From: Bacteroidota bacterium
GTDB taxonomy: Bacteria; Bacteroidota; Bacteroidia; 2-12-FULL-35-15
NCBI GenBank assembly: GCA_025963715.1
Contig: JAOQAG010000048.1
Coordinates: forward strand, 69,553 to 133,552
Direction of reading: 5' to 3'
Length of the DNA: 64,000 bases
This document shows positions 1-64,000 of this stretch, piece after piece. Numbering within the stretch: position 1 is the stretch's first letter; every line of letters starts with the position of its first letter. Below the pieces are notes generated by a model. The model was not told the origin of the DNA. It did no database searches and was given only the letters and a program-made list of their open reading frames with translations. Made by a program: the position numbers and the translations under genes.

Positions 1-266
1 CCCGGAGGCGTAGGAAGCGCAAGAAAAATAATTTTTGCTTTTTCAATTGCAGCGGCAAGGTCGGTGGTAAACGTTAAGCGACCTTGTTTGATGTTACGTT
101 CAAACAACACATCGAGGTGCGGTTCGTAAATGGGAACAATTCCCGCCTGCATTTTTTTCACTTTTTCTTCGTTGATGTCAACGCAAATCACGGTGTTTCC
201 CGTTTCTGCAAGGCAGGTGCCTGTTACCAATCCTACGTATCCTGTTCCTACTACTGCTATATTCAT
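1..266 (-). CDS. ugd: UDP-glucose 6-dehydrogenase, N-terminal part (runs off window)
   Basis: The reverse strand reads from an ATG at 266 to the window edge, giving the first 88 residues of a nucleotide-sugar dehydrogenase. The start shows the NAD-binding Rossmann motif GTGYVGLVTG (about residues 7-16), an acidic end of the second strand (VDINEEKV) and the family's IYEPHLDVL and FLALPTPPG segments. The family oxidises UDP-glucose to UDP-glucuronate in the cytoplasm; a UDP-N-acetylmannosamine or UDP-GlcNAc dehydrogenase cannot be excluded from this fragment. It lies downstream of and on the same strand as a DegT-type sugar aminotransferase, which fits a nucleotide-sugar pathway for surface polysaccharide. 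The C-terminal two thirds are outside the window. Confidence 0.85.
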   Translation of the reverse strand, partial: MNIAVVGTGYVGLVTGTCLAETGNTVICVDINEEKVKKMQAGIVPIYEPHLDVLFERNIKQGRLTFTTDLAAAIEKAKIIFLALPTPP

Positions 267-306
267 AAATTAATTTGAAAATTTGATAATATGATAATTT
301 GAAAAT

Positions 307-349
307 ATCTACTAAATACCAATTAATACCAATGTACTAATCTGTGTTT
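307..349. repeat. Dispersed repeat G, copy 1
   Basis: AT-rich phrase of about 43 bp beginning ATCTACTAAATACCAAT and ending GTACTAATCTGTGTTT. It recurs at 4808-4852 and 4909-4950. It fills most of the gap between the ugd fragment and the aminotransferase gene. No coding potential. Confidence 0.6.
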
Positions 350-401
350 GTTAAAAATTATGTAGTAGTATAAACTCGTTTTAATTGCTTACGCGATGTT
401 G

Positions 402-1544
402 TTATTTATTTACAAATTCCAATACAGATGCGGTAATGTAATTTAATGTTTCGGCATCCAGTTCGGTGTGCATTGGCAATGATACTACGGATGCGCACAA
501 TTGCTCGGTTACAGGGAAGTCGCCTTCTTTGTAACGCGGATCCAGATATGCTTTTTGTAAATGCAATGGGATCGGGTAATAGATCATGGCAGGAATATCG
601 CGCGACGCTAAAAATTCGCGCAATGCATTTCTGTCGACACCGCTCAATTGCAGTGTATATTGGTGAAACACGTGTGTGGAGTATTTCGCACGTTCCGGTG
701 TTTTTAATTTCGGGTTGTTTGCAAATGCTTTATCGTATGTTGCTGCCGCGATGTTGCGTGCAGCGGCATAATTATCCAGGTCGCGCAATTTAATGCGCAG
801 GATTGCCGCCTGGATGCTATCCAAACGGGAATTTACACCGATGGAATCGTGGATGTATTGTGCGGATTGTCCGTGATTGGCAATGATACGGATCTTCGCC
901 GCCAGCGCATCATCATTGGTAAACAAGGCGCCGCCATCGCCGTAGCAGCCTAAATTTTTAGATGGAAAAAACGAGGTACAACCCACTGTTCCGATCGTTC
1001 CGGCTTTTTGTTGTTTGCCGTCGGCATATAAATATTCCGCACCGATCGCCTGTGCGGTATCCTCGATCACATATAAATTATGTTTTTTCGCCAGCGCCAT
1101 CATCGCTTCCATATTGGCACATTGTCCGAATAAATGCACGGGCACGATCGCTTTTGTTTTCGGTGTAATTGCTTTTTCAATTGCTTTAATATCAATGTCG
1201 AATGTATTCGGGATCACGTCCACCAATACCGGTTTTAAACCTAGCAGGGCAATCACTTCGGCAGTAGCCACGTAGGTAAAATCGGCGGTGATGATCTCAT
1301 CTCCGGGTTTCAGATCCAGTGCCATCATGGCAATCTGCAGTGCATCGGTACCGTTAGCGCAGGGGATCACATGTTTTACGCCCAGGTATGCTTCCAGTTC
1401 GGCCTGGAATGATTTTACTTCCGGACCGTTGATAAATGCGGTATTGTTGAGTACATTTTGGATGGCAGCATCCACTTCGGGTTTTATTTTTTCGTATTGA
1501 CTTTTCAGGTCAACCATCTGTATTTTTTTGGCTAATTTTTCCAT
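402..1544 (-). CDS. DegT/DnrJ/EryC1/StrS-family PLP-dependent sugar aminotransferase
   Basis: This 380-residue protein is a fold-type I aminotransferase that aminates a keto group of a nucleotide sugar in the cytoplasm. Visible family marks are ADFTYVATAEVIALLG (about 87-102), the cofactor-binding EDTAQ (Asp162), and SFFPSKNLGCYGDGG, whose Lys196 should form the internal aldimine. The opening MVDLKSQYEKIKPEVDAAI and VPVHLFGQCA are closest, from memory, to the WbpE/WlbC group that makes 3-amino-2-acetamido uronic acids; that subfamily is an inference. The frame is open to 1646, but the extra 34 residues look non-conserved and ATG 1544 puts the family start right after it. The ugd fragment follows on the same strand. 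Confidence 0.88.
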   Translation of the reverse strand: MEKLAKKIQMVDLKSQYEKIKPEVDAAIQNVLNNTAFINGPEVKSFQAELEAYLGVKHVIPCANGTDALQIAMMALDLKPGDEIITADFTYVATAEVIALLGLKPVLVDVIPNTFDIDIKAIEKAITPKTKAIVPVHLFGQCANMEAMMALAKKHNLYVIEDTAQAIGAEYLYADGKQQKAGTIGTVGCTSFFPSKNLGCYGDGGALFTNDDALAAKIRIIANHGQSAQYIHDSIGVNSRLDSIQAAILRIKLRDLDNYAAARNIAAATYDKAFANNPKLKTPERAKYSTHVFHQYTLQLSGVDRNALREFLASRDIPAMIYYPIPLHLQKAYLDPRYKEGDFPVTEQLCASVVSLPMHTELDAETLNYITASVLEFVNK

Positions 1545-1579
1545 GATTTTAGTGTTGATTTTAAGAATGCGAATATAAG

Positions 1580-1587
1580 CAAAATTA
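1580..1587 (-). promoter_or_regulatory. Candidate Bacteroidota -7 box for the DegT gene
   Basis: On the reverse strand this reads TAATTTTG, matching TAnnTTTG, about 35 bases before ATG 1544. No good -33 TTG at the usual spacing is seen, so support is a single motif plus position. Confidence 0.3.
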
Positions 1588-1634
1588 ACATATTGGACGG
1601 GCAATTTTCGGGCATTTAATTCGTTAAAAAAACG

Positions 1635-1642
1635 TATATTTG
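1635..1642 (+). promoter_or_regulatory. Candidate -7 box for the outer-membrane protein gene
   Basis: TATATTTG matches TAnnTTTG and lies 16 bases before ATG 1659, implying a very short leader. There is no convincing -33 element. Confidence 0.3.
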
Positions 1643-1658
1643 ACAATTATTTTTGACT

Positions 1659-2411
1659 ATGAAAAAAATCTATCTTTTTTTTGCAATTGCTTTTCTTTTT
1701 ACCATCCGTGCACATGCGCAGGTGAGCATCAAGGATTCTTCTATTTTTACGCCATTGGTGGGTATTTCCTACGGTTATTATTTTCCTGCCGGAGATATGG
1801 TCAAACGTTTCGGGCCTAATTCTGCATTGCAGATGAATGTAGAGATGAAAACGCGTTTTAACTGGATCCTGGGTGTAAATGGCAGCTTCTTTTTCGGGAA
1901 CCAGATCAAGGAACATATTTTTGACAGTATTGCAACGATAGATGGTGACCTGATCAGCCGTACAGGCGAACTTGGCGATGTACGTCTTTTTGAGCGCGGT
2001 TTTACTGTTTCCGGGACGCTGGGGCGATTGATCCCGTTCAAAAAACCGAATCCTAATTCGGGCATCCGTGTGGATATTGGGCTTGGTTTTATGCAGCACA
2101 AGATCCGCATCGAGACCATCGGAAACAACGTTCCGCAAATGGATAAAAATTACAAGAAAGGGTACGACCGTTTATCGAATGGTTTTTTACTGACGGAAAG
2201 TGTGGGATATATGTATTTAAGCAATAACCGTTTGGCAAATGCTTATTTTGGTTTGGAATGCATGCAGGGCTTTACGCAAAACCGCCGCAGCTACGATTAT
2301 GACCTGATGAAACAGGATACACATAAACGCCTGGATATATTATTTGGTGCAAGGGTTGCCTGGCTGCTGCCTTTGTATAAAAAAGCGCCTAAAGAATTTT
2401 ATACCTACTAG
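1659..2411 (+). CDS. Putative outer-membrane beta-barrel protein
   Basis: A 250-residue protein with a Sec signal peptide (MKKIYLFFAIAFLFTIRAHA, cleavage near AHAQ) followed by alternating hydrophobic/aromatic strands with many Gly, Tyr and Phe, as in small Bacteroidota outer-membrane barrels. Segments such as GISYGYYFPAGDM, WILGVNGSFFFG and SGIRVDIGLGFMQH look like barrel strands. I do not recognise a specific family. A TTG codon six bases upstream could also start translation; ATG 1659 gives a cleaner signal peptide. It is followed 39 bases later by waaA on the same strand, so a role at the outer membrane is plausible by context only. Confidence 0.75.
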   Translation: MKKIYLFFAIAFLFTIRAHAQVSIKDSSIFTPLVGISYGYYFPAGDMVKRFGPNSALQMNVEMKTRFNWILGVNGSFFFGNQIKEHIFDSIATIDGDLISRTGELGDVRLFERGFTVSGTLGRLIPFKKPNPNSGIRVDIGLGFMQHKIRIETIGNNVPQMDKNYKKGYDRLSNGFLLTESVGYMYLSNNRLANAYFGLECMQGFTQNRRSYDYDLMKQDTHKRLDILFGARVAWLLPLYKKAPKEFYTY

Positions 2412-2450
2412 AATCCGCTAAGGCTGCCATTTATAGAGGGAGCTGTGTAT

Positions 2451-3674
2451 ATGAAATTACTTTATAACATATCCCTTTATAGTTATTTATTGCTGATCCG
2501 GATCGCCTCTTTATTTAATGCGAAGGCCAAATTATGGATCACCGGACGCAGGCATCTCCTGGATGAAATAAACACACGACTTTCTGAAAACACTGCACCT
2601 TTGGTATGGTTCCATTGTGCTTCCCTTGGCGAGTTTGAGCAAGGCCGACCGTTGATCGAACGGTATAAAAAACGGCATCCGGATCATAAAATTTTACTTA
2701 CTTTTTTTTCTCCTTCGGGGTATGAGATCCGGAAAAATTATGCCGGTGCAGATTATATTTATTACCTGCCGCTGGATACGGCTCACAATGCCCGTTTGTT
2801 TATTGATGCGATAAAACCAATTGCTGTATTTTTTGTGAAATACGAATTTTGGTTCAATTACCTGGATGAATTAAGCGAGCGCAGGATCCCAACGTACCTG
2901 GTGAGCGGCATTTTCAGGAACGATCATTATTTTTTTAAGTCCTACGGCAAATGGTTCCGGAACCAGCTCAGCAGCTTTTCTCATTTTTATTTGCAGGACC
3001 CGCAGTCGGAGCAATTGCTGAACGGGATCGGGTATAAAAATACGTCGGTGAGCGGTGATACGCGCTTTGACCGTGTGAATGAAATTGCAAAAAATGTGAA
3101 GCAGATCGAACTGGTGAAACAATTTGCAGGAAACGAAAAAGTAATGATCGCGGGAAGCAGCTGGGAAGAGGATGAAAAATTAATTGCGAGTATAAAACTG
3201 GATTTTAAACTGATCATTGCACCGCATGAGATTGATGAAAAACACATTCATTCCATTGAAGAGGAATTTGCAGGAAAAGGCTTTTGTTTGCGTTATTCAA
3301 AAGCGGATGAAGCAACTGTAAATTTGGCACAGGTGCTGATCATTGATAATATAGGAATGCTTTCATCTTTGTATCAATATGGTACCGTTGCTTTTATTGG
3401 CGGTGGTTTTGGAAAAGGGATCCACAATATTTTAGAAGCTGCTACTTTTGGTTTGCCGGTGATCTTCGGGCCGAATTATGAAAAATTTACGGAAGCAAAA
3501 GAGCTGATCAAACAGGGCGGTGCATTTGTGGTTTCGGGAGTTGCCGAACTGGAAAAAACAGTTGCGTTGCTGAATGATGAAGAAGTTTTGAAAACGGCGT
3601 CACATATTTCCAAACACTATGTGGAAAGTAGGGTAGGGGCCTCGGACAGGATTTTGGGCGATGTGAAAATTTAA
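2451..3674 (+). CDS. waaA: 3-deoxy-D-manno-octulosonic acid (Kdo) transferase
   Basis: This 407-residue glycosyltransferase adds Kdo from CMP-Kdo to the lipid A precursor at the inner face of the cytoplasmic membrane. An N-terminal hydrophobic segment (about 5-22) anchors it. FHCASLGEFEQGRPLIE (about 54-70) carries the conserved catalytic glutamate (Glu61), and IAGSSWEEDE, IAPHEID and the GGGFGKGIHNILEAATFGLPVIFGP region of the GT-B C-terminal domain are typical. The frame also offers a GTG at 2445; ATG 2451 is preferred, with a purine-rich GAGGG about ten bases upstream. Length matches the family. Confidence 0.9.
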   Translation: MKLLYNISLYSYLLLIRIASLFNAKAKLWITGRRHLLDEINTRLSENTAPLVWFHCASLGEFEQGRPLIERYKKRHPDHKILLTFFSPSGYEIRKNYAGADYIYYLPLDTAHNARLFIDAIKPIAVFFVKYEFWFNYLDELSERRIPTYLVSGIFRNDHYFFKSYGKWFRNQLSSFSHFYLQDPQSEQLLNGIGYKNTSVSGDTRFDRVNEIAKNVKQIELVKQFAGNEKVMIAGSSWEEDEKLIASIKLDFKLIIAPHEIDEKHIHSIEEEFAGKGFCLRYSKADEATVNLAQVLIIDNIGMLSSLYQYGTVAFIGGGFGKGIHNILEAATFGLPVIFGPNYEKFTEAKELIKQGGAFVVSGVAELEKTVALLNDEEVLKTASHISKHYVESRVGASDRILGDVKI

Positions 3675-4182
3675 ATACTCGCAGGTTCGTGCTGTTTTTT
3701 TGAACCACATAAGACACAAAGAACACATAAGGCGGGACTTAAATAGAAGGGTGGAAATGTTGACTGTTTTCAATTTATGTGAATGGTACGCACTCTTCGG
3801 AGCTATCATCCCGCAATGTTGCGGGATCTCATGAATGTTTGCAATAACTATATGAGAAGACGGATCTGCTCGCAGGCTCGGGTTTTTTTGAACCACAAAA
3901 GAAAACAAAACAAAAGGTGGTTGATTTTAACTGTGTTTGTCTCGAATACAGGAAATGGAATACAGGCGCAAGTGTCCCAATGTACCTTTTTATTTAATGG
4001 CATTCTGCCATTACGTTGTTTCAAAAAAATGAACCACATAAGGCACAAAGAACACATAAGGCGAAGTGTAACATACCAAAATGCAATACCACTATTTCTA
4101 TTTTACAACAAGCTTAACACCCAAATCTTTTGTTTCCTTTTGTGGTTAAAAATAAATCATATTTTGGTGTGAGATAACATTT
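3675..4182. repeat. Intergenic region rich in ACCACATAAGGCACAAA-type repeats (family A)
   Basis: 508 bp without a credible gene. Family A phrases (ACCACATAAGACACAAAGAA and variants) occur at about 3702-3732, 3889-3915 and 4027-4062, with a reverse-oriented version near 4120-4145. A half copy of palindromic element B lies at 3805-3850. A 129-codon open frame here is built from the repeats and has no protein-like features. Confidence 0.65.
3805..3850 (+). repeat. Half copy of palindromic element B with altered stem
   Basis: The half element reads ATCATCCCGCAATGTTGCGG followed by GATCTCATGAATGTTTGCA. The hairpin CCCGCA/TGCGGG differs from the CCCGGG stem of other copies but is still paired, while the flanking ATCATC and GATCTCAT(A/G)AATGTTTGCA are kept. 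Confidence 0.55.
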
Positions 4183-4782
4183 TTAATGTTTGATCTTCTT
4201 CAACAAATTTTCCTTCACACCGTTTTCCCATTCTTCTTTCAGGATACTTAAAATAATGCTGTCGCGGCGCGTTCCATCGGCTTTGATCACATTTTTGCGA
4301 AGGATACCTTCCACGGTGCAACCAATCCCTTTCATTGCTGCAATGCTGCGTGCGTTGTTATTGTCGGCACGAAATTCCACGCGTTCCATTCCCATATTTT
4401 CGAATGCAAAATTTAATAATAAAAATTTGCAGTGTGCATTTAAACCGCTTCCCTGTGTGGCTTTGCTGTACCATGTGTAACCAAGCTGCAGTGTTAATTC
4501 CTTTAATTGAATGTCGTAAAAACGGGTGCTTCCTACAAATTGATTGGTGCGTTTATCAAATACAATAAACGGGTATTCTTTTTTATTGGCGCGTGCTTCC
4601 ATTGCCAGCTGGATGTATTTTTTTAATAGCTCGTCGCTACCTGCTTGTACCAGCGAATATTTCCAGATCTCCGGTTCATTTAATGCAAGGGGAAGCAATA
4701 AGGTATGGTCTTCCATTTTTAAAGGGCGCAGTTGCACCGTGTCGTTTTCGAGGGTGTATTCTTCGTTGAAAAAGATGTTCAT
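4183..4782 (-). CDS. GNAT-family N-acetyltransferase (RimJ/RimL-like)
   Basis: A 199-residue protein of the ribosomal-protein-serine-acetyltransferase-like GNAT group. VQLRPLKMEDHTLLLPLA near the N-terminus, FVGSTRFYDI and LTLQLGYTWYSKATQGSGLN in the middle (the acetyl-CoA pyrophosphate-binding turn is the QGSGLN region), then MGMERVEFRADNNNARSIAAMKGIGC, which is the hallmark of this group. It should transfer an acetyl group from acetyl-CoA to a protein N-terminus or small molecule; the substrate cannot be told. It stands alone between repeat-filled gaps. Confidence 0.85.
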   Translation of the reverse strand: MNIFFNEEYTLENDTVQLRPLKMEDHTLLLPLALNEPEIWKYSLVQAGSDELLKKYIQLAMEARANKKEYPFIVFDKRTNQFVGSTRFYDIQLKELTLQLGYTWYSKATQGSGLNAHCKFLLLNFAFENMGMERVEFRADNNNARSIAAMKGIGCTVEGILRKNVIKADGTRRDSIILSILKEEWENGVKENLLKKIKH

Positions 4783-5037
4783 TTTTTGTAAAATTAACGA
4801 TTCGTATATCTACTAAATACCAATTTTTACTAATATACTAATCTGTGTGTTTGCTGAGGGTAATTTAAACCACAAAAGAAAACAAAAGGACGCAAAAGAG
4901 CTGTGTGTATCTACTAAATACTAATTTTTACTAATGTACTAATCTGTGTTTTTTCTGTGTGTAAAAATGTTTATTTTAATTGTGAATTTTGTTTCTGATC
5001 TGACACACAGCATCTGCGTACAGCAAAACTTTGAACT
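4783..5037. repeat. Repeat-filled gap: two G copies, one A copy, one E copy
   Basis: Repeat G copies at 4808-4852 and 4909-4950 flank an A-type phrase (ACCACAAAAGAAAACAAAAG at about 4869). An E-type phrase (CTTTGAACTTTAAAC) starts near 5029 and continues into the next gene's 3' end. No gene seen. Confidence 0.6.
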
Positions 5038-5592
5038 TTAAACTTTTGAACTTTGAACTACCATTTCCAATAATTTATTTACCGTATTCCAGTTGCGCGT
5101 AGTGGCCGATACTTTTAATTTATTTTCGAAAAATTTATTGGAAAGCTTGGTTTCGCCGTAGCTTTCGGGGCAATGGATAAAAACTTCTTTTCCCAGCACA
5201 ACAAACTGATCGGGTGGAAAGGTAAGATCTTTTATACTTTCCGTATTTGCTTTTTCAGGTACATCAGAAAGAAACGTGACATGCAATTTTTCGGTATTGA
5301 TCTTTTTATCTTTCAGGAACGGATTTATTTTTATAGCTGTTGCAAGCTCATCGGCCGACCGGATAATAACAGGCACTTCAAAAGCATATTTTTTAAAAAT
5401 AACTTCTTCAATTTTTTGTGCAAGCGCTGTGTCGGATAATTTTGTTTCTGCTTTAAAGATCACATTCCCGCTTTGGATATAAGTGGTAATGTCTTTGAAT
5501 TTTAAACCTTCGTACAGCTTTTTCAGATCGGCCATCAGCACTTGTTTTTTTCCTACGTTGATGCCTCTCAGGATGGAAATGTATGTTTTCAT
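5038..5592 (-). CDS. DUF1697 family protein
   Basis: A 184-residue cytoplasmic protein with the DUF1697 signature: MKTYISILRGINVGKKQVLMADL at the start, TTYIQSGNVIFKAE (about 36-49) and the FEVPVIIRSADEL strand-helix. The molecular function of the family is not established. The last residues (VVQSSKV and the stop) are encoded by the dispersed E repeat (TTCAAAGTTCAAAAGTTTAA on the coding strand), so the natural C-terminus may have been altered by repeat invasion. No operon partner. Confidence 0.82.
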   Translation of the reverse strand: MKTYISILRGINVGKKQVLMADLKKLYEGLKFKDITTYIQSGNVIFKAETKLSDTALAQKIEEVIFKKYAFEVPVIIRSADELATAIKINPFLKDKKINTEKLHVTFLSDVPEKANTESIKDLTFPPDQFVVLGKEVFIHCPESYGETKLSNKFFENKLKVSATTRNWNTVNKLLEMVVQSSKV

Positions 5593-5903
5593 GGAATGAT
5601 TGTTACACGGTAAAGATACAGCTTTGCGTATAAAAAAATATCCCGGTTTGGGAATTATTTAAGGGCCGGAATAAGTCGAAATTTAATCTTTAATTAACGC
5701 TTCCGGGCAATTGGTAATAATAAGATAAATTATCCCAAATACCTTTTCGGTAATGCTGCCCTAATTTTGTTCCGGAAATAAAAATTATCCTCCGACGAGG
5801 CGGATAAAACTAATCAAACAGAAAGTGAACATCCTAAAGGAATTATCAGTGATGATAAGAATCCTTAACCGCTTCAATAAAATAAATATAAATTTTATTA
5901 AGC
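5593..5903. promoter_or_regulatory. Long leader of the adhesin gene with candidate -7 box
   Basis: 311 bp between divergent genes. TAATTTTG at 5762-5769 fits the TAnnTTTG box for the downstream adhesin, which would give a leader of about 130 nt. A -33 motif at standard spacing is not convincing. I see no repeat of the dispersed families here, unlike most other gaps. Confidence 0.3.
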
Positions 5904-8900
5904 ATGAAACAGCTCATTATAAACAGAACATCCGCCGTCATTTTTTTTCTGCTTTATTTCGTTTTCAGCGCAAATTCGCAAACGCTGATCATGAACGAGG
6001 TTTCCAACGGTCCGGCCGGAAACCAGGAATACGTGGAGTTTGTGGTGGTAAGCAATACGGTTGCGTATGATTGCGGCAGCACCACGCCTCCCTGCATCGA
6101 TATCCGCGGGTGGATCTTTGATGATAACAGCGGTTATCACGGTTCTAGCGGCGTTGCAACAGGTGCTGTGCGCTTTTCTCAAAATTCGTTATGGTCCTGC
6201 GTGCCGGTAGGTACCATTATTTTGATCTATAATAACGGCGATCGCAATCCTGCTATTCCTGCGGATGATCTTTCGTTGAGCGATGGAAATTGCCGAATCA
6301 TAGCACCGCTGAACAGTACGTTGTTTGAATCAAATTCGGTAACGCCCGGAGCAAGCGCCTGCTCGTATCCTGTTTCGGGATGGACATCCGGCGGAAGCTG
6401 GAACAATACACTTTTAGCAAATGCCGGTGATTGTGCACGCATTGTAAATCTTGCCGGATGCGAAGTTTTTTCTGTTTGCTGGTCGAGTGATAATTCCAAC
6501 AACCTGATCTATTTTTCGGGATCGGCAGCGCAGAAAGTATATTATTTTAACGGCGGAAATCCCACGGTGCAATCCAACTGGAGCTCCGGAAGCGCAAATC
6601 CTTCACCGGGGCTGCAAACTCCCGGCGCTCCTAACAATGCAGCCAATGCATCGTACATTGCGCAGTTCAATAATAATTGTGTTCCTATCACACCACTCAA
6701 TGTAACTGCCACATTTGTAAATGCAGGCTGCACCTGTAACGGATCGGCTACAGCAGTTTCCAGCGGCTCCATTGGTGGATATACGTATGTTTGGTACAAT
6801 GCTTCCTATAACCCGATCGGGCAAACCACGGCAACCGCAACAGGGCTTTGTGCAGGAACGTATCACGTGATCGGGCGTTCGTCCATCGGTTGTACCGATA
6901 CGGCAAGTGTTACAGTAACATCCACATCCACTACCAGTGTTACCGCCAGTTCTGCAATCGTTTGCCAGGGACAAAATGCTTCGCTTACCGCTACACCATC
7001 GGCAACCGGCGGAACTTATTCCTGGGTACCGGGCGGACAAAACACGCAAACTATTTCTGTAAGCCCTGCATCTACCACTACCTATACAGTAACATATACG
7101 TTGGCCGGATGCAGCAGTACTGCAACAGCAACAGTTACTGTAAGTCCCTTGCCTGTGATTACACTTAATTCAGATACCATTTGTGCAGGACAATCGGCAA
7201 TGCTAACAGCAGCAGGTGCAACAACATACGCGTGGAACACGGGCGCAACTGTAAATCCATTCACTGTTTCTCCTTTATCTACTACCACCTACACGGTAAC
7301 AGGCACTACTGCCGGATGCTCTGCTACGGCTGCCGCTATGGTTACAGTAAACCCGGTTCCGGTGATCATTGTAAACTCTACCACTATTTGTCCGGGTGCC
7401 ATTGCTTCGTTAAGCGCAAGCGGCGGCGCAGCTTATACATGGTCGGCGGGCGCAACGGCAACCGGTGTAAATACAGCAACTGCTTCGCCGGTATCCACCA
7501 GTACGTATACCGTTACCGGAACAGCTGCGGGTTGTTTTTCAACAGCTGTAGCAACAGTTACTGTAAATCCGGCTACAATTATTACTGTAAATTCCCCTGC
7601 TCTTTGTAGCGGGCAAACAGCAAATTTATCGGCCAGCGGTGCCGATTCTTATACCTGGAGTGCAGGCCCAACGCCAACCGGTGCAGGCACTGCAGATGTT
7701 TCCCCGGCAACCACCACATCTTATACCGTTACCGGAACAGCGGCGGGATGCAGCGGAACAGCGGTTGCAACAGTTACTGTAAATCCATTGCCTGTTATTA
7801 CAATTAATCCGGATACAATTTGTGCAGGGGAGTCGGGAACGCTAACAGCAGCAGGTGCTGCAACGTATGTATGGAATACAGGAGCAATAACAAATCCATT
7901 AACGGTATCTCCATCAGTTACCACTACTTATACTGTAACAGGTACAACGGCGGGCTGTTCGGCTACAGCAGCAGGAACGGTTACGGTTAATACAGCTCCG
8001 GTGGTTATCGTAAATTCTACAACTATTTGCCCGGGAAGCACTGCTACGCTTACCGCTGCCGGTGCAACAACCTATGTATGGTCGACGGGTGCTAATACAA
8101 GCACAATAACGGCTGCACCGCTTTTTGATACAATATATACGGTTACGGGGACAACAGCGGGTTGTTCCAATACTGCTGTTTCAACAGTAATGATCCATGC
8201 AGTGCTGCCTGTAAATGCAGGCGCGGATGATTCGGTTTGTTTTGCTGGAAATACAATGCTGGCAGCCAGTCCGGATGTTGCCGGTTTTTCTTACAGCTGG
8301 TCGCCGGTTACGGGTTTAAGCAATGCCGGTGTGTATGATCCAACTGCAACACCACCGGCAACGACCACTTATGTTGTAACAGTTATTGATACAAACGGTT
8401 GCAGTACAAATGATAGTGTTATCATTTATGCTGATCCGCAATTATCAATTGCATTGAGCAGTACACCGGTTTTGTGCAATGGTAGTACTAACGGGCAGGC
8501 GAATGTTATTGCTTCGGGCGGATCGGGTATTTATTCATACACATGGAGTAGTGGAGATGCAACTGCTACTATTAACCAGGGCGCCGGAACGTATGCTGTT
8601 GTTGTTACCGATTCATGGGGATGTACCGGCACTGACAGTACAATTATTACCGAACCGACTGCTTTAGCGGCAAGCGCAACAGCTGTAAATGTTACTTGTG
8701 CAGGCGCCTGTAACGGAACAGCGACGGCAGCTGCAACAGGTGGTACAACCGGCGCAAGCGGTTATTCCTATTTGTGGAATACAAGCCCGGCACAAACAAC
8801 GGCAACAGCAACAGCACTTTGCGCGGGAACATATACCTGCATGGTAAAAGATCTGAACAATTGTTCTGTTACTACAATTGCCACGATCACTGAGCCGGAG

Positions 8901-10178
8901 CCTGTTTTGGTTGATAATATGCCTGATCAGAATGTTTGTAATAACGGAACGGTAACGCTGAATGCCACTGTTCACGGTGGAACGGGTGCATATACGTATA
9001 GCTGGACACCGGCAACGGGATTAAGCGATCCTGCAATTAATAACCCTGTTGCAACTACTACTGTTACAACAGTGTACACGGTGCAGGCCACGGATGCAAA
9101 TGGTTGTAGTGCCAGCGCATCGGTAACAGTTGCTGTAAATCCTCCTTTGGCAGTTGTAACACAAAGTGGTGCATCGGTTTGTCCGGGTAATTCAACAGTA
9201 CTTTCTGCAACCGCATCCTTCGGTTCCATTACCGGTTATACGTATGCATGGACGCCAGCGATAAGTTTAGATAATGCTGCGTTACCATCGCCGCAAGCCA
9301 CGCCTGCAGCTACCACCACGTATACAGTTACTGTAACGGATGCCTGTTTATCCACCGCTACAGCAACAGAAACGGTTACTGTTTTACCTTTACCAACGCC
9401 CGTATTAACGGCAGATGTACGGTCGGGTTGCGCACCGTTGTGTGTACAATTTACTGATACAACCGGAATTACACCGGGCGCTATCACCGGCTGGAACTGG
9501 ACATTTGGAGATGGGGGAACGGATGCGCTGCAAAGTACTTCACATTGTTACCCGAACGATGGATCATATACTGTTGCATTAACAGTAACCGGTGCAAACG
9601 GCTGCTCTAATACGGTTACACAAAATAATTACATACAGGTGTTTCCGTTACCGGAAGCGGCTTTTACAAGCAATGTTACGGAAGCAAATCTTTTTGATCC
9701 AACCATCAATTTTATAAACGAAACAAGTGGTGCTGTTTCCTGCAATTGGACATTTGGAGATGCAGTTACATCCACGCAGGTAAATCCTTCTCACACGTAT
9801 AACGATGCGGGGACGTACCCGGTGTGGCTGGTTGCGGCCACAGATAAGGGTTGTATTGATAGTGTAATGCATACGGTGGTGATACAGGGAGAATTTACAT
9901 TTTTTGCACCCAATGCATTTACGCCGGATGATGATCTGACAAACAATATGTTTTTACCAAAAGGCATTGGCTGGGATCCGGCTAAATACGAGCTGATGGT
10001 GTTCGACCGTTGGGGAAATACCTGCTTCGAAACAAAAGACGTGAACAAGGGTTGGAATGGCATTGTAAAAAATGGAAGCGAAGTGGCGCAAATGGATGTG
10101 TACGTTTGGAAAGTGATGTTGTGGGATGTGTTTGGGAAAAAACATTCGTATACGGGAACGGTTACTATTGCGAAATAG
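5904..10178 (+). CDS. Large T9SS-secreted adhesin-like protein with Ig-like, SprB-type and PKD repeats and type B sorting domain
   Basis: 1,424 residues with a Sec signal peptide (about 1-26, ending NSQ). After it comes a lamin-tail-like region (LIMNEVSNGPAGNQEYVEFV) to about 250. Six or more Ig-like repeats of ~75-80 residues follow (about 350-790), recognisable by TYTVTGTTAGCSATA and VTVNP. Two SprB-like repeats (CNGSTNGQANVIASGGSG..YSYTWSSG and CAGACNGTATAAATGG) span about 845-1000, and two PKD domains (ITGWNWTFGDGGTD; SCNWTFGDAVTS) about 1175-1330. The last 90 residues (FFAPNAFTPDDD..N, FDRWGN, W(N)G) are the gliding-motility-associated type B sorting domain. It should be exported by Sec, cross the outer membrane by T9SS and act at the surface, probably in adhesion. 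The stop codon abuts dispersed repeat H. Confidence 0.9.
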   Translation: MKQLIINRTSAVIFFLLYFVFSANSQTLIMNEVSNGPAGNQEYVEFVVVSNTVAYDCGSTTPPCIDIRGWIFDDNSGYHGSSGVATGAVRFSQNSLWSCVPVGTIILIYNNGDRNPAIPADDLSLSDGNCRIIAPLNSTLFESNSVTPGASACSYPVSGWTSGGSWNNTLLANAGDCARIVNLAGCEVFSVCWSSDNSNNLIYFSGSAAQKVYYFNGGNPTVQSNWSSGSANPSPGLQTPGAPNNAANASYIAQFNNNCVPITPLNVTATFVNAGCTCNGSATAVSSGSIGGYTYVWYNASYNPIGQTTATATGLCAGTYHVIGRSSIGCTDTASVTVTSTSTTSVTASSAIVCQGQNASLTATPSATGGTYSWVPGGQNTQTISVSPASTTTYTVTYTLAGCSSTATATVTVSPLPVITLNSDTICAGQSAMLTAAGATTYAWNTGATVNPFTVSPLSTTTYTVTGTTAGCSATAAAMVTVNPVPVIIVNSTTICPGAIASLSASGGAAYTWSAGATATGVNTATASPVSTSTYTVTGTAAGCFSTAVATVTVNPATIITVNSPALCSGQTANLSASGADSYTWSAGPTPTGAGTADVSPATTTSYTVTGTAAGCSGTAVATVTVNPLPVITINPDTICAGESGTLTAAGAATYVWNTGAITNPLTVSPSVTTTYTVTGTTAGCSATAAGTVTVNTAPVVIVNSTTICPGSTATLTAAGATTYVWSTGANTSTITAAPLFDTIYTVTGTTAGCSNTAVSTVMIHAVLPVNAGADDSVCFAGNTMLAASPDVAGFSYSWSPVTGLSNAGVYDPTATPPATTTYVVTVIDTNGCSTNDSVIIYADPQLSIALSSTPVLCNGSTNGQANVIASGGSGIYSYTWSSGDATATINQGAGTYAVVVTDSWGCTGTDSTIITEPTALAASATAVNVTCAGACNGTATAAATGGTTGASGYSYLWNTSPAQTTATATALCAGTYTCMVKDLNNCSVTTIATITEPEPVLVDNMPDQNVCNNGTVTLNATVHGGTGAYTYSWTPATGLSDPAINNPVATTTVTTVYTVQATDANGCSASASVTVAVNPPLAVVTQSGASVCPGNSTVLSATASFGSITGYTYAWTPAISLDNAALPSPQATPAATTTYTVTVTDACLSTATATETVTVLPLPTPVLTADVRSGCAPLCVQFTDTTGITPGAITGWNWTFGDGGTDALQSTSHCYPNDGSYTVALTVTGANGCSNTVTQNNYIQVFPLPEAAFTSNVTEANLFDPTINFINETSGAVSCNWTFGDAVTSTQVNPSHTYNDAGTYPVWLVAATDKGCIDSVMHTVVIQGEFTFFAPNAFTPDDDLTNNMFLPKGIGWDPAKYELMVFDRWGNTCFETKDVNKGWNGIVKNGSEVAQMDVYVWKVMLWDVFGKKHSYTGTVTIAK

Positions 10179-10432
10179 TCGTTAGTCAATAGTCGTTAGT
10201 AATTAGTAGCTGAGTGGCTCCTTTGGAGCGGTTTTTGCCACGAAGGCACAAAGAAAAAATAAAAGAATTAATAGTTCTTTCTAAAGTTGGTCACACGCAT
10301 TTATAGAACGTGCATGCGTGTTGGTATGAAAAAGGAAAGTGTAACGTTGATAGGTGTGCTGTGTGTTTACTAATAACCATGTACTAATTACTAAAAACTA
10401 ATTACTAAAGACTAATTACTAAACGACTATTT
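10179..10432. repeat. Dispersed repeat H and A phrases
   Basis: Immediately after the adhesin stop lie GTCGTTAGTCAATAGTCG and AGTAATTAGTAG (family H). A degenerate A phrase (TGCCACGAAGGCACAAAG) is at about 10230. Near the next start the sequence is ACTAATTACTAAA repeated three to four times (about 10377-10430). No gene seen. Confidence 0.55.
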
Positions 10433-10846
10433 ATGAAATCAGGACATGTTTGTTGGTTCGAGATCCCTGTGAGAAAGCTGGACAGGGCCATTCATTTTTA
10501 TTCCGTTGTTTTAAATGTGAAGATCGAAAAAATAAAAATTCTGGATAAAGAAAACGGAATTTTCAAAAAAGAGAATCACCTGATCGGTGGTGTGCTGGTA
10601 GAAAAAGAAGGCCATACTTCCGGGAAAGGCCCGATGATCTTTTTCTTTGTAGTAGGATTATCGGACGTACTGAATTCTGTTACAACGCTTGGCGGAAAAA
10701 TAATTACTCCCAAAACGCTGATCCGCCAAATGGATGAAAAAGGAAATTCCATTATTGCAAAAAACTTAATTGACGGTGATACCGGTTATTTTTCTGAAAT
10801 AGAAGATAGCGAAGGAAATGTGCTGGGGCTTTATTCGAATAGTTGA
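10433..10846 (+). CDS. VOC (glyoxalase/bleomycin-resistance) superfamily protein
   Basis: A 137-residue single-module VOC protein. The opening HVCWFEIPVRKLDRAIHFYSVVLN and the closing TGYFSEIEDSEGNVLGLYS are the classic first strand-helix and last metal-ligand strand (Glu in FSEIEDSEGN). Such proteins bind a metal and act as lyases, dioxygenases or small-molecule binders; the substrate is not predictable. The expected His near the N-terminus is present (His5). Single gene flanked by repeats. Confidence 0.85.
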   Translation: MKSGHVCWFEIPVRKLDRAIHFYSVVLNVKIEKIKILDKENGIFKKENHLIGGVLVEKEGHTSGKGPMIFFFVVGLSDVLNSVTTLGGKIITPKTLIRQMDEKGNSIIAKNLIDGDTGYFSEIEDSEGNVLGLYSNS

Positions 10847-11182
10847 TTATAAAAATAAGTTCAAAGTTTGCTGTGTGTATTTTACCGCAAAGTGCGCGGA
10901 GAAGTCGCAGAGATCGCAGAGAAATAAAATCATTGTAGCTTAGGGTTTGCGAGGGATTTCGCGCCAGCGAAATATAGTTTTTGCACCATCTTGCATACAG
11001 TAAACATATAACCTCTGCGAACTTTGCGGCTCTGCGAGAAATATACACAGTAATTTGGGAACCGACTCCGAACTACTTCAAAAATCCCCGTTTTACCGAA
11101 CCCCTCCCGCCTTGTAAATAACTTTTAATTAAAATAAGCGATTATTTCGTTATTTTTCAAGTCAATATCTAAAAACGTATTT
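10847..11182. repeat. Intergenic repeat L (CGCAGAG/GCAAAG type) in inverted orientation, plus E phrase
   Basis: An E phrase (GTTCAAAGTTTGCTGTGTG, about 10859) is followed by ACCGCAAAGTGCGCGGAG and CGCAGAGATCGCAGAG (about 10884-10924). An inverted relative, CTCTGCGAACTTTGCGG, lies at about 11013-11029. The arms could form a long imperfect hairpin. No gene; the ~80 bases before 11183 are AT-rich and probably hold the sugar-transporter promoter, but I see no clear box. Confidence 0.5.
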
Positions 11183-12631
11183 ATGGGAAATAACACTACC
11201 AAACCGTCATCCTTAATTGTCCTGATCTCTGTTTTCTTTTTCTGGGGATTTGTTGCCGCCAGCAATGATATTCTGATCCCGGTTTTTAAAGAAAAATTAA
11301 ACCTCGAGCAATGGCAATCGCAGATGATCTCTTTTGCATTTTATGTGGCATACACTGTTGGTTCCATTATTTATTATATTATTTCCAAATCGTCGGGGCG
11401 CGATATTTTAAACCGGATCGGTTATAAGAACGGTATTGCGCTAGGTTTGGTCATCTCTGCCTGCGGCACGTTGCTGTTTATTCCCGCCGCAAATACAGCT
11501 TCATTTCCATTGATGATCTCCGGTTTATTTATTGTCGGCCTGGGTTTTTCCTTACAGCAAACCGCCGCCAATCCATTGGCCATTGTTATGGGCGATCCGC
11601 GCAAAGGGTCACAACGATTGAGCCTTGCAGGTGGCGTGAATAATTTCGGGACCACCATCGGGCCGCTGCTGGTAAGTTTTGCGATCTTCGGATCGGTTGC
11701 TGTTGGCGGCGCATCCAGTACATTAAGCATCGAAAATATAAAAATCCCGTATTTAATTTTAGGCGCTGCATTTCTGATCGTTGCCGTAATTTTTAAATTT
11801 TCTTCTATCCCTGATAAAATTGAATCGATCAATGATGATGAGCAACCGGAGCTGGGTTTAACCGAACGAAAAAGCGCGTTGAAATATCCGCAGCTGGTAT
11901 TGGGAATGATCGCAATTTTTGTATACGTGGGTGTGGAAGTTTCAACGGCAAGTAACCTTCCCGAATTTATGAAACAACATTTACACATTCCAACAGATAA
12001 GATCGCACCGTTTGTTTCCTTGTTCTGGGCAAGCCTTATGATCGGCCGCTGGACATCCTCGGTTGGCGCTTTTGATCTGAAAGCCGGAACAAAAGCAGTG
12101 CTAAAATTCCTGATGCCTTACATTGCATTCGCTGTATTTTTAGGCGTAAATAAAATTGCCAATCACGACCTTACTCCTTTTTATATTTATGTGTTTGTGA
12201 TCGTTGCATTAATTGCCGGTGATATGCTGAGCAAAGGAAACCCGGCGCGCCAGCTGCTTATTTATTCATTTTTCGGGATCACCGCGCTGATCATTGGCAT
12301 GCTGGCCGACGGAATGGTAAGTGTATATGCATTTATCAGCGTTGGTTTATTTTGCAGCACGTTGTGGCCCTGCATCTTTACGCTTGCCATTGCAGGATTG
12401 GGAAAACATACCAACGAAGGTTCCGGTTTTTTAATTATGATGATCATGGGTGGCGGCTTTATCAGTTTGCTCCAGGGCATTTTGGCCGGTAACGGTTTAT
12501 TGGGGATCCAATTCAGTTACATCGTAGGTGTTGCATGTTTTGCATACCTCGCATTTTATGCATGGAAAGTAAGCGCGATATTGAGGTCGCAGGGCATCGA
12601 TTATGATTCCACAAAAGATTCCGGACATTAA
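11183..12631 (+). CDS. FucP-family sugar:H+ symporter (MFS), probable GlcNAc/hexose importer
   Basis: A 482-residue protein with about twelve membrane helices and no signal peptide. FFFWGFVAASNDILIPVFK is the characteristic first helix of the FucP/GluP/NagP branch of the major facilitator superfamily, and GLGFSLQQTAANPLA and GGVNNFGTTIGP are conserved in it. The family imports fucose, glucose/galactose or N-acetylglucosamine with protons across the inner membrane. The substrate is inferred from context: a ROK kinase follows 32 bases later, and a beta-hexosaminidase and glycosylasparaginase lie in the same run of genes, so GlcNAc (or mannose) is likely. First gene of the apparent operon. Confidence 0.85.
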   Translation: MGNNTTKPSSLIVLISVFFFWGFVAASNDILIPVFKEKLNLEQWQSQMISFAFYVAYTVGSIIYYIISKSSGRDILNRIGYKNGIALGLVISACGTLLFIPAANTASFPLMISGLFIVGLGFSLQQTAANPLAIVMGDPRKGSQRLSLAGGVNNFGTTIGPLLVSFAIFGSVAVGGASSTLSIENIKIPYLILGAAFLIVAVIFKFSSIPDKIESINDDEQPELGLTERKSALKYPQLVLGMIAIFVYVGVEVSTASNLPEFMKQHLHIPTDKIAPFVSLFWASLMIGRWTSSVGAFDLKAGTKAVLKFLMPYIAFAVFLGVNKIANHDLTPFYIYVFVIVALIAGDMLSKGNPARQLLIYSFFGITALIIGMLADGMVSVYAFISVGLFCSTLWPCIFTLAIAGLGKHTNEGSGFLIMMIMGGGFISLLQGILAGNGLLGIQFSYIVGVACFAYLAFYAWKVSAILRSQGIDYDSTKDSGH

Positions 12632-12663
12632 CATTCTCTTTTTTAATAACGACGAAGGATCAG

Positions 12664-13617
12664 ATGAAAAAATTAGTTGCAGCAATTGATATCGGCGGCA
12701 CCAATACCGTTTTTGGTTTGGTGGATGAAACAGGAAACATCCTGTTAAAAGAAAGCATTGCCACCGAACATTTTCCTATTCCGGAAGACCTGGTTGCGGT
12801 GGTTTCTGAACACATAAAAAAAGCATTTAAAGATTTTGCATCTGAATATGAGCTGATCGGCGCAGGGATCGGGGCACCGAACGGCAATTACTTTAACGGC
12901 AACATTGAGTTTGCACCCAATTTAAAATGGCAGGGAATGATCCCGATCGCTGATTTATTTTCGGAGCACCTGCATGTAAAAGCGGTATTGACAAACGATG
13001 CAAATGCCGCTGCGATTGGCGAAATGGTATTCGGTGGTGCAAAAGGCCTGAAAGATTTTTTATTTATTACGCTTGGAACAGGCCTTGGCAGCGGAATTGT
13101 TGTGAACGGCGAAATGGTTTACGGCCATGATGGTTTTGCCGGTGAGATCGGGCACGTGATCGTTTACCCGGATGGACGCCAATGCGGCTGCGGCCGGAAA
13201 GGCTGCCTAGAAACGTATTGCTCGGCAACAGGTATCAAACGTACTTACTCCGATCTGTTAATGAGCCATCACGATAAAGCCAATTTACAGGCACGCGTGG
13301 CCGATGCAAAATACATTTATGATAAAGCCATTGCCGGTGATAAGGATGCTATTGAAGCATTCAATCAAACCGGCGATGTATTAGGATTGGCGCTGGCAAA
13401 CAGCGTTGCATATACAAGTCCGCAGGTAATTTTTTTATTCGGAGGATTAGCGCTCGCAGGCGATTTTATTTTTAAACCGACGATTGAAAGCTTCGAGCGG
13501 AATTTACTGAACATCTACAAAAATAAAATAAAGATCCTGCCTTCCTTATTGAAAGAAAACGATGCAGCACTGCTGGGTGCGGCCTCTTTAATATTAAAAG
13601 AACTGACTAAAGCATGA
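12664..13617 (+). CDS. ROK-family sugar kinase
   Basis: A 317-residue cytoplasmic kinase. It has the phosphate-binding DIGGTNTVFGLVD (about 9-21), GAGIGAPNG, LTNDANAAAIGE with the catalytic Asp, LGTGLGSGIVVNG, the sugar-binding GEIGH, and the zinc motif CGCGRKGCLE. The family phosphorylates glucose, N-acetylglucosamine, N-acetylmannosamine or mannose with ATP. With the upstream transporter it would trap the imported sugar; GlcNAc is favoured by the neighbours. Its stop overlaps the start of the next gene by ATGA (13614-13617), indicating translational coupling to the cytochrome gene. Confidence 0.88.
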   Translation: MKKLVAAIDIGGTNTVFGLVDETGNILLKESIATEHFPIPEDLVAVVSEHIKKAFKDFASEYELIGAGIGAPNGNYFNGNIEFAPNLKWQGMIPIADLFSEHLHVKAVLTNDANAAAIGEMVFGGAKGLKDFLFITLGTGLGSGIVVNGEMVYGHDGFAGEIGHVIVYPDGRQCGCGRKGCLETYCSATGIKRTYSDLLMSHHDKANLQARVADAKYIYDKAIAGDKDAIEAFNQTGDVLGLALANSVAYTSPQVIFLFGGLALAGDFIFKPTIESFERNLLNIYKNKIKILPSLLKENDAALLGAASLILKELTKA

Positions 13618-14693
13618 GTAACAACGATCACAAAAATACAGAAGAGCGTTTGCTGAATGTGATCGGCAAGTTGTTGAATGTGATCGCTTGTTTGATGCTT
13701 TTTGTTGCCGCACTGGTGTATGTATGCTTTTGCGGTGTTCCCGAAATTTTTATCCCTAAAAAAGAAGTTGTTTACACGCCGCCGGCTCCTGATAAAAAAA
13801 GTGAACAAGCGGCTGTTGTTTCTACGCTCTGGATCGCTCCGGATACCGCAACCATTCCGAAAGATGAAAAAGGAAAACAGATCCGTTACGGTCGTATGCT
13901 CATTTCAAATACCGCGTATTATTTTGGCCCGCATGGAATTATTCAGCACAGCAGCAACGGCATGAATTGTCAGAATTGCCATTTGGATGCCGGAACAAAA
14001 GCATTCGGGAATAACTACAGCGCCGTAGCTTCCACGTATCCAAAATTTCGTGAACGTTCCGGCATGACCGAAAGCATTTACAAACGCGTGAACGATTGTT
14101 TTGAGCGCAGCCTGAACGGTGCAGCACTGGATTCATCCGGGAAGGAAATGCAGGCTATAAAAGCATACATTATCTGGCTGGGACAAAATGTGAAAAAAGG
14201 CGAAAAGCCAATGGGCTCAGGAATCACAGAGCTTGCTTATTTACAGCGCGCTGCAGATCCGGAAAAAGGAAAAACCGTGTACACCCAAAAATGTATGTCG
14301 TGCCATGGAACAAATGGCGACGGAAAATTAAACACAGATCAGCTTACCTATCAATATCCGCCGCTTTGGGGCGCTCACAGTTATAATTACGGCGCAGGAT
14401 TATTCCGTTTATCACGATTTGCGGGATATGTAAAATCCAACATGCCGCTGGGCGTTACCTATGATAATCCGCAGCTAACGGATGAGCAGGCTTGGGATGT
14501 GGCGGCGTATGTGAATTCACAACTGCGCCCAACGAAAGATCTGAGTAAAGACTGGCCTAAAATTTCGGGTAAACCGGTTGATCATCCCTTTGGGCCGTAT
14601 GCGGATGGCTTTACTGAAAAGCAGCATAAATACGGGCCATTTGCACCAATCGCGGAAGCGAAGAAGAAACAAAAAGATAAAAAAAGTAAATGA
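13614..14693 (+). CDS. tsdA: Di-haem cytochrome c, thiosulfate dehydrogenase (TsdA) family
   Basis: A 359-residue protein with an N-terminal membrane segment (about 18-41) and two haem c motifs, CQNCH (119-123) and CMSCH (227-231). NCHLDAGTKAFG, NDCFERSLNG (Cys162 in the position of the unusual axial cysteine of TsdA haem 1), GRMLI, SNMPLG (Met277, likely haem 2 ligand) and the C-terminal KPVDHPFGPYADGF..QHKYGPF are all features of thiosulfate dehydrogenase. TsdA enzymes interconvert thiosulfate and tetrathionate in the periplasm. The frame overlaps the ROK kinase stop (ATGA), and a SoxB-like gene follows ten bases downstream, which supports a sulfur role. The physiological direction and electron partner cannot be read from sequence. 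Confidence 0.83.
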   Translation: MSNNDHKNTEERLLNVIGKLLNVIACLMLFVAALVYVCFCGVPEIFIPKKEVVYTPPAPDKKSEQAAVVSTLWIAPDTATIPKDEKGKQIRYGRMLISNTAYYFGPHGIIQHSSNGMNCQNCHLDAGTKAFGNNYSAVASTYPKFRERSGMTESIYKRVNDCFERSLNGAALDSSGKEMQAIKAYIIWLGQNVKKGEKPMGSGITELAYLQRAADPEKGKTVYTQKCMSCHGTNGDGKLNTDQLTYQYPPLWGAHSYNYGAGLFRLSRFAGYVKSNMPLGVTYDNPQLTDEQAWDVAAYVNSQLRPTKDLSKDWPKISGKPVDHPFGPYADGFTEKQHKYGPFAPIAEAKKKQKDKKSK

Positions 14694-14703
14694 AATTTAA
14701 AAT

Positions 14704-16452
14704 ATGTCCGGAGAAAATAAACATACTTATTCCTGTTCCTGTAAAAGCTGCGAACCACTTATTATTGAAAATAATGTATCGCGTAAAAACTTTTTAAGAA
14801 CATTGGGTGCTGCAACACTTGGTATGGGATTGGCCCCGGTAACCTCTTTTGCTTTGCAGGAAAAAGGAAAAGCAGAAGAGATCTTAAAAAGTAATGTTGT
14901 TAAAAATGGAAAAGTGCAGCACATTTCGTTATTGCATACCAGTGATATACATGGACAAATAAATGTGCATGACGAATTTTTTTGGGAAAACGGAAAAGCT
15001 GTTTTTAAAAAACGGGGTGGTTTTGCACATTTAAAAACAATGATCAATGAGCTGCGGAAACAAAATCCCAATACATTATTGCTGGATGGCGGCGATTGTT
15101 TCCAGGGAAGCGGGATTGCTTCTTTAACCCGGGGACAGGGACTGGTACCCTTAATGAATAATTTACAATACGACCTGGTGTTACCGGGTAACTGGGAAGT
15201 GGTATACGGAAAACAAATGCTGCTGAAAGATCTGGGCGGATACAATGCGCGTAAGGTCTGTGCAAACATGTTTGATGACGATGCAGCCGGAGATCTATTA
15301 TTTCCGCCTTATTCCGTTTTTTATATTGCCGGAATTAAAATTGGATTTATTGGTTATAATGATCCTCTAACGGCGATCCGGCAGGCGCCAGATTACAGCA
15401 AAGGAATAAAATATTGCGGGCCGGAAAAAAACATTGCAAAGTACGTGAAAATATTGCGTGAGCAGGAACAGTGCAAAATGGTATTTGTGATGTCGCACAT
15501 GGGATTAGCGCAGCAATTGAACCTGGCATCAAAGCCGTATGCGGAAGGTGTTGATTATATTTTGGGTGCAGATACACATGAACGGATCCGAGAACCATTA
15601 CAAGGAAAATATGCAAAAGTAACAGAGCCGGGGGCGTTTGCTTCCTTTGTTGGTAAGCTGGACCTGGTGATTGAAGACGGCAAAATAAAAGAAGAAAGTT
15701 ATGAATTGCTTGAAGTGGATCCCGGAAAATATGCTGCGGATGAAGAAATGAAAAATTTAATAACGCAGGTATATCAGCCGTATGAAAAAGAATTAAAGCG
15801 CGTGATCGGAAAAACAAAAAGTACGCTGATGCGCTATTATGTTCTTGAAACGCCTATGGATAACATGATCACAGATGCGCTCATGTGGAAATTCAATCCG
15901 GATATTACCATCGCTAATGGATTTAGATTTTGTCCGCCACTGGTTGCAAGCGCAGCTACCCCTGCAGATATTACCTCCGATTATTTATACAGTATGATTC
16001 CCGGCAACAATGAAACGTTAATGGCAGATGTTACTGGAAATCAAATTTTGAACTGGCTGGAAAAAGAGCTTGAAAACGTATTTTCAAAAGACCCAGAAAA
16101 ACGTTTAGGCGGATGGCTGGTTCGGTTCCAGGGAATGAAAATAAGATTTACAATTGCAAATGAAGCGGGAAAACGGATAGAAGAGATCCTTGTAAAAGGA
16201 GAAAAAATTGACCCTGAAAAAATTTATAAAGTTGTTTCATGTGAGCGTGAAGGAGACCCGGATAGTTTATTGTGCAGGATAAAAGAGGTGAAAAATAATC
16301 AGAAGCTCGGAGTTTTAATACATGATGTAATAGAAGAATACATTACAAAACATTCGCCGGTTGAACCCAAAGTTGAAGGAAGAGCAGTTGCAACAGATGC
16401 GACAGCCGATTTATTAACACAGATAGAGGGAGTAAATTATCAATTCAGATAA
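14704..16452 (+). CDS. SoxB-like metallophosphoesterase/5'-nucleotidase family protein
   Basis: A 582-residue protein with calcineurin-like metallophosphatase and 5'-nucleotidase C-terminal domains. Metal-binding marks: HTSDIHGQI (Asp81, His83), LDGGDCFQGS (Asp131), PGNWEVVYG (Asn163) and GADTHERI. The Trp-Glu after the metal Asn replaces the usual GNHE and resembles SoxB, the Mn-dependent thiosulfohydrolase. The C-terminal half has NGFRFCPPL, LVRFQGMK and CEREGDPDSLL. The N-terminus is Tat-like but has SRKNFLR (Arg-Lys) rather than Arg-Arg, preceded by a CSCKSC cluster. Start is ten bases after tsdA; the stop is two bases before the GH20 start. A role in sulfate release from a sulfur compound is an inference; plain 5'-nucleotidase/UDP-sugar hydrolase activity is the alternative. 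Confidence 0.75.
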   Translation: MSGENKHTYSCSCKSCEPLIIENNVSRKNFLRTLGAATLGMGLAPVTSFALQEKGKAEEILKSNVVKNGKVQHISLLHTSDIHGQINVHDEFFWENGKAVFKKRGGFAHLKTMINELRKQNPNTLLLDGGDCFQGSGIASLTRGQGLVPLMNNLQYDLVLPGNWEVVYGKQMLLKDLGGYNARKVCANMFDDDAAGDLLFPPYSVFYIAGIKIGFIGYNDPLTAIRQAPDYSKGIKYCGPEKNIAKYVKILREQEQCKMVFVMSHMGLAQQLNLASKPYAEGVDYILGADTHERIREPLQGKYAKVTEPGAFASFVGKLDLVIEDGKIKEESYELLEVDPGKYAADEEMKNLITQVYQPYEKELKRVIGKTKSTLMRYYVLETPMDNMITDALMWKFNPDITIANGFRFCPPLVASAATPADITSDYLYSMIPGNNETLMADVTGNQILNWLEKELENVFSKDPEKRLGGWLVRFQGMKIRFTIANEAGKRIEEILVKGEKIDPEKIYKVVSCEREGDPDSLLCRIKEVKNNQKLGVLIHDVIEEYITKHSPVEPKVEGRAVATDATADLLTQIEGVNYQFR

Positions 16453-16453
16453 C

Positions 16454-18061
16454 ATGAAAAAAACAGCATTCATTCTTTTAGTTTTTATTGCACAATTTTC
16501 TGTTGCGCAGGAAAATGTAGTATACCCGATCATTCCGCAGCCTAATTATTTGCAGGCAACGGGCGGTACTTTTGCATTGTCGGATACTACTACAATTGTG
16601 GCGAATGAAAATTCATTTGAAGCGCAATACTTAAAAAGTTATTTGGAAAAAAATTACGATCTGCATGTGAAAATTGATTCACATTATCCACCCTTTAAAA
16701 ATTTTATCCTGCTGCTCAATGCCATTGAAAACAATGCCACGCAGCTCGATCAGGAATCGTATCAATTAAAGGTCACCAAAAAAGGAGTAACGATCACTGC
16801 GGTTGGAAGCGCCGGATTGTTTTACGGTATCGAAAGCCTGATCCAGTTATTGCCGGTAGAAAAAAGTAAAAATTTGAATGTTGCCTGCTTGCAGATCTCC
16901 GATTGGCCGCGCTATACCTGGCGGGGAATGCATCTGGATTGCAGCCGCCATTTTTTTACAAAAGACGAAGTGAAAAAATACATCGATTATTTAGCGATGT
17001 ATAAATTCAATACATTTCACTGGCATTTAACCGACGATCAGGGTTGGCGCATCGAGATCAAACAATATCCTTTGCTTACTTCGGTAGGCGGACAACGCAA
17101 CCAAACGCTGATCGGGAAACCATCTAAAAACGATAAATATGACGGTAAAGCGTACGGCGGATTTTACACACAGGAAGATGTAAAAGAAATTGTAGCGTAT
17201 GCCACCGAGCGCCACATTACTATTGTGCCGGAAATAGAAATGCCGGGGCATTCATTAGCCGCGCTTGCCGGTTATCCGCAATATTCGTGTACAGGCGGAC
17301 CGTTTAAAACCTATACCACCTGGGGCGTTTCCGACGATGTGTATTGTGCCGGAAATGATAGCACCTATACATTTATTGAAAATATTTTGACAGAAGTATT
17401 CGACCTGTTCCCGGGAAAATACGTTCACATTGGCGGAGATGAATGTCCGAAAGAACGCTGGAAAGAGTGTCCGAAATGTAAAAAAAGAATGGCGGATGAA
17501 CACCTGAAAGATGAAAACGAATTGCAAAGTTATTTTGTAACGCGGATCGAAAAATTTGTGAATTCGAAAGGAAAACAAATTGTGGGCTGGGACGAAATTT
17601 TAGACGGCGGACTTGCTCCGAATGCTACCGTAATGAGCTGGCGCGGAACACAGGGCGGAATTGCCGCTGCAAAACAAAACCATTATGTGGTGATGACACC
17701 GGGCAAGCCTTGTTATTTTGATCATTATCAATCCAAAGCAAAAGACAGGGAACCGCTGGCGATTGGTGGATTCAATCCGCTGGATTCGGTTTATAATTAT
17801 GATCCAACGCCTAAATCATTATCGGTAACCGAACAACAATATATTTTGGGCGCGCAGGGAAATGTGTGGACGGAATACATTACTGATTTTTCAAAAGTGG
17901 AATATATGTCGCTGCCCCGTATGTGCGCTTTATCCGAAGTGGTATGGACGAAACCCGAAAATAAAAATTACAGCAATTTTATTGCACGTTTAAAAATGAA
18001 TTCGAAAATACTCGATCGCATGAATGCGAATTATGCGAAATTATTCACGCTTCAAAAATAA
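16454..18061 (+). CDS. GH20 beta-N-acetylhexosaminidase
   Basis: A 535-residue secreted exo-enzyme. Signal peptide 1-19 (ending VAQ), a GH20b-type N-terminal alpha/beta domain (about 22-145), then a TIM barrel. Conserved GH20 segments are WRGMHLDCSRHFF (156-168), HWHLTDDQGWRIEIK (189-203), PEIEMPGH (259-266) and HIGGDE with the catalytic Asp329-Glu330 pair used in substrate-assisted hydrolysis. It removes terminal beta-linked GlcNAc (or GalNAc) in the periplasm or at the surface. In this operon it would cut the chitobiose core or antennary GlcNAc of N-glycans. Five bases separate it from the glycosylasparaginase gene. Confidence 0.93.
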   Translation: MKKTAFILLVFIAQFSVAQENVVYPIIPQPNYLQATGGTFALSDTTTIVANENSFEAQYLKSYLEKNYDLHVKIDSHYPPFKNFILLLNAIENNATQLDQESYQLKVTKKGVTITAVGSAGLFYGIESLIQLLPVEKSKNLNVACLQISDWPRYTWRGMHLDCSRHFFTKDEVKKYIDYLAMYKFNTFHWHLTDDQGWRIEIKQYPLLTSVGGQRNQTLIGKPSKNDKYDGKAYGGFYTQEDVKEIVAYATERHITIVPEIEMPGHSLAALAGYPQYSCTGGPFKTYTTWGVSDDVYCAGNDSTYTFIENILTEVFDLFPGKYVHIGGDECPKERWKECPKCKKRMADEHLKDENELQSYFVTRIEKFVNSKGKQIVGWDEILDGGLAPNATVMSWRGTQGGIAAAKQNHYVVMTPGKPCYFDHYQSKAKDREPLAIGGFNPLDSVYNYDPTPKSLSVTEQQYILGAQGNVWTEYITDFSKVEYMSLPRMCALSEVVWTKPENKNYSNFIARLKMNSKILDRMNANYAKLFTLQK

Positions 18062-18065
18062 GGAA

Positions 18066-19064
18066 ATGACGAGCAGAAGAAATTTTATCAAAACATCGGC
18101 ATTGGCTTCCGCGGCTTTGCTGACAAATGTTTCGGAAAGCAAAGCTTCCGCAAATAAAAAAGAAAGCAGTAGTGCAATCACAAAGCCCATTGTGCTTTCC
18201 ACCTGGAATTTCGGATTAAAAGCCAACGATGCTGCATGGGAAGTTTTAAAAACAAACGGACGCGCACTGGATGCCGTGGAGGCGGGTGTGAAAATTCCGG
18301 AAGGCGATCCAACCGAGCGTAGTGTGGGGTATGGCGGTCGTCCCGATCGGGATGGACGCGTAACGCTGGATGCCTGCATCATGGATGAATTTGCAAACAT
18401 TGGTTCGGTGGCGTGTTTGGAATTTATCAAACATCCCATTTCTGTTGCGCGTGCTGTGATGGAAAAAACGCCGCACGTAATGCTGGTGGCCGATGGCGCT
18501 TTGCAGTTTGCCTTGTCGCAGGGATTTGTAAAAGAAAATTTACTGGTGGAGGAATCCGAAAAAGAATGGAAAGAATGGCTGAAAACCAGCAATTACAAAC
18601 CCATTGCGAATATTGAAAATCACGATACTATTGGCATGATCGCGCTGGACGCTGCCGGAAACCTTTCCGGAGCATGTACTACCAGCGGCATGGCATTTAA
18701 AATGCACGGCCGTGTGGGCGATTCGCCGATCATTGGTGCGGGTTTGTATGTGGACAATGAAATTGGCGCTGCAACAGCAACAGGGCACGGAGAAGAAGTG
18801 ATCCGGATTGCAGGTTGCCATTTGGTAGTGGAACTGATGCGCCAGGGAAAATCGCCGCAGGATGCTTGTGTAGAGGCGGTGAACCGTGTAGTGAAATTAA
18901 TAAGCCTGCGTAAAAAAGAATTAAAAGACATCCAGGTTGGATTTATTGCATTGAATAAAAACGGCGAATACGGCGCCTATTGTGTGCAAAGCGGATTTAA
19001 TTATGCGGTGCATGATGCCACAGGAAACCGTTTGATCGATTCGGATTTTCATTTGAAAATGTAA
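18066..19064 (+). CDS. N4-(beta-N-acetylglucosaminyl)-L-asparaginase (glycosylasparaginase)
   Basis: A 332-residue Ntn-hydrolase precursor that cleaves the GlcNAc-Asn bond of degraded N-glycoproteins. The start MTSRRNFIKTSALASAALL is a canonical twin-arginine signal. PIVLSTWNFG, DDPTER-like DPTERSVGYGGRPDRDGRVT and the autocleavage site NHDTIGMIALDA are present; Thr188 is the expected nucleophile exposed by self-cleavage. GACTTSGMAFKMHGRVGDSP and GAATATGHGEE are substrate-pocket segments. From memory it closely resembles the secreted Elizabethkingia (Flavobacterium) meningoseptica enzyme. The frame is open from 18024, but the Tat signal fixes the start at 18066, five bases after the GH20 stop. 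Last gene of the tight run. Confidence 0.93.
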   Translation: MTSRRNFIKTSALASAALLTNVSESKASANKKESSSAITKPIVLSTWNFGLKANDAAWEVLKTNGRALDAVEAGVKIPEGDPTERSVGYGGRPDRDGRVTLDACIMDEFANIGSVACLEFIKHPISVARAVMEKTPHVMLVADGALQFALSQGFVKENLLVEESEKEWKEWLKTSNYKPIANIENHDTIGMIALDAAGNLSGACTTSGMAFKMHGRVGDSPIIGAGLYVDNEIGAATATGHGEEVIRIAGCHLVVELMRQGKSPQDACVEAVNRVVKLISLRKKELKDIQVGFIALNKNGEYGAYCVQSGFNYAVHDATGNRLIDSDFHLKM

Positions 19065-19172
19065 TTTTTCTAATGTGCAGATGTGCTGATTACTGATGTG
19101 CAGATGGTGTAAAGCGGATTATAATTGTTGATGTTAGTCGTGATGTAATTTGAAAATCATAAAAAAATAAAT

Positions 19173-19263
19173 GTCATCCCGGGCTTGACCCGGGATCTCA
19201 TAAATGTTTGCAGTATTTAATTCAGTACTTAATTAACAGATCCCGGGTCAAGCCCGGGATGAC
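19173..19263 (+). repeat. Paired-palindrome element B, full copy (91 bp)
   Basis: Starts GTCATCCCGGGCTTGACCCG and ends CCCGGGTCAAGCCCGGGATG plus AC, so both ends are hairpins and also inverted copies of each other. The 40-bp interior contains CTCATAAATGTTTGCAG and CTTAATTAACAG. The same 91-bp length occurs inverted at 54787-54877. It fills the gap between the glycosylasparaginase and cutC genes and may act as a bidirectional terminator. Confidence 0.8.
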
Positions 19264-19353
19264 AGTATAAAAAACAAGTATTGATATTTCGTTTAACATT
19301 CAACAAAAAATATTTTAATTGTCTTAATAGCCTTTGTGCCTTAGTGGTAAAAA

Positions 19354-20022
19354 ATGAAAAAATTAGAGATCGCTTGTTTTAATCCGGAATCCGCCATCAT
19401 CGCGCAAAATGGCGGTGCCGACAGGGTTGAGCTCTGCGCGGATCAGTTAACAGGCGGGATCACGCCGCCGTACGAAATTGTTATACAAACACGCAAAAGC
19501 TTAACGATCGATATTGTGGTAATGATCCGGCCGCGTGGCGGAAATTTTGTGTATACCGGTGCTGAATTCGAACAAATGAAAACAGATATTGCTGCATTAA
19601 AAAATACCGGCATCAATGGTTTTGTATTTGGAATTTTAACAGCGGATAATCAAATTAATAAATCACAAAATACCGAATTGGTGGAATTGGCAAAACCATT
19701 TTCCTGTACATTTCACCGTGCATTTGACGTTGCTGCAGATATAGAAGCAGCATTGGAAGCTGTAATTGAATGCGGATTCAAAACCATTTTAACATCCGGA
19801 CAAAAAAACAGCGGGCCGGAAGGAATAAATGAACTGGAAAAAATAATCAAACTGGCAAATAATAGAATTGTGATCATGCCGGGCGGTGGCGTTCGCTCTT
19901 CCAACGTTGCGGAATTAAAAAACAAATTGAACACTTCGTATTTTCATTCTTCTGCAATCACCGATCAAAGCGGGATTGCGAATTTACAGGAAGTAAAACT
20001 GCTTAAAGAAAAACTGAATTGA
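19354..20022 (+). CDS. cutC: CutC family TIM-barrel protein
   Basis: A 222-residue cytoplasmic protein. LEIACFNPESAIIAQNGGADRVELCADQLTGGITPP (about 3-38) is the PF03932 signature, and MIRPRGGNFVY, TFHRAFDVAADIEAAL, ILTSGQK and MPGGGVRSSNVAEL match CutC barrels. The family was named for copper homeostasis, but its biochemical role is poorly supported. Here the stop overlaps the start of a beta-mannosidase (TTGA, 20019-20022), so the two are translationally coupled, and the locus otherwise degrades N-glycans. That context suggests a sugar- or glycoamino-acid-related role rather than copper handling; this is inference. Confidence 0.85.
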   Translation: MKKLEIACFNPESAIIAQNGGADRVELCADQLTGGITPPYEIVIQTRKSLTIDIVVMIRPRGGNFVYTGAEFEQMKTDIAALKNTGINGFVFGILTADNQINKSQNTELVELAKPFSCTFHRAFDVAADIEAALEAVIECGFKTILTSGQKNSGPEGINELEKIIKLANNRIVIMPGGGVRSSNVAELKNKLNTSYFHSSAITDQSGIANLQEVKLLKEKLN

Positions 20023-22586
20023 TAAAACGGGTACTCAAATATTTTTTTGTTTTATACCTGCTGTCAATTACGCTGCATGCACAGGTTGTGGAAAAAAATC
20101 TGGATGACAGTCATTGGAAATTCAAGCAAAAAACAGAACACAAATGGCGGAGTGCAGCAGTTCCGGGCACCGTTCACACCGACCTGTTAAAACATAAATT
20201 AATTCCCGATCCGTATATTGCCGACAATGAAAAATTGGTGCAATGGGTGGAAAACGAAGACTGGGAATACAAAACCACATTCACACTTTCGGAAACGGAA
20301 ATGCAGCAATCACACATTGAACTACAGTTCGATGGTTTGGATACGTACGCCAGTGTGTATGTGAACGATTCGCTGGTGATCACTGCCGATAATATGTTCC
20401 GTACCTGGAATACAGATGTGAGAAAATATGTGCACAAAGGAAAAAACGAAGTGTACATTTTATTTGAATCCGCCGTAAAAAAAGGAAAAGCAGAAGCTGC
20501 AAAATTAAATTATACACTGCCCGGCGATGAAAAAGTATTTACGCGTAAAGCGCAATATCAGTACGGTTGGGACTGGGGACCGCGTTTGGTTACCTGTGGG
20601 ATCTGGAAAGATGTAAAGCTTATTTTCTGGAACGATGCAAAAATGCTGAATGTGCAATATGTGCAGCAATCATTGAGCGATACGCTTGCGGAGCTGGAAT
20701 TTATCTGCACCATTAAAAGCGATGTGGACGCAAACGCTTACATGGATATTTCGTATGGCGGATTCATGAGCGATATGCTGAGCGGAGAAATTAACTCGAA
20801 GATCAAATTAAAAAAAGGCATCAATACCTATCCGCTGTATTATTCGGTGAAAGACCCACAACGCTGGTGGTGCAATGGTTTGGGCTTTCCAACAATGTAT
20901 CATTTCCTGATCACACTTTCGTACGATTCGCGTTTTCTCGATACAGAAAATATTGCCATAGGCTTGCGCACGCTGGAATTGGTGCAGGAAAAAGACAGTG
21001 TCGGCGCTTCCTTTTATTTTAAATTAAATGGCGTGCCCGTGTTTATGAAAGGTGCCAATTACATTCCGCCCGATAATTTTTTACCGCGCGTTGATCACAA
21101 TGGGATGCGCAGTGTAGTTGAAAATGCAGTAAATGCAAACATGAACATGCTGCGCGTTTGGGGCGGTGGCGCTTACGCAGATGATGAGTTTTACAATCAA
21201 TGCGACTATCACGGAATTTTAATCTGGCAGGATTTTATGTTCGCTTGCGCGATGTACCCGGGAGATGAAAAATTCATTCAGAATGTAAATGCAGAAATTA
21301 CCCAACAGGTGCAGCGTTTGCGCAATCACCCCAGCCTTGCATTGTGGTGCGGAAACAATGAAATAGATGAAGGCTGGCACAACTGGGGTTGGCAAAAACA
21401 ATACAAGTATTCAGATAGTGATTCCACAAAAATTGCAAGTGATTACAACAAATTATTTCGACAGGAAATCCCTGCTCTTATAAAACAAAATGATCCCACG
21501 CGTTTTTATTGGGAATCTTCTCCTTCTATCGGCTGGGGGCACAACCAAAGCCTGCAGCAGGGCGATTCGCATTACTGGGGCGTGTGGTGGGGCAACGAAC
21601 CGTTTGAGATTTATAATCAAAAAGTGGGAAGGTTTATGAGCGAATACGGCTTTGAAGGAATGCCGGATTACAGTACTTTTAAGAAGATCGCGGATAAAAA
21701 AGAATTGAATTTTAATTCCGCTGCGGTAAAAAACCATCAGAAGCATCCAACCGGTTATCAAACGATCCAAAGCTATATGGAACGCGATTATAAAATTCCC
21801 GCTGATTTTGAAAAATACATTTATGTATCACAACTCCTGCAGGCGCAAGGAATCAAAACCGCCATTGAAGCACATCGCAGGGCAAAGCCGTATTGCATGG
21901 GAACACTATTCTGGCAGCTGAACGATTGCTGGCCGGTAACTTCCTGGAGCAGCGTGGATTATTACAATCATTGGAAAGCGCTGCAATACCAGGCAAAACG
22001 AAGCTATGCACCGCTTATTGTTTCGGTCACGGAAGCAAATAAAAATTGTGAAGTGTATATCGTGAACGATGAACGGGATACGCTCAGCAGGCGATTGTTG
22101 GTGCAGCTGCTGGATTTTAACGGAAATGCGATCTGGAGCAAAGTGCTGGATGTAGTGATCCCACCCAATAGCAGCGGAATGTATTATTCCGTTAATAAAA
22201 ATGATTTCGGGGATTTTGATGCGAAACAAACGGTGCTTTCTGCTTCTTTGCTGGTTCCGAAAGCATTTGACAATTCGAACGTGATCCATTTTACCGAAGA
22301 ATCAACGGCGATGTTTTATTTTGTAAAGCCCAAAGACCTGCAGTTGCCGAAACCGGTATTCAGGATCGATGCAACCACCACTGACAACGATCAGTACCTG
22401 GTAATCAGTACCGATGTTTTTGCAAAAGATGCCTGTATTACAATCGATGGAGAATCCTTAAATTTGAGTGATAATTTTTTTGACCTGATGCCCGGGCAGC
22501 AAAAAGTGATTTATCTGCCGAGAGGTAAAAAAATTCGTTCGCTTAAAAAGAAAACACACATTGCATCATTAGTTGATGCGTATTAA
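20019..22586 (+). CDS. GH2 beta-mannosidase
   Basis: An 855-residue secreted glycosidase starting at TTG 20019 inside the cutC stop; no ATG precedes the signal peptide (IKRVLKYFFVLYLLSITLHAQ). Domain order is the GH2 sugar-binding jelly roll (about 30-200; WEYKTTFTL, FDGLDTYASVYVND), an Ig-like domain, then the TIM barrel. Diagnostic: RVWGGGAYADDEFY, the acid/base in WCGNNEIDE (Glu448) and the nucleophile in MSEYGFEGMP (Glu542), with the FWQLNDCWPVTSWSSVDY segment of beta-mannosidases. It cleaves Man-beta-1,4-GlcNAc, the linkage in the N-glycan core (also mannan oligosaccharides). Its location with GH92, GH20 and glycosylasparaginase favours the N-glycan substrate. Confidence 0.92.
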   Translation: MIKRVLKYFFVLYLLSITLHAQVVEKNLDDSHWKFKQKTEHKWRSAAVPGTVHTDLLKHKLIPDPYIADNEKLVQWVENEDWEYKTTFTLSETEMQQSHIELQFDGLDTYASVYVNDSLVITADNMFRTWNTDVRKYVHKGKNEVYILFESAVKKGKAEAAKLNYTLPGDEKVFTRKAQYQYGWDWGPRLVTCGIWKDVKLIFWNDAKMLNVQYVQQSLSDTLAELEFICTIKSDVDANAYMDISYGGFMSDMLSGEINSKIKLKKGINTYPLYYSVKDPQRWWCNGLGFPTMYHFLITLSYDSRFLDTENIAIGLRTLELVQEKDSVGASFYFKLNGVPVFMKGANYIPPDNFLPRVDHNGMRSVVENAVNANMNMLRVWGGGAYADDEFYNQCDYHGILIWQDFMFACAMYPGDEKFIQNVNAEITQQVQRLRNHPSLALWCGNNEIDEGWHNWGWQKQYKYSDSDSTKIASDYNKLFRQEIPALIKQNDPTRFYWESSPSIGWGHNQSLQQGDSHYWGVWWGNEPFEIYNQKVGRFMSEYGFEGMPDYSTFKKIADKKELNFNSAAVKNHQKHPTGYQTIQSYMERDYKIPADFEKYIYVSQLLQAQGIKTAIEAHRRAKPYCMGTLFWQLNDCWPVTSWSSVDYYNHWKALQYQAKRSYAPLIVSVTEANKNCEVYIVNDERDTLSRRLLVQLLDFNGNAIWSKVLDVVIPPNSSGMYYSVNKNDFGDFDAKQTVLSASLLVPKAFDNSNVIHFTEESTAMFYFVKPKDLQLPKPVFRIDATTTDNDQYLVISTDVFAKDACITIDGESLNLSDNFFDLMPGQQKVIYLPRGKKIRSLKKKTHIASLVDAY

Positions 22587-23037
22587 TTTGCTTACATTTT
22601 TTGAATGCTGTGTATGGGAACGCAGATCAAAAATGATTTTTAGGATGTAAAAAAGATCGCCTGTGGCGCTTATGATTGAAAATTATAATTTGATTGGTTG
22701 CAGATCTATCAAAGAGGTATTAATAATGATATAGCGCTCTATTTTTGGGCTTCGCCTTTTTGAGCTTGTCAGTAATAGCCGGTAATGAGCGTGGCTGAAA
22801 TTATATTTTCGGAGCGATAAGGTGCGTACGTGAAATTATCCGCGGTTGGTCTTCGCGCCAGCAGAAGAGCAAATTACATTACAAGATCAAAAAAGGTTTT
22901 TGTTACTTTTTGCCTTCAAAAAGTTAAAAGATAAATAATTGCGAAATTAAAAATGGTGTCTGTTGGTACAAAGTTGCCGATACTCATTTAATTTTATGCG
23001 ATGTTGCAAAATTCCGATACTCATTAAAAATAACAAT
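22587..23037. repeat. Gap with divergent copy of element I and leader of the GH92 gene
   Basis: A diverged third copy of the ~225-bp element I covers about 22755-22930: it shares TCAGTAATAG, GGTAATGAGCG, CGTGAAATTATCC-CGGTT, CGCGCCAGC, and the closing TTACTTTTTGCCTTCAAAAA hairpin. Between 22977 and 23025 the 12-mer CCGATACTCATT occurs twice, 37 bases apart. A related phrase (GTACAAAGTT..GATACTCATTTAA) occurs at 50221, so this too looks like dispersed repeat rather than an operator. No gene seen. Confidence 0.55.
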
Positions 23038-26004
23038 ATGAAAAAACATACTATATCCCTCCGCATTTTATTGTCGTTTGCATTTTGTTTAGTAAGCGCA
23101 TTCGTATCTGCACAACAAACCAATTCGCAATACGTGGATCCTATGATCGGCACCGGCGGCCACGGTCATACATTTCCCGGTGCTACCGTTCCGTTTGGGA
23201 TGGTGCAGCTTTCGCCGGATACGCGCATCGACGACAGTTGGGATGGCTGCAGCGGTTACCATTACAGCGATACCGTGATCTACGGTTTTTCACATACACA
23301 TTTAAGCGGCACCGGCTGCAGCGATTACGGCGATATTAATTTAATGCCAACGGTTGGGAACATCAGCGTTGACAGCTCAAAATATGCTTCCGGATTTTCG
23401 CACAAGAATGAAAAAGCCAGTGCCGGATATTATTCCGTAAAGCTGAAAAATAAAGTGAATGTGGAATTAACAGCTACTACACGCGTTGGTTTTCATAAAT
23501 ATACTTTTCCGAAAACCACGCAGGCAAATATTATTCTTGATCTCACGCATCGTGATAAAACGCTGGAATCGACGTTGGCAATTGTAAGCGCTACCGAAGT
23601 GGAAGGTATGCGCAGAAGTGAAGCCTGGGCGCAGGATCAACACATTTATTTTGTGATCCAGTTTTCAAAACCATTCGTGGAAACTATTTTTATAAATAAT
23701 GTAAAGCAGGACAGGTTTGTCTACGCTTGCAATTTTGAACCACTTCATATTGATTCCTCAACAAACATCAAAGCCGCATTTACATTTAAAACAGCTGCAA
23801 ACGAAGCGGTGTACATGAAAGTCGGGATTTCGACAGTAAGCATTGAAGGTGCGCGCAATAACCTGAAAGCGGAATTGCCGGGTTGGGATTTTGAAAAAAC
23901 AAAGCTGGAAGCGCGGCTTGCATGGGACAAAGAATTGAGCAAGATCCAGATCACCACCGATAATAAAGATCAGCTGAAAACATTTTACACGGCTTTGTAT
24001 CACACCATGATCCAGCCGAATGTGAACATGGATGTGGACGGCATGTACCGTGGCCGCGATAATCAAATTCATCATGCGGACGGATTTACGTATTATTCCG
24101 TGTTCTCGCTCTGGGATACATTCCGCGCTGCGCATCCGCTGTACACGATCATAGACCGGACACGCACACTGGATTTTGTGAAAACATTTTTAGCACAATT
24201 CAAAGATGGCGGGCGGTTACCGGTATGGGAGCTCGCCAGTAACGAAACCGATTGCATGATCGGTTACCATTCCGTGAGCGTGATCGCGGATGCTGCTGTA
24301 AAAGGAATTCATGATTTTGATTTGAATTTAGCATTGGAAGCAATGAAAAAATCGGCTACCTGGGATCATCTTGGTTTACCTGCTTACATGGATCATGGCT
24401 GCATTACAATGGATGATGAACACGAAAGCGTTTCCAAAACAGTGGAATATTCTTACGATGACTGGTGCATTGCACAGGTGGCGAAAATGCTGGACAAACA
24501 AGCGGATTACGACACGTACATGAAACGTTCGCAATACTGGAAAAATGTATTTGATCCCGGAACTGGTTTTATGCGTCCGAAAAAAAATGGGAATTGGTTA
24601 ACGCCGTTTGAGCCGCGTGAGGTCAATAATAATTTCACAGAAGGAAATTCCTGGCAATACACCTTTTTTGTGCCGCAGGATCTCGATGGTTTGATCCGCA
24701 GAATGGGTGGCCCCGAAAATTTTGAGAAAAAACTGGACGAGCTTTTTACCACTACCACAAAAACAACCGGTCGCGAACAGGCGGATATTACCGGCTTGAT
24801 CGGCCAGTATGCACAAGGCAACGAACCAAGCCATCACATGGCATACTTGTATGATTTTGTTGGTAAATCCTGGAAAACAGAAGAACGCATTCACCAGATC
24901 TGCACACAGTTTTATAAAGCAGCACCGGATGGTTTGATCGGTAATGAAGATTGCGGACAAATGAGCGCCTGGTTTGTATTGAGTTCATTGGGTATTTATG
25001 AAGTAACGCCGGGTTCGGGCAATTATGTTTTCGGGACACCGTTGTTTAAAGAAGCAAAAATTAATTTGGAGAATGGAAATTCACTCGCGATCAAAACAAT
25101 TAATTTTTCTGCCACTAATTTTTATGTGGATCGCATCAAATACAATGATGCCTTGTTGAACCCGCGTGTTATAAAATACGATAACATCATGAATGGCGGT
25201 ACGCTGGAATTCAGCATGAGCGCGGTGCCTACCAAACAATCTGAATACGACATCACACCGTTGTACGATGTAAACGAAAAACAAATCGTGGTAAACCCTA
25301 TTATTGCAGCTGATTCCCGCGTTTTCAAAAACGCGCTGACGGTTAATTTAAAAGCGGATCATACGAATGATAATATTTATTACACACGCGATGGCTCGGA
25401 TCCTACAATTAATTCCATTTTGTATACTGCTGCATTTACTATTGATACCACCACCACGGTAAAAGCAATCGAAGTAAGTATTGAAGGCGATAAAAGTTTT
25501 ATTACAAGCGGTACATTTTATAAAATGCCGCATCCCGACTGGAAAATAAAGATCAATGCAAAATACAATGCACAATATACTGCCGGTGGTGATGAAGGCC
25601 TGATCGATGGAATGCACGGTACCGAAAACTGGCGCAAAGGCGATTGGCAAGGCTATCAGTCACAGGATTTTGAAGCAGTGATCGACCTCGGAAAAGAGCA
25701 AAAAATAAATGCGGTTTCATCTACCTATTTGCAGGATAGCCGCGCCTGGATCTTGTTTCCAACAAAAGTGGAATATTCGTTTTCCAACGATGGAATCACA
25801 TACAGCAGCCCTGTAACTGTTATCAACAGTGCCGATCCAAAGGATAACAAAGTACAGGTAAAACAATTTCAGCAGGGGATTTCACAAAATGTAACAGCGC
25901 GTTATGTAAAAGTAAAAGCCATTAATTTCGGAAAGTTGCCGGAATGGCACCAGGGAGCAGGCGGTGATGCGTTTATTTTTGTGGATGAGGTAGAGGTTTA
26001 TTAG
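23038..26004 (+). CDS. GH92 alpha-mannosidase with chitobiase-like and F5/8-type C-terminal domains
   Basis: 988 residues with a signal peptide (about 1-27, ending VSAQ). YVDPMIGTGGHGHTFPGATVPFGMVQLSPDT is the GH92 N-terminal hallmark. The catalytic barrel includes DTFRAAHPLYT, LPVWELASNETDCMIGYHS, EGNSWQYTFFVPQD, GNEPSHH and GNEDCGQMSAWFVLSSLG. GH92 enzymes are Ca-dependent, inverting exo-alpha-mannosidases acting on high-mannose N-glycans. After about residue 760 comes a chitobiase/Fn3-like strand module (YYTRDGSDPT), then a C-terminal discoidin/CBM32-like domain (FEAVIDLGKEQKINAVSSTY). The frame is open from 22963; the signal peptide sets ATG 23038. No T9SS sorting domain, so periplasmic or surface by another route. 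Confidence 0.92.
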   Translation: MKKHTISLRILLSFAFCLVSAFVSAQQTNSQYVDPMIGTGGHGHTFPGATVPFGMVQLSPDTRIDDSWDGCSGYHYSDTVIYGFSHTHLSGTGCSDYGDINLMPTVGNISVDSSKYASGFSHKNEKASAGYYSVKLKNKVNVELTATTRVGFHKYTFPKTTQANIILDLTHRDKTLESTLAIVSATEVEGMRRSEAWAQDQHIYFVIQFSKPFVETIFINNVKQDRFVYACNFEPLHIDSSTNIKAAFTFKTAANEAVYMKVGISTVSIEGARNNLKAELPGWDFEKTKLEARLAWDKELSKIQITTDNKDQLKTFYTALYHTMIQPNVNMDVDGMYRGRDNQIHHADGFTYYSVFSLWDTFRAAHPLYTIIDRTRTLDFVKTFLAQFKDGGRLPVWELASNETDCMIGYHSVSVIADAAVKGIHDFDLNLALEAMKKSATWDHLGLPAYMDHGCITMDDEHESVSKTVEYSYDDWCIAQVAKMLDKQADYDTYMKRSQYWKNVFDPGTGFMRPKKNGNWLTPFEPREVNNNFTEGNSWQYTFFVPQDLDGLIRRMGGPENFEKKLDELFTTTTKTTGREQADITGLIGQYAQGNEPSHHMAYLYDFVGKSWKTEERIHQICTQFYKAAPDGLIGNEDCGQMSAWFVLSSLGIYEVTPGSGNYVFGTPLFKEAKINLENGNSLAIKTINFSATNFYVDRIKYNDALLNPRVIKYDNIMNGGTLEFSMSAVPTKQSEYDITPLYDVNEKQIVVNPIIAADSRVFKNALTVNLKADHTNDNIYYTRDGSDPTINSILYTAAFTIDTTTTVKAIEVSIEGDKSFITSGTFYKMPHPDWKIKINAKYNAQYTAGGDEGLIDGMHGTENWRKGDWQGYQSQDFEAVIDLGKEQKINAVSSTYLQDSRAWILFPTKVEYSFSNDGITYSSPVTVINSADPKDNKVQVKQFQQGISQNVTARYVKVKAINFGKLPEWHQGAGGDAFIFVDEVEVY

Positions 26005-26227
26005 TTCAATGTTCATTGGTTTATTAGTTTGCTGTATATTTTGTTTTGATTATTTACCGAAAATTTAATTAATATTATTACTACGAATCAAACTATGAAA
26101 ACGGGACTTTACAACTCAGGGATGACAAAGGTTGTGACTGGATTTATAAACGAAAAATAAAATCATGACAGGCAGAATAGACAAACCACTGTATATAACC
26201 CCTTCAAACGTTAGCTGCACCCTTACA
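26005..26227. other. Gap after the GH92 gene; nothing recognised
   Basis: AT-rich spacer. I see no member of the large palindromic families and no gene. It marks the boundary between the catabolic locus and a cluster of small unknown secreted proteins. Confidence 0.4.
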
Positions 26228-26599
26228 ATGAAATCCAAGCATATATTGACTATTCTAATGTTGACTTGTATTTCATGCATCTCATTTTCACAAACGGAGG
26301 AAGAAGTGAAATGGGGAAAAATAGTTCTCCCTGACTCCATGGAATTGAAAAAAATAAGTTTGTCAGATTCCGTTACTTTTAATAAAGTAGCGGCCGAATT
26401 CCTTAAAGCATTTAAAAATAAAGACACTAAAAAAATTAAAAGCAATTCACTTGAATTAATACACTGTCAATTATGTACTTCCAAAGACAATAGCTTAATA
26501 ATTCCAGTAGATTCTTTCATTAAGCAGGCCTATCAAGACTTTGACGATTTCCTATATGGATCAATTAAGAAAGAGGTTTCAGGATTTCAGAAATGTTAA
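26228..26599 (+). CDS. Secreted protein of unknown function, N-terminal part of a probably frameshifted gene
   Basis: 123 residues from ATG 26228. A signal peptide (MKSKHILTILMLTCISCISF, cleavage near SFSQ) precedes a charged alpha-helical domain (KKISLSDSVTFNKVAAEFLKAF..KDTKK) with a CQLC pair. Not recognised. The frame stops at 26599, but the next frame (-1) continues directly with 65 protein-like residues (26593-26790), which suggests one original gene broken by an indel between about 26569 and 26599. An in-frame ATG at 26165 adds 21 residues that spoil the signal peptide. Confidence 0.5.
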   Translation: MKSKHILTILMLTCISCISFSQTEEEVKWGKIVLPDSMELKKISLSDSVTFNKVAAEFLKAFKNKDTKKIKSNSLELIHCQLCTSKDNSLIIPVDSFIKQAYQDFDDFLYGSIKKEVSGFQKC

Positions 26600-26790
26600 T
26601 GCCGGGCTTTCATCCGGGATACCTTCCGGATAATAACGAAAAAGACCTCGTGGTATTTGAGGCCCGGGTTATGACTTACGGACTAAATGAATTGGGAGAC
26701 GGACACGATGGCCTAAATTATTGTTTTTATTTTGTGAAAATTAATAACGAATTTAAATTCTTTTTGTACAACTGTATACCTAAGCAATAA
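26593..26790 (+). pseudogene. C-terminal remainder of the preceding frameshifted gene
   Basis: 65 codons in the -1 frame. The sequence contains PGYLPDNNEKDLVVFEARVM and DGLNYCFYFVKINNEFKFFLYNC, which read like the core and end of a small globular domain, not like a shadow frame. No leader or start context of its own. Could instead be a real separate small gene overlapping its neighbour. Confidence 0.45.
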
Positions 26791-26860
26791 AGGTAACTGC
26801 TAAGAACATGCTCACACTGCGTACCGAAAACGCTCCAAACAATTTTTTAAAGATATTCAC

Positions 26861-27220
26861 ATGAAGAATGTGCTGATTATTTGTTTGACTTTATTGCTAA
26901 AAAGTACTTTTGGACAAAATCCTCCTTCGTTATTAAAATACAAAAACAAAGATTTTACACTAAGCTATCCTGCAAACTGGGACACGGTTTGCAAAGACAA
27001 CAGAATGACTTTTATGGCTGTTGAAAAGAAGAAGAATGACAAAGACATTTTTAGAGAGAACTTTTGTATTTATTCTATTGGCATAAATGAACACGTATAT
27101 TTGCAGACCTTAATTGAAAAGGTCTCAACTGAATTTATAAAACAAGGTAATCCGGAAGCAAATATTCTAAAACAAGCTGTTACGAGAAATAAGAAAGAAA
27201 TTTCATACGGAATATTTTAA
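26861..27220 (+). CDS. Secreted PsbP/DcrB-like protein, truncated by a frameshift
   Basis: 119 residues with a signal peptide (MKNVLIICLTLLLKSTFGQ) and a FTLSYPANWDTV motif typical of PsbP-like/DcrB-like ligand-free folds in Bacteroidota lipoproteins and secreted proteins. The frame ends TTT TAA at 27218-27220 inside a T4A7 run. In the -1 frame the protein continues LKKDGYEGQKIISTCIYF to a TAA at 27384, giving the expected ~170-residue length. So this is either a genuine pseudogene or an indel in the homopolymer during sequencing. Function unknown. Confidence 0.55.
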   Translation: MKNVLIICLTLLLKSTFGQNPPSLLKYKNKDFTLSYPANWDTVCKDNRMTFMAVEKKKNDKDIFRENFCIYSIGINEHVYLQTLIEKVSTEFIKQGNPEANILKQAVTRNKKEISYGIF

Positions 27221-27384
27221 AAAAAGACGGATACGAAGGGCAAAAAATTATTTCAACCTGTATCTATTTTTTGGATGAGAAAAAAAATAAAGTATTTGTT
27301 TTAACATTTTCCAATTATAATTTGGAAAATGTAGCTTATGAAAATTTGTTTCAGTTAATTATAGACAGTTTTGTATTTACATAA
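27217..27384 (+). pseudogene. Frameshifted C-terminal part of the PsbP-like gene
   Basis: Fifty-five codons in the -1 frame beginning TTA AAA AAA GAC at 27217 and ending at 27384. Contains DGYEGQKIISTCIYFLDEKK and FVLTFSNYNLENVAYENLFQ, which complete the last strands and helix of the PsbP-like fold. No independent start codon is evident. Confidence 0.5.
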
Positions 27385-27451
27385 AAATGGGAACCGATAC
27401 CAACGCGGGGATTGGAAATATGACAAACAATTTTAAGACAAACAATAAACA

Positions 27452-28354
27452 ATGAAAAAACTAATTCCAGTATTATTTTTTTTGACAGCACTGCAAGCAT
27501 TTGGACAGTTTGACTATGAATTATTTCAACAATATGCTGATAAATCAAGCATGCAGCAAAACAGGAGTATAATCAGTGTGACAGAGCTGCAATTACAAGA
27601 CGATGGCAAATGGGCAAAAACGCTTGTTCAGGAATTTAATGTTCAGGGTTTACCGACAATGCTTGTGCAACTTGACGAAAAAGGTGGCGAATCGGAGAAA
27701 AAAGAATTCCAGTATGATACAAACGGACAAATATCAAAAATTGAATATTATAAGGGGGGTAATCACTTTAATTCAACAGAATTTAAAGTCGATGAAAATG
27801 GACAAGTTACTTCCTATGCAGATTATGTATATAGCTCTTCAGACGGAAAGAAAATGGATTTATGGAAAACTTATCTGGAGTACAATTCCAATAAAAGCAT
27901 CAGGAAGATAATCAAAACTCAATCAAATGATAAGGATACTACTGAAATTAATTGCTACGATACATTGGGTGCGCTTACAAGATCCGTTTGGCATATGTCA
28001 GGCTTAAGAACAACAAAGATCGAATATGTCTGGAATAAAAACAGGACCGAAATGAAAGAAATGCATTATGAGAATGACAGCTCTGTTTATACAACCATTA
28101 TTCATAAGTACAAGGACAATAAAGAAATTGAAAAAACAGATCCTTCAACATCTCCGGCTCCATTTTACTGGAAATATGATAATAACGGAAGAGTGATAGA
28201 AACAAATGAAGCATTTTTCTATGTTGTGTATTTCAGCTATGACAACGATGGAAGACTTACAAGTAAAACAATAAATATTTTGTTTTCAGATTCGGACGAA
28301 AAGGATTTGCCGAAGAAAATTCAATTTAAATACGAATATCAATTTAGAAAGTAA
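27452..28354 (+). CDS. Secreted protein with YD-like repeats
   Basis: A 300-residue protein with a signal peptide (MKKLIPVLFFLTALQAFGQ). The body is a run of short strands of the form FQYDTNGQISKIEYYKGG, FKVDENGQVTSYADY, WKYDNNGRVIETNE and FSYDNDGRLTSKTI, i.e. about eight YD/Rhs-type repeats that form a beta-strand spiral. In Bacteroidota such short YD proteins are common as secreted or periplasmic proteins with no known activity. There is no toxin domain or RHS core motif. It follows the two frameshifted genes on the same strand. Confidence 0.7.
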   Translation: MKKLIPVLFFLTALQAFGQFDYELFQQYADKSSMQQNRSIISVTELQLQDDGKWAKTLVQEFNVQGLPTMLVQLDEKGGESEKKEFQYDTNGQISKIEYYKGGNHFNSTEFKVDENGQVTSYADYVYSSSDGKKMDLWKTYLEYNSNKSIRKIIKTQSNDKDTTEINCYDTLGALTRSVWHMSGLRTTKIEYVWNKNRTEMKEMHYENDSSVYTTIIHKYKDNKEIEKTDPSTSPAPFYWKYDNNGRVIETNEAFFYVVYFSYDNDGRLTSKTINILFSDSDEKDLPKKIQFKYEYQFRK

Positions 28355-28439
28355 AAACTTAGTGCATCTTTTTAGAAAGAAAATTCTGAAAAAGATCAAG
28401 TTGGAAAAGTAAAAACTTATAATTGGAAAGAAATGAATA

Positions 28440-28515
28440 CACTTTTTAATCTAACACTTCGCAATTCCAACCAATCCTAATTCCCAATTCCCAATTCCTT
28501 AATCCTGCAATCCTT
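28440..28515 (-). repeat. CAATTCCCAATTCC-type low-complexity repeat at a gene end
   Basis: Reads CCAATCCTAATTCCCAATTC and CTTAATCCTGCAATCCTTAA on the plus strand. On the minus strand the TAA stop of the DUF4421 gene falls inside the first GGATTAAGGATT unit, so the repeat supplies the stop codon. Confidence 0.5.
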
Positions 28516-29689
28516 AATCCTTCCGCCTCGGATCCCCCGGATAATCAATCAGGCTCAATTTGCGCAGGATCCTCTTCTCCGCTTTTAAAAAATTAAAACG
28601 GTAACCGATAAATACCCTGAATTTACCGGTGCTGTAATTAAAAGTAGCATTGGATTTATCAAACGCCCAGAAATAATCATACATACCATTGGTACCGATA
28701 AAATAATTTCCGTGATCGTATCCAAAACCCAGGCGCAGACTTAATTTTCCGGAAGGGTTGAACGGGCTGCGATAGGTGCTGCTGTCGGAGCGTTCATAAT
28801 GCTCCTGCTCCAGCCCGATCCCGGGTACAATGGAGGTAGTGATGTAAAATTTATTTTTTACAAATGTATAAATGTAACCCGCGTTCAATCCGAATGTTTG
28901 CGAGCTTCCCTCAATGATGTGTGATTTAGGATCGAAGTAAGGTGCAAAAGCAGTGGATACCAGGCTCGAATCGGCTTTCATTCCAAATAATGTATAATAA
29001 CCGCCGAGTAAAAAAGAGCCTGCACTTTTTTTCTGCTGTTCCGTAAAAGCAAAAGCGCTGCGGTACGAAAACTTTTTAAAGTTGAAAATATAATAAGTGC
29101 TCGTGGCAAATAATGTCGCTTTTACATCGCCCCGGATCTCATATTTTGCACTGCCCGGGTAATCGTATTTTGGTGTATTACCCACATAAAACCCGTGGTA
29201 ATTCTGGTAAGAAATATCCGACGTTACCCGCTTGCCGTACAAATTCAATTGCAGGTCACTGTACTTTGTTACACCCCGTTCGCTTTTATGTGCATTGTAA
29301 AACGTGATCCCCGTATTGGCCACAAAGGTTGCCCAGCGGGAACTTAAACCAATTCCAACATCATAGCGGTAATTAGGCGAAAATTGCAGGCGTCTGTTCG
29401 TTTGCCAGTCGATAAGATTGAAATACATTAAGCGGGCAGAAACAGGAACCGTAACCGTAAAGCGTTTCGGATATAATTTTACATACGCGGTATCTACAAG
29501 CGGTTTGCGGTCTTTTATAACAATGAAGGTAACGGTACGGTGGATCCACATCAGTTTTTCCCAAGCGGTGTGGTGCGGAATATCCCAGATCGTTGGCTGC
29601 GGTTGTTCCGGATTCTGGCCCTTCATTTGTCCGGAATGAATAAAAATAAAAGCAAATACAGGCACTATTATTTTACAGATTTGCTTCAT
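28514..29689 (-). CDS. DUF4421-like outer-membrane protein
   Basis: A 391-residue protein with a signal peptide (about 1-24, ending MKGQ). The early IKDRKPLVDTAYVKLYPKRFTV and later YNVGIGLS-like YDVGIGLSSRWATF, GITFYN, YGKRVTSDISYQNYHGFYV and TLFATSTYYIFNFKKFSYRSAF match my memory of DUF4421, a Bacteroidota family of beta-barrel proteins. The regular alternation of aromatic strands and the final FRVFIGYRFNF support an outer-membrane barrel, though about 30 charged residues follow that strand. Function unknown. It is divergent to a UbiA-like gene 50 bases away. Confidence 0.7.
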   Translation of the reverse strand: MKQICKIIVPVFAFIFIHSGQMKGQNPEQPQPTIWDIPHHTAWEKLMWIHRTVTFIVIKDRKPLVDTAYVKLYPKRFTVTVPVSARLMYFNLIDWQTNRRLQFSPNYRYDVGIGLSSRWATFVANTGITFYNAHKSERGVTKYSDLQLNLYGKRVTSDISYQNYHGFYVGNTPKYDYPGSAKYEIRGDVKATLFATSTYYIFNFKKFSYRSAFAFTEQQKKSAGSFLLGGYYTLFGMKADSSLVSTAFAPYFDPKSHIIEGSSQTFGLNAGYIYTFVKNKFYITTSIVPGIGLEQEHYERSDSSTYRSPFNPSGKLSLRLGFGYDHGNYFIGTNGMYDYFWAFDKSNATFNYSTGKFRVFIGYRFNFLKAEKRILRKLSLIDYPGDPRRKD

Positions 29690-29739
29690 AGTTGAGGTAA
29701 TAACAGATAATTTTGTAATTCATAAAAAAACGTGCGCAG

Positions 29740-30609
29740 GTGTTCCGGAAATTCTTCAACTTTTTAATTTACAGTAATCTTTACATCGGTATTGCTTCGG
29801 TGCTTATGACGGTTGAATCGCAAATTCAGCTGGGGATCCCAACCACCTGGCACCCTTACCTGTTCCTGATCCTGTTTGCCACACTGTTCGAATATAATTC
29901 GCATAAATTTGTCTCCGTATTTTTTTACAAACATTCTTTAAAAGAAACTAAATTCCACTGGATCTCTGAACATCTTAACTTATTTTATTTCATTGTTTTT
30001 GCATCCGTAGCCGGTTTTTTAGTTGCCGCCTGGTTTGCAAAAATAACCGTGCTGATTACCTTATTTCCGCTGGGCGCGATCACCGTTTTATATTCATTTC
30101 CCGTTTATAAAAATGGCTTTAAATTATTCCGCTTGCGCGAAATTCCCCTTCTTAAAATATTCATCATTTCCGTCGTTTGGTCGGCTACCTGTATTATATT
30201 ACCTATTGTTCAGGCCGGTCTCCCGATCAGCATCCCAGTAGTGCTGTTGCTGATTGCCGAACGTACGCTGTTCATCTTTGCAATTACCGTTCCGTTCGAC
30301 ATTCGTGATATGGCAAGCGATGCGCGGTCGGGGCTCAAAACGTTGCCCCTGCTCATTGGGGAAAAAAATGCCATTAGGGTGGCGAACATTGCGCTTATCA
30401 TTTTTCTGCTGATCTGCGGGATCCATTACTTTTATACGATGGAAATATTCCTGCTGGCGGCTTTTTTCATCTCCGGCATCAGTACGCTTGTGTTCCTGAA
30501 TAATGAGCGGATAAAACAGCTGAAAGAGTATCATTACGGCATTTTGGATGGCACCATGTTATTGCAGGGAGCGCTGGTGATTTTGTTTTATATGCTCAAT
30601 AACCGGTAA
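29740..30609 (+). CDS. UbiA-like membrane prenyltransferase family protein
   Basis: A 289-residue polytopic membrane protein (about eight or nine helices) starting at GTG 29740. The PFDIRDMASDARSGLKTLPLLIGEKNA segment is the second Asp-rich motif (DxxxD) of UbiA-type intramembrane prenyltransferases. The first motif (normally NDxxDxxxD) is not evident; its place holds EYNSHKF, so catalysis is uncertain. Relatives make quinones, haem o or archaeal-type lipids; Bacteroidota carry short UbiA-like proteins of unknown role. No quinone or haem gene is adjacent. Confidence 0.7.
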   Translation: MFRKFFNFLIYSNLYIGIASVLMTVESQIQLGIPTTWHPYLFLILFATLFEYNSHKFVSVFFYKHSLKETKFHWISEHLNLFYFIVFASVAGFLVAAWFAKITVLITLFPLGAITVLYSFPVYKNGFKLFRLREIPLLKIFIISVVWSATCIILPIVQAGLPISIPVVLLLIAERTLFIFAITVPFDIRDMASDARSGLKTLPLLIGEKNAIRVANIALIIFLLICGIHYFYTMEIFLLAAFFISGISTLVFLNNERIKQLKEYHYGILDGTMLLQGALVILFYMLNNR

Positions 30610-31054
30610 AACAATCTCATTTTCAACCACATAAGGCACATAGAACCACATAAGGCGTAGCGTGAAAAAAGGTTCACCACAAAAGGAACAAAAGAAAACA
30701 AAAGCCCATTGTTAAGCTGTATGTAAAATACCAACGTGTATTTTCTGCATCGGGATGCCAATATTTTTCAGAACATTCTGCTGCCAATTTGTAAAAATAA
30801 GAGGATGCTCATTCTGCAGACCCTTTCGGCCTGTTCAGTAATAGTGGTAATGAGCGGCAGAAGGATTATGCCTACGAAGCCATGACTGCGTCCGTGAAAT
30901 TATCCACGGTTTTCCTGCAGCGCCAGCGGAAGGAAAAATTACCTTACAGGCAGTCCGCCGCGGCGGATTGTTAATTTTGCCTTCAAAAAGTAAACATACA
31001 GAATTGCTTAGTAGTCAATAAATTTTTATATATTGTCATGTAATTTAATGCTAC
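30610..31054. repeat. Repeat-filled gap: family A phrases and element I copy
   Basis: Family A at about 30625-30705 (ACCACATAAGGCACATAG, ACCACATAAGGCG, TCACCACAAAAGGAACAAAA). Element I occupies 30772-30995. The final ~55 bases (ATAAATTTTTATATATTGTC) before ATG 31055 are AT-rich and probably hold the promoter. Confidence 0.6.
30772..30995 (+). repeat. Element I, copy A (~224 bp)
   Basis: Starts ACATTCTGCTGCCAATTTGT and ends TTGCCTTCAAAAAGTAAACA. Strongly similar to 38120-38347 over its whole length; a diverged copy is at 22755-22930. Internal stems: GCTCATT/AATGAGC, TTTTCC/GGAAAA around CTGCAGCGCCAGCGG, and CCGCCGCGGCGG. The end (CTTTTTG..CAAAAAG type) is a short hairpin. The many stems suggest a structured RNA or a small mobile element. 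Confidence 0.65.
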
Positions 31055-33040
31055 ATGATAAAAAAATACTCCTCCATATTTTTTTTTCTGACATTTCTCT
31101 CTCTGTCGATTTTTGCTAAAACTACTGCCGATAGCCTGCAGCAGGTGATCAATTCATCCAAAGAAGACACGTCGAAAGTAAATACCCTCAATGCACTGGC
31201 CTGGGAACTGCATTCTTCCAACACCACACAATCGCTGGAAATGGCGAAGCAGGCGCTGGTACTGGCGGAACGGCTCTGTTATAAAAACGGGCTGATCTCT
31301 GCCCACAACAACGTTGGCATCGCCTGTTATTTTATGGGATCGTATCCCGAAGCATTGAGCAATTACATCGAATCCGCTCATTTGCTGGATGTTGCCGGAA
31401 ATAAAAAACGCCTGAGCGCGGTGTATAATAACATTGCCGCCATTTACCTGGAGCAAAGCCAGTATAAAGATGCGGAAGAATATTTCACACGCTCGCTGAA
31501 GATAGATGAAGAGCTGGGAGACAAGCAGGGAATGGGCGAATCGTATAACAACATCGGGACGATCTTCAAGGAATTGAAAAAGTACAACGATGCGCTCGAC
31601 TATTTCATCAAGGCATTGCAATACCGCAAGGAAAGCAACGACCTGGAGGGATTGCCTTCCACGCTTACCAACATGAGCGTGGTGTACATGCAAATGCACA
31701 ACTATGAAAGTGCGCTGACGAACTTACGGCAGGCCATTGTTATTTATACAAAAAATGATGACCAGATGGGCGTTTCGCTTGTGTATAACGATTTGGGCGA
31801 TGTATACGAAGCGCAGGGAAATCACGCGCAGGCGATCAACGCGTACGATAGCAGCCTGGTGATCTCGAAAAAAAATAACCTGCTCAGCTACATCAGCTTT
31901 AGCTATCAATCGATGGCATACAGTTATTCGAAGCTCAATAATTACCAGAAGGCATACGAATATCATTGTTTGTATATGAATACAAAAGATTCGATCTTCA
32001 ATAAAGAAAATGCAGAGCAGCTGACTGAGATCCAGACAAAATACGAAACCGAGAAAAAAGAAAAAGAGATCATTCAGGGAAAAGCAGAATCGGAGCGGCA
32101 AACAACCATAAAAAATGCATTCATTGGAGGCTTTGTGCTGATGCTGTTGCTGGTGTTTATTGTTTACAAAGGTTATCGCAACAAGCAGCGTTCCAACGAA
32201 CAGATCACGGCGCAGAAATACAAAGTGGAAGAGCAGAAAGAGGAAGTGGAATACCAGAAGGAGATCATTGAGATCAAATCGAAGGAAATGCTGGACAGTA
32301 TCAATTATGCAAAACGTATCCAGGAAGCTATTTTACCGCCGCAAAAAGTGATCAGGGAAATGTTGCCCGAATCGTTTATTTTACACCGCCCGAAAGACAT
32401 TATCAGCGGCGATTTTTATTGGGTGGAGCCCTGGGGCGATAAGCTGTTTTTTTCGGCTGTGGATTGTACGGGACATGGCGTTCCGGGTGCATTGATGAGC
32501 ATTGTCGGGTTTAATTTATTAAATAAAGCGGTAAATGAATTGGGATTGACCAAACCGCATTTGATCTTAAATTCACTGAGCAAAGGCATTGGCAAAACAT
32601 TGCGCCAGTCGGGAAGCGAATCCGAAATAAAAGACGGAATGGATCTGGCTTTGTGCGCGCTCGATAAAAAAAATAATACACTCGAATATGCCGGTGCTTT
32701 TAACCCTTTGTGGATCATCCGCAGAAAAGAGCTGATCGAGATCGCTGCGGATAAAAACCCGATTGGCAACTTTATGTCCGGTGAATTGAAAAGTTACACC
32801 AATCACGAAATTCAATTGCAAAAAGGAGATACCATTTATATTTTCACGGATGGTTTCGCCGATCAGTTTGGCGGCGAAAAAGGAAAAAAATTCAAATACA
32901 AACCACTGCAAAAATTATTGCTTTCCATCCAGGACCAAACCATGGATGAACAGCTGGCAACGCTTTCCAAAACGCTTGAAGACTGGAAAGGGAACTTAGA
33001 ACAGGTGGATGATATTTTGATCTTCGGGGTGAGAGTGTAA
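31055..33040 (+). CDS. TPR-containing SpoIIE-type PP2C serine phosphatase
   Basis: 661 residues. Signal peptide (about 1-22), then six or so tetratricopeptide repeats in the periplasm (about 40-310; e.g. AVYNNIAAIYLEQSQYKDAEEYFTRSL). A membrane helix (about 352-372, GGFVLMLLLVFIVYKGY) and a coiled-coil linker (about 380-415) lead to a cytoplasmic PP2C/SpoIIE domain (about 430-660). Metal-binding marks are SGDFYWVEPWGD, DCTGHGVPGALMS and FTDGFADQFGG. This architecture is common in Bacteroidota and is thought to couple envelope sensing to protein dephosphorylation, for example of anti-anti-sigma factors; the substrate is unknown here. Confidence 0.9.
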   Translation: MIKKYSSIFFFLTFLSLSIFAKTTADSLQQVINSSKEDTSKVNTLNALAWELHSSNTTQSLEMAKQALVLAERLCYKNGLISAHNNVGIACYFMGSYPEALSNYIESAHLLDVAGNKKRLSAVYNNIAAIYLEQSQYKDAEEYFTRSLKIDEELGDKQGMGESYNNIGTIFKELKKYNDALDYFIKALQYRKESNDLEGLPSTLTNMSVVYMQMHNYESALTNLRQAIVIYTKNDDQMGVSLVYNDLGDVYEAQGNHAQAINAYDSSLVISKKNNLLSYISFSYQSMAYSYSKLNNYQKAYEYHCLYMNTKDSIFNKENAEQLTEIQTKYETEKKEKEIIQGKAESERQTTIKNAFIGGFVLMLLLVFIVYKGYRNKQRSNEQITAQKYKVEEQKEEVEYQKEIIEIKSKEMLDSINYAKRIQEAILPPQKVIREMLPESFILHRPKDIISGDFYWVEPWGDKLFFSAVDCTGHGVPGALMSIVGFNLLNKAVNELGLTKPHLILNSLSKGIGKTLRQSGSESEIKDGMDLALCALDKKNNTLEYAGAFNPLWIIRRKELIEIAADKNPIGNFMSGELKSYTNHEIQLQKGDTIYIFTDGFADQFGGEKGKKFKYKPLQKLLLSIQDQTMDEQLATLSKTLEDWKGNLEQVDDILIFGVRV

Positions 33041-33065
33041 TTTTTAACACGAAATTTTTTTTGCT

Positions 33066-33111
33066 GACCCGGGATCTCATAAATATTTTTTTCGTTCTTA
33101 ACAAAAGTATG
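33066..33111 (+). repeat. Left half of element B, interrupted by composite element K
   Basis: GACCCGGGATCTCATAAATA matches the left interior of element B; the matching right half (AATTAACAGATCCCGGGTCA) resumes at about 33335, after composite element K. This arrangement looks like an insertion of K into B, or a shared right arm. Confidence 0.45.
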
Positions 33112-33370
33112 TGCCATGTAATGGGAGGCGCTCGCTCCTACGGAGCAACTTTTTGGTGACACAATTTTTAACTAAAAAAAATCCACCACATAAGGCACAA
33201 AAGAAAACATAAGAGCAGGGTCTGACATGCCAACGTAATTTATTTAACACACTTTGCCTTATGTTTTCTTTTGTGCCTTATGTGGTGGAAAAAATGCACA
33301 GCATCTGCGCGGTAATAATAAGTTTCTTTTTTTTAATTAACAGATCCCGGGTCAAGCCCGGGATGACAGT
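33112..33370 (+). repeat. Composite palindromic element K, copy 1 (259 bp)
   Basis: Three nested hairpins in order. First, CGCTCCTACGGAGC (33130s). Second, two perfect 31-bp inverted arms at 33183-33213 and 33258-33288 made of the A phrase (CCACCACATAAGGCACAAAA...). Third, CCCGGGTCAAGCCCGGG of the B family. The 44-bp loop between the long arms has AGCAGGGTCTGACATGCCAA. A second copy at 62257-62512 is the same in order, length and loop. Confidence 0.8.
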
Positions 33371-33410
33371 ATGAAATAGGGATTCTACTCTGATTTAAAC
33401 ACAGCATCCA

Positions 33411-33449
33411 CACAGATTCGTAATATTCGTTCCTGTTCATTATCCGTAC
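33411..33449. repeat. Dispersed repeat F, copy 1
   Basis: CACAGATTCGTAATATTCGT followed by TCCTGTTCATTATCCGTAC. Ends one base before the stop codon of the minus-strand protease gene. Other copies at 45771-45810 and 63890-63928. Confidence 0.6.
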
Positions 33450-33450
33450 C

Positions 33451-36400
33451 TTATTTAATGATCATCCATTTAAAATAATACCGCTCCGTTTCATTTGTAA
33501 TCATTACCACATACATCGCCGGGGACAAGCCTTGCATCAATTGATTTAAAAATACATTTACCGATGCAAGATTTCCTTCTTTATCCCCGATCATTTTTCC
33601 ATCGCTGCTGCTGACCGCAACGCGTACAGTATTGATCAACGAACATCTCGAACCAAGCGTTACCACGTCCGTTCCCGGATTAGGGCTCAGGTAAAAAGGT
33701 TGTGTGCAATTATCTTTAATATCAGGAACTGTTAAGGCACAATCCGTAATGGTAACCGTATCCCTTGCAATGCATCCATTCAACCCGGTGCTCACCGAAT
33801 ATTGTCCGAATCCGCTGCCATTGATCTGCTGCGTGGTTTGTCCTGTACTCCATACATACCAGTCGTATCCGCTGCCTGCATCCATGATCACAGCTGTTGG
33901 ATTACAACTTGTTACATCCGGGCCAAGGTTTACAGCCACTGTATGATTATTCGAGATCACAATCGTATCTGTAAAATCAAATCCGCATAAATGCGCTGTT
34001 ACCGTATACGTACCAAAACCATACACGGTGGTGGTGGAATCCACAGAGCCGGTATTCCAGTGATACCAATCAAAGCCAGCGCCAGCGTTTAACGCAAGCA
34101 CATTGCCTTCGCAATAGCTGGTATCGTTTCCGAGATCAATTGTTTTGGATGGACGCACCAGTGCCGTATCTACAAGTATGTACATGGACTGTACAATATA
34201 ACAACCCGGCGAAGCCGTTGTATAATTGCTGATTGCAATGTAAAACCCCGAACGGAAAATAGTGACTGTATCACCATTCCGTGTATTTCCAATGTAATCA
34301 TTACTGCCATAAATAAAGTTGACCAGGTGTAAATCAGAAATTAATTGCAGCGTATCATCACACGTTATAATTGTATCCTGCGCAAAAATTTGCGGGATAT
34401 AATGGTAAATCGAATCGTGTCCCGTGCCGCAATGATTGCTGTAAGTTAAAATATAATATCCCGGATCGTTAATGTTTACGGATTGTGTAGCAGTAACAGC
34501 ACCGGAAGGCAGATGCCAGCTGTAATTGTCGAAGCCCGAAGCCGCGGTGTATATATTCGACATTCCGCTGCAAAGCACCAGCGTGTCATTGCTGATCAGA
34601 TTCAAGGGCACATTTTCCTGAACACGAATGGTATCTCTGAAAATGCAACCGTATTTTCCTACGGCAACAGTGTACGTTCCGGAGTCCGTTACAACAATGT
34701 TGTTGCCTGTTGCACCGGTACTCCACAGATATGAATCCATTCCGGCAGGTGCATTTAATGAAAGTGTTTCAGCCGCACAAATAGACGTATCCCTGCCAAG
34801 GTGCAACGATGGAAGACTGTAAAAAGAAACCATCAGCGAATCGGATGCAATGCAGCCCGCCGCTGTAGTTACCTGTACAGATACCATTCCGGCAGTATAC
34901 AACGTATTGTTTCGGGTGGTCGCGCCGTTGTTCCAGTAGTAATCCGACAAGCCCGCACCTCCATCGATCACCACCACTGTGCCCGGGCATACCAGCCGGT
35001 CGGGGCCGATCGAAAACGCCGAAGGCGAGCCGCTGGTAATATACAAGGTATCGCTTAAAATTCCACAAGCCGCTGACCGCAATGCTATCAGCGTATCATT
35101 TCCGACATTGCTATACGATACAGTTGCCGTACTGTCGGTTAATGCAGTAAATGCATTTGGCCCGTGATGCACCCATGTGTATGTTGCATTGCCAACAGGA
35201 TCGATGTTGTAATTGAACAGTTGCGTTGTAGCATTCAGGCAAACTTTATTTTGGCCTGCAATTTCAGGTTTTACAGATGCAAGCGTGCTTTGGATCGGGT
35301 TTACCAATCCTAATTCCGATACAGTACCATCAGCCAGGCGAAAGCCATCGTTCACATAACCACAGGCTGCAGGGTTTACTGCATTTGGATTAGCGATCAC
35401 CGCAAGGTACTGTCGGCCACCACGTGCGCCGTAAATTTTTCCGTCCGGCGCCAGCTGCAAAGCGCCGCCTGCAGTGCCTATCAGTACCGCAGAAGTATTT
35501 ACTGCAGCAGGTGTTCCTGCATGCAGGTCGTACCGGATAATGTTGTAAGGCGGTGAAACGGTGGAACCATATAAAAAACGTTCATCCGGCGAAAATGCAA
35601 TGCCGTATGCTTTGATGGTAAGGCTGCTACTCAGGCTGATGGCATTTGAAAGCATGCCCGTTGATTTATCAAAATCAAATACCTCAAATTTATTTGATCC
35701 CGCAATGGCAAGTGCAATTTTATTTCCTGCCGGAGATGCTTTCATTTCGCCGATTGCAAAATAACCCGCAAGAGCGCCGGGAGGAGCCGTTTGTACGCTT
35801 CCGGCGTGGCTGATCACAGGGCCGCTGATGCCTGATGCTGTTATCGACCATGTATAAAATGCATCGCTGGCATATTTATGCGCGATCACCCAAATGCCAT
35901 CACCGGCGGTATTCCGCACAGCCGTTACTTTTTCTGTTACAGGCGCCAGCAACAATTGATTTTTTATAGTCACCTCGCCCTGTCCGCCATCGCCCAGCTT
36001 ATCAATAATGGAATAAAAAATTCCTCCGCCAAAAGCGCCTTCCGTTGCCTGGTAATCTACTGTGAATAAATAAACATAACGACTGGAACCCGGCTGTGGA
36101 ACAAACAATGCCGATTGTGTAGTGGTTGGGCTGCCCGTAAGTCCGCTGCCATTCAGCAATATATTTCCTGTCTGGCTGTTGCCGACGTTGGTTCCGTTCG
36201 AGTGAAAAAGCGGTGTTCCATTATCATCCGAAAGTACAGCTGCACCTTCAGTCGTATTTACCCTTCCAACAATTGCTTGCGGTGGCGATACATTAAAATT
36301 GATCCCTGCGTTTTCACCGAAATACCAGGTGTTGTTTTGCTTGCTGTTTTCACAATTTCCGGGATTTGCATAATAGGATTGGCTCACCGATTTACAAGTG

Positions 36401-37887
36401 CCGTTATCCGCTTCAAGCGTGATCAGCTGGCCCAGCGTGCCTGCTGTATAATTAAATGATGTCCCGGTTCCGGCCGCTGTTCCGTCCACATTCCAGGTAT
36501 AATTATAACCGTTGTTTACGGTGCTGAATGTAACCGCCTGGCCCGGGTTCATCAGTCCGGATGGGCTTGCGCTGAATATTGGTTGTGGTACCGGGCAACT
36601 GAAATACACGGTATCGTGCAATTGAAAATTACATCCGGGAGAAGCCGGATCGATCACAAACACGTTGATGTACACCATGCCCGCCACCGGAAATGTTTGT
36701 GTAATGCTGGTACCGCCCACCACGCTGTTGCTGTTAAATTGCCAGACGACCAGTAGTCCGGTGCCGGAAGTAGCAATGTTGAAAGTTACCGGAATCCCAG
36801 CGGGTAAAGTATCAGCGATGGTAAGCGTGGCAATAATAGGAGTAGTGCAGCCCTGGCAAAGCCCGGGATGTTCGAGCAGGCTGTGCCGAGATGTGAACAA
36901 TCCGTCCCGCATACGGCTCCGTTGCCCGTCGGTAAAGGTATTCTGACAGGTTTGAAATCCATAGTCCATAAAATTCTGGATCATATCCGGTTGGTCGCCA
37001 AGCCCGCCCAATGCAATGGCTCTGAACGGATTGTTGATAGACGCATCGTCCGAATCCGAATGGCAGGTATTGGCAGAACTGCTGCAAAGCACACCCGCTG
37101 TTGAATTATCGGGCGGAGTATCACATACATGATCGCCATTCAGCAAACAATCGCTGTTGCCGCATCCGCCTTCAAACGTATGATACAAGCCAAGGTAATG
37201 CCCCATTTCATGGATCAGCACGGCTACATTTTCGGGATGACTGTTGAGATAACCTGCTTCCACTACAATGCCGTCATCGGCAGCGCCGTGAGATGCAGGC
37301 ATAGAGCTGTATCCGGCCACACCGGGACCCATCGTGAGCGACGTGATCGAATTTACCACCCAGATATTTACATACGAAGTCGGGTCCCACATATCAATCG
37401 CTTTAAGAGCACCATTACCGGTTTCCATTGTAAGGTCGGTAAGCGGCGATACACTGCGTGTGATGGCGCTGGAAGAAAGGCAAAAATTAATATTGATATT
37501 CACGCCTCCCGCAGGATCGTACGGCGATGCATGTTTAAAGGCTTTATTCAGCAGATCCAGGGCATCCCAGAGATCACTGTCAGGGATATTTTCTGCGCCA
37601 TTTTCATGGATGATGTGAAATACAACCGGTATGGTATAATTTACCGTATCCGTAGATGTTCTGCTGCCGCTGCGTTCCAACGCTTTTGCATACATGCTTT
37701 GTTCAAAAGCAGCCAGCTTCCGCGGATCAGCTTGATCGAGCAGGATTTTAGATGCGCAGCTTACGGGTGGTTTTGTTGCTGGTGTGCTGTGGCCCGTTGC
37801 AAGCTGCGCGTGTGCGCTAATGCTGAAGAACAGGCAGATGAATAATAATAACGGAGAGTAATTACAAAGAGGGTAGAACTTTTTCAT
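33451..37887 (-). CDS. T9SS-secreted M43-family metalloprotease with PKD/Ig-like repeats
   Basis: 1,478 residues from ATG 37887; the frame is open to 38160 but the added 91 residues hide the signal peptide (MKKFYPLC..SAHAQ). The M43 (pappalysin/cytophagalysin) domain covers about 80-300, with VVFHIIHENG and the zinc site HEMGHYLGLYH (226-236), then CDTPPDN. A PKD-like pair (about 330-490) and a beta-propeller-like region (about 500-830; WYFGENAGINF, SPDERFLYGS) follow, then Ig-like repeats with LDLGNDTSYCEG motifs. The C-terminal ~80 residues (LSPNPGTDVVTL..GLSPAMYVVMI) form a T9SS type A sorting domain. Predicted secreted endopeptidase acting outside the cell. Confidence 0.92.
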   Translation of the reverse strand: MKKFYPLCNYSPLLLFICLFFSISAHAQLATGHSTPATKPPVSCASKILLDQADPRKLAAFEQSMYAKALERSGSRTSTDTVNYTIPVVFHIIHENGAENIPDSDLWDALDLLNKAFKHASPYDPAGGVNININFCLSSSAITRSVSPLTDLTMETGNGALKAIDMWDPTSYVNIWVVNSITSLTMGPGVAGYSSMPASHGAADDGIVVEAGYLNSHPENVAVLIHEMGHYLGLYHTFEGGCGNSDCLLNGDHVCDTPPDNSTAGVLCSSSANTCHSDSDDASINNPFRAIALGGLGDQPDMIQNFMDYGFQTCQNTFTDGQRSRMRDGLFTSRHSLLEHPGLCQGCTTPIIATLTIADTLPAGIPVTFNIATSGTGLLVVWQFNSNSVVGGTSITQTFPVAGMVYINVFVIDPASPGCNFQLHDTVYFSCPVPQPIFSASPSGLMNPGQAVTFSTVNNGYNYTWNVDGTAAGTGTSFNYTAGTLGQLITLEADNGTCKSVSQSYYANPGNCENSKQNNTWYFGENAGINFNVSPPQAIVGRVNTTEGAAVLSDDNGTPLFHSNGTNVGNSQTGNILLNGSGLTGSPTTTQSALFVPQPGSSRYVYLFTVDYQATEGAFGGGIFYSIIDKLGDGGQGEVTIKNQLLLAPVTEKVTAVRNTAGDGIWVIAHKYASDAFYTWSITASGISGPVISHAGSVQTAPPGALAGYFAIGEMKASPAGNKIALAIAGSNKFEVFDFDKSTGMLSNAISLSSSLTIKAYGIAFSPDERFLYGSTVSPPYNIIRYDLHAGTPAAVNTSAVLIGTAGGALQLAPDGKIYGARGGRQYLAVIANPNAVNPAACGYVNDGFRLADGTVSELGLVNPIQSTLASVKPEIAGQNKVCLNATTQLFNYNIDPVGNATYTWVHHGPNAFTALTDSTATVSYSNVGNDTLIALRSAACGILSDTLYITSGSPSAFSIGPDRLVCPGTVVVIDGGAGLSDYYWNNGATTRNNTLYTAGMVSVQVTTAAGCIASDSLMVSFYSLPSLHLGRDTSICAAETLSLNAPAGMDSYLWSTGATGNNIVVTDSGTYTVAVGKYGCIFRDTIRVQENVPLNLISNDTLVLCSGMSNIYTAASGFDNYSWHLPSGAVTATQSVNINDPGYYILTYSNHCGTGHDSIYHYIPQIFAQDTIITCDDTLQLISDLHLVNFIYGSNDYIGNTRNGDTVTIFRSGFYIAISNYTTASPGCYIVQSMYILVDTALVRPSKTIDLGNDTSYCEGNVLALNAGAGFDWYHWNTGSVDSTTTVYGFGTYTVTAHLCGFDFTDTIVISNNHTVAVNLGPDVTSCNPTAVIMDAGSGYDWYVWSTGQTTQQINGSGFGQYSVSTGLNGCIARDTVTITDCALTVPDIKDNCTQPFYLSPNPGTDVVTLGSRCSLINTVRVAVSSSDGKMIGDKEGNLASVNVFLNQLMQGLSPAMYVVMITNETERYYFKWMIIK

Positions 37888-38119
37888 GCTAATCGTTTTT
37901 ATAAAATTACGGTTATTAATGTAAAATTTAGAATAATAAATTTCCGGTCGTGGACGGGATTTCAGATAAGGCCATTTCTGTTTATTGAACTGGTGCTGTT
38001 TCTGGAAGATGCAGGAATAAGAGTTTAGGTTGCCTTGAAATAAAGAAAATAAAGCCACAGCCCCGATAGCTATCGGGACACAGATTAAATAATGAATTGA
38101 AATCACACTTCGCTTCTCA
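37888..38119. other. Leader of the M43 protease gene
   Basis: About 230 bp upstream of ATG 37887 on the reverse strand. It contains the small palindrome CCCCGATAGCTATCGGG near 38062. No promoter box is convincing and no gene is seen; the open frame through it lacks protein-like composition. Confidence 0.4.
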
Positions 38120-38347
38120 AACATTCTACTGCCAGTTTGTAAAAATAATAGCTTACACATTCTGCAGACGGTTTCGGCCTGTGCAGTGATAGCGGGAATG
38201 AGCGGCAGAAATATTAAAGCTACGAAGCGACAAACCGCATCCGCGAAATTAACCGCGGTTTTCCTGCAGCGCCAGCGGAAGGAAAAATTACCTTACAGGC
38301 CAGTCCGCCGCGGCGGATTGTTACTTTTTGCCTTCAAAAAGTAAACG
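38120..38347 (+). repeat. Element I, copy B (~228 bp)
   Basis: Begins ACATTCTACTGCCAGTTTGT and ends GCCTTCAAAAAGTAAACG. The stretch from TTTTCCTGCAGCGCCAGCGG through the CCGCCGCGGCGG palindrome is nearly identical to copy A at 30913-30968. It lies between the protease leader and panE. Confidence 0.65.
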
Positions 38348-38379
38348 TATAGATTTTTATTTTTATTAAGCGTCGCTGC

Positions 38380-39306
38380 TTATGAAATTAATTTACCAGC
38401 GATCAATTCATACGCCGGTGTCGGAACATTTAATTCCTTCCCCAACCGCACCACGTATGCGGTTAAGATCTCTGCTTCTGTTTGTTTCCCGGCAACATAA
38501 TCAACCTGCATGGAGGATGTTGTTTCATAAGGCAGCGAAGCCATTTTTTTTAATGTGCTTTCGGTAAGATCAGTGGGAAGAATGATTTGTTTTGCTTTTG
38601 CAACCTGCGTGATCTCAGATAAAAGCGACAAGAATAATTTTTTATGCTCATCATTACCGAGAATAGCCCCGGTGCTTGCATTCAGGTAAGTAGTAGCGGA
38701 ACCGATGCTGGAAATAAAAACATATTTTTGCCAGACGATCTCTGTAATGTTTTCATGAAGGGATGCATTTATTCCCGCAGCCGGGAAGAGCTGCAGCACA
38801 TGTTCCAATTTCTTTTTAGTACCATCGGCAGCGCCAAAATGCAACGAGTTGATAGTTCCTTTTTGTTCAACAACACCGGGACGTATAAGCCTGGAAACAA
38901 TATACACACAGCCTGTCCAGATCTCCGTTCCGGGAATAATTTTTTTTAACCGTTCGGGAGCATCCACACCATTGAGCAATGGAAGTATAACTGTGTTATA
39001 ATCAATGCAGGGTTTTAATTGTTCAATTACATCTTCGAGATGATAACTTTTGGTGCAGCAAATGATCAGGTCGGCGATCCCTGCTTCGCTTGCATTATCT
39101 GTGGCAAGAGCGGGATGCGCCGTAAAAATTCCTTCGGCGGTTTGCAGCGTTAATCCGTCGGATCGGATCGCTTCCAGGTTTTCTCCGCGTGCATAAAAAA
39201 TAATCTCCGTGTTTTCAGAATTAAAAAATGCCTTTGCCAGCTTGCCACCATAATAGCCGCCAACAGCGCCAATTCCTGCAATTATAATTTTATATTTTTT
39301 CTGCAT
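38380..39306 (-). CDS. panE: 2-dehydropantoate 2-reductase (ketopantoate reductase)
   Basis: A 308-residue cytoplasmic NADPH-dependent enzyme that reduces ketopantoate to pantoate for coenzyme A synthesis. The N-terminal Rossmann motif is IIAGIGAVGGYYGGKLA (about 8-24). CCTKSYHLEDV carries the catalytic Lys region, LLNGVD and the C-terminal helical domain with IVWQKYVFISSIGSATTYL and SSMQVDYVAGKQTEAE (conserved substrate-binding Ser/Asp and Glu) complete the ApbA/PanE fold. No other pantothenate gene is nearby. The family also includes reductases for other 2-keto acids, so the exact substrate is probable, not certain. Confidence 0.88.
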   Translation of the reverse strand: MQKKYKIIIAGIGAVGGYYGGKLAKAFFNSENTEIIFYARGENLEAIRSDGLTLQTAEGIFTAHPALATDNASEAGIADLIICCTKSYHLEDVIEQLKPCIDYNTVILPLLNGVDAPERLKKIIPGTEIWTGCVYIVSRLIRPGVVEQKGTINSLHFGAADGTKKKLEHVLQLFPAAGINASLHENITEIVWQKYVFISSIGSATTYLNASTGAILGNDEHKKLFLSLLSEITQVAKAKQIILPTDLTESTLKKMASLPYETTSSMQVDYVAGKQTEAEILTAYVVRLGKELNVPTPAYELIAGKLIS

Positions 39307-39357
39307 CTGCCTGTGTTCTCTACTTTCAAATCTACTTATTTAAAAGGCGAATTCAAA

Positions 39358-39390
39358 TTTTTTCAGATGATTTTATGGAATCTGAAAAAA
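39358..39390. promoter_or_regulatory. Perfect 11-bp inverted repeat between divergent genes
   Basis: TTTTTTCAGAT (39358-39368) and ATCTGAAAAAA (39380-39390) with an 11-bp spacer, 53 bases before the alpha-2-macroglobulin start and 52 bases upstream of panE. Between divergent genes a terminator is unlikely, so an operator or leader hairpin is the better guess. Confidence 0.45.
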
Positions 39391-39442
39391 GGATGCATCT
39401 CTATGCAAAATTCAATTTCCAATTCTTTAAAAACGCGATATC

Positions 39443-42400
39443 ATGCAACCGAAAAAACGTTCCTTTAAATTCCTAAGCGCCTTTACACTCAGTGTGATCG
39501 CGCTTTCTCTTTTGGCCTGGATCAGTCCGGCCAACTATTATCAGCTGATGCAGGAAAACGACCTGATCCGTTCGATGAAGAAAAAATTAACGGCCTGGAA
39601 TGAACAAATGCCGGAAGATAAAATGTATTTGCAGTTTGACAAACCCATGTACGAGCCGGGCGATAACATTTGGTTCTCGGCCTACGTGCGGGATGCAGCC
39701 ACTATGAAAGCATCCGCGAAAAGCGACATTGTGCATGTGGAATTGCTGAACCCGAAAGGAACCGTAGAAAAAACGATCAACATTATTGCAAAGAATGGTG
39801 TTGCCGCAGGTGATTTTAACCTGGATGCGGAAGCATTGGGCGGGATGTATAAAATAAGAGCCTACACTAACTGGATGAAAAATGCTGGCGAACAAAATGT
39901 ATTTGAAAAACAAGTGCAGGTGCAGAATGTGGTGCTTCCGAATTTAAAAATGAAACTGGATTTCGAGAAAAAAGCATTTGGTGCGGGAGATGAAGTAGTG
40001 GCAAAGCTGGAATTAAATACCAATGAAAATAAGCCGCTTGCCAATTACAAAATTAAACTGGTTGCCAGTTTGGATGGAAAACAATTTGTTGCAAAAGCGG
40101 ATGTTACCGATGAGAACGGATTGCAATACCTGAAATTTGAGCTTCCGAAAGATCTGAAAACAAACGACGGTTTATTGAATGTGATGATCGATTACAACGG
40201 AACAACCGAAAGCATTTCGCGTTCCATACCAATTGTGCTGAATAAAATTGCATTGCAATTATTTCCGGAAGGCGGCGATTTAGTGAATGATCTGGAAAGC
40301 CGGGTTGCATTCCGCGCCCTGAATGAATTTAACAAGCCTGCAGATCTTGAAGGAATAGTATTAAACGATAAAGGCAAACAAGTAGCAACGTTCAGCAGCT
40401 TTCACATGGGAATGGGGAATTTTACATTTGTGCCGAAAGCCAATGAAAAATATCATGTGAAAATTACCAAACCCGAAAATATTTCAGAAACATATAACCT
40501 GCCGGATGCATTGCCACGCGGTTATGTGATGAATGTACAGGCATCCGGAACTGAAATGGCACTGAATATTAATTCTACTGAAAATGAAGAATTATCAATT
40601 GTAGCGCAGGCACGGAACAAAGTGTATTACTCCACTGTAGTGAATGCAAAAAAAGGCGCAAATAAAATTATATTTCCAACCGGTAATTTCCCGATCGGGA
40701 TTTCACAAATTACTTTATTTGACAGCAAAGGAATTGCACGTGCAGAGCGATTGGCATTTGTGAACAAAGACAAACAATTAAACATTTCGCTGGAAACTGA
40801 AAAAGAAAAATACCTGCCGCGCGAAAAAGTAAAAATGACCATCACTGTAAAGGATGAACGCGGAATGCCAATGCCTGCAAATCTTTCCATGGCAGTAGTA
40901 AATGATCAGTTTTTAAGTTTTGCAGATGATAAATCCGGAAATATTTTATCGGAATTATTATTACAACAAGACCTGAAAGAAAAAGTGGAAGAGCCTGCTT
41001 TTTATTTTGACAGAAAAGAAGCAAAAGCAGATGTGGCACTGGATGACCTGTTGATGACCGCGGGCTGGAGACATTTTACATGGGAAAAAATAATGAACGA
41101 TGAAATTCCACCGGTTGCTTATGCGCCTGAACGTGCTATTGTTGCAGGAACCATCCAGGATGCGAACACCGGAAAAATAATTCCGAATGCTACCATTAAA
41201 ATTGTAAATGGCGCCGAATACCAGGCCGATGAAAACGGAAAATTTATTTTTAACAAGCTCGATCTTACCCAACCTGTATTGCTTACATACAGTGCTGCGG
41301 GCTACCGTGCGCAAACGCAGCAGGTTGATAATTACGGACAGGGATTGGTGATGTACCTGTACAACAATAGTTACTATACGTATAAAAGTGTTCCGCGCTC
41401 ATCCAGGGGAGCTGAAGAAGCAGATGATCTGGCAATAGCAGCGGCGCCGGTAAATGAAATTGCAGAAGGTGCCGGAATGCAACAGGAGCAATTGCGTGTT
41501 GCAGATAAAGCAGTAAACCGGAAAGTTGCAGAGGAAAAATTTTTAGTGGATGATCTGAAAAAAGCGGAGATGGACAAGGATATGGCGAAAAAAATGCCGG
41601 ATAAAAAAGAAGAAAAACAACAGGCGGCGGTTGCTTCAAAAGATGAGCGTTCCAACTGGTTTGCAAAAGCTGACAGCAATGCTGAAAATAAAAATGTTGC
41701 CGGAGATTTTAAAGCGAAAATACACCCTGATATTGCTGTACCAACGTATTACCGCGCACGTGAATTTGCAGCACCGGTGTATGATAAAAACGAAAATGTG
41801 GAAACACGTACCGATTTCCGCAATACCATTTATTGGAATCCCGATGTGGAAATTGACCGCAGCGGTAAAAAAACAATAGAGTTTTATACGTCGGATGATA
41901 TTACTTCTTTCCGCACAACGGTGGAAGGAATTGCAACAGACGGATCGATTGGCAGAACGGAAAAAAACTTTTTTACACAATTGCCTTTCGCCATGAGCGC
42001 CAAAGTACCGGTGGAAGTGGCAACGCAGGATCATGTTTCGATCCCGCTGACATTAAAAAATAATACAGACAAGCCATTGGGCGGATTTTTAACCGTTACA
42101 TCGCCGGAAGGCTTGCAGGTATTGACTGATATTCCGCAAACACAAACCATTATGCCGGGTGCTGCCAAAACTATTTACCTGGATTATAAAGTGCTTGACA
42201 AAATCGGTTACGGTGATTTTACACTTACATTCCGTTCCTGCGGATTAAAAGATGCATTTACACAAACAATAAAAATTGCACCGAAAGGTTTTCCGGTTCA
42301 GGCATCTTTCTCTGCACAGGAAGTGGAAAAGGAATATTCGTTCAGCATGGATCATGTGATCAACGGTTCGGTAAAAGCTACGTTCACTGCTTTCCCAAGC

Positions 42401-43879
42401 GTTGTGTCGGATCTGATGAAAGGCATAGAAGGAATTTTACAGGAACCTTACGGTTGTTTTGAACAAACTTCCTGTACGGCATATCCGAATGCAATGGTGC
42501 TGGATTATTTGAAAAATACCGACAGCAAGGATAATAAAACGCTGGCACGTGCTACAGATCTGCTCGACAGGGGCTACAAACGCCTGACTACTTTTGAAAC
42601 TACCGAAAAAGGATACGAATGGTTTGGCGCTAATCCCGGACATGAAGGGTTAACGGCTTACGGGATCATGGAATTTACGGATATGAAAAATGCCGGACAA
42701 AATGTGGATCAGAAAATGCTGGATCGTACAACTGCATGGTTGCTGAGCCACAAAGACGGAAAAGGCGGATTTAAAAGAGAGCAGCACGCCTACCATGATT
42801 TCGGAAGGATCAGCGATGATATTTTAAATGCATACATCGTGTATGCTTTGGCAGAAGCAGGTTACACAACGGACATTCAAAAAGAATTTGAAACATCGTA
42901 TAAAAAAGCGATGGAAACAAAAGATCCGTACTTGCTGGCAATGATGGCGAATGCGGCATACAGCCTGAAAGAAACTGCAAAAGCAGAATCGGCAATGACA
43001 GAGCTGATTGGAAAGCAGGCGAAAGACGGCAGCTTTACCGGAACAACACATTCCATTACGTATTCGCAGGGACAATCATTAACCATTGAAACCACTTCAC
43101 TTGCAGTGATGGCGATGCTGAAATCCGGAAAAAATGCCGGAAGCATGAACAATGCAGTACAATATATTGTTGGTTCCCGCAGCGGTTCCGGAGTGTTCAG
43201 CTCCACACAGGGAACGATCCTTGCGCTGAAAGCGTTGACGGAATATGCAAAAGCAAGTAAAAAAACAACGGAGGATGGCACGATCGAAATTTATGTGGAT
43301 AATAAAAAAGTAGCGGAACGTGCGTATAAAGCAGGCGATAAAGGCGCGATCGAAATTGCAGGATTGGAAAATTATTTAACAGCGGAAGGTAAACACGATG
43401 TGAAAATAAAATATGTGGGTGTGAAAAATCCATTGCCGTATTCGATGGCGGTGAACTGGAATACATCGTTACCCAACAGCGATAAGGAATGCAACATTGA
43501 TATTAAAACACGATTGGCATCACAATCTGCAAACGTTGGAGAAACGGTACGTTTGACTGCTACCATCACCAATAAAAAAGCAACAGATGTACCAAGCACA
43601 ATGGCAATCATTGGCATTCCGGCCGGATTTACCGTTCAGCCATGGCAATTAAAAGAGTTGCAGGAAAAAAATGTGTTTGATTATTATGAGCTGAAAGGAA
43701 ATAATATTGCAATCTATTATCGCGGAATGGGGCCGTCAGCAGTGAAAGAGATCAACCTGGACCTGAAAGCCGAAATGCCCGGTGTGTATGATGCGCCTGC
43801 TTCATCTGCTTATTTGTATTACAATAATGAGTTGAAAACCTGGGCGGGGATGGAGAAGATCACGGTGAAGAAAGGATGA
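39443..43879 (+). CDS. Bacterial alpha-2-macroglobulin family protein with thioester motif
   Basis: A 1,478-residue envelope protein. An N-terminal hydrophobic signal/anchor (about 8-30) is followed by macroglobulin domains (MYLQFDKPMYEPGDNIWFSAYV is the MG2 entry). A carboxypeptidase-regulatory-like domain lies at about 560-630 (VAGTIQDANTGKIIPNATI), and a Lys/Glu/Ala-rich coil at about 660-760 (the bait-like region may fall here). The A2M segment (FRTTVEGIATDG) and the thioester GCFEQTSC (Cys1005-Gln1008), inside YGCFEQ, precede the alpha/alpha-toroid complement-like domain. Such proteins are thought to trap attacking proteases by covalent thioester capture. The usual PBP1C (pbpC) partner is not adjacent. 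Confidence 0.9.
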   Translation: MQPKKRSFKFLSAFTLSVIALSLLAWISPANYYQLMQENDLIRSMKKKLTAWNEQMPEDKMYLQFDKPMYEPGDNIWFSAYVRDAATMKASAKSDIVHVELLNPKGTVEKTINIIAKNGVAAGDFNLDAEALGGMYKIRAYTNWMKNAGEQNVFEKQVQVQNVVLPNLKMKLDFEKKAFGAGDEVVAKLELNTNENKPLANYKIKLVASLDGKQFVAKADVTDENGLQYLKFELPKDLKTNDGLLNVMIDYNGTTESISRSIPIVLNKIALQLFPEGGDLVNDLESRVAFRALNEFNKPADLEGIVLNDKGKQVATFSSFHMGMGNFTFVPKANEKYHVKITKPENISETYNLPDALPRGYVMNVQASGTEMALNINSTENEELSIVAQARNKVYYSTVVNAKKGANKIIFPTGNFPIGISQITLFDSKGIARAERLAFVNKDKQLNISLETEKEKYLPREKVKMTITVKDERGMPMPANLSMAVVNDQFLSFADDKSGNILSELLLQQDLKEKVEEPAFYFDRKEAKADVALDDLLMTAGWRHFTWEKIMNDEIPPVAYAPERAIVAGTIQDANTGKIIPNATIKIVNGAEYQADENGKFIFNKLDLTQPVLLTYSAAGYRAQTQQVDNYGQGLVMYLYNNSYYTYKSVPRSSRGAEEADDLAIAAAPVNEIAEGAGMQQEQLRVADKAVNRKVAEEKFLVDDLKKAEMDKDMAKKMPDKKEEKQQAAVASKDERSNWFAKADSNAENKNVAGDFKAKIHPDIAVPTYYRAREFAAPVYDKNENVETRTDFRNTIYWNPDVEIDRSGKKTIEFYTSDDITSFRTTVEGIATDGSIGRTEKNFFTQLPFAMSAKVPVEVATQDHVSIPLTLKNNTDKPLGGFLTVTSPEGLQVLTDIPQTQTIMPGAAKTIYLDYKVLDKIGYGDFTLTFRSCGLKDAFTQTIKIAPKGFPVQASFSAQEVEKEYSFSMDHVINGSVKATFTAFPSVVSDLMKGIEGILQEPYGCFEQTSCTAYPNAMVLDYLKNTDSKDNKTLARATDLLDRGYKRLTTFETTEKGYEWFGANPGHEGLTAYGIMEFTDMKNAGQNVDQKMLDRTTAWLLSHKDGKGGFKREQHAYHDFGRISDDILNAYIVYALAEAGYTTDIQKEFETSYKKAMETKDPYLLAMMANAAYSLKETAKAESAMTELIGKQAKDGSFTGTTHSITYSQGQSLTIETTSLAVMAMLKSGKNAGSMNNAVQYIVGSRSGSGVFSSTQGTILALKALTEYAKASKKTTEDGTIEIYVDNKKVAERAYKAGDKGAIEIAGLENYLTAEGKHDVKIKYVGVKNPLPYSMAVNWNTSLPNSDKECNIDIKTRLASQSANVGETVRLTATITNKKATDVPSTMAIIGIPAGFTVQPWQLKELQEKNVFDYYELKGNNIAIYYRGMGPSAVKEINLDLKAEMPGVYDAPASSAYLYYNNELKTWAGMEKITVKKG

Positions 43880-43920
43880 TTTCTAATGTGCAGATTACTG
43901 ATGTGCAGATGGAACTGTGT

Positions 43921-44460
43921 GTTTATTAGAACTTCCCCTGTCAGTGTTTCAAACCCTTTAAGGGGTAAATAAGCGGTTAGAACTTCAACAATAAAAGGAC
44001 TATTTTTTTCACCACATAAGACACAAAAGAACACATAAGGCGAAGCGCGTATAAATTGCTTATTAAGAATTCCCCTGTTGGGGTTTCAAACCCTGACAGG
44101 GATGAATAAGCGGCTAGTACTTCAACAATAAAAGGACTATTTTTTTCACCACATAAGACACAAAAGGACGCATAAGGCGAAGCGTATAAATTGCTTATTA
44201 AGAACTCCCCTGTTAGGGTTTCAAACCCTGACGGGGATAAATAAGCGGTTAGAACTTCAACAATAAAAGGACTATTTTTTTCACCACATAAGACACAAAA
44301 GAACGCACAAGGCGAAGCGTATAAATTGCTTATTAGAACTCCCCTTTAAGGGTTTCAAACCCTTGAAGGGGTGAATAAGCGGCTAGTACTTCAACAATAA
44401 AAGAACTACTTTTTTTACCACATAAGACACAAAAAAACACATAAGGCGAAGCGTATAAAT
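43921..44460 (+). repeat. Tandem array D: four ~135-bp units each with a covarying hairpin
   Basis: Hairpins centred on GGGTTTCAAACCC start at 43935, 44072, 44207 and 44341 (spacing 137, 135, 134 bp). Between them every unit carries GAATAAGCGGTTAGTACTTC or close variants, AACAATAAAAGGACTATTTT, an A phrase (CACCACATAAGACACAAAAG) and GGCGAAGCGTATAAATTGC. Stem bases differ between units yet stay paired (details in findings). Spacer sequences are conserved, so this is not a CRISPR array. It fills the 596-bp gap after the alpha-2-macroglobulin gene. Confidence 0.85.
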
Positions 44461-44475
44461 CTTAATTGGAAAAAA

Positions 44476-44889
44476 ATGCTTAGTAACAACAACTATAAAA
44501 ATAAAAAGCACAAAGGATTCAAACCCTTTGTGCTTTTGTTGTGGCTGATCTCTTCAGCCGGGTACACTTTTTCACAAACGCAGCAATACGAACTAAATGA
44601 TCCGCGGAACCCGGATTGCCCTTGTCACAAAGCGCAAAAACAAGCAGAGCAGGAATACGCGCAATTAAATCCTCCGAAAAATAACGTACCGGTGGAACCG
44701 GAGATCAACCCACCGCTGCTGCAAAAAAATGTTGAAACAACAACGCATAATGTTGTTTCGGTTTCAACAAAAAACAAGCATAAAAATAAAACAGGCTGGA
44801 TCCGGAAATCAATGTTCAGGTATTTCAGAAAGCATCGCGGGATAAAAAAAATGCACACCGATTATTCGGTTTGTTTTCACAATTGGTAA
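44476..44889 (+). CDS. Small secreted Pro/Lys-rich protein of unknown function
   Basis: A 137-residue frame with a signal-peptide-like start (hydrophobic PFVLLLWLISSAGYTFS, about 16-33), then a Cys-containing motif (DPRNPDCPCHKAQ), a Pro/Glu/Asn-rich linker and a basic tail (KHKNKTGWIRKSMFRYFRKHR). Not recognised. Its codons 10-21 coincide with a fifth hairpin of array D type (AAAAGCACAAAGG / CCTTTGTGCTTTT, 44504-44537), so a repeat either lies within the gene or created its 5' end. Converges with the next gene with no gap (stops at 44889 and 44890). Could be a spurious frame, but the signal peptide argues otherwise. Confidence 0.5.
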   Translation: MLSNNNYKNKKHKGFKPFVLLLWLISSAGYTFSQTQQYELNDPRNPDCPCHKAQKQAEQEYAQLNPPKNNVPVEPEINPPLLQKNVETTTHNVVSVSTKNKHKNKTGWIRKSMFRYFRKHRGIKKMHTDYSVCFHNW

Positions 44890-45303
44890 TTATGCTAACA
44901 AATGCACGTTGTATTTTGCTGCCATTTTTTGCAATTGTTCGGAAGGAATATTATGAATATTTCCGCCTCCGTGACGGTTTTCAACGGTCACTACAAAAAT
45001 GCGGTAATTGTATGTTGCCGCTAATTTAAAATACGGTTCCATTTCCCACTCAATGGTGAAGGTATTGTCTACAAAAATTTTCGCACTGTTTTTTTTCATT
45101 CCTTCTTCCGTTTGTAATTCGCATTGCTTATACGCCAGGTGATTTTTATAAGGATCAAAATCGTATGCGCCGGTTACAGGATCTGTAAAATAACTATCAA
45201 TCGACAATACAGGATAGGTTCCATGCTCCGATAAAACCGCCGCAAGTGTGGATTTTCCGCTGCCGGGTAAGCCGCGTAAGAGGATGAGGGAATGTTGTTC
45301 CAT
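44890..45303 (-). CDS. AAA/P-loop kinase-like ATPase (AAA_33 type)
   Basis: A 137-residue P-loop protein. Walker A is LLRGLPGSGKSTLA at about 7-20, SIDSYFTD resembles the Asp that follows in polynucleotide-kinase/zeta-toxin-like folds, and KIFVDNTFTIEWEMEPYFKLA with VVTVEN is typical of the N4BP2-like AAA_33 group. The protein probably binds ATP and phosphorylates a small molecule or nucleic acid end; the substrate is unknown. Start is at ATG 45303; an upstream in-frame ATG (45315) adds MYNL only. No antitoxin-like partner is visible, so a toxin-antitoxin role is not supported. Confidence 0.72.
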   Translation of the reverse strand: MEQHSLILLRGLPGSGKSTLAAVLSEHGTYPVLSIDSYFTDPVTGAYDFDPYKNHLAYKQCELQTEEGMKKNSAKIFVDNTFTIEWEMEPYFKLAATYNYRIFVVTVENRHGGGNIHNIPSEQLQKMAAKYNVHLLA

Positions 45304-45345
45304 TAAGTTATACAAATTACTGGTTACGAATTACTGTTTACAAAC

Positions 45346-45640
45346 TACGAATGAATACAAATATACAAATCAGTAGATAACAGGCAGAAGGGAAAAAGTA
45401 GACAATGAAAAGAAGTAGACAGTAAAAAAAGTAGACAATAGACAACAAATAAACAAGTAAAGTAGGCAACAGGCAGTAGACAATAGGCAAAAGGAAAAAA
45501 GTAGACAATAAAAAAAGTAGACAATAGACAAGAAATAAACAAGTAAAGTAGGCAACAGGCAGTAGACAATAGGCAAAAGGAAAAAAGGAAACAATAAAAA
45601 AGTAAACAATAAACAACAAATATGCATTGCTAATACACAG
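45346..45640. repeat. AGTAGACAATAGACAA low-complexity tandem repeat (family J)
   Basis: An 86-bp unit beginning CAATAGACAACAAATAAAC is repeated at 45436 and 45522, with degenerate half units on both sides. The unit itself is built of GTAGACAATA-, AATAAACAAGTAAAG- and GGCAACAGGCAGTAG-like words. The reverse complement of the word recurs at 50318-50340. Long reverse-strand frames here are artefacts of the repeat. Confidence 0.65.
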
Positions 45641-45770
45641 CAAACCAATGAACTAGTGAGCCAATAAACCAATGAACAAAATAAGATGCAACTAAATAAA
45701 ACCTTTCTACATCTTATTTTAGAATCTTATTTTCCCTTCCTGCGGAAAGGGGAACAGGGCTGAGGTTTTA

Positions 45771-45810
45771 CACGTAGATTCGTAATATTCGCCCTGTTCG
45801 TTATCCGTAC
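45771..45810. repeat. Dispersed repeat F, copy 2
   Basis: CACGTAGATTCGTAATATTC followed by GCCCTGTTCGTTATCCGTAC, 13 bases before ATG 45824, so here the repeat makes up the immediate leader. Confidence 0.6.
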
Positions 45811-45823
45811 AAAATAAACCGGC

Positions 45824-47578
45824 ATGAAAAAAATAAATACACTTATCGCAATTGTGTTGTTAACCATTACAGGCAGCACTATAAATGCACAAAATTTTGA
45901 TTGGGTAGTTACACTTGGTGGAACAGATTCCGACGATGGAACAGATCTGGTAGTGGACGGTGCCGGGAATGTATATTCCATAGGTATGTTTGAAGGAACA
46001 GCAGATTTTGATCCGGGTCCCGGTTCGGTTACGTATACAGCCGTTGGCAGTGTAGGACAGCGCGATATTTTTATTTCGAAGCTGGATGCTTCCGGAAATT
46101 TTGTATGGGCAAAAGCCATTCCTTCCCGCTCGGCAAATACGTATAGCTTTCGCCCCGGCATTGCGCTGGATGCTTCGGGAAATGTAATTGTCACAGGACT
46201 TTTCCAGGGCAGTGTCGATTTTAATCCGGGTGCCGGAACATTTAACATGAGCTCCACAGGTGTGGGTGATATGTTCATATGCAAATTCGATAATGCCGGA
46301 AACTTCACCTGGGCAAAACAAATCGGCGGTGTCAGCTGGCAGATCCCTTCATCCTTAAAAACCGATCCGAACGGAAATATCTATGTTTCCGGCTATTTTG
46401 AAGGAACTACCGATTTTGATCCTGCTGCAGGTACATTTCCATTGAGCAGCGCTTCCAATTCAAGTCTTGCCGGTTTTGTTGCAAAATATGATGCTTCCGG
46501 CGTATTCGGTTGGGCAAAACAATTTGGAGGTACCGGTTCCTGGGATGATTGTGCAGCGCTTGCATTGGATGGAGCCGGAAATATATACGTAACCGGCGGT
46601 TTTGATGGTACAGAAGATTTTGACCCGGGTGCAGGAACATTGATGTTAACCTCCACCAGCAGCAGCACCCAGGGCTTTGTTATGAAGCTCGATAATTCCG
46701 GGAATTTACTTTGGGCGAAAGCAACAAGCGGTACCGGGAGTAATTTCGCCCGTGGAAACGGTATTGTAGCAGATCTTTCCGGCGTTTATTACACGGGAAG
46801 CTTTTCCGGCCTTGTGGATCTTGATCCGGGCACGGGCACGTACGCCGTTACAGGCAGTACTTCCAATGCGCAAATTTTTGTGAGTAAGCTGGATGCTACC
46901 GGCAATTTTGTATGGGGCGACGCCTTAACCGGTGATGGCGGACCAAACGAAGGTTCTGGTATTGCCATAGATGCGGGTGGTAATGTATATATTACCGGGT
47001 ATTTTAACAGGACCGTTGATTTTGATCCCGGTGCAGCAACATACAATGTTACTACGATGATGCCCGGTTATACCGAAGCATTCATCAATAAATTTGATCC
47101 TGCCGGAAACTTCGTATGGATGAAGGGGTTTTCAAATGGTAATATTTATGGGAAAGAAATGGTGGTGGATGCCGACGGAAATATATATGTAACAGGGCAG
47201 CTGAATGGTGCATGGGCGGTGGATTTTGATCCGGGCACGGGCGTATACCCGGTTACATCCGCAGGCTGGACAGATTCCTATATCTGTAAATTAAAAGCAA
47301 CTTCAACGGCAGGTATTGATGAGCAAAATAAAAGCAATGATGTATTTGCAGCCTATCCTAATCCGGCTTCCGCGATGTTAATGATCCGTAAAAACGGAAA
47401 TGGAAAATCGATTGTGAAATTATATTCGGTGTTGGGTGAGCTTGTGAAAACGCTTGATCTGGAAGATGATCAGCAGCTTGTGGATGTTTCGGCGCTTGCA
47501 CCGGGGATGTATTTTTTATACATGGAAAACCAAACGGATAAAAAAGTGGGTGTTCAGAAAATTCAAATCATGCATTAA
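45824..47578 (+). CDS. T9SS-secreted SBBP beta-propeller protein
   Basis: 584 residues with a signal peptide (about 1-23, ending NAQ). The body is about eight SBBP repeats of ~55 residues, each of the form D..GNVYVTGxFxGTxDFDPGAG, ending with a KLDASGNFVWAK strand (e.g. VDGAGNVYSIGMFEGTADFDPG). The C-terminal ~75 residues (AAYPNPASAMLMI..LGELVKTL..LAPGMYFLYM) are a T9SS type A sorting domain. Expected outside the cell, surface-bound or released; no enzyme motif is present. The DFDPG loops (Asp-rich) probably bind Ca2+. No operon partner. Confidence 0.88.
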   Translation: MKKINTLIAIVLLTITGSTINAQNFDWVVTLGGTDSDDGTDLVVDGAGNVYSIGMFEGTADFDPGPGSVTYTAVGSVGQRDIFISKLDASGNFVWAKAIPSRSANTYSFRPGIALDASGNVIVTGLFQGSVDFNPGAGTFNMSSTGVGDMFICKFDNAGNFTWAKQIGGVSWQIPSSLKTDPNGNIYVSGYFEGTTDFDPAAGTFPLSSASNSSLAGFVAKYDASGVFGWAKQFGGTGSWDDCAALALDGAGNIYVTGGFDGTEDFDPGAGTLMLTSTSSSTQGFVMKLDNSGNLLWAKATSGTGSNFARGNGIVADLSGVYYTGSFSGLVDLDPGTGTYAVTGSTSNAQIFVSKLDATGNFVWGDALTGDGGPNEGSGIAIDAGGNVYITGYFNRTVDFDPGAATYNVTTMMPGYTEAFINKFDPAGNFVWMKGFSNGNIYGKEMVVDADGNIYVTGQLNGAWAVDFDPGTGVYPVTSAGWTDSYICKLKATSTAGIDEQNKSNDVFAAYPNPASAMLMIRKNGNGKSIVKLYSVLGELVKTLDLEDDQQLVDVSALAPGMYFLYMENQTDKKVGVQKIQIMH

Positions 47579-47662
47579 TACTTAATGAAACCGGAAAGTC
47601 TATACCGAACCTGTTTTTATTTTTTATCAAAAAATGTTTTACAAAAAATGTTTTAATTAACG

Positions 47663-47755
47663 CGTCATTGCGAGGGCTTTTCGCCCGAAGCAATCTCATT
47701 CATGATTTACAAATTGGTGTGAGATTGCTTCGGGCGAAAAGCCCTCGCAATGACG
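47663..47755 (+). repeat. Long-hairpin element C, copy 1 (93 bp)
   Basis: Perfect 36-bp arms at 47663-47698 and 47720-47755 starting CGTCATTGCGAGGGCTTTTC, with a 21-bp loop. A near-identical copy is at 50104-50196. The bases outside the arms (TTAACG on the left, GTTCT(T/C)AAAG on the right) are also the same in both copies, so the repeat is longer than the palindrome. It sits between a convergent gene pair and could terminate both. Confidence 0.85.
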
Positions 47756-47785
47756 TTCTTAAAGTGATCGTTCTTAAAGCGGTTT

Positions 47786-48364
47786 TTATGCATTGGTCAT
47801 GCGCATGGCTTGTACCAGCGATGTTATTTTTGATGCGATCTTTTTTAATTCGGCATAACTGTTTGGTTTTTTTACATACAGGTTAGCACCTTCTTTGTAA
47901 GCATTTTCAACATCTGCACGGGTAGAGGAAGTGGAATACATGACCACCGGAATGTTTTTGAACTGTTGCATTTTTTTGATTTCTTTCAGGCATTCCTGTC
48001 CGTTTTTGCAAGGCATGTTAAGATCCAGGAAAATAATATCCGGCAGGCGGTCTTTTTTTTCAATGATGGTGCTCATCAGCTCCATTCCGTTTTTTGCAGT
48101 GGTTACCACTGCATTTGGAATGGATTCGCTCATAGCTTCCATAAAAAATTCACGGTCGTCGTTGTCATCATCCGCCAGCAGAATATGAATTTCGTCTTCC
48201 TTTTTATTCCTGGTAACAGGTTCTTTTCTTACCTGGTTATTTTTTACAATATCCCAGTAGGTTGTTGTAAATATTTCCAAAACAGGGTGGCGGTATGGAT
48301 GAATGGCTACTTTCATGGCGATGGGGATTTGTACTTTATAAATCAATTTTTGTATATCTGTCAT
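47786..48364 (-). CDS. CheY-like single-domain response regulator
   Basis: A receiver protein of about 192 residues. The receiver domain occupies the C-terminal ~130 residues: HILLADDDNDDREFF (acidic pocket), IIFLDLNMPCKNG with the phospho-accepting Asp, VMYSTSS and VKKPNSY with the conserved Lys. It resembles the Rcp1-type response regulators of Bacteroidota, which have no output domain and pass phosphate to partner proteins. The N-terminal ~60 residues are not a receiver and are poorly conserved. The start is uncertain: ATGs at 48409, 48364 and 48316 are in frame; I chose 48364. A kinase partner is not adjacent, but histidine kinases lie 7-12 kb away. Confidence 0.8.
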   Translation of the reverse strand: MTDIQKLIYKVQIPIAMKVAIHPYRHPVLEIFTTTYWDIVKNNQVRKEPVTRNKKEDEIHILLADDDNDDREFFMEAMSESIPNAVVTTAKNGMELMSTIIEKKDRLPDIIFLDLNMPCKNGQECLKEIKKMQQFKNIPVVMYSTSSTRADVENAYKEGANLYVKKPNSYAELKKIASKITSLVQAMRMTNA

Positions 48365-48439
48365 TTGCTGAAATAAAATTAGAGCGAAATCCAGAGGAAG
48401 CAAAAGCATAGTTTATTTTTTATTCTAAACCCTTTTTTG

Positions 48440-48447
48440 TAAATTTG
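48440..48447 (+). promoter_or_regulatory. Candidate -7 box
   Basis: TAAATTTG matches TAnnTTTG and is 73 bases before ATG 48521. The usual -33 TTG is not clear. Confidence 0.3.
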
Positions 48448-48520
48448 TACCGGTAAATTCATAACTATTTGATTTTCAAGTATAGTTACTTGATTTTGTT
48501 ATGGAAAAACTTCTTAACCC

Positions 48521-50047
48521 ATGGATGAATTAGCGAAATTAATAGGCTCATTAACGAAGGCAGAAAAGCGGTATTTTAAGATGTTCACCTCGCTTCAAAG
48601 TGGGGAAAAAGGATACTTAAAACTTTTTGAAGCGATTGAAAAATCAGATAATTACGACGAAGAAAAGATAAAAAAAATGTTTGCCGGTGAGGATTTTATC
48701 AAACGGCTGCCAGCAGTAAAAAATTATTTATACAACCAGATCTTAAAAAGCCTGCGTATTATTTATTCGGGAAATACTGTAGAATCAGAGCTTCGGGAGA
48801 TGATGGAAGATGTATCCAACCTGTACGAAAAAAGGTTGTATAAACAATGTGCGAAGATCCTCGACAAAGCGAAAGAGCTGGCAAACAAAAATGAATTTTT
48901 TCTCCAGCTGATCGAGATCAATTCCTGGAAAGAACGGATCTTAATTGAGCTGCTCACGCTGGATAAGTACGAAGCCATTATCGACAAGCATTTGGAGGAG
49001 GAGATCGACCTGATCGAATCGCAAAAAAACATTGCACGTTACCGCAGCCTTTACAATAAAATGATTTTGATCAACCGCAAGATCAAAGAAGCGCGCTCGG
49101 AAGAAGAGCTCAAGCAGTTTCAAACCATCATTGAGCATCCGCTTTTAAAATCAATAGATACAGCATATACGTTTGAAGCGAAAAATTATTTTTACCGCAT
49201 TCACCTGATCTATAATCATGCAAAAGGCGACAATGAAGCAAGTTTTGTGATCGCGGATTCGCAGTTGAAATTAATTGAATCGTATCCCGAAAAAATAAAA
49301 GAAAAACCGCAGCTGTATATTACCGCGCTGAACAATGTGTTACTGTGCGAGATCCACATTCATAAGTATGATAATTTTAAGGAAACACTTTTAAAGTTGC
49401 GTAATTTTCCTTTAAAATCGCTAAGTACAGAGGTAGGGCGTTTTGTAACTTCTTATACGTTCGAAATGGTGATGTACCTCGATTCGGGCGAATTCCATAA
49501 GAGCAGCGCCATTCGCGAGGAGATCTCGGAAGGCCTTACCAAATACCACGATAAAATAAATGCAGTGGAAGAGATCACGATGCTGTACAATTTATTTTAT
49601 TCGTATTTCGGTACGGCAGAATATTCGAAAGCGCTGGGCATCATTAACCGGCTTTTAAATGAATATCAAAAAGAATTGCGCTACGATATTCAGTGTGCTG
49701 TGCGTATCCTTAACCTGATCCTGCATTACGAGCTGGGAAATACACGCCTGATCGAATATAACGCGTTTTCCACTTACCGCTTTTTATACAAGAGCAAGCG
49801 CCTGTACAAGCTCGAAAACATTGTACTGAATTTTATCCGTAAGAAAATGCCTTCGATCTATACAGCGAAAGAACAGATAGAAGCATTTAAAGAATTGCGG
49901 CAGGAATTTATTGCCATCTCGGAACATCCTTACGAGAAAAAAGCGTTTGAGTATTTTGATTACATCTCCTGGCTGGATTCAAAGATTGAAAATAAGCCGC
50001 TGGAGGAAATTGTAAAAAAGAAATTTAAGACAGTCGTTAGTAAATAG
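48521..50047 (+). CDS. Conserved all-helical Bacteroidota protein, TPR-like solenoid
   Basis: 508 residues with no signal peptide and no membrane segments. The opening MDELAKLIGSLTKAEKRYFKMF and the long Leu/Glu/Lys-rich helices (about 60-500) look like a degenerate TPR-like solenoid of the kind found in Bacteroidota cytoplasmic proteins of unknown function. No catalytic motif is visible. Its last five residues and stop (TVVSK) are encoded by dispersed repeat H (ACAGTCGTTAGTAAATAG), implying that the repeat reached the end of the gene. Flanked on both sides by C hairpin elements. Confidence 0.75.
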   Translation: MDELAKLIGSLTKAEKRYFKMFTSLQSGEKGYLKLFEAIEKSDNYDEEKIKKMFAGEDFIKRLPAVKNYLYNQILKSLRIIYSGNTVESELREMMEDVSNLYEKRLYKQCAKILDKAKELANKNEFFLQLIEINSWKERILIELLTLDKYEAIIDKHLEEEIDLIESQKNIARYRSLYNKMILINRKIKEARSEEELKQFQTIIEHPLLKSIDTAYTFEAKNYFYRIHLIYNHAKGDNEASFVIADSQLKLIESYPEKIKEKPQLYITALNNVLLCEIHIHKYDNFKETLLKLRNFPLKSLSTEVGRFVTSYTFEMVMYLDSGEFHKSSAIREEISEGLTKYHDKINAVEEITMLYNLFYSYFGTAEYSKALGIINRLLNEYQKELRYDIQCAVRILNLILHYELGNTRLIEYNAFSTYRFLYKSKRLYKLENIVLNFIRKKMPSIYTAKEQIEAFKELRQEFIAISEHPYEKKAFEYFDYISWLDSKIENKPLEEIVKKKFKTVVSK

Positions 50048-50103
50048 TCATTAGTCGTTAGTACTTTGTAATTTGTTGTTATGCGTTATTACTTGGTTTA
50101 ACG

Positions 50104-50196
50104 CGTCATTGCGAGGGCTTTTCGCCCGAAGCAATCTCATTCTTATTTTATCTTCTGGTGTGAGATTGCTTCGGGCGAAAAGCCCTCGGAATGACG
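50104..50196 (+). repeat. Long-hairpin element C, copy 2 (93 bp)
   Basis: Arms 50104-50139 and 50161-50196, loop 21 bp of different sequence from copy 1 except for a shared terminal GGTG. One mismatch in the right arm (CCTCGGAATGACG). Confidence 0.82.
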
Positions 50197-50256
50197 TTCT
50201 CAAAGAAATTTATTTTTATAGTACAAAGTTTTGAATACTCATTTAAAATAATTTTA

Positions 50257-50293
50257 AAAAAAATCCTGATCAAAACTGATCAGGATTTTTTAT
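50257..50293. terminator. Bidirectional intrinsic terminator
   Basis: Stem AAATCCTGATCA / TGATCAGGATTT around a short AAAC loop, with an A run on the left and a T run on the right. It lies between the convergent 48521 and 50386 genes. Confidence 0.75.
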
Positions 50294-50385
50294 TTGCTTT
50301 TGTTTACTTTTTTATTTGTCTATTGTCTACTTTTTTATTTATTCACGTTTTTTAGTCTTGGTACTAAATACCCGATACTAACTAC

Positions 50386-51771
50386 TTACTTGAACGTTAA
50401 CTTTCCTTGCCGGATCAGCTCATTATTTTTATCCGTGATCCTGTAAATGTACATTCCGGATGCCAATCCATTGCGGGCAATGTGCATCTGATCAGTATTG
50501 ATATTGTTGAGCTGCAACACTTCCCGGCCGGTAATATCCATCAGTGTAAAGTTGATGAGCTCCACTTGCGGATCGGCATTTTCGCCCGGGTTAAAACGGA
50601 TCCACAGGTCGTTGTCAACCGGGTTAGGATACAGTGTATAACTGCTGCCATCAGCCATCAGCATCAGTGATTTGTGATTGTTGCTGATCAGCTCTGCAAG
50701 GTAAGGAATGGTATCTGTGCCAACGGTAGTAAATGGTCCGCCAAGAAGCAGGGAGCCGTTGTAATTTGCAGTACCTGCAAAAGGCCCGTTAAGCGTGTAG
50801 CAGGAGTTCCATCCGGTAGTGGTTTTGTATACCATCATTTTGTATACATCGGCACCGCCCACAATGCTTTGATAATGCATGCAGGTGATCATCGAATTAT
50901 CAAAATAACCTATGAACATGGTGCTTACAGTAGTAGCGCCGGTATAGTCGGTGCCCGAACCTGCATCCGTCCAGCTGGTGCCATCCCATTTTGCAAGATG
51001 ATGAACCGAATCTGAACCTGCCAGGTTAAAATCCCCGCCAACATACAATGCCTGTGCGAAATTAAGCATAGTGCTTACCGTAGTTGCGCCGGTGTATTTT
51101 TGCACACCGCCTCCCACATCGCTCCAGCTGTTGCCGTCCCATTTTGCAATGTTGTGTACGGTAACACCACCTGCACTGGTAAATGTACCGCAGGCATACA
51201 GGTCGCCGTTAAATTCTATTAATTTATTTACATTTCCGTTGATCCCTGTTCCCGGCGATACCCATGCTGATCCATTCCATTTAGCGATGTTGCTCAGGCT
51301 GTTGCTTCCGGAGTGATCAAATGTTCCGGCAACATACAAGTCGCCGCCGTATACAATTTGTGTACTTACAGTGGTAGCGCCGGTATATTTTTCGAGGCCG
51401 GAGCCGAAATTTACCCATCTGCTGCCGCTCCAGGTGGTAATGTTGTTACAGCTTGAACTGTCAAAATCGGTAAATGTACCGGTAGCTACCAGGTGACCCA
51501 TATAAAATCCAAGTGATTTTACATCCGTACCCGTGACCATTCCACTTCCCAATGCGTTCCATGTTGATCCATTCCATTTTGCAATCCCCGATCTGGAAAG
51601 GGTTCCTGCCATAGTAAAACTGCCAGCTGCATATATGTTGTTCGACGAATCGGTTACAATTGCTTCTACAGATGAATTGAATGAGGGGCCAATAGTGGCC
51701 CAGTTACTTTGTGCAGATAAAAAACCGGCCATTGACATGAACAGCAGGAGGGAAGTAGCTTTTTTTATCAT
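50386..51771 (-). CDS. T9SS-secreted beta-propeller (Kelch-like/SBBP-type) protein
   Basis: 461 residues with a signal peptide (about 1-20, ending LSAQ). Repeats of ~45 residues of the form NIAKWNGSAWVSPGTGI..LYVAGTF form a propeller; the peptide YTGATTVST occurs three times exactly. The C-terminal ~85 residues (YTLYPNPVDNDLWI..VELINFTLMDITGREV..GLASGMYIYRI) are a T9SS type A sorting domain. Predicted surface or released protein, ligand unknown. Minus-strand gene facing the 48521 gene, sharing its terminator. Confidence 0.85.
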   Translation of the reverse strand: MIKKATSLLLFMSMAGFLSAQSNWATIGPSFNSSVEAIVTDSSNNIYAAGSFTMAGTLSRSGIAKWNGSTWNALGSGMVTGTDVKSLGFYMGHLVATGTFTDFDSSSCNNITTWSGSRWVNFGSGLEKYTGATTVSTQIVYGGDLYVAGTFDHSGSNSLSNIAKWNGSAWVSPGTGINGNVNKLIEFNGDLYACGTFTSAGGVTVHNIAKWDGNSWSDVGGGVQKYTGATTVSTMLNFAQALYVGGDFNLAGSDSVHHLAKWDGTSWTDAGSGTDYTGATTVSTMFIGYFDNSMITCMHYQSIVGGADVYKMMVYKTTTGWNSCYTLNGPFAGTANYNGSLLLGGPFTTVGTDTIPYLAELISNNHKSLMLMADGSSYTLYPNPVDNDLWIRFNPGENADPQVELINFTLMDITGREVLQLNNINTDQMHIARNGLASGMYIYRITDKNNELIRQGKLTFK

Positions 51772-52221
51772 AACGTTTGAATTTAAAGGGTTAGTCTAAA
51801 ATTACTAAGATAAAAAGCGATAAGGAAATTAAATTTCTTTGTTTCTACTAATCCCAAAAGGCAGGAGTAGTGAAATTATATTTGAATAGGGCCTTCTGTT
51901 TAAAAATGTATAAAAACTGTGCCTTAAATTATTTACCGGTTTTTTGAGGAATATTTTCCCAATCCTTACTTAAAGATAATTCAAAATCACGTGTTTGTCA
52001 AATTAATCAAATTAAAAGAAATTCATTTTTATGATATACGGAATTGTTTTGTCATCCGGATTTCCCGTTTTGTATAAAAATTATCTCACAATTCCCCGCT
52101 CCCTGTTTTTGGATTGTGCCCTGATTGCAAGTGAAATCAATGCTTGTGTGGATTGGCATGTGTTTTTTAAATCCTAAAACACAATTATAATTTAATTAAA
52201 AACAATTTAAATTTAGAAAAA
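51772..52221. other. 450-bp divergent intergenic region, nothing recognised
   Basis: Between two divergent T9SS genes. AT-rich with no member of the palindromic repeat families and no gene. It must hold two promoters, but I see no TAnnTTTG box with a proper -33 partner. Confidence 0.4.
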
Positions 52222-54534
52222 ATGAAAAAAAATCTACTCAAAAAAGCAGCGATCGTGGGGTTTATATTTGTCGCATTTATGACCACCACCGCAAGCGCAT
52301 TTACTGCAGTTTCCTCAGGTAACTGGAGCAGCGCAACAACCTGGGGCGGAGTTGCGCCGGGTGCTACCGTTTCAAACCAGGATATTGTTATTCCAAGCGG
52401 ATTAACCGTAACGTTTGATACGGATGTTAATTTTTCGGGCTTGCTTAATTCGTTTACTGTAAACGGAACATTAAGCAGCTCTTCTTCCAATTCACTGACC
52501 ATTGCACAAGGCACATTTGCCGGAGCCGGTACGGTGACCATTAACCGGATCCGTTTTACAGGTTTGCTGGCAACGATGTCGTATACCGGTAATATGACGG
52601 TACATCATTTTGACAATACAGCTTCTATATTGTCGATCGCATCCAGCGTATCCGTTACTGATACACTGGACCTTGATGGTGGAAGCATTACGCTGGCTGC
52701 AGGTGCGAACCTTGCCATGATGATGAACGGTACCATCCTTGTAAATGCAGGTACGCTTGCTATCAGCGGTGGTGTTTTTAACGCCAGCAACAATTACAAT
52801 GTAGTATACATCGGTGCATCAAAAACTTCCGGTGTGGAGATCAACAGTACACACTTAAATGATCTGATTGTATCATTGAATGACAATACACAATCAGTAA
52901 CATTGGGTGGCAGCATGACGGTTAACGGCGTGGCACACGTAAATGCAGGGATGCTGAATTTTAACGGGCAGCATTTAACCATTAACAGCGATCTGATCAT
53001 TGCTGCGGGTGCCATGTTAACAAGTAACACTACTTCTGATCTGACGATCAACGGTAACAGCTCTATTGCAAATGGATTGGTATTTTCTTCCGGTTCGGCA
53101 ATGAGCGATTTTGAGATCAACCACAGCGGATCTGTAAATGTTAAATTAATGAGCGCTTTGAATATTGCCGGAAATTTAACATTGACCAATGGCGGACTTG
53201 CTCTTGAAACAGGATCGATATTAACAATGAACGCTGCAAGTACTGTTCGCATCGGATCGGGATCGATTGTTGCAAACGGTGGCGGTTTTGTAGGAACTGC
53301 TGCTTACAATGTAGATTACATGGGCGCTGCAGCTTCAACAGGACTTGAAGTAAGCGGCTCTGGATTAAATGATGTTTCACTTCATTTGACGACTGCTACT
53401 GATCGCGTTTCATTAACCAGTGATGTTGCTATGAGCGGTGCATTGGATATGCAAAGCGGACAATTACAGATCTCCGGATATAAATTAACGGTGAACGGTA
53501 CATTGAACTCCAATTCCAACTCGGTATTTGTTGGAAACAGCTCTGCTGAACTGATCTTGAATTTATCTGCATCTGTAAATGACACTTTGTATTTTAACAC
53601 AGGAGCAGGAAATGATATTTTGAGTAAACTGACTGTAAATGCAGGAACAGCTTCTACTGTTTATTTAGGAACTGAATTGCAGATTGGAACGGAACTGGTT
53701 TTAACATCCGGTAAACTGGATCTTGGCGAAAGCAACCTGATGCTGCAATCCGCAGCAACAATTACCGGTTACAGTTCAACCCGGTACATTGTAACATCCG
53801 GTAACGGTAAATTGCAAATCCATATCAACACATCAGCACCGTACGTCATTTTTCCTGTAGGAACTACAACAGGATATTCTCCTGCCGCAATCCAGCAAAC
53901 AGGTGCAGGTACTGCAGGTGAGTTTATGGTAAGTGCAATGCCCGGCGTTTATTCAAACGGAACTACCGGTTGGAACAGCGCTGTGCATAATGGCAGAGTG
54001 GTAAACAGAACATGGCAGATCATCCCTTCCGGTGGAATGGTGGTGAACAGCAATCTGAAATTGGGTTGGGCTACATCTGATGAGGTGAACGGTTTCGACA
54101 GAACAAATTCATACATCGCAGGTTATAACACATCATGGGATACCGCTCCGTTTACTGCTGCAGTTGCAGGAACAATGAACGGTAACGATTATGAAACAGA
54201 GCGAATGGCGGTTACTTCGGCATCCGGAAATGATTATGCTGTGGCGGATTCTTCTGCAAGCATTACATTGGGTATCGATGAAAACCAAACAGAAGTTACG
54301 ATCCTGCTGTATCCAAATCCAAGCACGGATGTGATCAATGTTCAAACCGATCATGCTGCTGATACATATCAATACGAGATCATTGACATTACAGGAAAAA
54401 CATTGAATGCTGCAACAAACAAAAATACAGTGAACACGTTTGATGTTAAAAACCTGAGCAAAGGATATTATTTTATCAAAGCAACCAATCTTACAAATAA
54501 ACAAGTGATCACCAAACGTTTTATTAAATCATAA
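52222..54534 (+). CDS. T9SS-secreted beta-helix-type protein
   Basis: 770 residues with a signal peptide (MKKNLLKKAAIVGFIFVAFM..ASA). The opening SGNWSSATTWGGVAPGA..IVIPSGLTVTFD is a G8-like entry, typical of Bacteroidota surface proteins. The middle is a long run of short strands (NGTL..GGSITLAAGANLAMMMNGTILVNAGTL) consistent with a right-handed beta helix. From about 690 the C-terminal ~75 residues (VTILLYPNPSTDVINV..YEIIDITGKTL..LSKGYYFIKA) are a T9SS type A sorting domain. No catalytic residues recognised; adhesin or structural role is a guess. A strong terminator follows 19 bases after the stop. Confidence 0.85.
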   Translation: MKKNLLKKAAIVGFIFVAFMTTTASAFTAVSSGNWSSATTWGGVAPGATVSNQDIVIPSGLTVTFDTDVNFSGLLNSFTVNGTLSSSSSNSLTIAQGTFAGAGTVTINRIRFTGLLATMSYTGNMTVHHFDNTASILSIASSVSVTDTLDLDGGSITLAAGANLAMMMNGTILVNAGTLAISGGVFNASNNYNVVYIGASKTSGVEINSTHLNDLIVSLNDNTQSVTLGGSMTVNGVAHVNAGMLNFNGQHLTINSDLIIAAGAMLTSNTTSDLTINGNSSIANGLVFSSGSAMSDFEINHSGSVNVKLMSALNIAGNLTLTNGGLALETGSILTMNAASTVRIGSGSIVANGGGFVGTAAYNVDYMGAAASTGLEVSGSGLNDVSLHLTTATDRVSLTSDVAMSGALDMQSGQLQISGYKLTVNGTLNSNSNSVFVGNSSAELILNLSASVNDTLYFNTGAGNDILSKLTVNAGTASTVYLGTELQIGTELVLTSGKLDLGESNLMLQSAATITGYSSTRYIVTSGNGKLQIHINTSAPYVIFPVGTTTGYSPAAIQQTGAGTAGEFMVSAMPGVYSNGTTGWNSAVHNGRVVNRTWQIIPSGGMVVNSNLKLGWATSDEVNGFDRTNSYIAGYNTSWDTAPFTAAVAGTMNGNDYETERMAVTSASGNDYAVADSSASITLGIDENQTEVTILLYPNPSTDVINVQTDHAADTYQYEIIDITGKTLNAATNKNTVNTFDVKNLSKGYYFIKATNLTNKQVITKRFIKS

Positions 54535-54552
54535 AATGTGATTGATCGAAAT

Positions 54553-54590
54553 AAAAATGCCCTGCTGAATAATTCAGCAGGGCATTTTTT
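54553..54590 (+). terminator. Intrinsic terminator after the beta-helix protein gene
   Basis: Stem AAAAATGCCCTGCTGAAT / ATTCAGCAGGGCATTTTT with only an A or AT loop, followed by further Ts. GC-rich core of 9-10 pairs. Confidence 0.85.
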
Positions 54591-54683
54591 GTTTTAGTTC
54601 AAGGTTGGAAAGTTCAAAGTTCAAAGTTTGCTATGCGCAGATGCTACTTTTGCTAAAAACGGAGGCCCATTATACTCCGTGTT

Positions 54684-54877
54684 GTCATCCCGGGCTTGAC
54701 CCGGGATCTGTTAATTAGAAGCAAGTTCAAAGTTTGCTGTGTGGGCGCTTAGAATGTTCCGGATACTTATAGTCTTAATGTATACTGTCATCCCGGACCT
54801 GATCCGGGATCTGTTAATTAAGAACTAAAAACATTCTGCAAACATTCATGAGATCCCGGGTCGGCGCCCGGGATGAC
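54684..54877 (-). repeat. Element B region: half copy (54684-54718) and full inverted 91-bp copy (54787-54877)
   Basis: The full copy reads GTCATCCCGGACCTGATCCG ... GGTCGGCGCCCGGGATGAC and its interior (CTGTTAATTAAGAAC ... CAAACATTCATGAG) is the reverse complement of the copy at 19173-19263. The half copy carries CCCGGGCTTGACCCGGG and GATCTGTTAATTA. E phrases (GTTCAAAGTTTGCTGTGTG) precede each. Confidence 0.78.
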
Positions 54878-54926
54878 AGCTTTTAGTTATAATTTCTCGT
54901 AATAATGTTATGTAAACCTTTAAAAT

Positions 54927-57380
54927 TTACTCTACAGGAAAAAATAAATTAAAAGTACTGCCTGTTCCGGGTTCACTTTCAGCAAGGATAAAACCCTGAT
55001 GAATGTCCATTATTTTTTTGCAGATCGCCAATCCGATGCCCGTGCCCGGATATTCGCTTTTGCCATGCAGGCGCTGAAACAATTCAAATATCTTGTGGGA
55101 ATATTGCGGATCAAAACCAATTCCGTTATCAGTTACGCTGATGCAATAATAGTGTTTCCCCGGTTCTGTTTCCTGATCTGGAATTTCGATACCCGGAATT
55201 ACATGCACCGCAATTTTTATTTTCGGAGCAACATCTGTTTTACTGTACTTCAATGCATTGGTAAGCATATTGGTAAGCAGCTGCTGAAAATAAAACGGGA
55301 TCACATTCATTACCGGCATCGGATCGCAAGTGATCTCTGCTTTTTTTTCTTCAATGGATTCATTTAAATTGGAAATCACTTCTTTCAATAGCTTATTGGT
55401 ATCTGCTTTTTCAAAGGCTTCCGGCGTGCTGTTGATCTGTGAAAAATTAAGCAGTGCATCAATTAAATTCTGCATGCGGTTGGCCGACGACTGGATGCGA
55501 TCAAAAATATCTTTTCCCCAATCGGATAATACGGCATATTCTTTTTGTACCAGGCGGTTGGAAAATGCCTGGATCTTGCGCAATGGCTCCTGCAAATCGT
55601 GGCTGGCCATATAACTGAACGATTCCAGTTCTTTGTTGATCTGTTCCAGCCGTTTGTTTTTTGATTCGATGTGCTCGGTGTATTCCTGCATTTTATTTTC
55701 GGCAAGCTTGCGTTCGGTCAGGTCGCGGGTTACTTTCGAAAACCCGGTGATGTTATTGCGCTTGTCGTGCAGCGCAGTAATAGCAACGCTTCCCCAGAAG
55801 ATCGTTTCGTTTTTTCGTACGCGCCAGCCTTCACTTGTTGCTCTGCCTTCGCGGGCAGCTTTTTCCAGCAGTTGTGCGGGCAGATTGTTTTTCTGATCGG
55901 CCTCGGTGTAAAAAATGGCGATGTTTTTTCCAAGCGCTTCCTCTGCAGTATAGCCTTTTATTTTTTCCGCACCTTTATTCCAGTTCTCAATGATCCCGTC
56001 TTTGTTCAACAAAATGATCGAGTAATCTTCCACTTCATTGATCATTCCGTGATAACGCTCTTCACTTTTGCGGAGCTCGTCATTTTTTTTGATCAGCTCG
56101 ATAATGGCATTTACTTCATCTGTAATGTCTACGGAAACACTTACCACATCTTCGATCTGGTTGTTTTTGTTTTTATTGAAAATAGTTCCGTATGTATGAA
56201 ACCAGCGGTATTTCCCGTTTTTATGCAGGATCCTGTATTTGAATTCAATTACTTGCTCCAAATCATCTTCTCCCTGATCAAACGCCTGCACAATGCGTAT
56301 GTATTTTTCCGTCAGCGCTTCCAGGTCATCCGGATGGATCAGGTTGATGAAAAAGCCAATGCCTTTTCCATCTATTTCTTTATTGCTGTAACCCAGTTGT
56401 TTTTCCAATGTTTGATTGATAAAGGGAAACTGGTCCATGCGCAGATTATACGCAATGATCACGGAAGGAGTGATGTCCGTAATTTTCTGGATGAAATACT
56501 GTTTTTCATTCAACTCTTTTTCATATTGCTTTTGCACCGTTACATCCTGCACGGTACCAAACAAGTGTCGGGGTTTTCCTTCTTCATTTGTTCTTACTTC
56601 ACCTTTGGCATGCAAAATTTTTTCTTTACCGCTTTTTAAAACAATGCGGTAATAAAAATCATGCGGCTTGCATGTTTTAATGGAGCGCTCCATTTCCCTG
56701 CGCACTATTTCCATATCATCGGGGTGGTTGTAATCCGCCAGGTTTTCTGGTGTATACAGCTGTTTTTCCAGTTCGTAGATCCTGTACAGCTCGTCGGACC
56801 ATACACGTTTATTGGAATGCAGATCCCAGGTCCAGTTACCAATTTTGGAGAGTTCCTGTGCTCTTTTATAAAGGTCCTGCTGGATATTGGTCAGTGCATT
56901 AAAGTAAAGGGAGTTGATGTAATTTGTTAAATTATCAAGTTCATCCACGATCTGCAGGCAGGTATTCATTTCCGTTGTGTAGGAATGAATGAATTTGCGG
57001 AAAGTCCGGGTGCGGATCAGGCCGATGAGTAAAACATCTTCCACTACTACTTCGTTACGCGCGATCAGCTCCAGCTTATCACCCAGCCAGCGGTTGCGCG
57101 AGCTGATGACAAACTCTTTTACCGTGTTGGTGGTAATGGCTTGTAAAAATTCCAGCGCCGTTCTTCTTCCCACAACCAGGATCTGTTCTTCCGTAAGGGA
57201 ATCAAAAAAGCGCAGTAAGGGAAGCTTTACTTCGCGTGTAATGCGCAATTGCTCTGTTATATATTCATCCAGCTTATGGTCGATGATGTATTGTGCGCAG
57301 CCCGGCAGCAGCTGAAGATGAGGTTCAGCGGTTGTTGTTCCCATGCGATCGTTAGTGGTTTGGAGTGGATCGGTTGTCAT
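54927..57380 (-). CDS. Multi-PAS sensor histidine kinase
   Basis: 817 residues, no membrane segments, so probably cytoplasmic. An all-helical N-terminal ~155 residues of unknown type is followed by three PAS/PAC modules (about 165-285, 300-425, 435-560; e.g. GTVQDVTVQKQYEKEL). The HisKA domain has SHDLQEPLRKI with His594, and the HATPase_c domain has NMLTNALKYS, DNGIGFDP and GTGIGLAICKKI. It autophosphorylates and passes phosphate to a response regulator not encoded next to it; the CheY-like 47786 gene and the NtrC-type 58041 gene are candidates. Ligand of the PAS domains unknown. Confidence 0.9.
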   Translation of the reverse strand: MTTDPLQTTNDRMGTTTAEPHLQLLPGCAQYIIDHKLDEYITEQLRITREVKLPLLRFFDSLTEEQILVVGRRTALEFLQAITTNTVKEFVISSRNRWLGDKLELIARNEVVVEDVLLIGLIRTRTFRKFIHSYTTEMNTCLQIVDELDNLTNYINSLYFNALTNIQQDLYKRAQELSKIGNWTWDLHSNKRVWSDELYRIYELEKQLYTPENLADYNHPDDMEIVRREMERSIKTCKPHDFYYRIVLKSGKEKILHAKGEVRTNEEGKPRHLFGTVQDVTVQKQYEKELNEKQYFIQKITDITPSVIIAYNLRMDQFPFINQTLEKQLGYSNKEIDGKGIGFFINLIHPDDLEALTEKYIRIVQAFDQGEDDLEQVIEFKYRILHKNGKYRWFHTYGTIFNKNKNNQIEDVVSVSVDITDEVNAIIELIKKNDELRKSEERYHGMINEVEDYSIILLNKDGIIENWNKGAEKIKGYTAEEALGKNIAIFYTEADQKNNLPAQLLEKAAREGRATSEGWRVRKNETIFWGSVAITALHDKRNNITGFSKVTRDLTERKLAENKMQEYTEHIESKNKRLEQINKELESFSYMASHDLQEPLRKIQAFSNRLVQKEYAVLSDWGKDIFDRIQSSANRMQNLIDALLNFSQINSTPEAFEKADTNKLLKEVISNLNESIEEKKAEITCDPMPVMNVIPFYFQQLLTNMLTNALKYSKTDVAPKIKIAVHVIPGIEIPDQETEPGKHYYCISVTDNGIGFDPQYSHKIFELFQRLHGKSEYPGTGIGLAICKKIMDIHQGFILAESEPGTGSTFNLFFPVE

Positions 57381-57564
57381 AAAATAATCGCTTGCGCAGA
57401 TGAATTTATAAATATACTTTAATTTGGATGCTTTCAGAGCAAATCCTTCTCCATGAATTCAGAGGGAAGTAGAGCATCAAAATTGGGGAATCTGTTCCCG
57501 TTTGTGGGGAATAATTCGCTTTTTATATTTTTATAAGCAAAAATTAATACTAATTAACTGTAAA

Positions 57565-57921
57565 TCAATTGCTTGATTTTGCTTCCACCGATAAAGTCGC
57601 ATGTGGAACCGCCATCAGCCTTCCTTTCGGGATCTTTTCCCCGGTTTTGGTGCAGATACCATACGTTCCATTCTCGATCCGCCCCAGGGCAGCGATCAGT
57701 GCATCGATGAATTTTTTTAAGCGTGCGGCATTGCTGTTTGTTTCTTCAATGGACGAAATTTCGGCAACATGGTTTGCATTGAACCACACAGGATCCGTGT
57801 CCCTGGTGCTGTTATCGTCGAGGTGTTCCTTCAGATTGTTATATTCGTTTTGTGCATTTTCAAGCTTGGTAAGAATGATTGTTTTAAACTCCTGCAACTC
57901 TTCTTTTGAATAGGTTTTCAT
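57565..57921 (-). CDS. DksA/TraR-like protein lacking the zinc cysteines
   Basis: A 118-residue protein (from ATG 57921; an upstream ATG at 57957 adds 12 unlikely residues). The long N-terminal coiled coil (SKEELQEFKTIILTKLENAQNEYNNLKEHL) and the IENGTYGICTKTGEKIPKGRLMAVPHATLSVEA tail match DksA/TraR proteins, which enter the RNA polymerase secondary channel and adjust transcription with ppGpp. Canonical members have four zinc cysteines (CxxC..CxxC); only one Cys is left here (Cys102-104 region). Loss of the zinc site is common in a Bacteroidota subgroup of this family. Divergent from the NtrC-type gene. Confidence 0.82.
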   Translation of the reverse strand: MKTYSKEELQEFKTIILTKLENAQNEYNNLKEHLDDNSTRDTDPVWFNANHVAEISSIEETNSNAARLKKFIDALIAALGRIENGTYGICTKTGEKIPKGRLMAVPHATLSVEAKSSN

Positions 57922-58005
57922 AAATCCGGTTTTTGTTTTGCCCGGGCAAAAAAACATTTATTCCATCCATTTTTGGGGAAATAATTACTCAGAACAGAAT
58001 GGTTG

Positions 58006-58013
58006 TATATTTG
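58006..58013 (+). promoter_or_regulatory. Candidate -7 box for the NtrC-type operon
   Basis: TATATTTG matches TAnnTTTG, 27 bases before ATG 58041. The -33 region lacks TTG at normal spacing. Confidence 0.35.
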
Positions 58014-58040
58014 TCTATCCACAGCAACTAAAATATACTT

Positions 58041-59519
58041 ATGAGCAAACTACTGATAATAGAAGACGACATGGACATGGGAACTCTTCTGAAACGATTT
58101 TTGACAAAAAACGGTTTTGAAGTAGAGACCGTAACCAATGGTAAAAGCGGCATCAATGCATTTGCAGCAAACCAGGCCGACCTGGTGCTTTGTGATTACC
58201 GCCTTGGCGATATGGAAGGCGTAGAAGTTTTAAAAAAAATAAAAGACATTGAGCCAACAGTTCCATTTATAATCATGACCGGTTATTCGGATATCCGCAC
58301 GGCGGTGAACGTGATGAAAGTAGGTGCGTTTGATTACCTGGCAAAACCCTTATTGCCGGATGAAACACTGCAGATCATCAGGCGTGCGCTGGCAGGTGGA
58401 ACCCAGCTGGCAAACATTGTGGTGGATAAAGGCGAAAAAGAAGAACCGGTGCATGCTGTGAATACGGCTTCGAAGCCGAAATTAAACCCGGGAAAAAACG
58501 ATTATGTGTTTGGGAAAAGTCCGCAATCAGCGGAATTGCTGCGCCAGATAGAGCTGGTAGCACCTACCAATTACAGCGTGATTATTTACGGGGAAAGCGG
58601 TGCCGGAAAAGAGGCGATCGCACAAACCATTCATAGAAAAAGCAAGCGTGCAAAACAACCATTCATTGCAATGGATTGCGGCGCTATGTCGAAAGAGCTG
58701 GCAGGCAGCGAATTGTTCGGGCACGAAAAAGGCTCGTTTACAGGAGCGCTTGCTACAAAGATCGGGCATTTTGAGCTGGCAAACGGTGGAACGATCTTTT
58801 TGGATGAGATCGCTAATTTGCCGTACGACGTGCAATCATCGCTGTTACGCGTGGTACAGGAACGTAAGGTAAAACGCATCGGCGGAAGCAAAGAAATTCC
58901 GATTGATGTGCGCATTATTGTAGCGAGTAACGAAAACCTGAACGATGCTTACAAAAAAGGAAAATTCAGAGAAGATCTGTATCACCGTTTTAATGAGTTT
59001 CATTTAACGGTTTCCGCTTTGCGCGAACGCAAAGAAGATATTTTGATGTATGCAAAATACTTTTTAGCGATCGCTAACCAGGAGCTGGATAAAAATGTAC
59101 AGGGATTTACTCCGGAAGTGGAAGAATTATTTATGCGTTATCCATGGTATGGTAATTTGCGGGAAATGAAAAATGTGATCCGCCGTTCGGTATTATTAAC
59201 GGAAGGTTCTTTTGTGGAAGCAAAATCATTGCCGTTTGAGATCTCCAATTATACACGTACTACCATGGCGATCGACGATCCGAACGAACATGTGCCGATG
59301 CCGCAATACCAGTATCAGCAACCGGTTGCAACAGAAAAAGCGCCGGAGCCAATGCTGCGCGATGAAAAACCGGATTTGAAATCGGTGGCGCTGGGTGCTG
59401 AATACGACCTGATCATTAAAGTGCTGAAAGAAGTAAATTATAATAAAAGCAAAGCTGCTAAAGTATTGAACATTGATCGCAAGACCCTGTACAATAAAAT
59501 GAAAGCATATAACATGTAG
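58041..59519 (+). CDS. NtrC-type sigma-54-dependent response regulator
   Basis: 492 residues: receiver (1-125; IIEDDMDMG, phospho-Asp52 in CDYRL, Lys102), linker, AAA+ domain (about 155-390) and a Fis-type helix-turn-helix (about 450-490; NYNKSKAAKVLNIDRKTLYNKMK). Walker A is GESGAGKE (184-191) and Walker B has TIFLDEIANL. The sigma-54 contact loop reads GSFTGA (231-236) instead of GAFTGA, with Ser for Ala. The protein activates sigma-54 promoters when phosphorylated. The kinase gene follows six bases downstream, so they are an operon pair. No sigma-54-type promoter is clear in the window. Confidence 0.9.
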   Translation: MSKLLIIEDDMDMGTLLKRFLTKNGFEVETVTNGKSGINAFAANQADLVLCDYRLGDMEGVEVLKKIKDIEPTVPFIIMTGYSDIRTAVNVMKVGAFDYLAKPLLPDETLQIIRRALAGGTQLANIVVDKGEKEEPVHAVNTASKPKLNPGKNDYVFGKSPQSAELLRQIELVAPTNYSVIIYGESGAGKEAIAQTIHRKSKRAKQPFIAMDCGAMSKELAGSELFGHEKGSFTGALATKIGHFELANGGTIFLDEIANLPYDVQSSLLRVVQERKVKRIGGSKEIPIDVRIIVASNENLNDAYKKGKFREDLYHRFNEFHLTVSALRERKEDILMYAKYFLAIANQELDKNVQGFTPEVEELFMRYPWYGNLREMKNVIRRSVLLTEGSFVEAKSLPFEISNYTRTTMAIDDPNEHVPMPQYQYQQPVATEKAPEPMLRDEKPDLKSVALGAEYDLIIKVLKEVNYNKSKAAKVLNIDRKTLYNKMKAYNM

Positions 59520-59525
59520 AAATTT

Positions 59526-60965
59526 ATGGAAGAGGCTAAAAGTATCAGGGTATTGCTTGTTGAGGATGATCAGGATGATTATATTTTATTTAAAGAAAAT
59601 TTAGATGAGATAAAAGTTAATTCCTATACGCTTACATGGGCCAGTACATACGAGAAAGCGCTGGCGCTGATCAAAAACGACGATCACGATATTTATTTTT
59701 TCGATTACCTGTTGGGTGCCAGAACCGGGCTTGACCTGATCCAGGAATGCTTAAAAGCAGGAGTGGATGCACCGATCATTATTTTAACGGGATTGGGAAA
59801 TCAGCAAACGGATTTAAAATCGATGGAGCTGGGTGCCGCGGATTACCTGGTAAAAGCGGAGATTGATGTGGAAAAACTGGAGCGCAGCATCCGCTATTGC
59901 ATTGAGCAAAGCAGGATGCTGAAAAAAGTAAAAACGAGTGAAACGAAATTCAAAAGTATTTTTGAAAATTCGCACGATGTGATCTACATTTCCAATGAAG
60001 CAGGGAAGATGCTGGACATCAATAAATCGGCAGAGCGCTTGTTTGGCTACACGCGCGAAGAAATATTGAGCATGGATGCATCGCAGCTGTACGCGAATGT
60101 GCAGGATCGCGAAAAATTTATTAAAGAAATAAGTTTGAATGGCAGCTGTGCTAATTTTGAAGTGGTGCTGCTGGATAAATCCGGTGCAAAAAAATATTGT
60201 ACGCTTACGGCCAACATTCAAAAAACGGATGAAGGCGAAGTGTATTACCAGGGAATTATCCATGATATGACCATGCGTAAAAAAGTGGAGCATGATCTGA
60301 TCATCGCTGAAAAGTTGGCCATTGCAGGAAAAATTGCACGCACACTGGCGCATGAAGTGCGCAACCCTTTAACAAATATTAACCTGTCGGTGGAGCAGTT
60401 GGAGGAATATATCCATGATGAAAATTACACGCCTTATTTTGAGATCATCAAACGGAACAGCAAGCGCATTAATGCATTGGTAACGGAGTTGATTGAAAAT
60501 TCAAAACCTACGGAACTGAATGGTGTTACGGTGTTGGTGGAAACCATTTTGCAAAACACGGTGGACCTGGCGCGTGACCGTGCGAAATTGAAGAACATAG
60601 AGATCATTACGGAATTTGATTGGAAGGATGAAAAGATCGTGGCGGATGAATCGAAGCTGACGATCGCATTTTTAAATATCCTGATCAACGCAATTGAAGC
60701 GGTAGAGGCAAACAAAGGAGTGATCAGGATCGTTGCCAGTTCGGGCAATAAAAAATGTTTTATTACAATCGAGGACAATGGCTGCGGTATTGATGACGAA
60801 CATCTCACAAAAGTATTTGACCCTTATTTTACAAGTAAACCTACCGGAATGGGCCTGGGATTGGCCACTACACGCAATATTATTCAAACACACCACGGCA
60901 AGATCGAATTGCAAACGGAACTGAACAAGGGAACGAAATTTAATATCGAGCTGGAATTGGCATAA
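59526..60965 (+). CDS. REC-PAS-histidine kinase, likely partner of the NtrC-type regulator
   Basis: 479 residues with a receiver at the N-terminus (LLVEDDQDD, Asp60 in FFDYLL), a PAS domain (about 140-265), HisKA with LAHEVRNPLTNINL (His276) and a HATPase_c domain (NILINAIEA, DNGCGIDDEH, GMGLGLATT). The His region is of the NtrB-like HisKA type, in line with an NtrC partner. The added receiver can feed a second input (phosphorelay). Cytoplasmic, no membrane helix. Start six bases after the regulator gene's stop; a terminator follows at 61038. Confidence 0.9.
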   Translation: MEEAKSIRVLLVEDDQDDYILFKENLDEIKVNSYTLTWASTYEKALALIKNDDHDIYFFDYLLGARTGLDLIQECLKAGVDAPIIILTGLGNQQTDLKSMELGAADYLVKAEIDVEKLERSIRYCIEQSRMLKKVKTSETKFKSIFENSHDVIYISNEAGKMLDINKSAERLFGYTREEILSMDASQLYANVQDREKFIKEISLNGSCANFEVVLLDKSGAKKYCTLTANIQKTDEGEVYYQGIIHDMTMRKKVEHDLIIAEKLAIAGKIARTLAHEVRNPLTNINLSVEQLEEYIHDENYTPYFEIIKRNSKRINALVTELIENSKPTELNGVTVLVETILQNTVDLARDRAKLKNIEIITEFDWKDEKIVADESKLTIAFLNILINAIEAVEANKGVIRIVASSGNKKCFITIEDNGCGIDDEHLTKVFDPYFTSKPTGMGLGLATTRNIIQTHHGKIELQTELNKGTKFNIELELA

Positions 60966-61037
60966 TTTCCCGTTTGTACATTTGAAAAAATAAAATACCT
61001 TTATCCCGTTTTCCGGCGTACTCTCCCCAAGGCCGGG

Positions 61038-61070
61038 ACTGAAACAAGATCTGTTTCAGCTTTTTTTTAT
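61038..61070 (+). terminator. Intrinsic terminator after the NtrC/kinase operon
   Basis: CTGAAACA / TGTTTCAG stem with an AGATC loop and an eight-T tail starting at 61061. Confidence 0.75.
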
Positions 61071-61123
61071 TCTCTATTTTTAATAAACCGCACCATTAAC
61101 CCGGATAAAACTGCATACTCCTA

Positions 61124-61483
61124 ATGAAAAACGAATTAGATATCCATAATAACGAGCAGCTGAAAGGCCGGATCTCCCTGAAACTGCAGGTGGACAAAAG
61201 CCTGGAAGAATTCTGTGAGAAAAAATTTGAAAATTATAACCGTGATCAATTTGAAGCGGTTGCTATAAAATTCCATTACGGTGATGAGGTGCTGGTTACG
61301 TTGTATGCGCTTGATAAAGTGCGGCAGGAGGGAACAACCTTTAATCCTAAAAAATTACCGATCAAAAAATTCAAGAGTACTTCTTTTGAGCTGTATGATA
61401 TTTTACTGTTTGTAAAAGAGTTTAATGTAACGCTTACTACGGGCAATTACAGGATCCAGGACATGGAAGTGATTAATAAATAA
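61124..61483 (+). CDS. Small conserved-looking cytoplasmic protein, function unknown
   Basis: 119 residues, no signal peptide, mixed alpha/beta: KGRISLKLQVDKSLEEFCEKKF, FEAVAIKFHYGDEVLVTLYALDK and FKSTSFELYDILLFVKEFN. Not recognised. The charged but protein-like composition and lack of repeats argue that it is real. Its stop is directly followed by an E-type repeat (TAAGTTCAAAGTTG). It follows the terminator of the signalling operon, so it is a separate transcription unit. Confidence 0.65.
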   Translation: MKNELDIHNNEQLKGRISLKLQVDKSLEEFCEKKFENYNRDQFEAVAIKFHYGDEVLVTLYALDKVRQEGTTFNPKKLPIKKFKSTSFELYDILLFVKEFNVTLTTGNYRIQDMEVINK

Positions 61484-61730
61484 GTTCAAAGTTGTTATTA
61501 AGGCGCAATGCGAAAGTTCCAATTCGGAAGTTTGCTGTGTTTTGATGCTGTGTTATTTCACCACATAAGGCACAAAAGAAAACATAAGGTGTTGCCCGGT
61601 TTGCTGTCATCCCGAACCAACAATTTTCTTTTCCTTCTTCCTTTTTTTCTCCTTTTTCTTAGTGCTTTAGTGGTAAAAATCCGTTCCGTAGGAACCACAC
61701 AGCAAAACTTTGAACTTTAAACTTTGAACT
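61484..61730. repeat. Repeat-filled gap (E, A, partial B phrases)
   Basis: E phrases at 61484 and 61702-61730 (CTTTGAACTTTAAACTTTGA), an A phrase at about 61560-61590 (CACCACATAAGGCACAAAAG), and a truncated B start (CTGTCATCCCGAACC) at 61602. No gene. Confidence 0.6.
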
Positions 61731-61732
61731 AA

Positions 61733-61771
61733 AAAAAGCGCGCTCTTACAATTTTGTAGTGCGCGCTTTTT
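61733..61771 (-). terminator. Intrinsic terminator for the 61788 gene
   Basis: Stem AAAAAAAGCGCGC / GCGCGCTTTTTTT with an inner TTACAA/TTGTAG stem. Lies 17 bases past the stop of the minus-strand gene. Confidence 0.75.
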
Positions 61772-61787
61772 TTCAATGAGAGGGCTT

Positions 61788-62195
61788 TTATTTAAGTCCG
61801 TACAATTCCACATGTGCCTTTTGATCCGCCATGTTCGGGTATGTTTTGTATTTGAACACAACTTTGCTGATCGAACTTTTATCTTTTACATCGATCACGC
61901 GTGTTTCTGAACCGGCTTTTAAGCTGCTTTTTACAGCAATGTTATCTACATCTCCTGATTCGTAATATACTTCTAACGATTCAAGATCAAGGTTGGCATC
62001 GGTTACTTTTAATTTAATGGATTTGAATTTATCAGCACCCAATACAACAATAGATTCGTTTTCCATTTTAAAGCTTGCGGTAACTTCACCGATCTTGTGC
62101 CAGCCTGGTTTATCGCTGATCACTACTCCCGGTTTTTGTGCTTTACTTACGTGAGCTGCTACGAGCACAAGTAACATTAAAATTGCTTTTTTCAT
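61788..62195 (-). CDS. Secreted DUF2541-like protein
   Basis: 135 residues with a signal peptide (MKKAILMLLVLVAAHVSKAQ). The rest is a single beta-sandwich-like domain: WHKIGEVTASFKMENESIVVLGADKFKSIKLKVTDANLDLESLEVYY..AGSETRVIDVKDKSSISKVVFKY..KAHVELYGL. This pattern matches my memory of DUF2541 (conserved Gly..Asp..Lys..Ile/Leu-Lys strand and the SETRVIDVK segment). Function unknown. No neighbours in operon; own terminator at 61733. Confidence 0.7.
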   Translation of the reverse strand: MKKAILMLLVLVAAHVSKAQKPGVVISDKPGWHKIGEVTASFKMENESIVVLGADKFKSIKLKVTDANLDLESLEVYYESGDVDNIAVKSSLKAGSETRVIDVKDKSSISKVVFKYKTYPNMADQKAHVELYGLK

Positions 62196-62256
62196 AATGT
62201 ATAATTTTTTAGTTTTTAGTAATTGTTTGATTGTATCTGAGGTATATAAAACAATA

Positions 62257-62512
62257 TGCCATGTGGAGGGGCGCTTGCTCCTGCGGAGCAGCTTCTGATG
62301 ACACTATTTTTAACTAAAAAAAATTCACCACATAAGGCACAAAAGAAAACATAAGAGCAGGGTCTGACATGCCAACGTAATTTGTTTTAACACGCTTCGC
62401 CTTATGTTTTCTTTTGTGCCTTATGTGGTGGAAAAATATACAGCATCTGCGCGGCAATAATAAATTTATTTTTTTAATTGGCAGATCCCGGGTCGGCGCC
62501 CGGGATGACAGT
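62257..62512 (+). repeat. Composite palindromic element K, copy 2 (256 bp)
   Basis: Same order as copy 1: CGCTTGCTCCTGCGGAGCAG, two perfect 30-bp inverted arms at 62326-62355 and 62401-62430 (A phrase), loop AGCAGGGTCTGACATGCCAA.., and the B hairpin here as CCCGGGTCGGCGCCCGGG. Fills the gap between two minus-strand genes with the two-sided context TGCCATG and GATGACAGT. Confidence 0.8.
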
Positions 62513-62596
62513 GCAGAGAGAGATTGATTTCCAATCCAGCAAACGCAGCATCTGCGCAAGGCAAACTTTAAACTTTCCAACTTTAAACTTTGAACT

Positions 62597-62629
62597 AAAA
62601 AAGGATCGCCAATATTGACGATCCTTTTT
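62597..62629 (-). terminator. Intrinsic terminator for the coiled-coil lipoprotein gene
   Basis: AAAAAGGATCG / CGATCCTTTTT stem with a ten-base loop, 20 bases downstream of the stop at 62649. The same pair could terminate plus-strand reading as well. Confidence 0.8.
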
Positions 62630-62648
62630 AATCCAATTGGAAATTATT

Positions 62649-63524
62649 TTAGTTAATAACCACTAAATATTTACTGGTGCTCCAGAATTTTTCAGGTTGA
62701 GTAATACGTAAGTTGGTGTATTTATCATCTGCATCTTTGTCCAACACATAGGAATCAGAAGGATGCTCGCTTACAACAGTTGCTTTTTTGCTGTTGATAG
62801 GAATGGTCATTACTTGTGTATAATCGATTTTTGTGAAGTTGGCAGCGCTTACATCACCGTTGATTTTGGAAGTTTTACCCATTCCAAGTAAGCCGCCTTT
62901 TCTATCAATTACTTTCTTTTCTTCCAGGTCTTTTGATTTTCCAACTACATAATAAGCAGTGTGCAACGAAGCTGTTTGTGCAGCAATGGTAGACGATTGT
63001 GAGCTGTTGTTGGTTGTTAATGTATCAACAGATGTTTTTAAGGTTGCCACTTGTTCGTTCAATGAATTTAATTTTGCATTCAATGAATCCAGCTCTGCAT
63101 TTTTTTGAGTGATCTGTTCGTTTAAGCTGGCGATCATTTTCTCAAATTGTTTAATGTTCAGTGCATTTTTTTTCAATTTTTTGTTCAGGCTGGCAATTTT
63201 TTGTCTGTTTTGATCCAGGATATCATTGATCGCAGCAATCTGTGAATTGATGTGTTCTTTCATTCCGCCTTTTAATTCGCCTTTTTGACGGGAAACATCC
63301 GAAGAGATCACATTTTGTTTGATCGCAACGGAATCTATATTATTTTCAATTTCATTAAAGGAAGTTAAAAATTCGCCGATCGCCGAATCACGTGTTGCCA
63401 GAACAGTATTGATCGAATCTACTTTGCGGTCGTATTCTTTTTTTTGAGCTTCCTCGTTATTGTTACATGCAGTTCCGAATAAGATCATTACTCCTGCTAT
63501 GATTGGGGCCAATTGTGTTTTCAT
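62649..63524 (-). CDS. Coiled-coil lipoprotein of unknown function
   Basis: 291 residues. A lipoprotein signal (MKTQLAPIIAGVMILFGTACNN, lipobox GTAC with Cys20) is followed by a long coiled coil (about 25-180) with clean Leu/Ile heptads such as IASLNEQITQKNAELDSLNAKLNSLNEQVATL. The C-terminal ~90 residues (TAYYVVGKSKDLEEKKVIDRKGGLLGMGKTSKINGD..TVVSEHPSDSYVLDKD) form a compact domain that I have seen in Bacteroidota envelope proteins but cannot name. Probably anchored at the periplasmic face of a membrane. Own terminator at 62597. Confidence 0.8.
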   Translation of the reverse strand: MKTQLAPIIAGVMILFGTACNNNEEAQKKEYDRKVDSINTVLATRDSAIGEFLTSFNEIENNIDSVAIKQNVISSDVSRQKGELKGGMKEHINSQIAAINDILDQNRQKIASLNKKLKKNALNIKQFEKMIASLNEQITQKNAELDSLNAKLNSLNEQVATLKTSVDTLTTNNSSQSSTIAAQTASLHTAYYVVGKSKDLEEKKVIDRKGGLLGMGKTSKINGDVSAANFTKIDYTQVMTIPINSKKATVVSEHPSDSYVLDKDADDKYTNLRITQPEKFWSTSKYLVVIN

Positions 63525-63674
63525 AATTTTTTATTTTTTAATTAAAGAGATTTAGTTTATTTACATCTCCACAATTAAAAAATATGCCAGTACGGTAGTT
63601 CGCTGTAAATCAGGTTGTACCGAACGGGGCGTGATTTTTATTGTTCTACAAACTGTGGATTTTTTTACCGGTTT

Positions 63675-63800
63675 AACACAGAGGGCTCAGAGGATACGGA
63701 GTTTCGCAGAGCTATGTGCTTTTTCTCGCAAAGGCGCAAAGTCCGCAAAGCTGTGTATGAAATGCTGTGTGTTTTTTCTCGCAGAGACGCAGAGCAGAAG
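63675..63800. repeat. L-type CGCAGAG/GCAAAG repeats
   Basis: ACACAGAGGGCTCAGAGGAT, TCGCAAAGGCGCAAAGTCCG and CTCGCAGAGACGCAGAGCAG, three similar phrases in 125 bp. Related to the repeat at 10884-11029. No gene; the small frames here are repeat translations. Confidence 0.6.
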
Positions 63801-63844
63801 CCTTTCTGTATTCAATAAATTTTAAACTGACTATTATACAGCTT

Positions 63845-63976
63845 ACATACAGATTCGTAAATTTGTATTCATTCGTAATTTGTAATACACACAGATTCGT
63901 AGTTTCGTTCCTGTTCGTTATCTGTACACGGCATGTTTATGGTTTTAATTAATTGTATAATGCATAACCATAAACG
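63845..63976. repeat. Repeat F copy 3 and an inverted repeat before the last start codon
   Basis: CACAGATTCGTAGTTTCG followed by TTCCTGTTCGTTATCTGTAC (63890-63928). Just downstream, ATGTTTATGGTT (63934-63945) and AACCATAAACGT (63965-63976) pair over 11 of 12 positions with a 19-base loop, ending 10 bases before a start codon. Confidence 0.55.
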
Positions 63977-63986
63977 TAATATGATC

Positions 63987-64000
63987 ATGAAAAAGACAAT
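63987..64000 (+). CDS. Start of a gene cut by the window edge
   Basis: ATGATCATGAAAAAGAC at 63981-63997 gives MIMKKT or MKKT, typical of a signal-peptide start. Only four codons are visible; the product cannot be named. The ATG at 63987 is the more likely start. Confidence 0.35.

Follow-up and report, generated by a model that had tools for sequence, protein, structure and literature searches.

A sulfur gene pair inside an N-glycan operon

The 64,000-nucleotide stretch of DNA analyzed here (the window) contains an operon in which two predicted sulfur genes, coding for a TsdA-type di-haem cytochrome and a SoxB-like hydrolase, lie between a sugar kinase gene and a GH20 hexosaminidase gene. The pair itself is known already, being common in Bacteroidota, and a SoxYZ-free pathway has been published; what is unusual is its genomic place in a glycan operon. 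Our analysis suggests, with a probability of about 0.6, that the two proteins form a SoxYZ-free periplasmic unit that oxidizes thiosulfate, yields supplementary electrons and is co-expressed with glycoprotein feeding.

The operon genes listed in Table 1 lie on the plus strand between positions 11183 and 26004. Read from the sequence, the kinase stop and the tsdA start share an ATGA at 13614-13617, ten bases separate the end of tsdA (14693) from the ATG of the SoxB-like gene (14704), and a single base lies between the stop of the latter (16452) and the start of the GH20 gene (16454); the original prediction had given the first two junctions correctly and put the third at two bases. It had also placed the pair inside a GlcNAc operon. 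The embedding is real, but exo-mannosidases, a GH20 enzyme and a glycosylasparaginase occur here together, a set that recurs in other families, and judged by the glycosylasparaginase, GH92, GH2 and GH20 genes the operon looks like one for N-glycan rather than plain GlcNAc catabolism. In gene content and order it resembles the N-glycan operons of Bacteroidota (GH92-GH2-GH20-glycosylasparaginase), from which sulfur genes are normally absent, and no relevant case of sulfur genes inside an N-glycan or polysaccharide operon turned up in the literature collection that was searched. The listed start of the glycosylasparaginase gene overlaps the GH20 gene, and the true start may be further downstream. 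Promoter and terminator scans across the operon gave nothing better than shuffled sequence, and no Rfam families or tRNAs were found within the window.

Table 1. Genes of the operon and motifs of the sulfur pair, in window coordinates
Feature	Position	Strand	Evidence
MFS sugar transporter, gluP/NagP/FucP type, opens the operon	11183..12631	+	Pfam MFS_1 9.7e-18; NCBIfam gluP 1e-60, NagP 2.7e-52
ROK-family sugar kinase	12664..13617	+	Pfam ROK 4.2e-62
Predicted TsdA-type di-haem thiosulfate dehydrogenase, N-terminal membrane anchor at about residues 24-42	13614..14693	+	4wqc match; SoxA-TsdA_cyt-c and Cytochrom_C domains; ligand and substrate residues; hydropathy
Haem 1 motif CQNCH, C119-H123	13968..13982	+	Sequence and alignment
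Cys162 codon in NDCFERS, predicted distal haem 1 ligand (A. vinosum Cys96)	14097..14099	+	Sequence and alignment
Haem 2 motif CMSCH, C227-H231	14292..14306	+	Sequence and alignment
SoxB-like di-metal hydrolase, NWE/DTH subfamily, Tat-like N-terminus SRKNFLRTLG	14704..16452	+	2wdc match; TIGR04486; AlphaFold2
Motif P161-G-N-W-E165	15184..15198	+	Conserved in 85/85; subfamily comparison
Motif A289-D-T-H-E293	15568..15582	+	D290-T-H-E conserved in 85/85; subfamily comparison
GH20 beta-N-acetylhexosaminidase	16454..18061	+	Pfam 6.5e-125
N4-(beta-N-acetylglucosaminyl)-asparaginase family (Asparaginase_2), Tat-like signal	18024..19064	+	Pfam 1.2e-70
CutC family protein	19354..20022	+	Pfam 1.4e-61
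GH2 beta-mannosidase-like enzyme	20019..22586	+	Glyco_hydro_2_N2 8.4e-63, Mannosidase_ig 2e-13
GH92 alpha-mannosidase	22963..26004	+	Pfam 7.3e-178

The TsdA-type cytochrome

The cytochrome matches TsdA of Allochromatium vinosum (4wqc) with an E-value of 1.9e-43, in an alignment that spans all three motifs; these are the CQNCH, the CMSCH and the cysteine of NDCFERS that the original prediction had picked out. Both CxxCH motifs are present with their proximal histidines, as in 83/83 and 82/83 relatives, and the cysteine distal ligand, the Arg82, Arg92 and Ser100 positions (C162, R148, R158 and S166) and the methionine distal ligand of haem 2 (M277, 83/83) are all in place. Across the aligned TsdAs, equivalents of A. 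vinosum H53, R82, R92, C96 and M209 occur in 83 of 83, of S100 in 80 and of H164 in 82. The gene thus appears to encode a TsdA-type di-haem thiosulfate dehydrogenase with a complete set of haem and substrate residues. No second TsdA was found in the window's genome, the best other match being to haem only (E 0.2).

With the A. vinosum and C. jejuni enzymes the protein shares the di-haem fold, a His/Cys haem 1, the R82, R92 and S100 equivalents and a methionine at haem 2. Unlike A. vinosum TsdA, it has an asparagine in place of Lys208, a membrane anchor at its N-terminus and, past the end of the alignment, a conserved C-terminal tail. Haem 2, with Asn276-Met277, is of the C. jejuni kind. As C. 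jejuni TsdA acts in vivo to reduce tetrathionate (PMC5146829), the sequence does not fix the direction of the reaction, thiosulfate oxidation or tetrathionate reduction. The same resemblance would suit a TsdA that serves as reductase and electron sink at low oxygen, with the SoxB-like protein merely trimming polythionates. Such tetrathionate respiration is quite improbable in our view, as the asparagine occurs in 78 of the 83 aligned TsdAs, including ones clustered with persulfide dioxygenase, a tetrathionate-consuming hydrolase would compete, and the window's genome has a haem-copper oxidase.

A non-canonical SoxB relative

The best sequence match of the second protein is Thermus SoxB (2wdc, E 1.6e-28), and its AlphaFold2 model (pLDDT 84.8) has SoxB as the closest fold. 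It shares with canonical SoxB (Thermus 2wdc; Ruegeria, locus L181) the fold, most metal-ligand positions, an equivalent of Arg408 and the tryptophan, Trp164, that stands in 85/85 relatives where 5'-nucleotidases have a catalytic histidine. The description as SoxB-like in the original prediction is borne out to this extent, but the protein is not a canonical SoxB. Its motifs are NWE and DTH in 85/85 rows, in place of the HWE and HTH of Ruegeria SoxB: Asn163 stands where SoxB has a histidine, asparagine being the 5'-nucleotidase ligand here, and Asp290 takes the place of the first histidine in the HxH of SoxB and 5'-nucleotidases. A loop of about 44 residues found in canonical SoxB is missing (subfamily comparison), and the protein scores 293 bits with the curated SoxB equivalog TIGR04486, for which the cut-off is 550 and Ruegeria SoxB reaches 843. 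The SoxYZ carrier is missing as well; SoxY and SoxZ (PF13501, PF08770) were not found in the window's genome or related genomes by a search that detected its positive control, the Ruegeria sox plasmid, at 4e-33 and 2.5e-31. The SoxB-like proteins of L178-L180, from Proteobacteria and Hymenobacter, also occur in sulfur clusters, together with MBL, TauE and, in most cases, YeeE/DUF6691, and two of them (L178 and L179, 300-337 bits) score in a range similar to the window protein, but they retain HW[E/D] and HTH. We therefore place the window protein, by its motifs, in a non-canonical subfamily. A CxCxxC preceding its Tat-like signal was dropped from consideration as it is found in only 11/85 relatives.

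The original prediction had left room for a plain 5'-nucleotidase, an identity that we reject because the catalytic histidine of N-H-E is missing, N-W-E standing in its place. A role of the protein as a 5'-nucleotidase in the periplasm, or as some other phosphoesterase, with TsdA left as the sole sulfur enzyme, is very unlikely: NCBI labels its homologues 'bifunctional metallophosphatase/5'-nucleotidase' and Asn163 is a 5'-nucleotidase ligand, but the tryptophan is invariant, SoxB is the top match by both sequence and fold, and the gene keeps almost constant company with tsdA (see below). Since this SoxB relative lies far below the curated cut-off and its homologues are called 5'-nucleotidases, sulfur oxidation in heterotrophic Bacteroidota is probably under-counted.

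The pair across Bacteroidota

When only SoxB-like loci flanked by 3.5 kb or more on each side are counted, 50 of 51 have a TsdA gene within 4 kb, a pairing far beyond chance. Most Bacteroidota pairs neighbor genes for persulfide dioxygenase, rhodanese, TauE, DsrE, YeeE/DUF6691, OprD, Crp or SQR, and the pair is also plasmid-borne in Runella and Hymenobacter. Judged by these neighborhoods, the pair forms the heart of a sulfur-oxidation cassette that is widespread in Bacteroidota. It usually lies in dedicated sulfur clusters; Daejeonella oryzae DSM 19973 and Lacibacter cauensis are two cultured relatives that have it in a sulfur cluster. Erythrobacter flavus 21-3 has a SoxYZ-free TsdA-SoxB-SdoA/B thiosulfate pathway, in which deleting either tsdA or soxB stops thiosulfate from being converted to sulfur, with tetrathionate building up in the soxB mutant; Bacteroidetes are listed there as carriers of both genes (PMC7608252). 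Taken by itself, and in correction of the original prediction, the pair is not a curiosity that lacks a known use.

The window's genome resembles E. flavus 21-3 in combining tsdA and a SoxB relative with a persulfide dioxygenase and no soxYZ, a comparison made irrespective of the HWE or NWE type of SoxB, and differs in that the sulfur genes form a separate cluster in E. flavus and sit in an N-glycan operon here. The dioxygenase gene, accompanied by TauE, is located apart from the tsdA-soxB pair; it occurs in nearly all members of the genus, with or without TsdA, and is therefore not a specific marker.

Recurrence and history of the embedding

The order rok-tsdA-(yeeE-yeeE)-soxB-GH20, the conservation of which the original prediction had proposed to check, is found in many relatives and recurs in other Bacteroidota, so the objection that it might be peculiar to this genome falls. 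In the window's genus and in other families, a TsdA-YeeE-YeeE-SoxB cassette stands between the transporter/kinase and GH20 genes of the N-glycan operon; the window's version retains TsdA and SoxB and lacks YeeE, which is also missing, apparently by independent loss, from L031/L056. The genus contains N-glycan operons with and without the cassette, many members having none and a kinase-GH20 spacing of 1-233 bases, and partial remnants at two loci (L147 and L163) indicate decay. The first sulfur-bearing operons of other families were found via SoxB; the unbiased set then comprised 59 glycosylasparaginase loci. Four of these, from three families (L210, L211, L212 and L225), have sulfur genes inside the glycan operon, and one more (L218) has only a divergent dioxygenase close by. 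The embedding is thus seen in three families of the unbiased set in addition to the window's genus. The idea that cassette-free operons are the ancestral state in the genus was dropped, because the remnants and the sulfur-bearing operons of other families fit loss better.

The cassette holds the same position even in lineages that share only about 60% identity in TsdA and SoxB (trees), SoxB has been exchanged for that of another lineage without leaving the locus, and at L210, in another family, other sulfur genes occupy a different position in the same glycan operon. Values of dN/dS for tsdA and the soxB-like gene are 0.03-0.13, and both genes are therefore maintained by purifying selection. 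On these comparisons the cassette in the glycan operon is old, selectively maintained, repeatedly lost and subject to replacement of SoxB in place. As the arrangement is shared with relatives from several families, it represents a genuine, ancient genomic partnership; as many relatives have lost the pair, it is accessory to the operon.

It is a serious possibility, somewhat short of even odds, that the pair performs ordinary thiosulfate oxidation and owes its place to an insertion accident that gave adequate expression, with no metabolic link. This concerns placement only and is compatible with a SoxYZ-free thiosulfate mechanism. Hitch-hiking of this kind would fit the many genus members that use the operon without the cassette, the dedicated sulfur clusters elsewhere and the decaying remnants, but fits less well with a position retained across such divergent lineages, the exchange of SoxB at an unchanged locus, the different placement at L210 and the recurrence in three unbiased families and the window's genus. 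If thiosulfate oxidation and N-glycan use are linked in a conserved way, particle and glycoprotein breakdown would be tied to the sulfur cycle.

The original prediction had suggested a sulfur-bearing glycan substrate. This is unsupported, since a profile search of the operon genes found no sulfatase, cysteine/methionine or sulfonate gene and many close relatives have the operon without sulfur genes. The same lack of cysteine or sulfonate genes argues against a pair repurposed from inorganic thiosulfate to organic thiosulfonates or S-sulfonates (e.g. S-sulfocysteine) released in glycoprotein breakdown, as do the fully retained thiosulfate residues of TsdA and the occurrence of the same SoxB-like subfamily in thiosulfate clusters of the ordinary type, where YeeE and persulfide dioxygenase are its neighbors. 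We consider such repurposing unlikely, although the location in a glycoprotein operon, the two altered metal-ligand positions, the absence of the canonical loop and the apparently independent losses of YeeE are in its favor.

A proposed SoxYZ-free thiosulfate-oxidizing unit

Both genes probably serve in thiosulfate oxidation. In the reading that we prefer, membrane-anchored TsdA and the exported SoxB-like hydrolase would form a SoxYZ-free unit in the periplasm. By homology and residue conservation, TsdA would join two thiosulfates to tetrathionate and pass two electrons to the respiratory chain. The SoxB-like enzyme, as the Erythrobacter genetics and its own fold and motifs suggest, may then cleave off a terminal sulfonate by hydrolysis, from either tetrathionate or a thiosulfonate conjugate, to give sulfate and sulfane sulfur. 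The two metal-ligand positions and the loop that separate this enzyme from canonical SoxB are a counterpoint to this scheme. In relatives, the YeeE/DUF6691 pair may import sulfur for persulfide dioxygenase; as a further counterpoint, no YeeE importer was found in the window's genome, where the dioxygenase is unlinked to the pair. At some distant time the unit would have become part of the N-glycan operon, between its kinase and GH20 genes, and for that reason it is probably produced when the cell feeds on glycoproteins, most likely as an extra electron source for a heterotroph. The coupling may stem from a common habitat together with co-expression, or from a chemical link.

A more specific and rather unlikely version is a carrier-free mini Sox system, in which the NWE/DTH enzyme would hydrolyze thiosulfate held on Cys162 of TsdA, or tetrathionate handed over directly, with TsdA doing the work of both SoxAX and SoxYZ, and expression from the N-glycan operon would reflect glycoprotein breakdown supplying or signaling sulfur. 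The invariant change at two metal-ligand positions, in a SoxYZ-free setting, opens to direct test the way in which SoxB relatives function when their carrier protein is missing.

The N-glycan operon and its sulfur genes

In the literature searched, we found no description of sulfur genes in N-glycan operons, and the presence there of SoxB-like genes, seen here in several families, appears to be undescribed. The ATGA overlap between the kinase and cytochrome genes and the ten-base spacing between the cytochrome and SoxB-like genes were confirmed in the sequence, as originally predicted, whereas the gap between the SoxB-like and GH20 genes is one base rather than two. The enzyme set (GH92, GH2 of the mannosidase type, GH20 and glycosylasparaginase) points, from gene content and knowledge of these families, to N-glycans of glycoproteins and not to free GlcNAc alone, as the 'GlcNAc operon' of the original prediction would have it. 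The sulfur-bearing glycan substrate that it had offered as an option is unsupported.

Genes of the N-glycan operon and two further genes of the window
Gene or product	Position	Strand	Remark
MFS transporter	11183-12631	+	first in the operon list
ROK kinase	12664-13617	+	
TsdA-type cytochrome	13614-14693	+	
SoxB-like hydrolase	14704-16452	+	
GH20	16454-18061	+	
Glycosylasparaginase family	18024-19064	+	
CutC	19354-20022	+	
GH2	20019-22586	+	
GH92	22963-26004	+	
1424-residue repeat protein	5904-10178		PKD and SprB repeats, CHU_C type IX secretion signal
Alpha-2-macroglobulin-like protein	39443-43879		TED domain

The cytochrome and the hydrolase

Neither the two enzyme types nor their pairing is new; the SoxB-like subfamily represents a variant. 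A. vinosum TsdA matches the cytochrome at E 1.9e-43 in a sequence search. The equivalents of Arg82, Arg92, Cys96, His53 and Met209 (A. vinosum numbering) are invariant across 83 relatives, and those of His164 and Ser100 are found in 82 and 80 of them. The position of Lys208, a haem 2 ligand in A. vinosum, is Asn in 78 of the 83, as in C. jejuni TsdA, in which the haem 2 ligand is Met and which serves as a tetrathionate reductase (PMC5146829, PMC6879331). The direction of the reaction is therefore less certain from the cytochrome sequence than its thiosulfate/tetrathionate chemistry. A hydrophobic segment at about residues 24-42 in the hydropathy profile suggests a membrane anchor. A divergent TsdA type on a long branch (42-45% identity) occurs at L166, L167 and L168 in genomes G012 and G014; the glycan operon of G014 is seen intact and that of G012 is on a short contig, and neither shows sulfur genes.

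SoxB (2wdc) is the top match of the hydrolase both by sequence (E 1.6e-28) and by predicted fold (pLDDT 84.8; E 2.2e-38, TM about 0.8), and the two share a Trp at the catalytic-His position of 5'-nucleotidases. The aligned sequence of 4uwq, a disulfide-trapped SoxB-SoxYZ structure, shows Cys at this position, which suggests that the Trp lies at the substrate site. The motifs N-W-E and D-T-H are found in all 85 relatives, in place of the H-W-E and H-T-H of SoxB and of most proteobacterial SoxB-like proteins; alignment with known enzymes gives these residues putative metal-ligand roles. A loop of some 44 residues, which in SoxB comes after the first metal motif, is also absent from the subfamily, and a curated SoxB model scores the hydrolase at 293 bits, below its cut-off of 550 (Ruegeria SoxB, 843). 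For these reasons we class it, by sequence, as SoxB-like and not SoxB. Homologues with 48-49% identity (L097, L107 and L110) lie on contigs labelled Actinomycetota with no TsdA nearby; the N-W-E and D-T-H motifs were read in L097 and L110.

A proposed pathway without SoxYZ

A single genome scan returned 80 loci with SoxB-like genes, almost all of them from Bacteroidota. For the 51 whose SoxB-like reading frame is intact and which are flanked by at least 3.5 kb on each side, TsdA lies within 4 kb in 50 and YeeE/DUF6691 within 5 kb in 40. Other usual neighbours include a persulfide dioxygenase with rhodanese, TauE, DsrE, OprD, a Crp-type regulator and SQR, and the same sulfur clusters are present on Runella and Hymenobacter plasmids. 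Searches detected neither SoxY nor SoxZ in the tested genomes but did recover the Ruegeria positive control. These findings agree with the SoxYZ-free pathway published for Erythrobacter flavus in a paper that had already listed Bacteroidetes (PMC7608252), and with field work in which the same route has been invoked (PMC12345210).

In this pathway, TsdA would make tetrathionate and pass electrons to a haem-copper oxidase, which is present in the genome. The SoxB-like enzyme would release the sulfonate as sulfate, and the sulfane sulfur may be oxidised by the persulfide dioxygenase, whose gene lies beside TauE in the window's genome. The presumed substrate of canonical SoxB is a SoxYZ thiosulfonate, and its activity on trithionate, a small analogue, has been demonstrated (PMC5336275), so free polythionates are plausible substrates by analogy.

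Variation, age and origin of the embedding

Conservation of the gene order in other Bacteroidota, a check proposed in the original prediction, was borne out in that the pair recurs inside the glycan operon within the genus and in other families. Several states occur in the genus: a full TsdA-YeeE-YeeE-SoxB cassette between kinase and GH20 (genomes G003, G011, G017 and G035), or before GH20 on a contig that starts inside the kinase gene (G029); TsdA-SoxB only (the window, G010 and G019); TsdA and YeeE genes with no SoxB (G026); the YeeE pair only (G006); and an operon without sulfur genes (G004, G005, G007, G014, G015, G024, G027, G033 and G034), the pair being at a separate place in G033. Searching the whole genomes of the window, G010, G019 and G033 gave no PF04143 (YeeE) transporter above the threshold. 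The window and L031/L056 appear to have lost YeeE independently, since the gene is retained in L169, which groups with L031/L056. dN/dS is 0.03-0.13 for every computable gene pair, of which only the low level is informative, dS being often near or beyond saturation. Between the cassettes L100 (G035) and L159 (G003), TsdA is 92% and YeeE 96% identical (flanks 91-96%), and SoxB only 68%; as the two SoxB proteins also fall in different sub-clades of the SoxB tree, SoxB was swapped in place. Taken with the losses of YeeE, this is most simply read as a hydrolase function worth keeping at this locus and import being dispensable.

Sulfur-bearing glycan operons outside the genus (L032, L037, L038, L041, L043, L090 and L106) are also placed outside it on the operon tree, on which the sulfur-free state within the genus needs several changes. 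Together with the partial remnants, this tree is consistent with an ancient insertion that was later lost several times. Because these operons were found via SoxB, we added 59 glycosylasparaginase loci chosen irrespective of sulfur genes; such genes are in the operon at four, from three families (L210, L211, L212 and L225). L210 (G055, another family) has Crp, TauE, persulfide dioxygenase and a YeeE pair between GH20 and glycosylasparaginase. This distinct gene set and position, and the grouping of its YeeE with ordinary sulfur clusters, suggest an independent sulfur/glycan association. In the SoxB tree, a single supported clade holds every glycan-linked SoxB protein, along with four sequences that either lie on short contigs or lack glycan neighbours and one that is clearly non-glycan (L173). 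Hitch-hiking is a serious rival explanation for the placement of the pair in the glycan operon.

CutC, in the window and among L204-L263, is annotated 'copper homeostasis'. In 27 of the 59 loci, from many families, its gene and that for glycosylasparaginase are no more than 1 kb apart. We found no paper tying CutC to GlcNAc-Asn catabolism in a literature search; this proximity suggests a role there rather than in copper metabolism.
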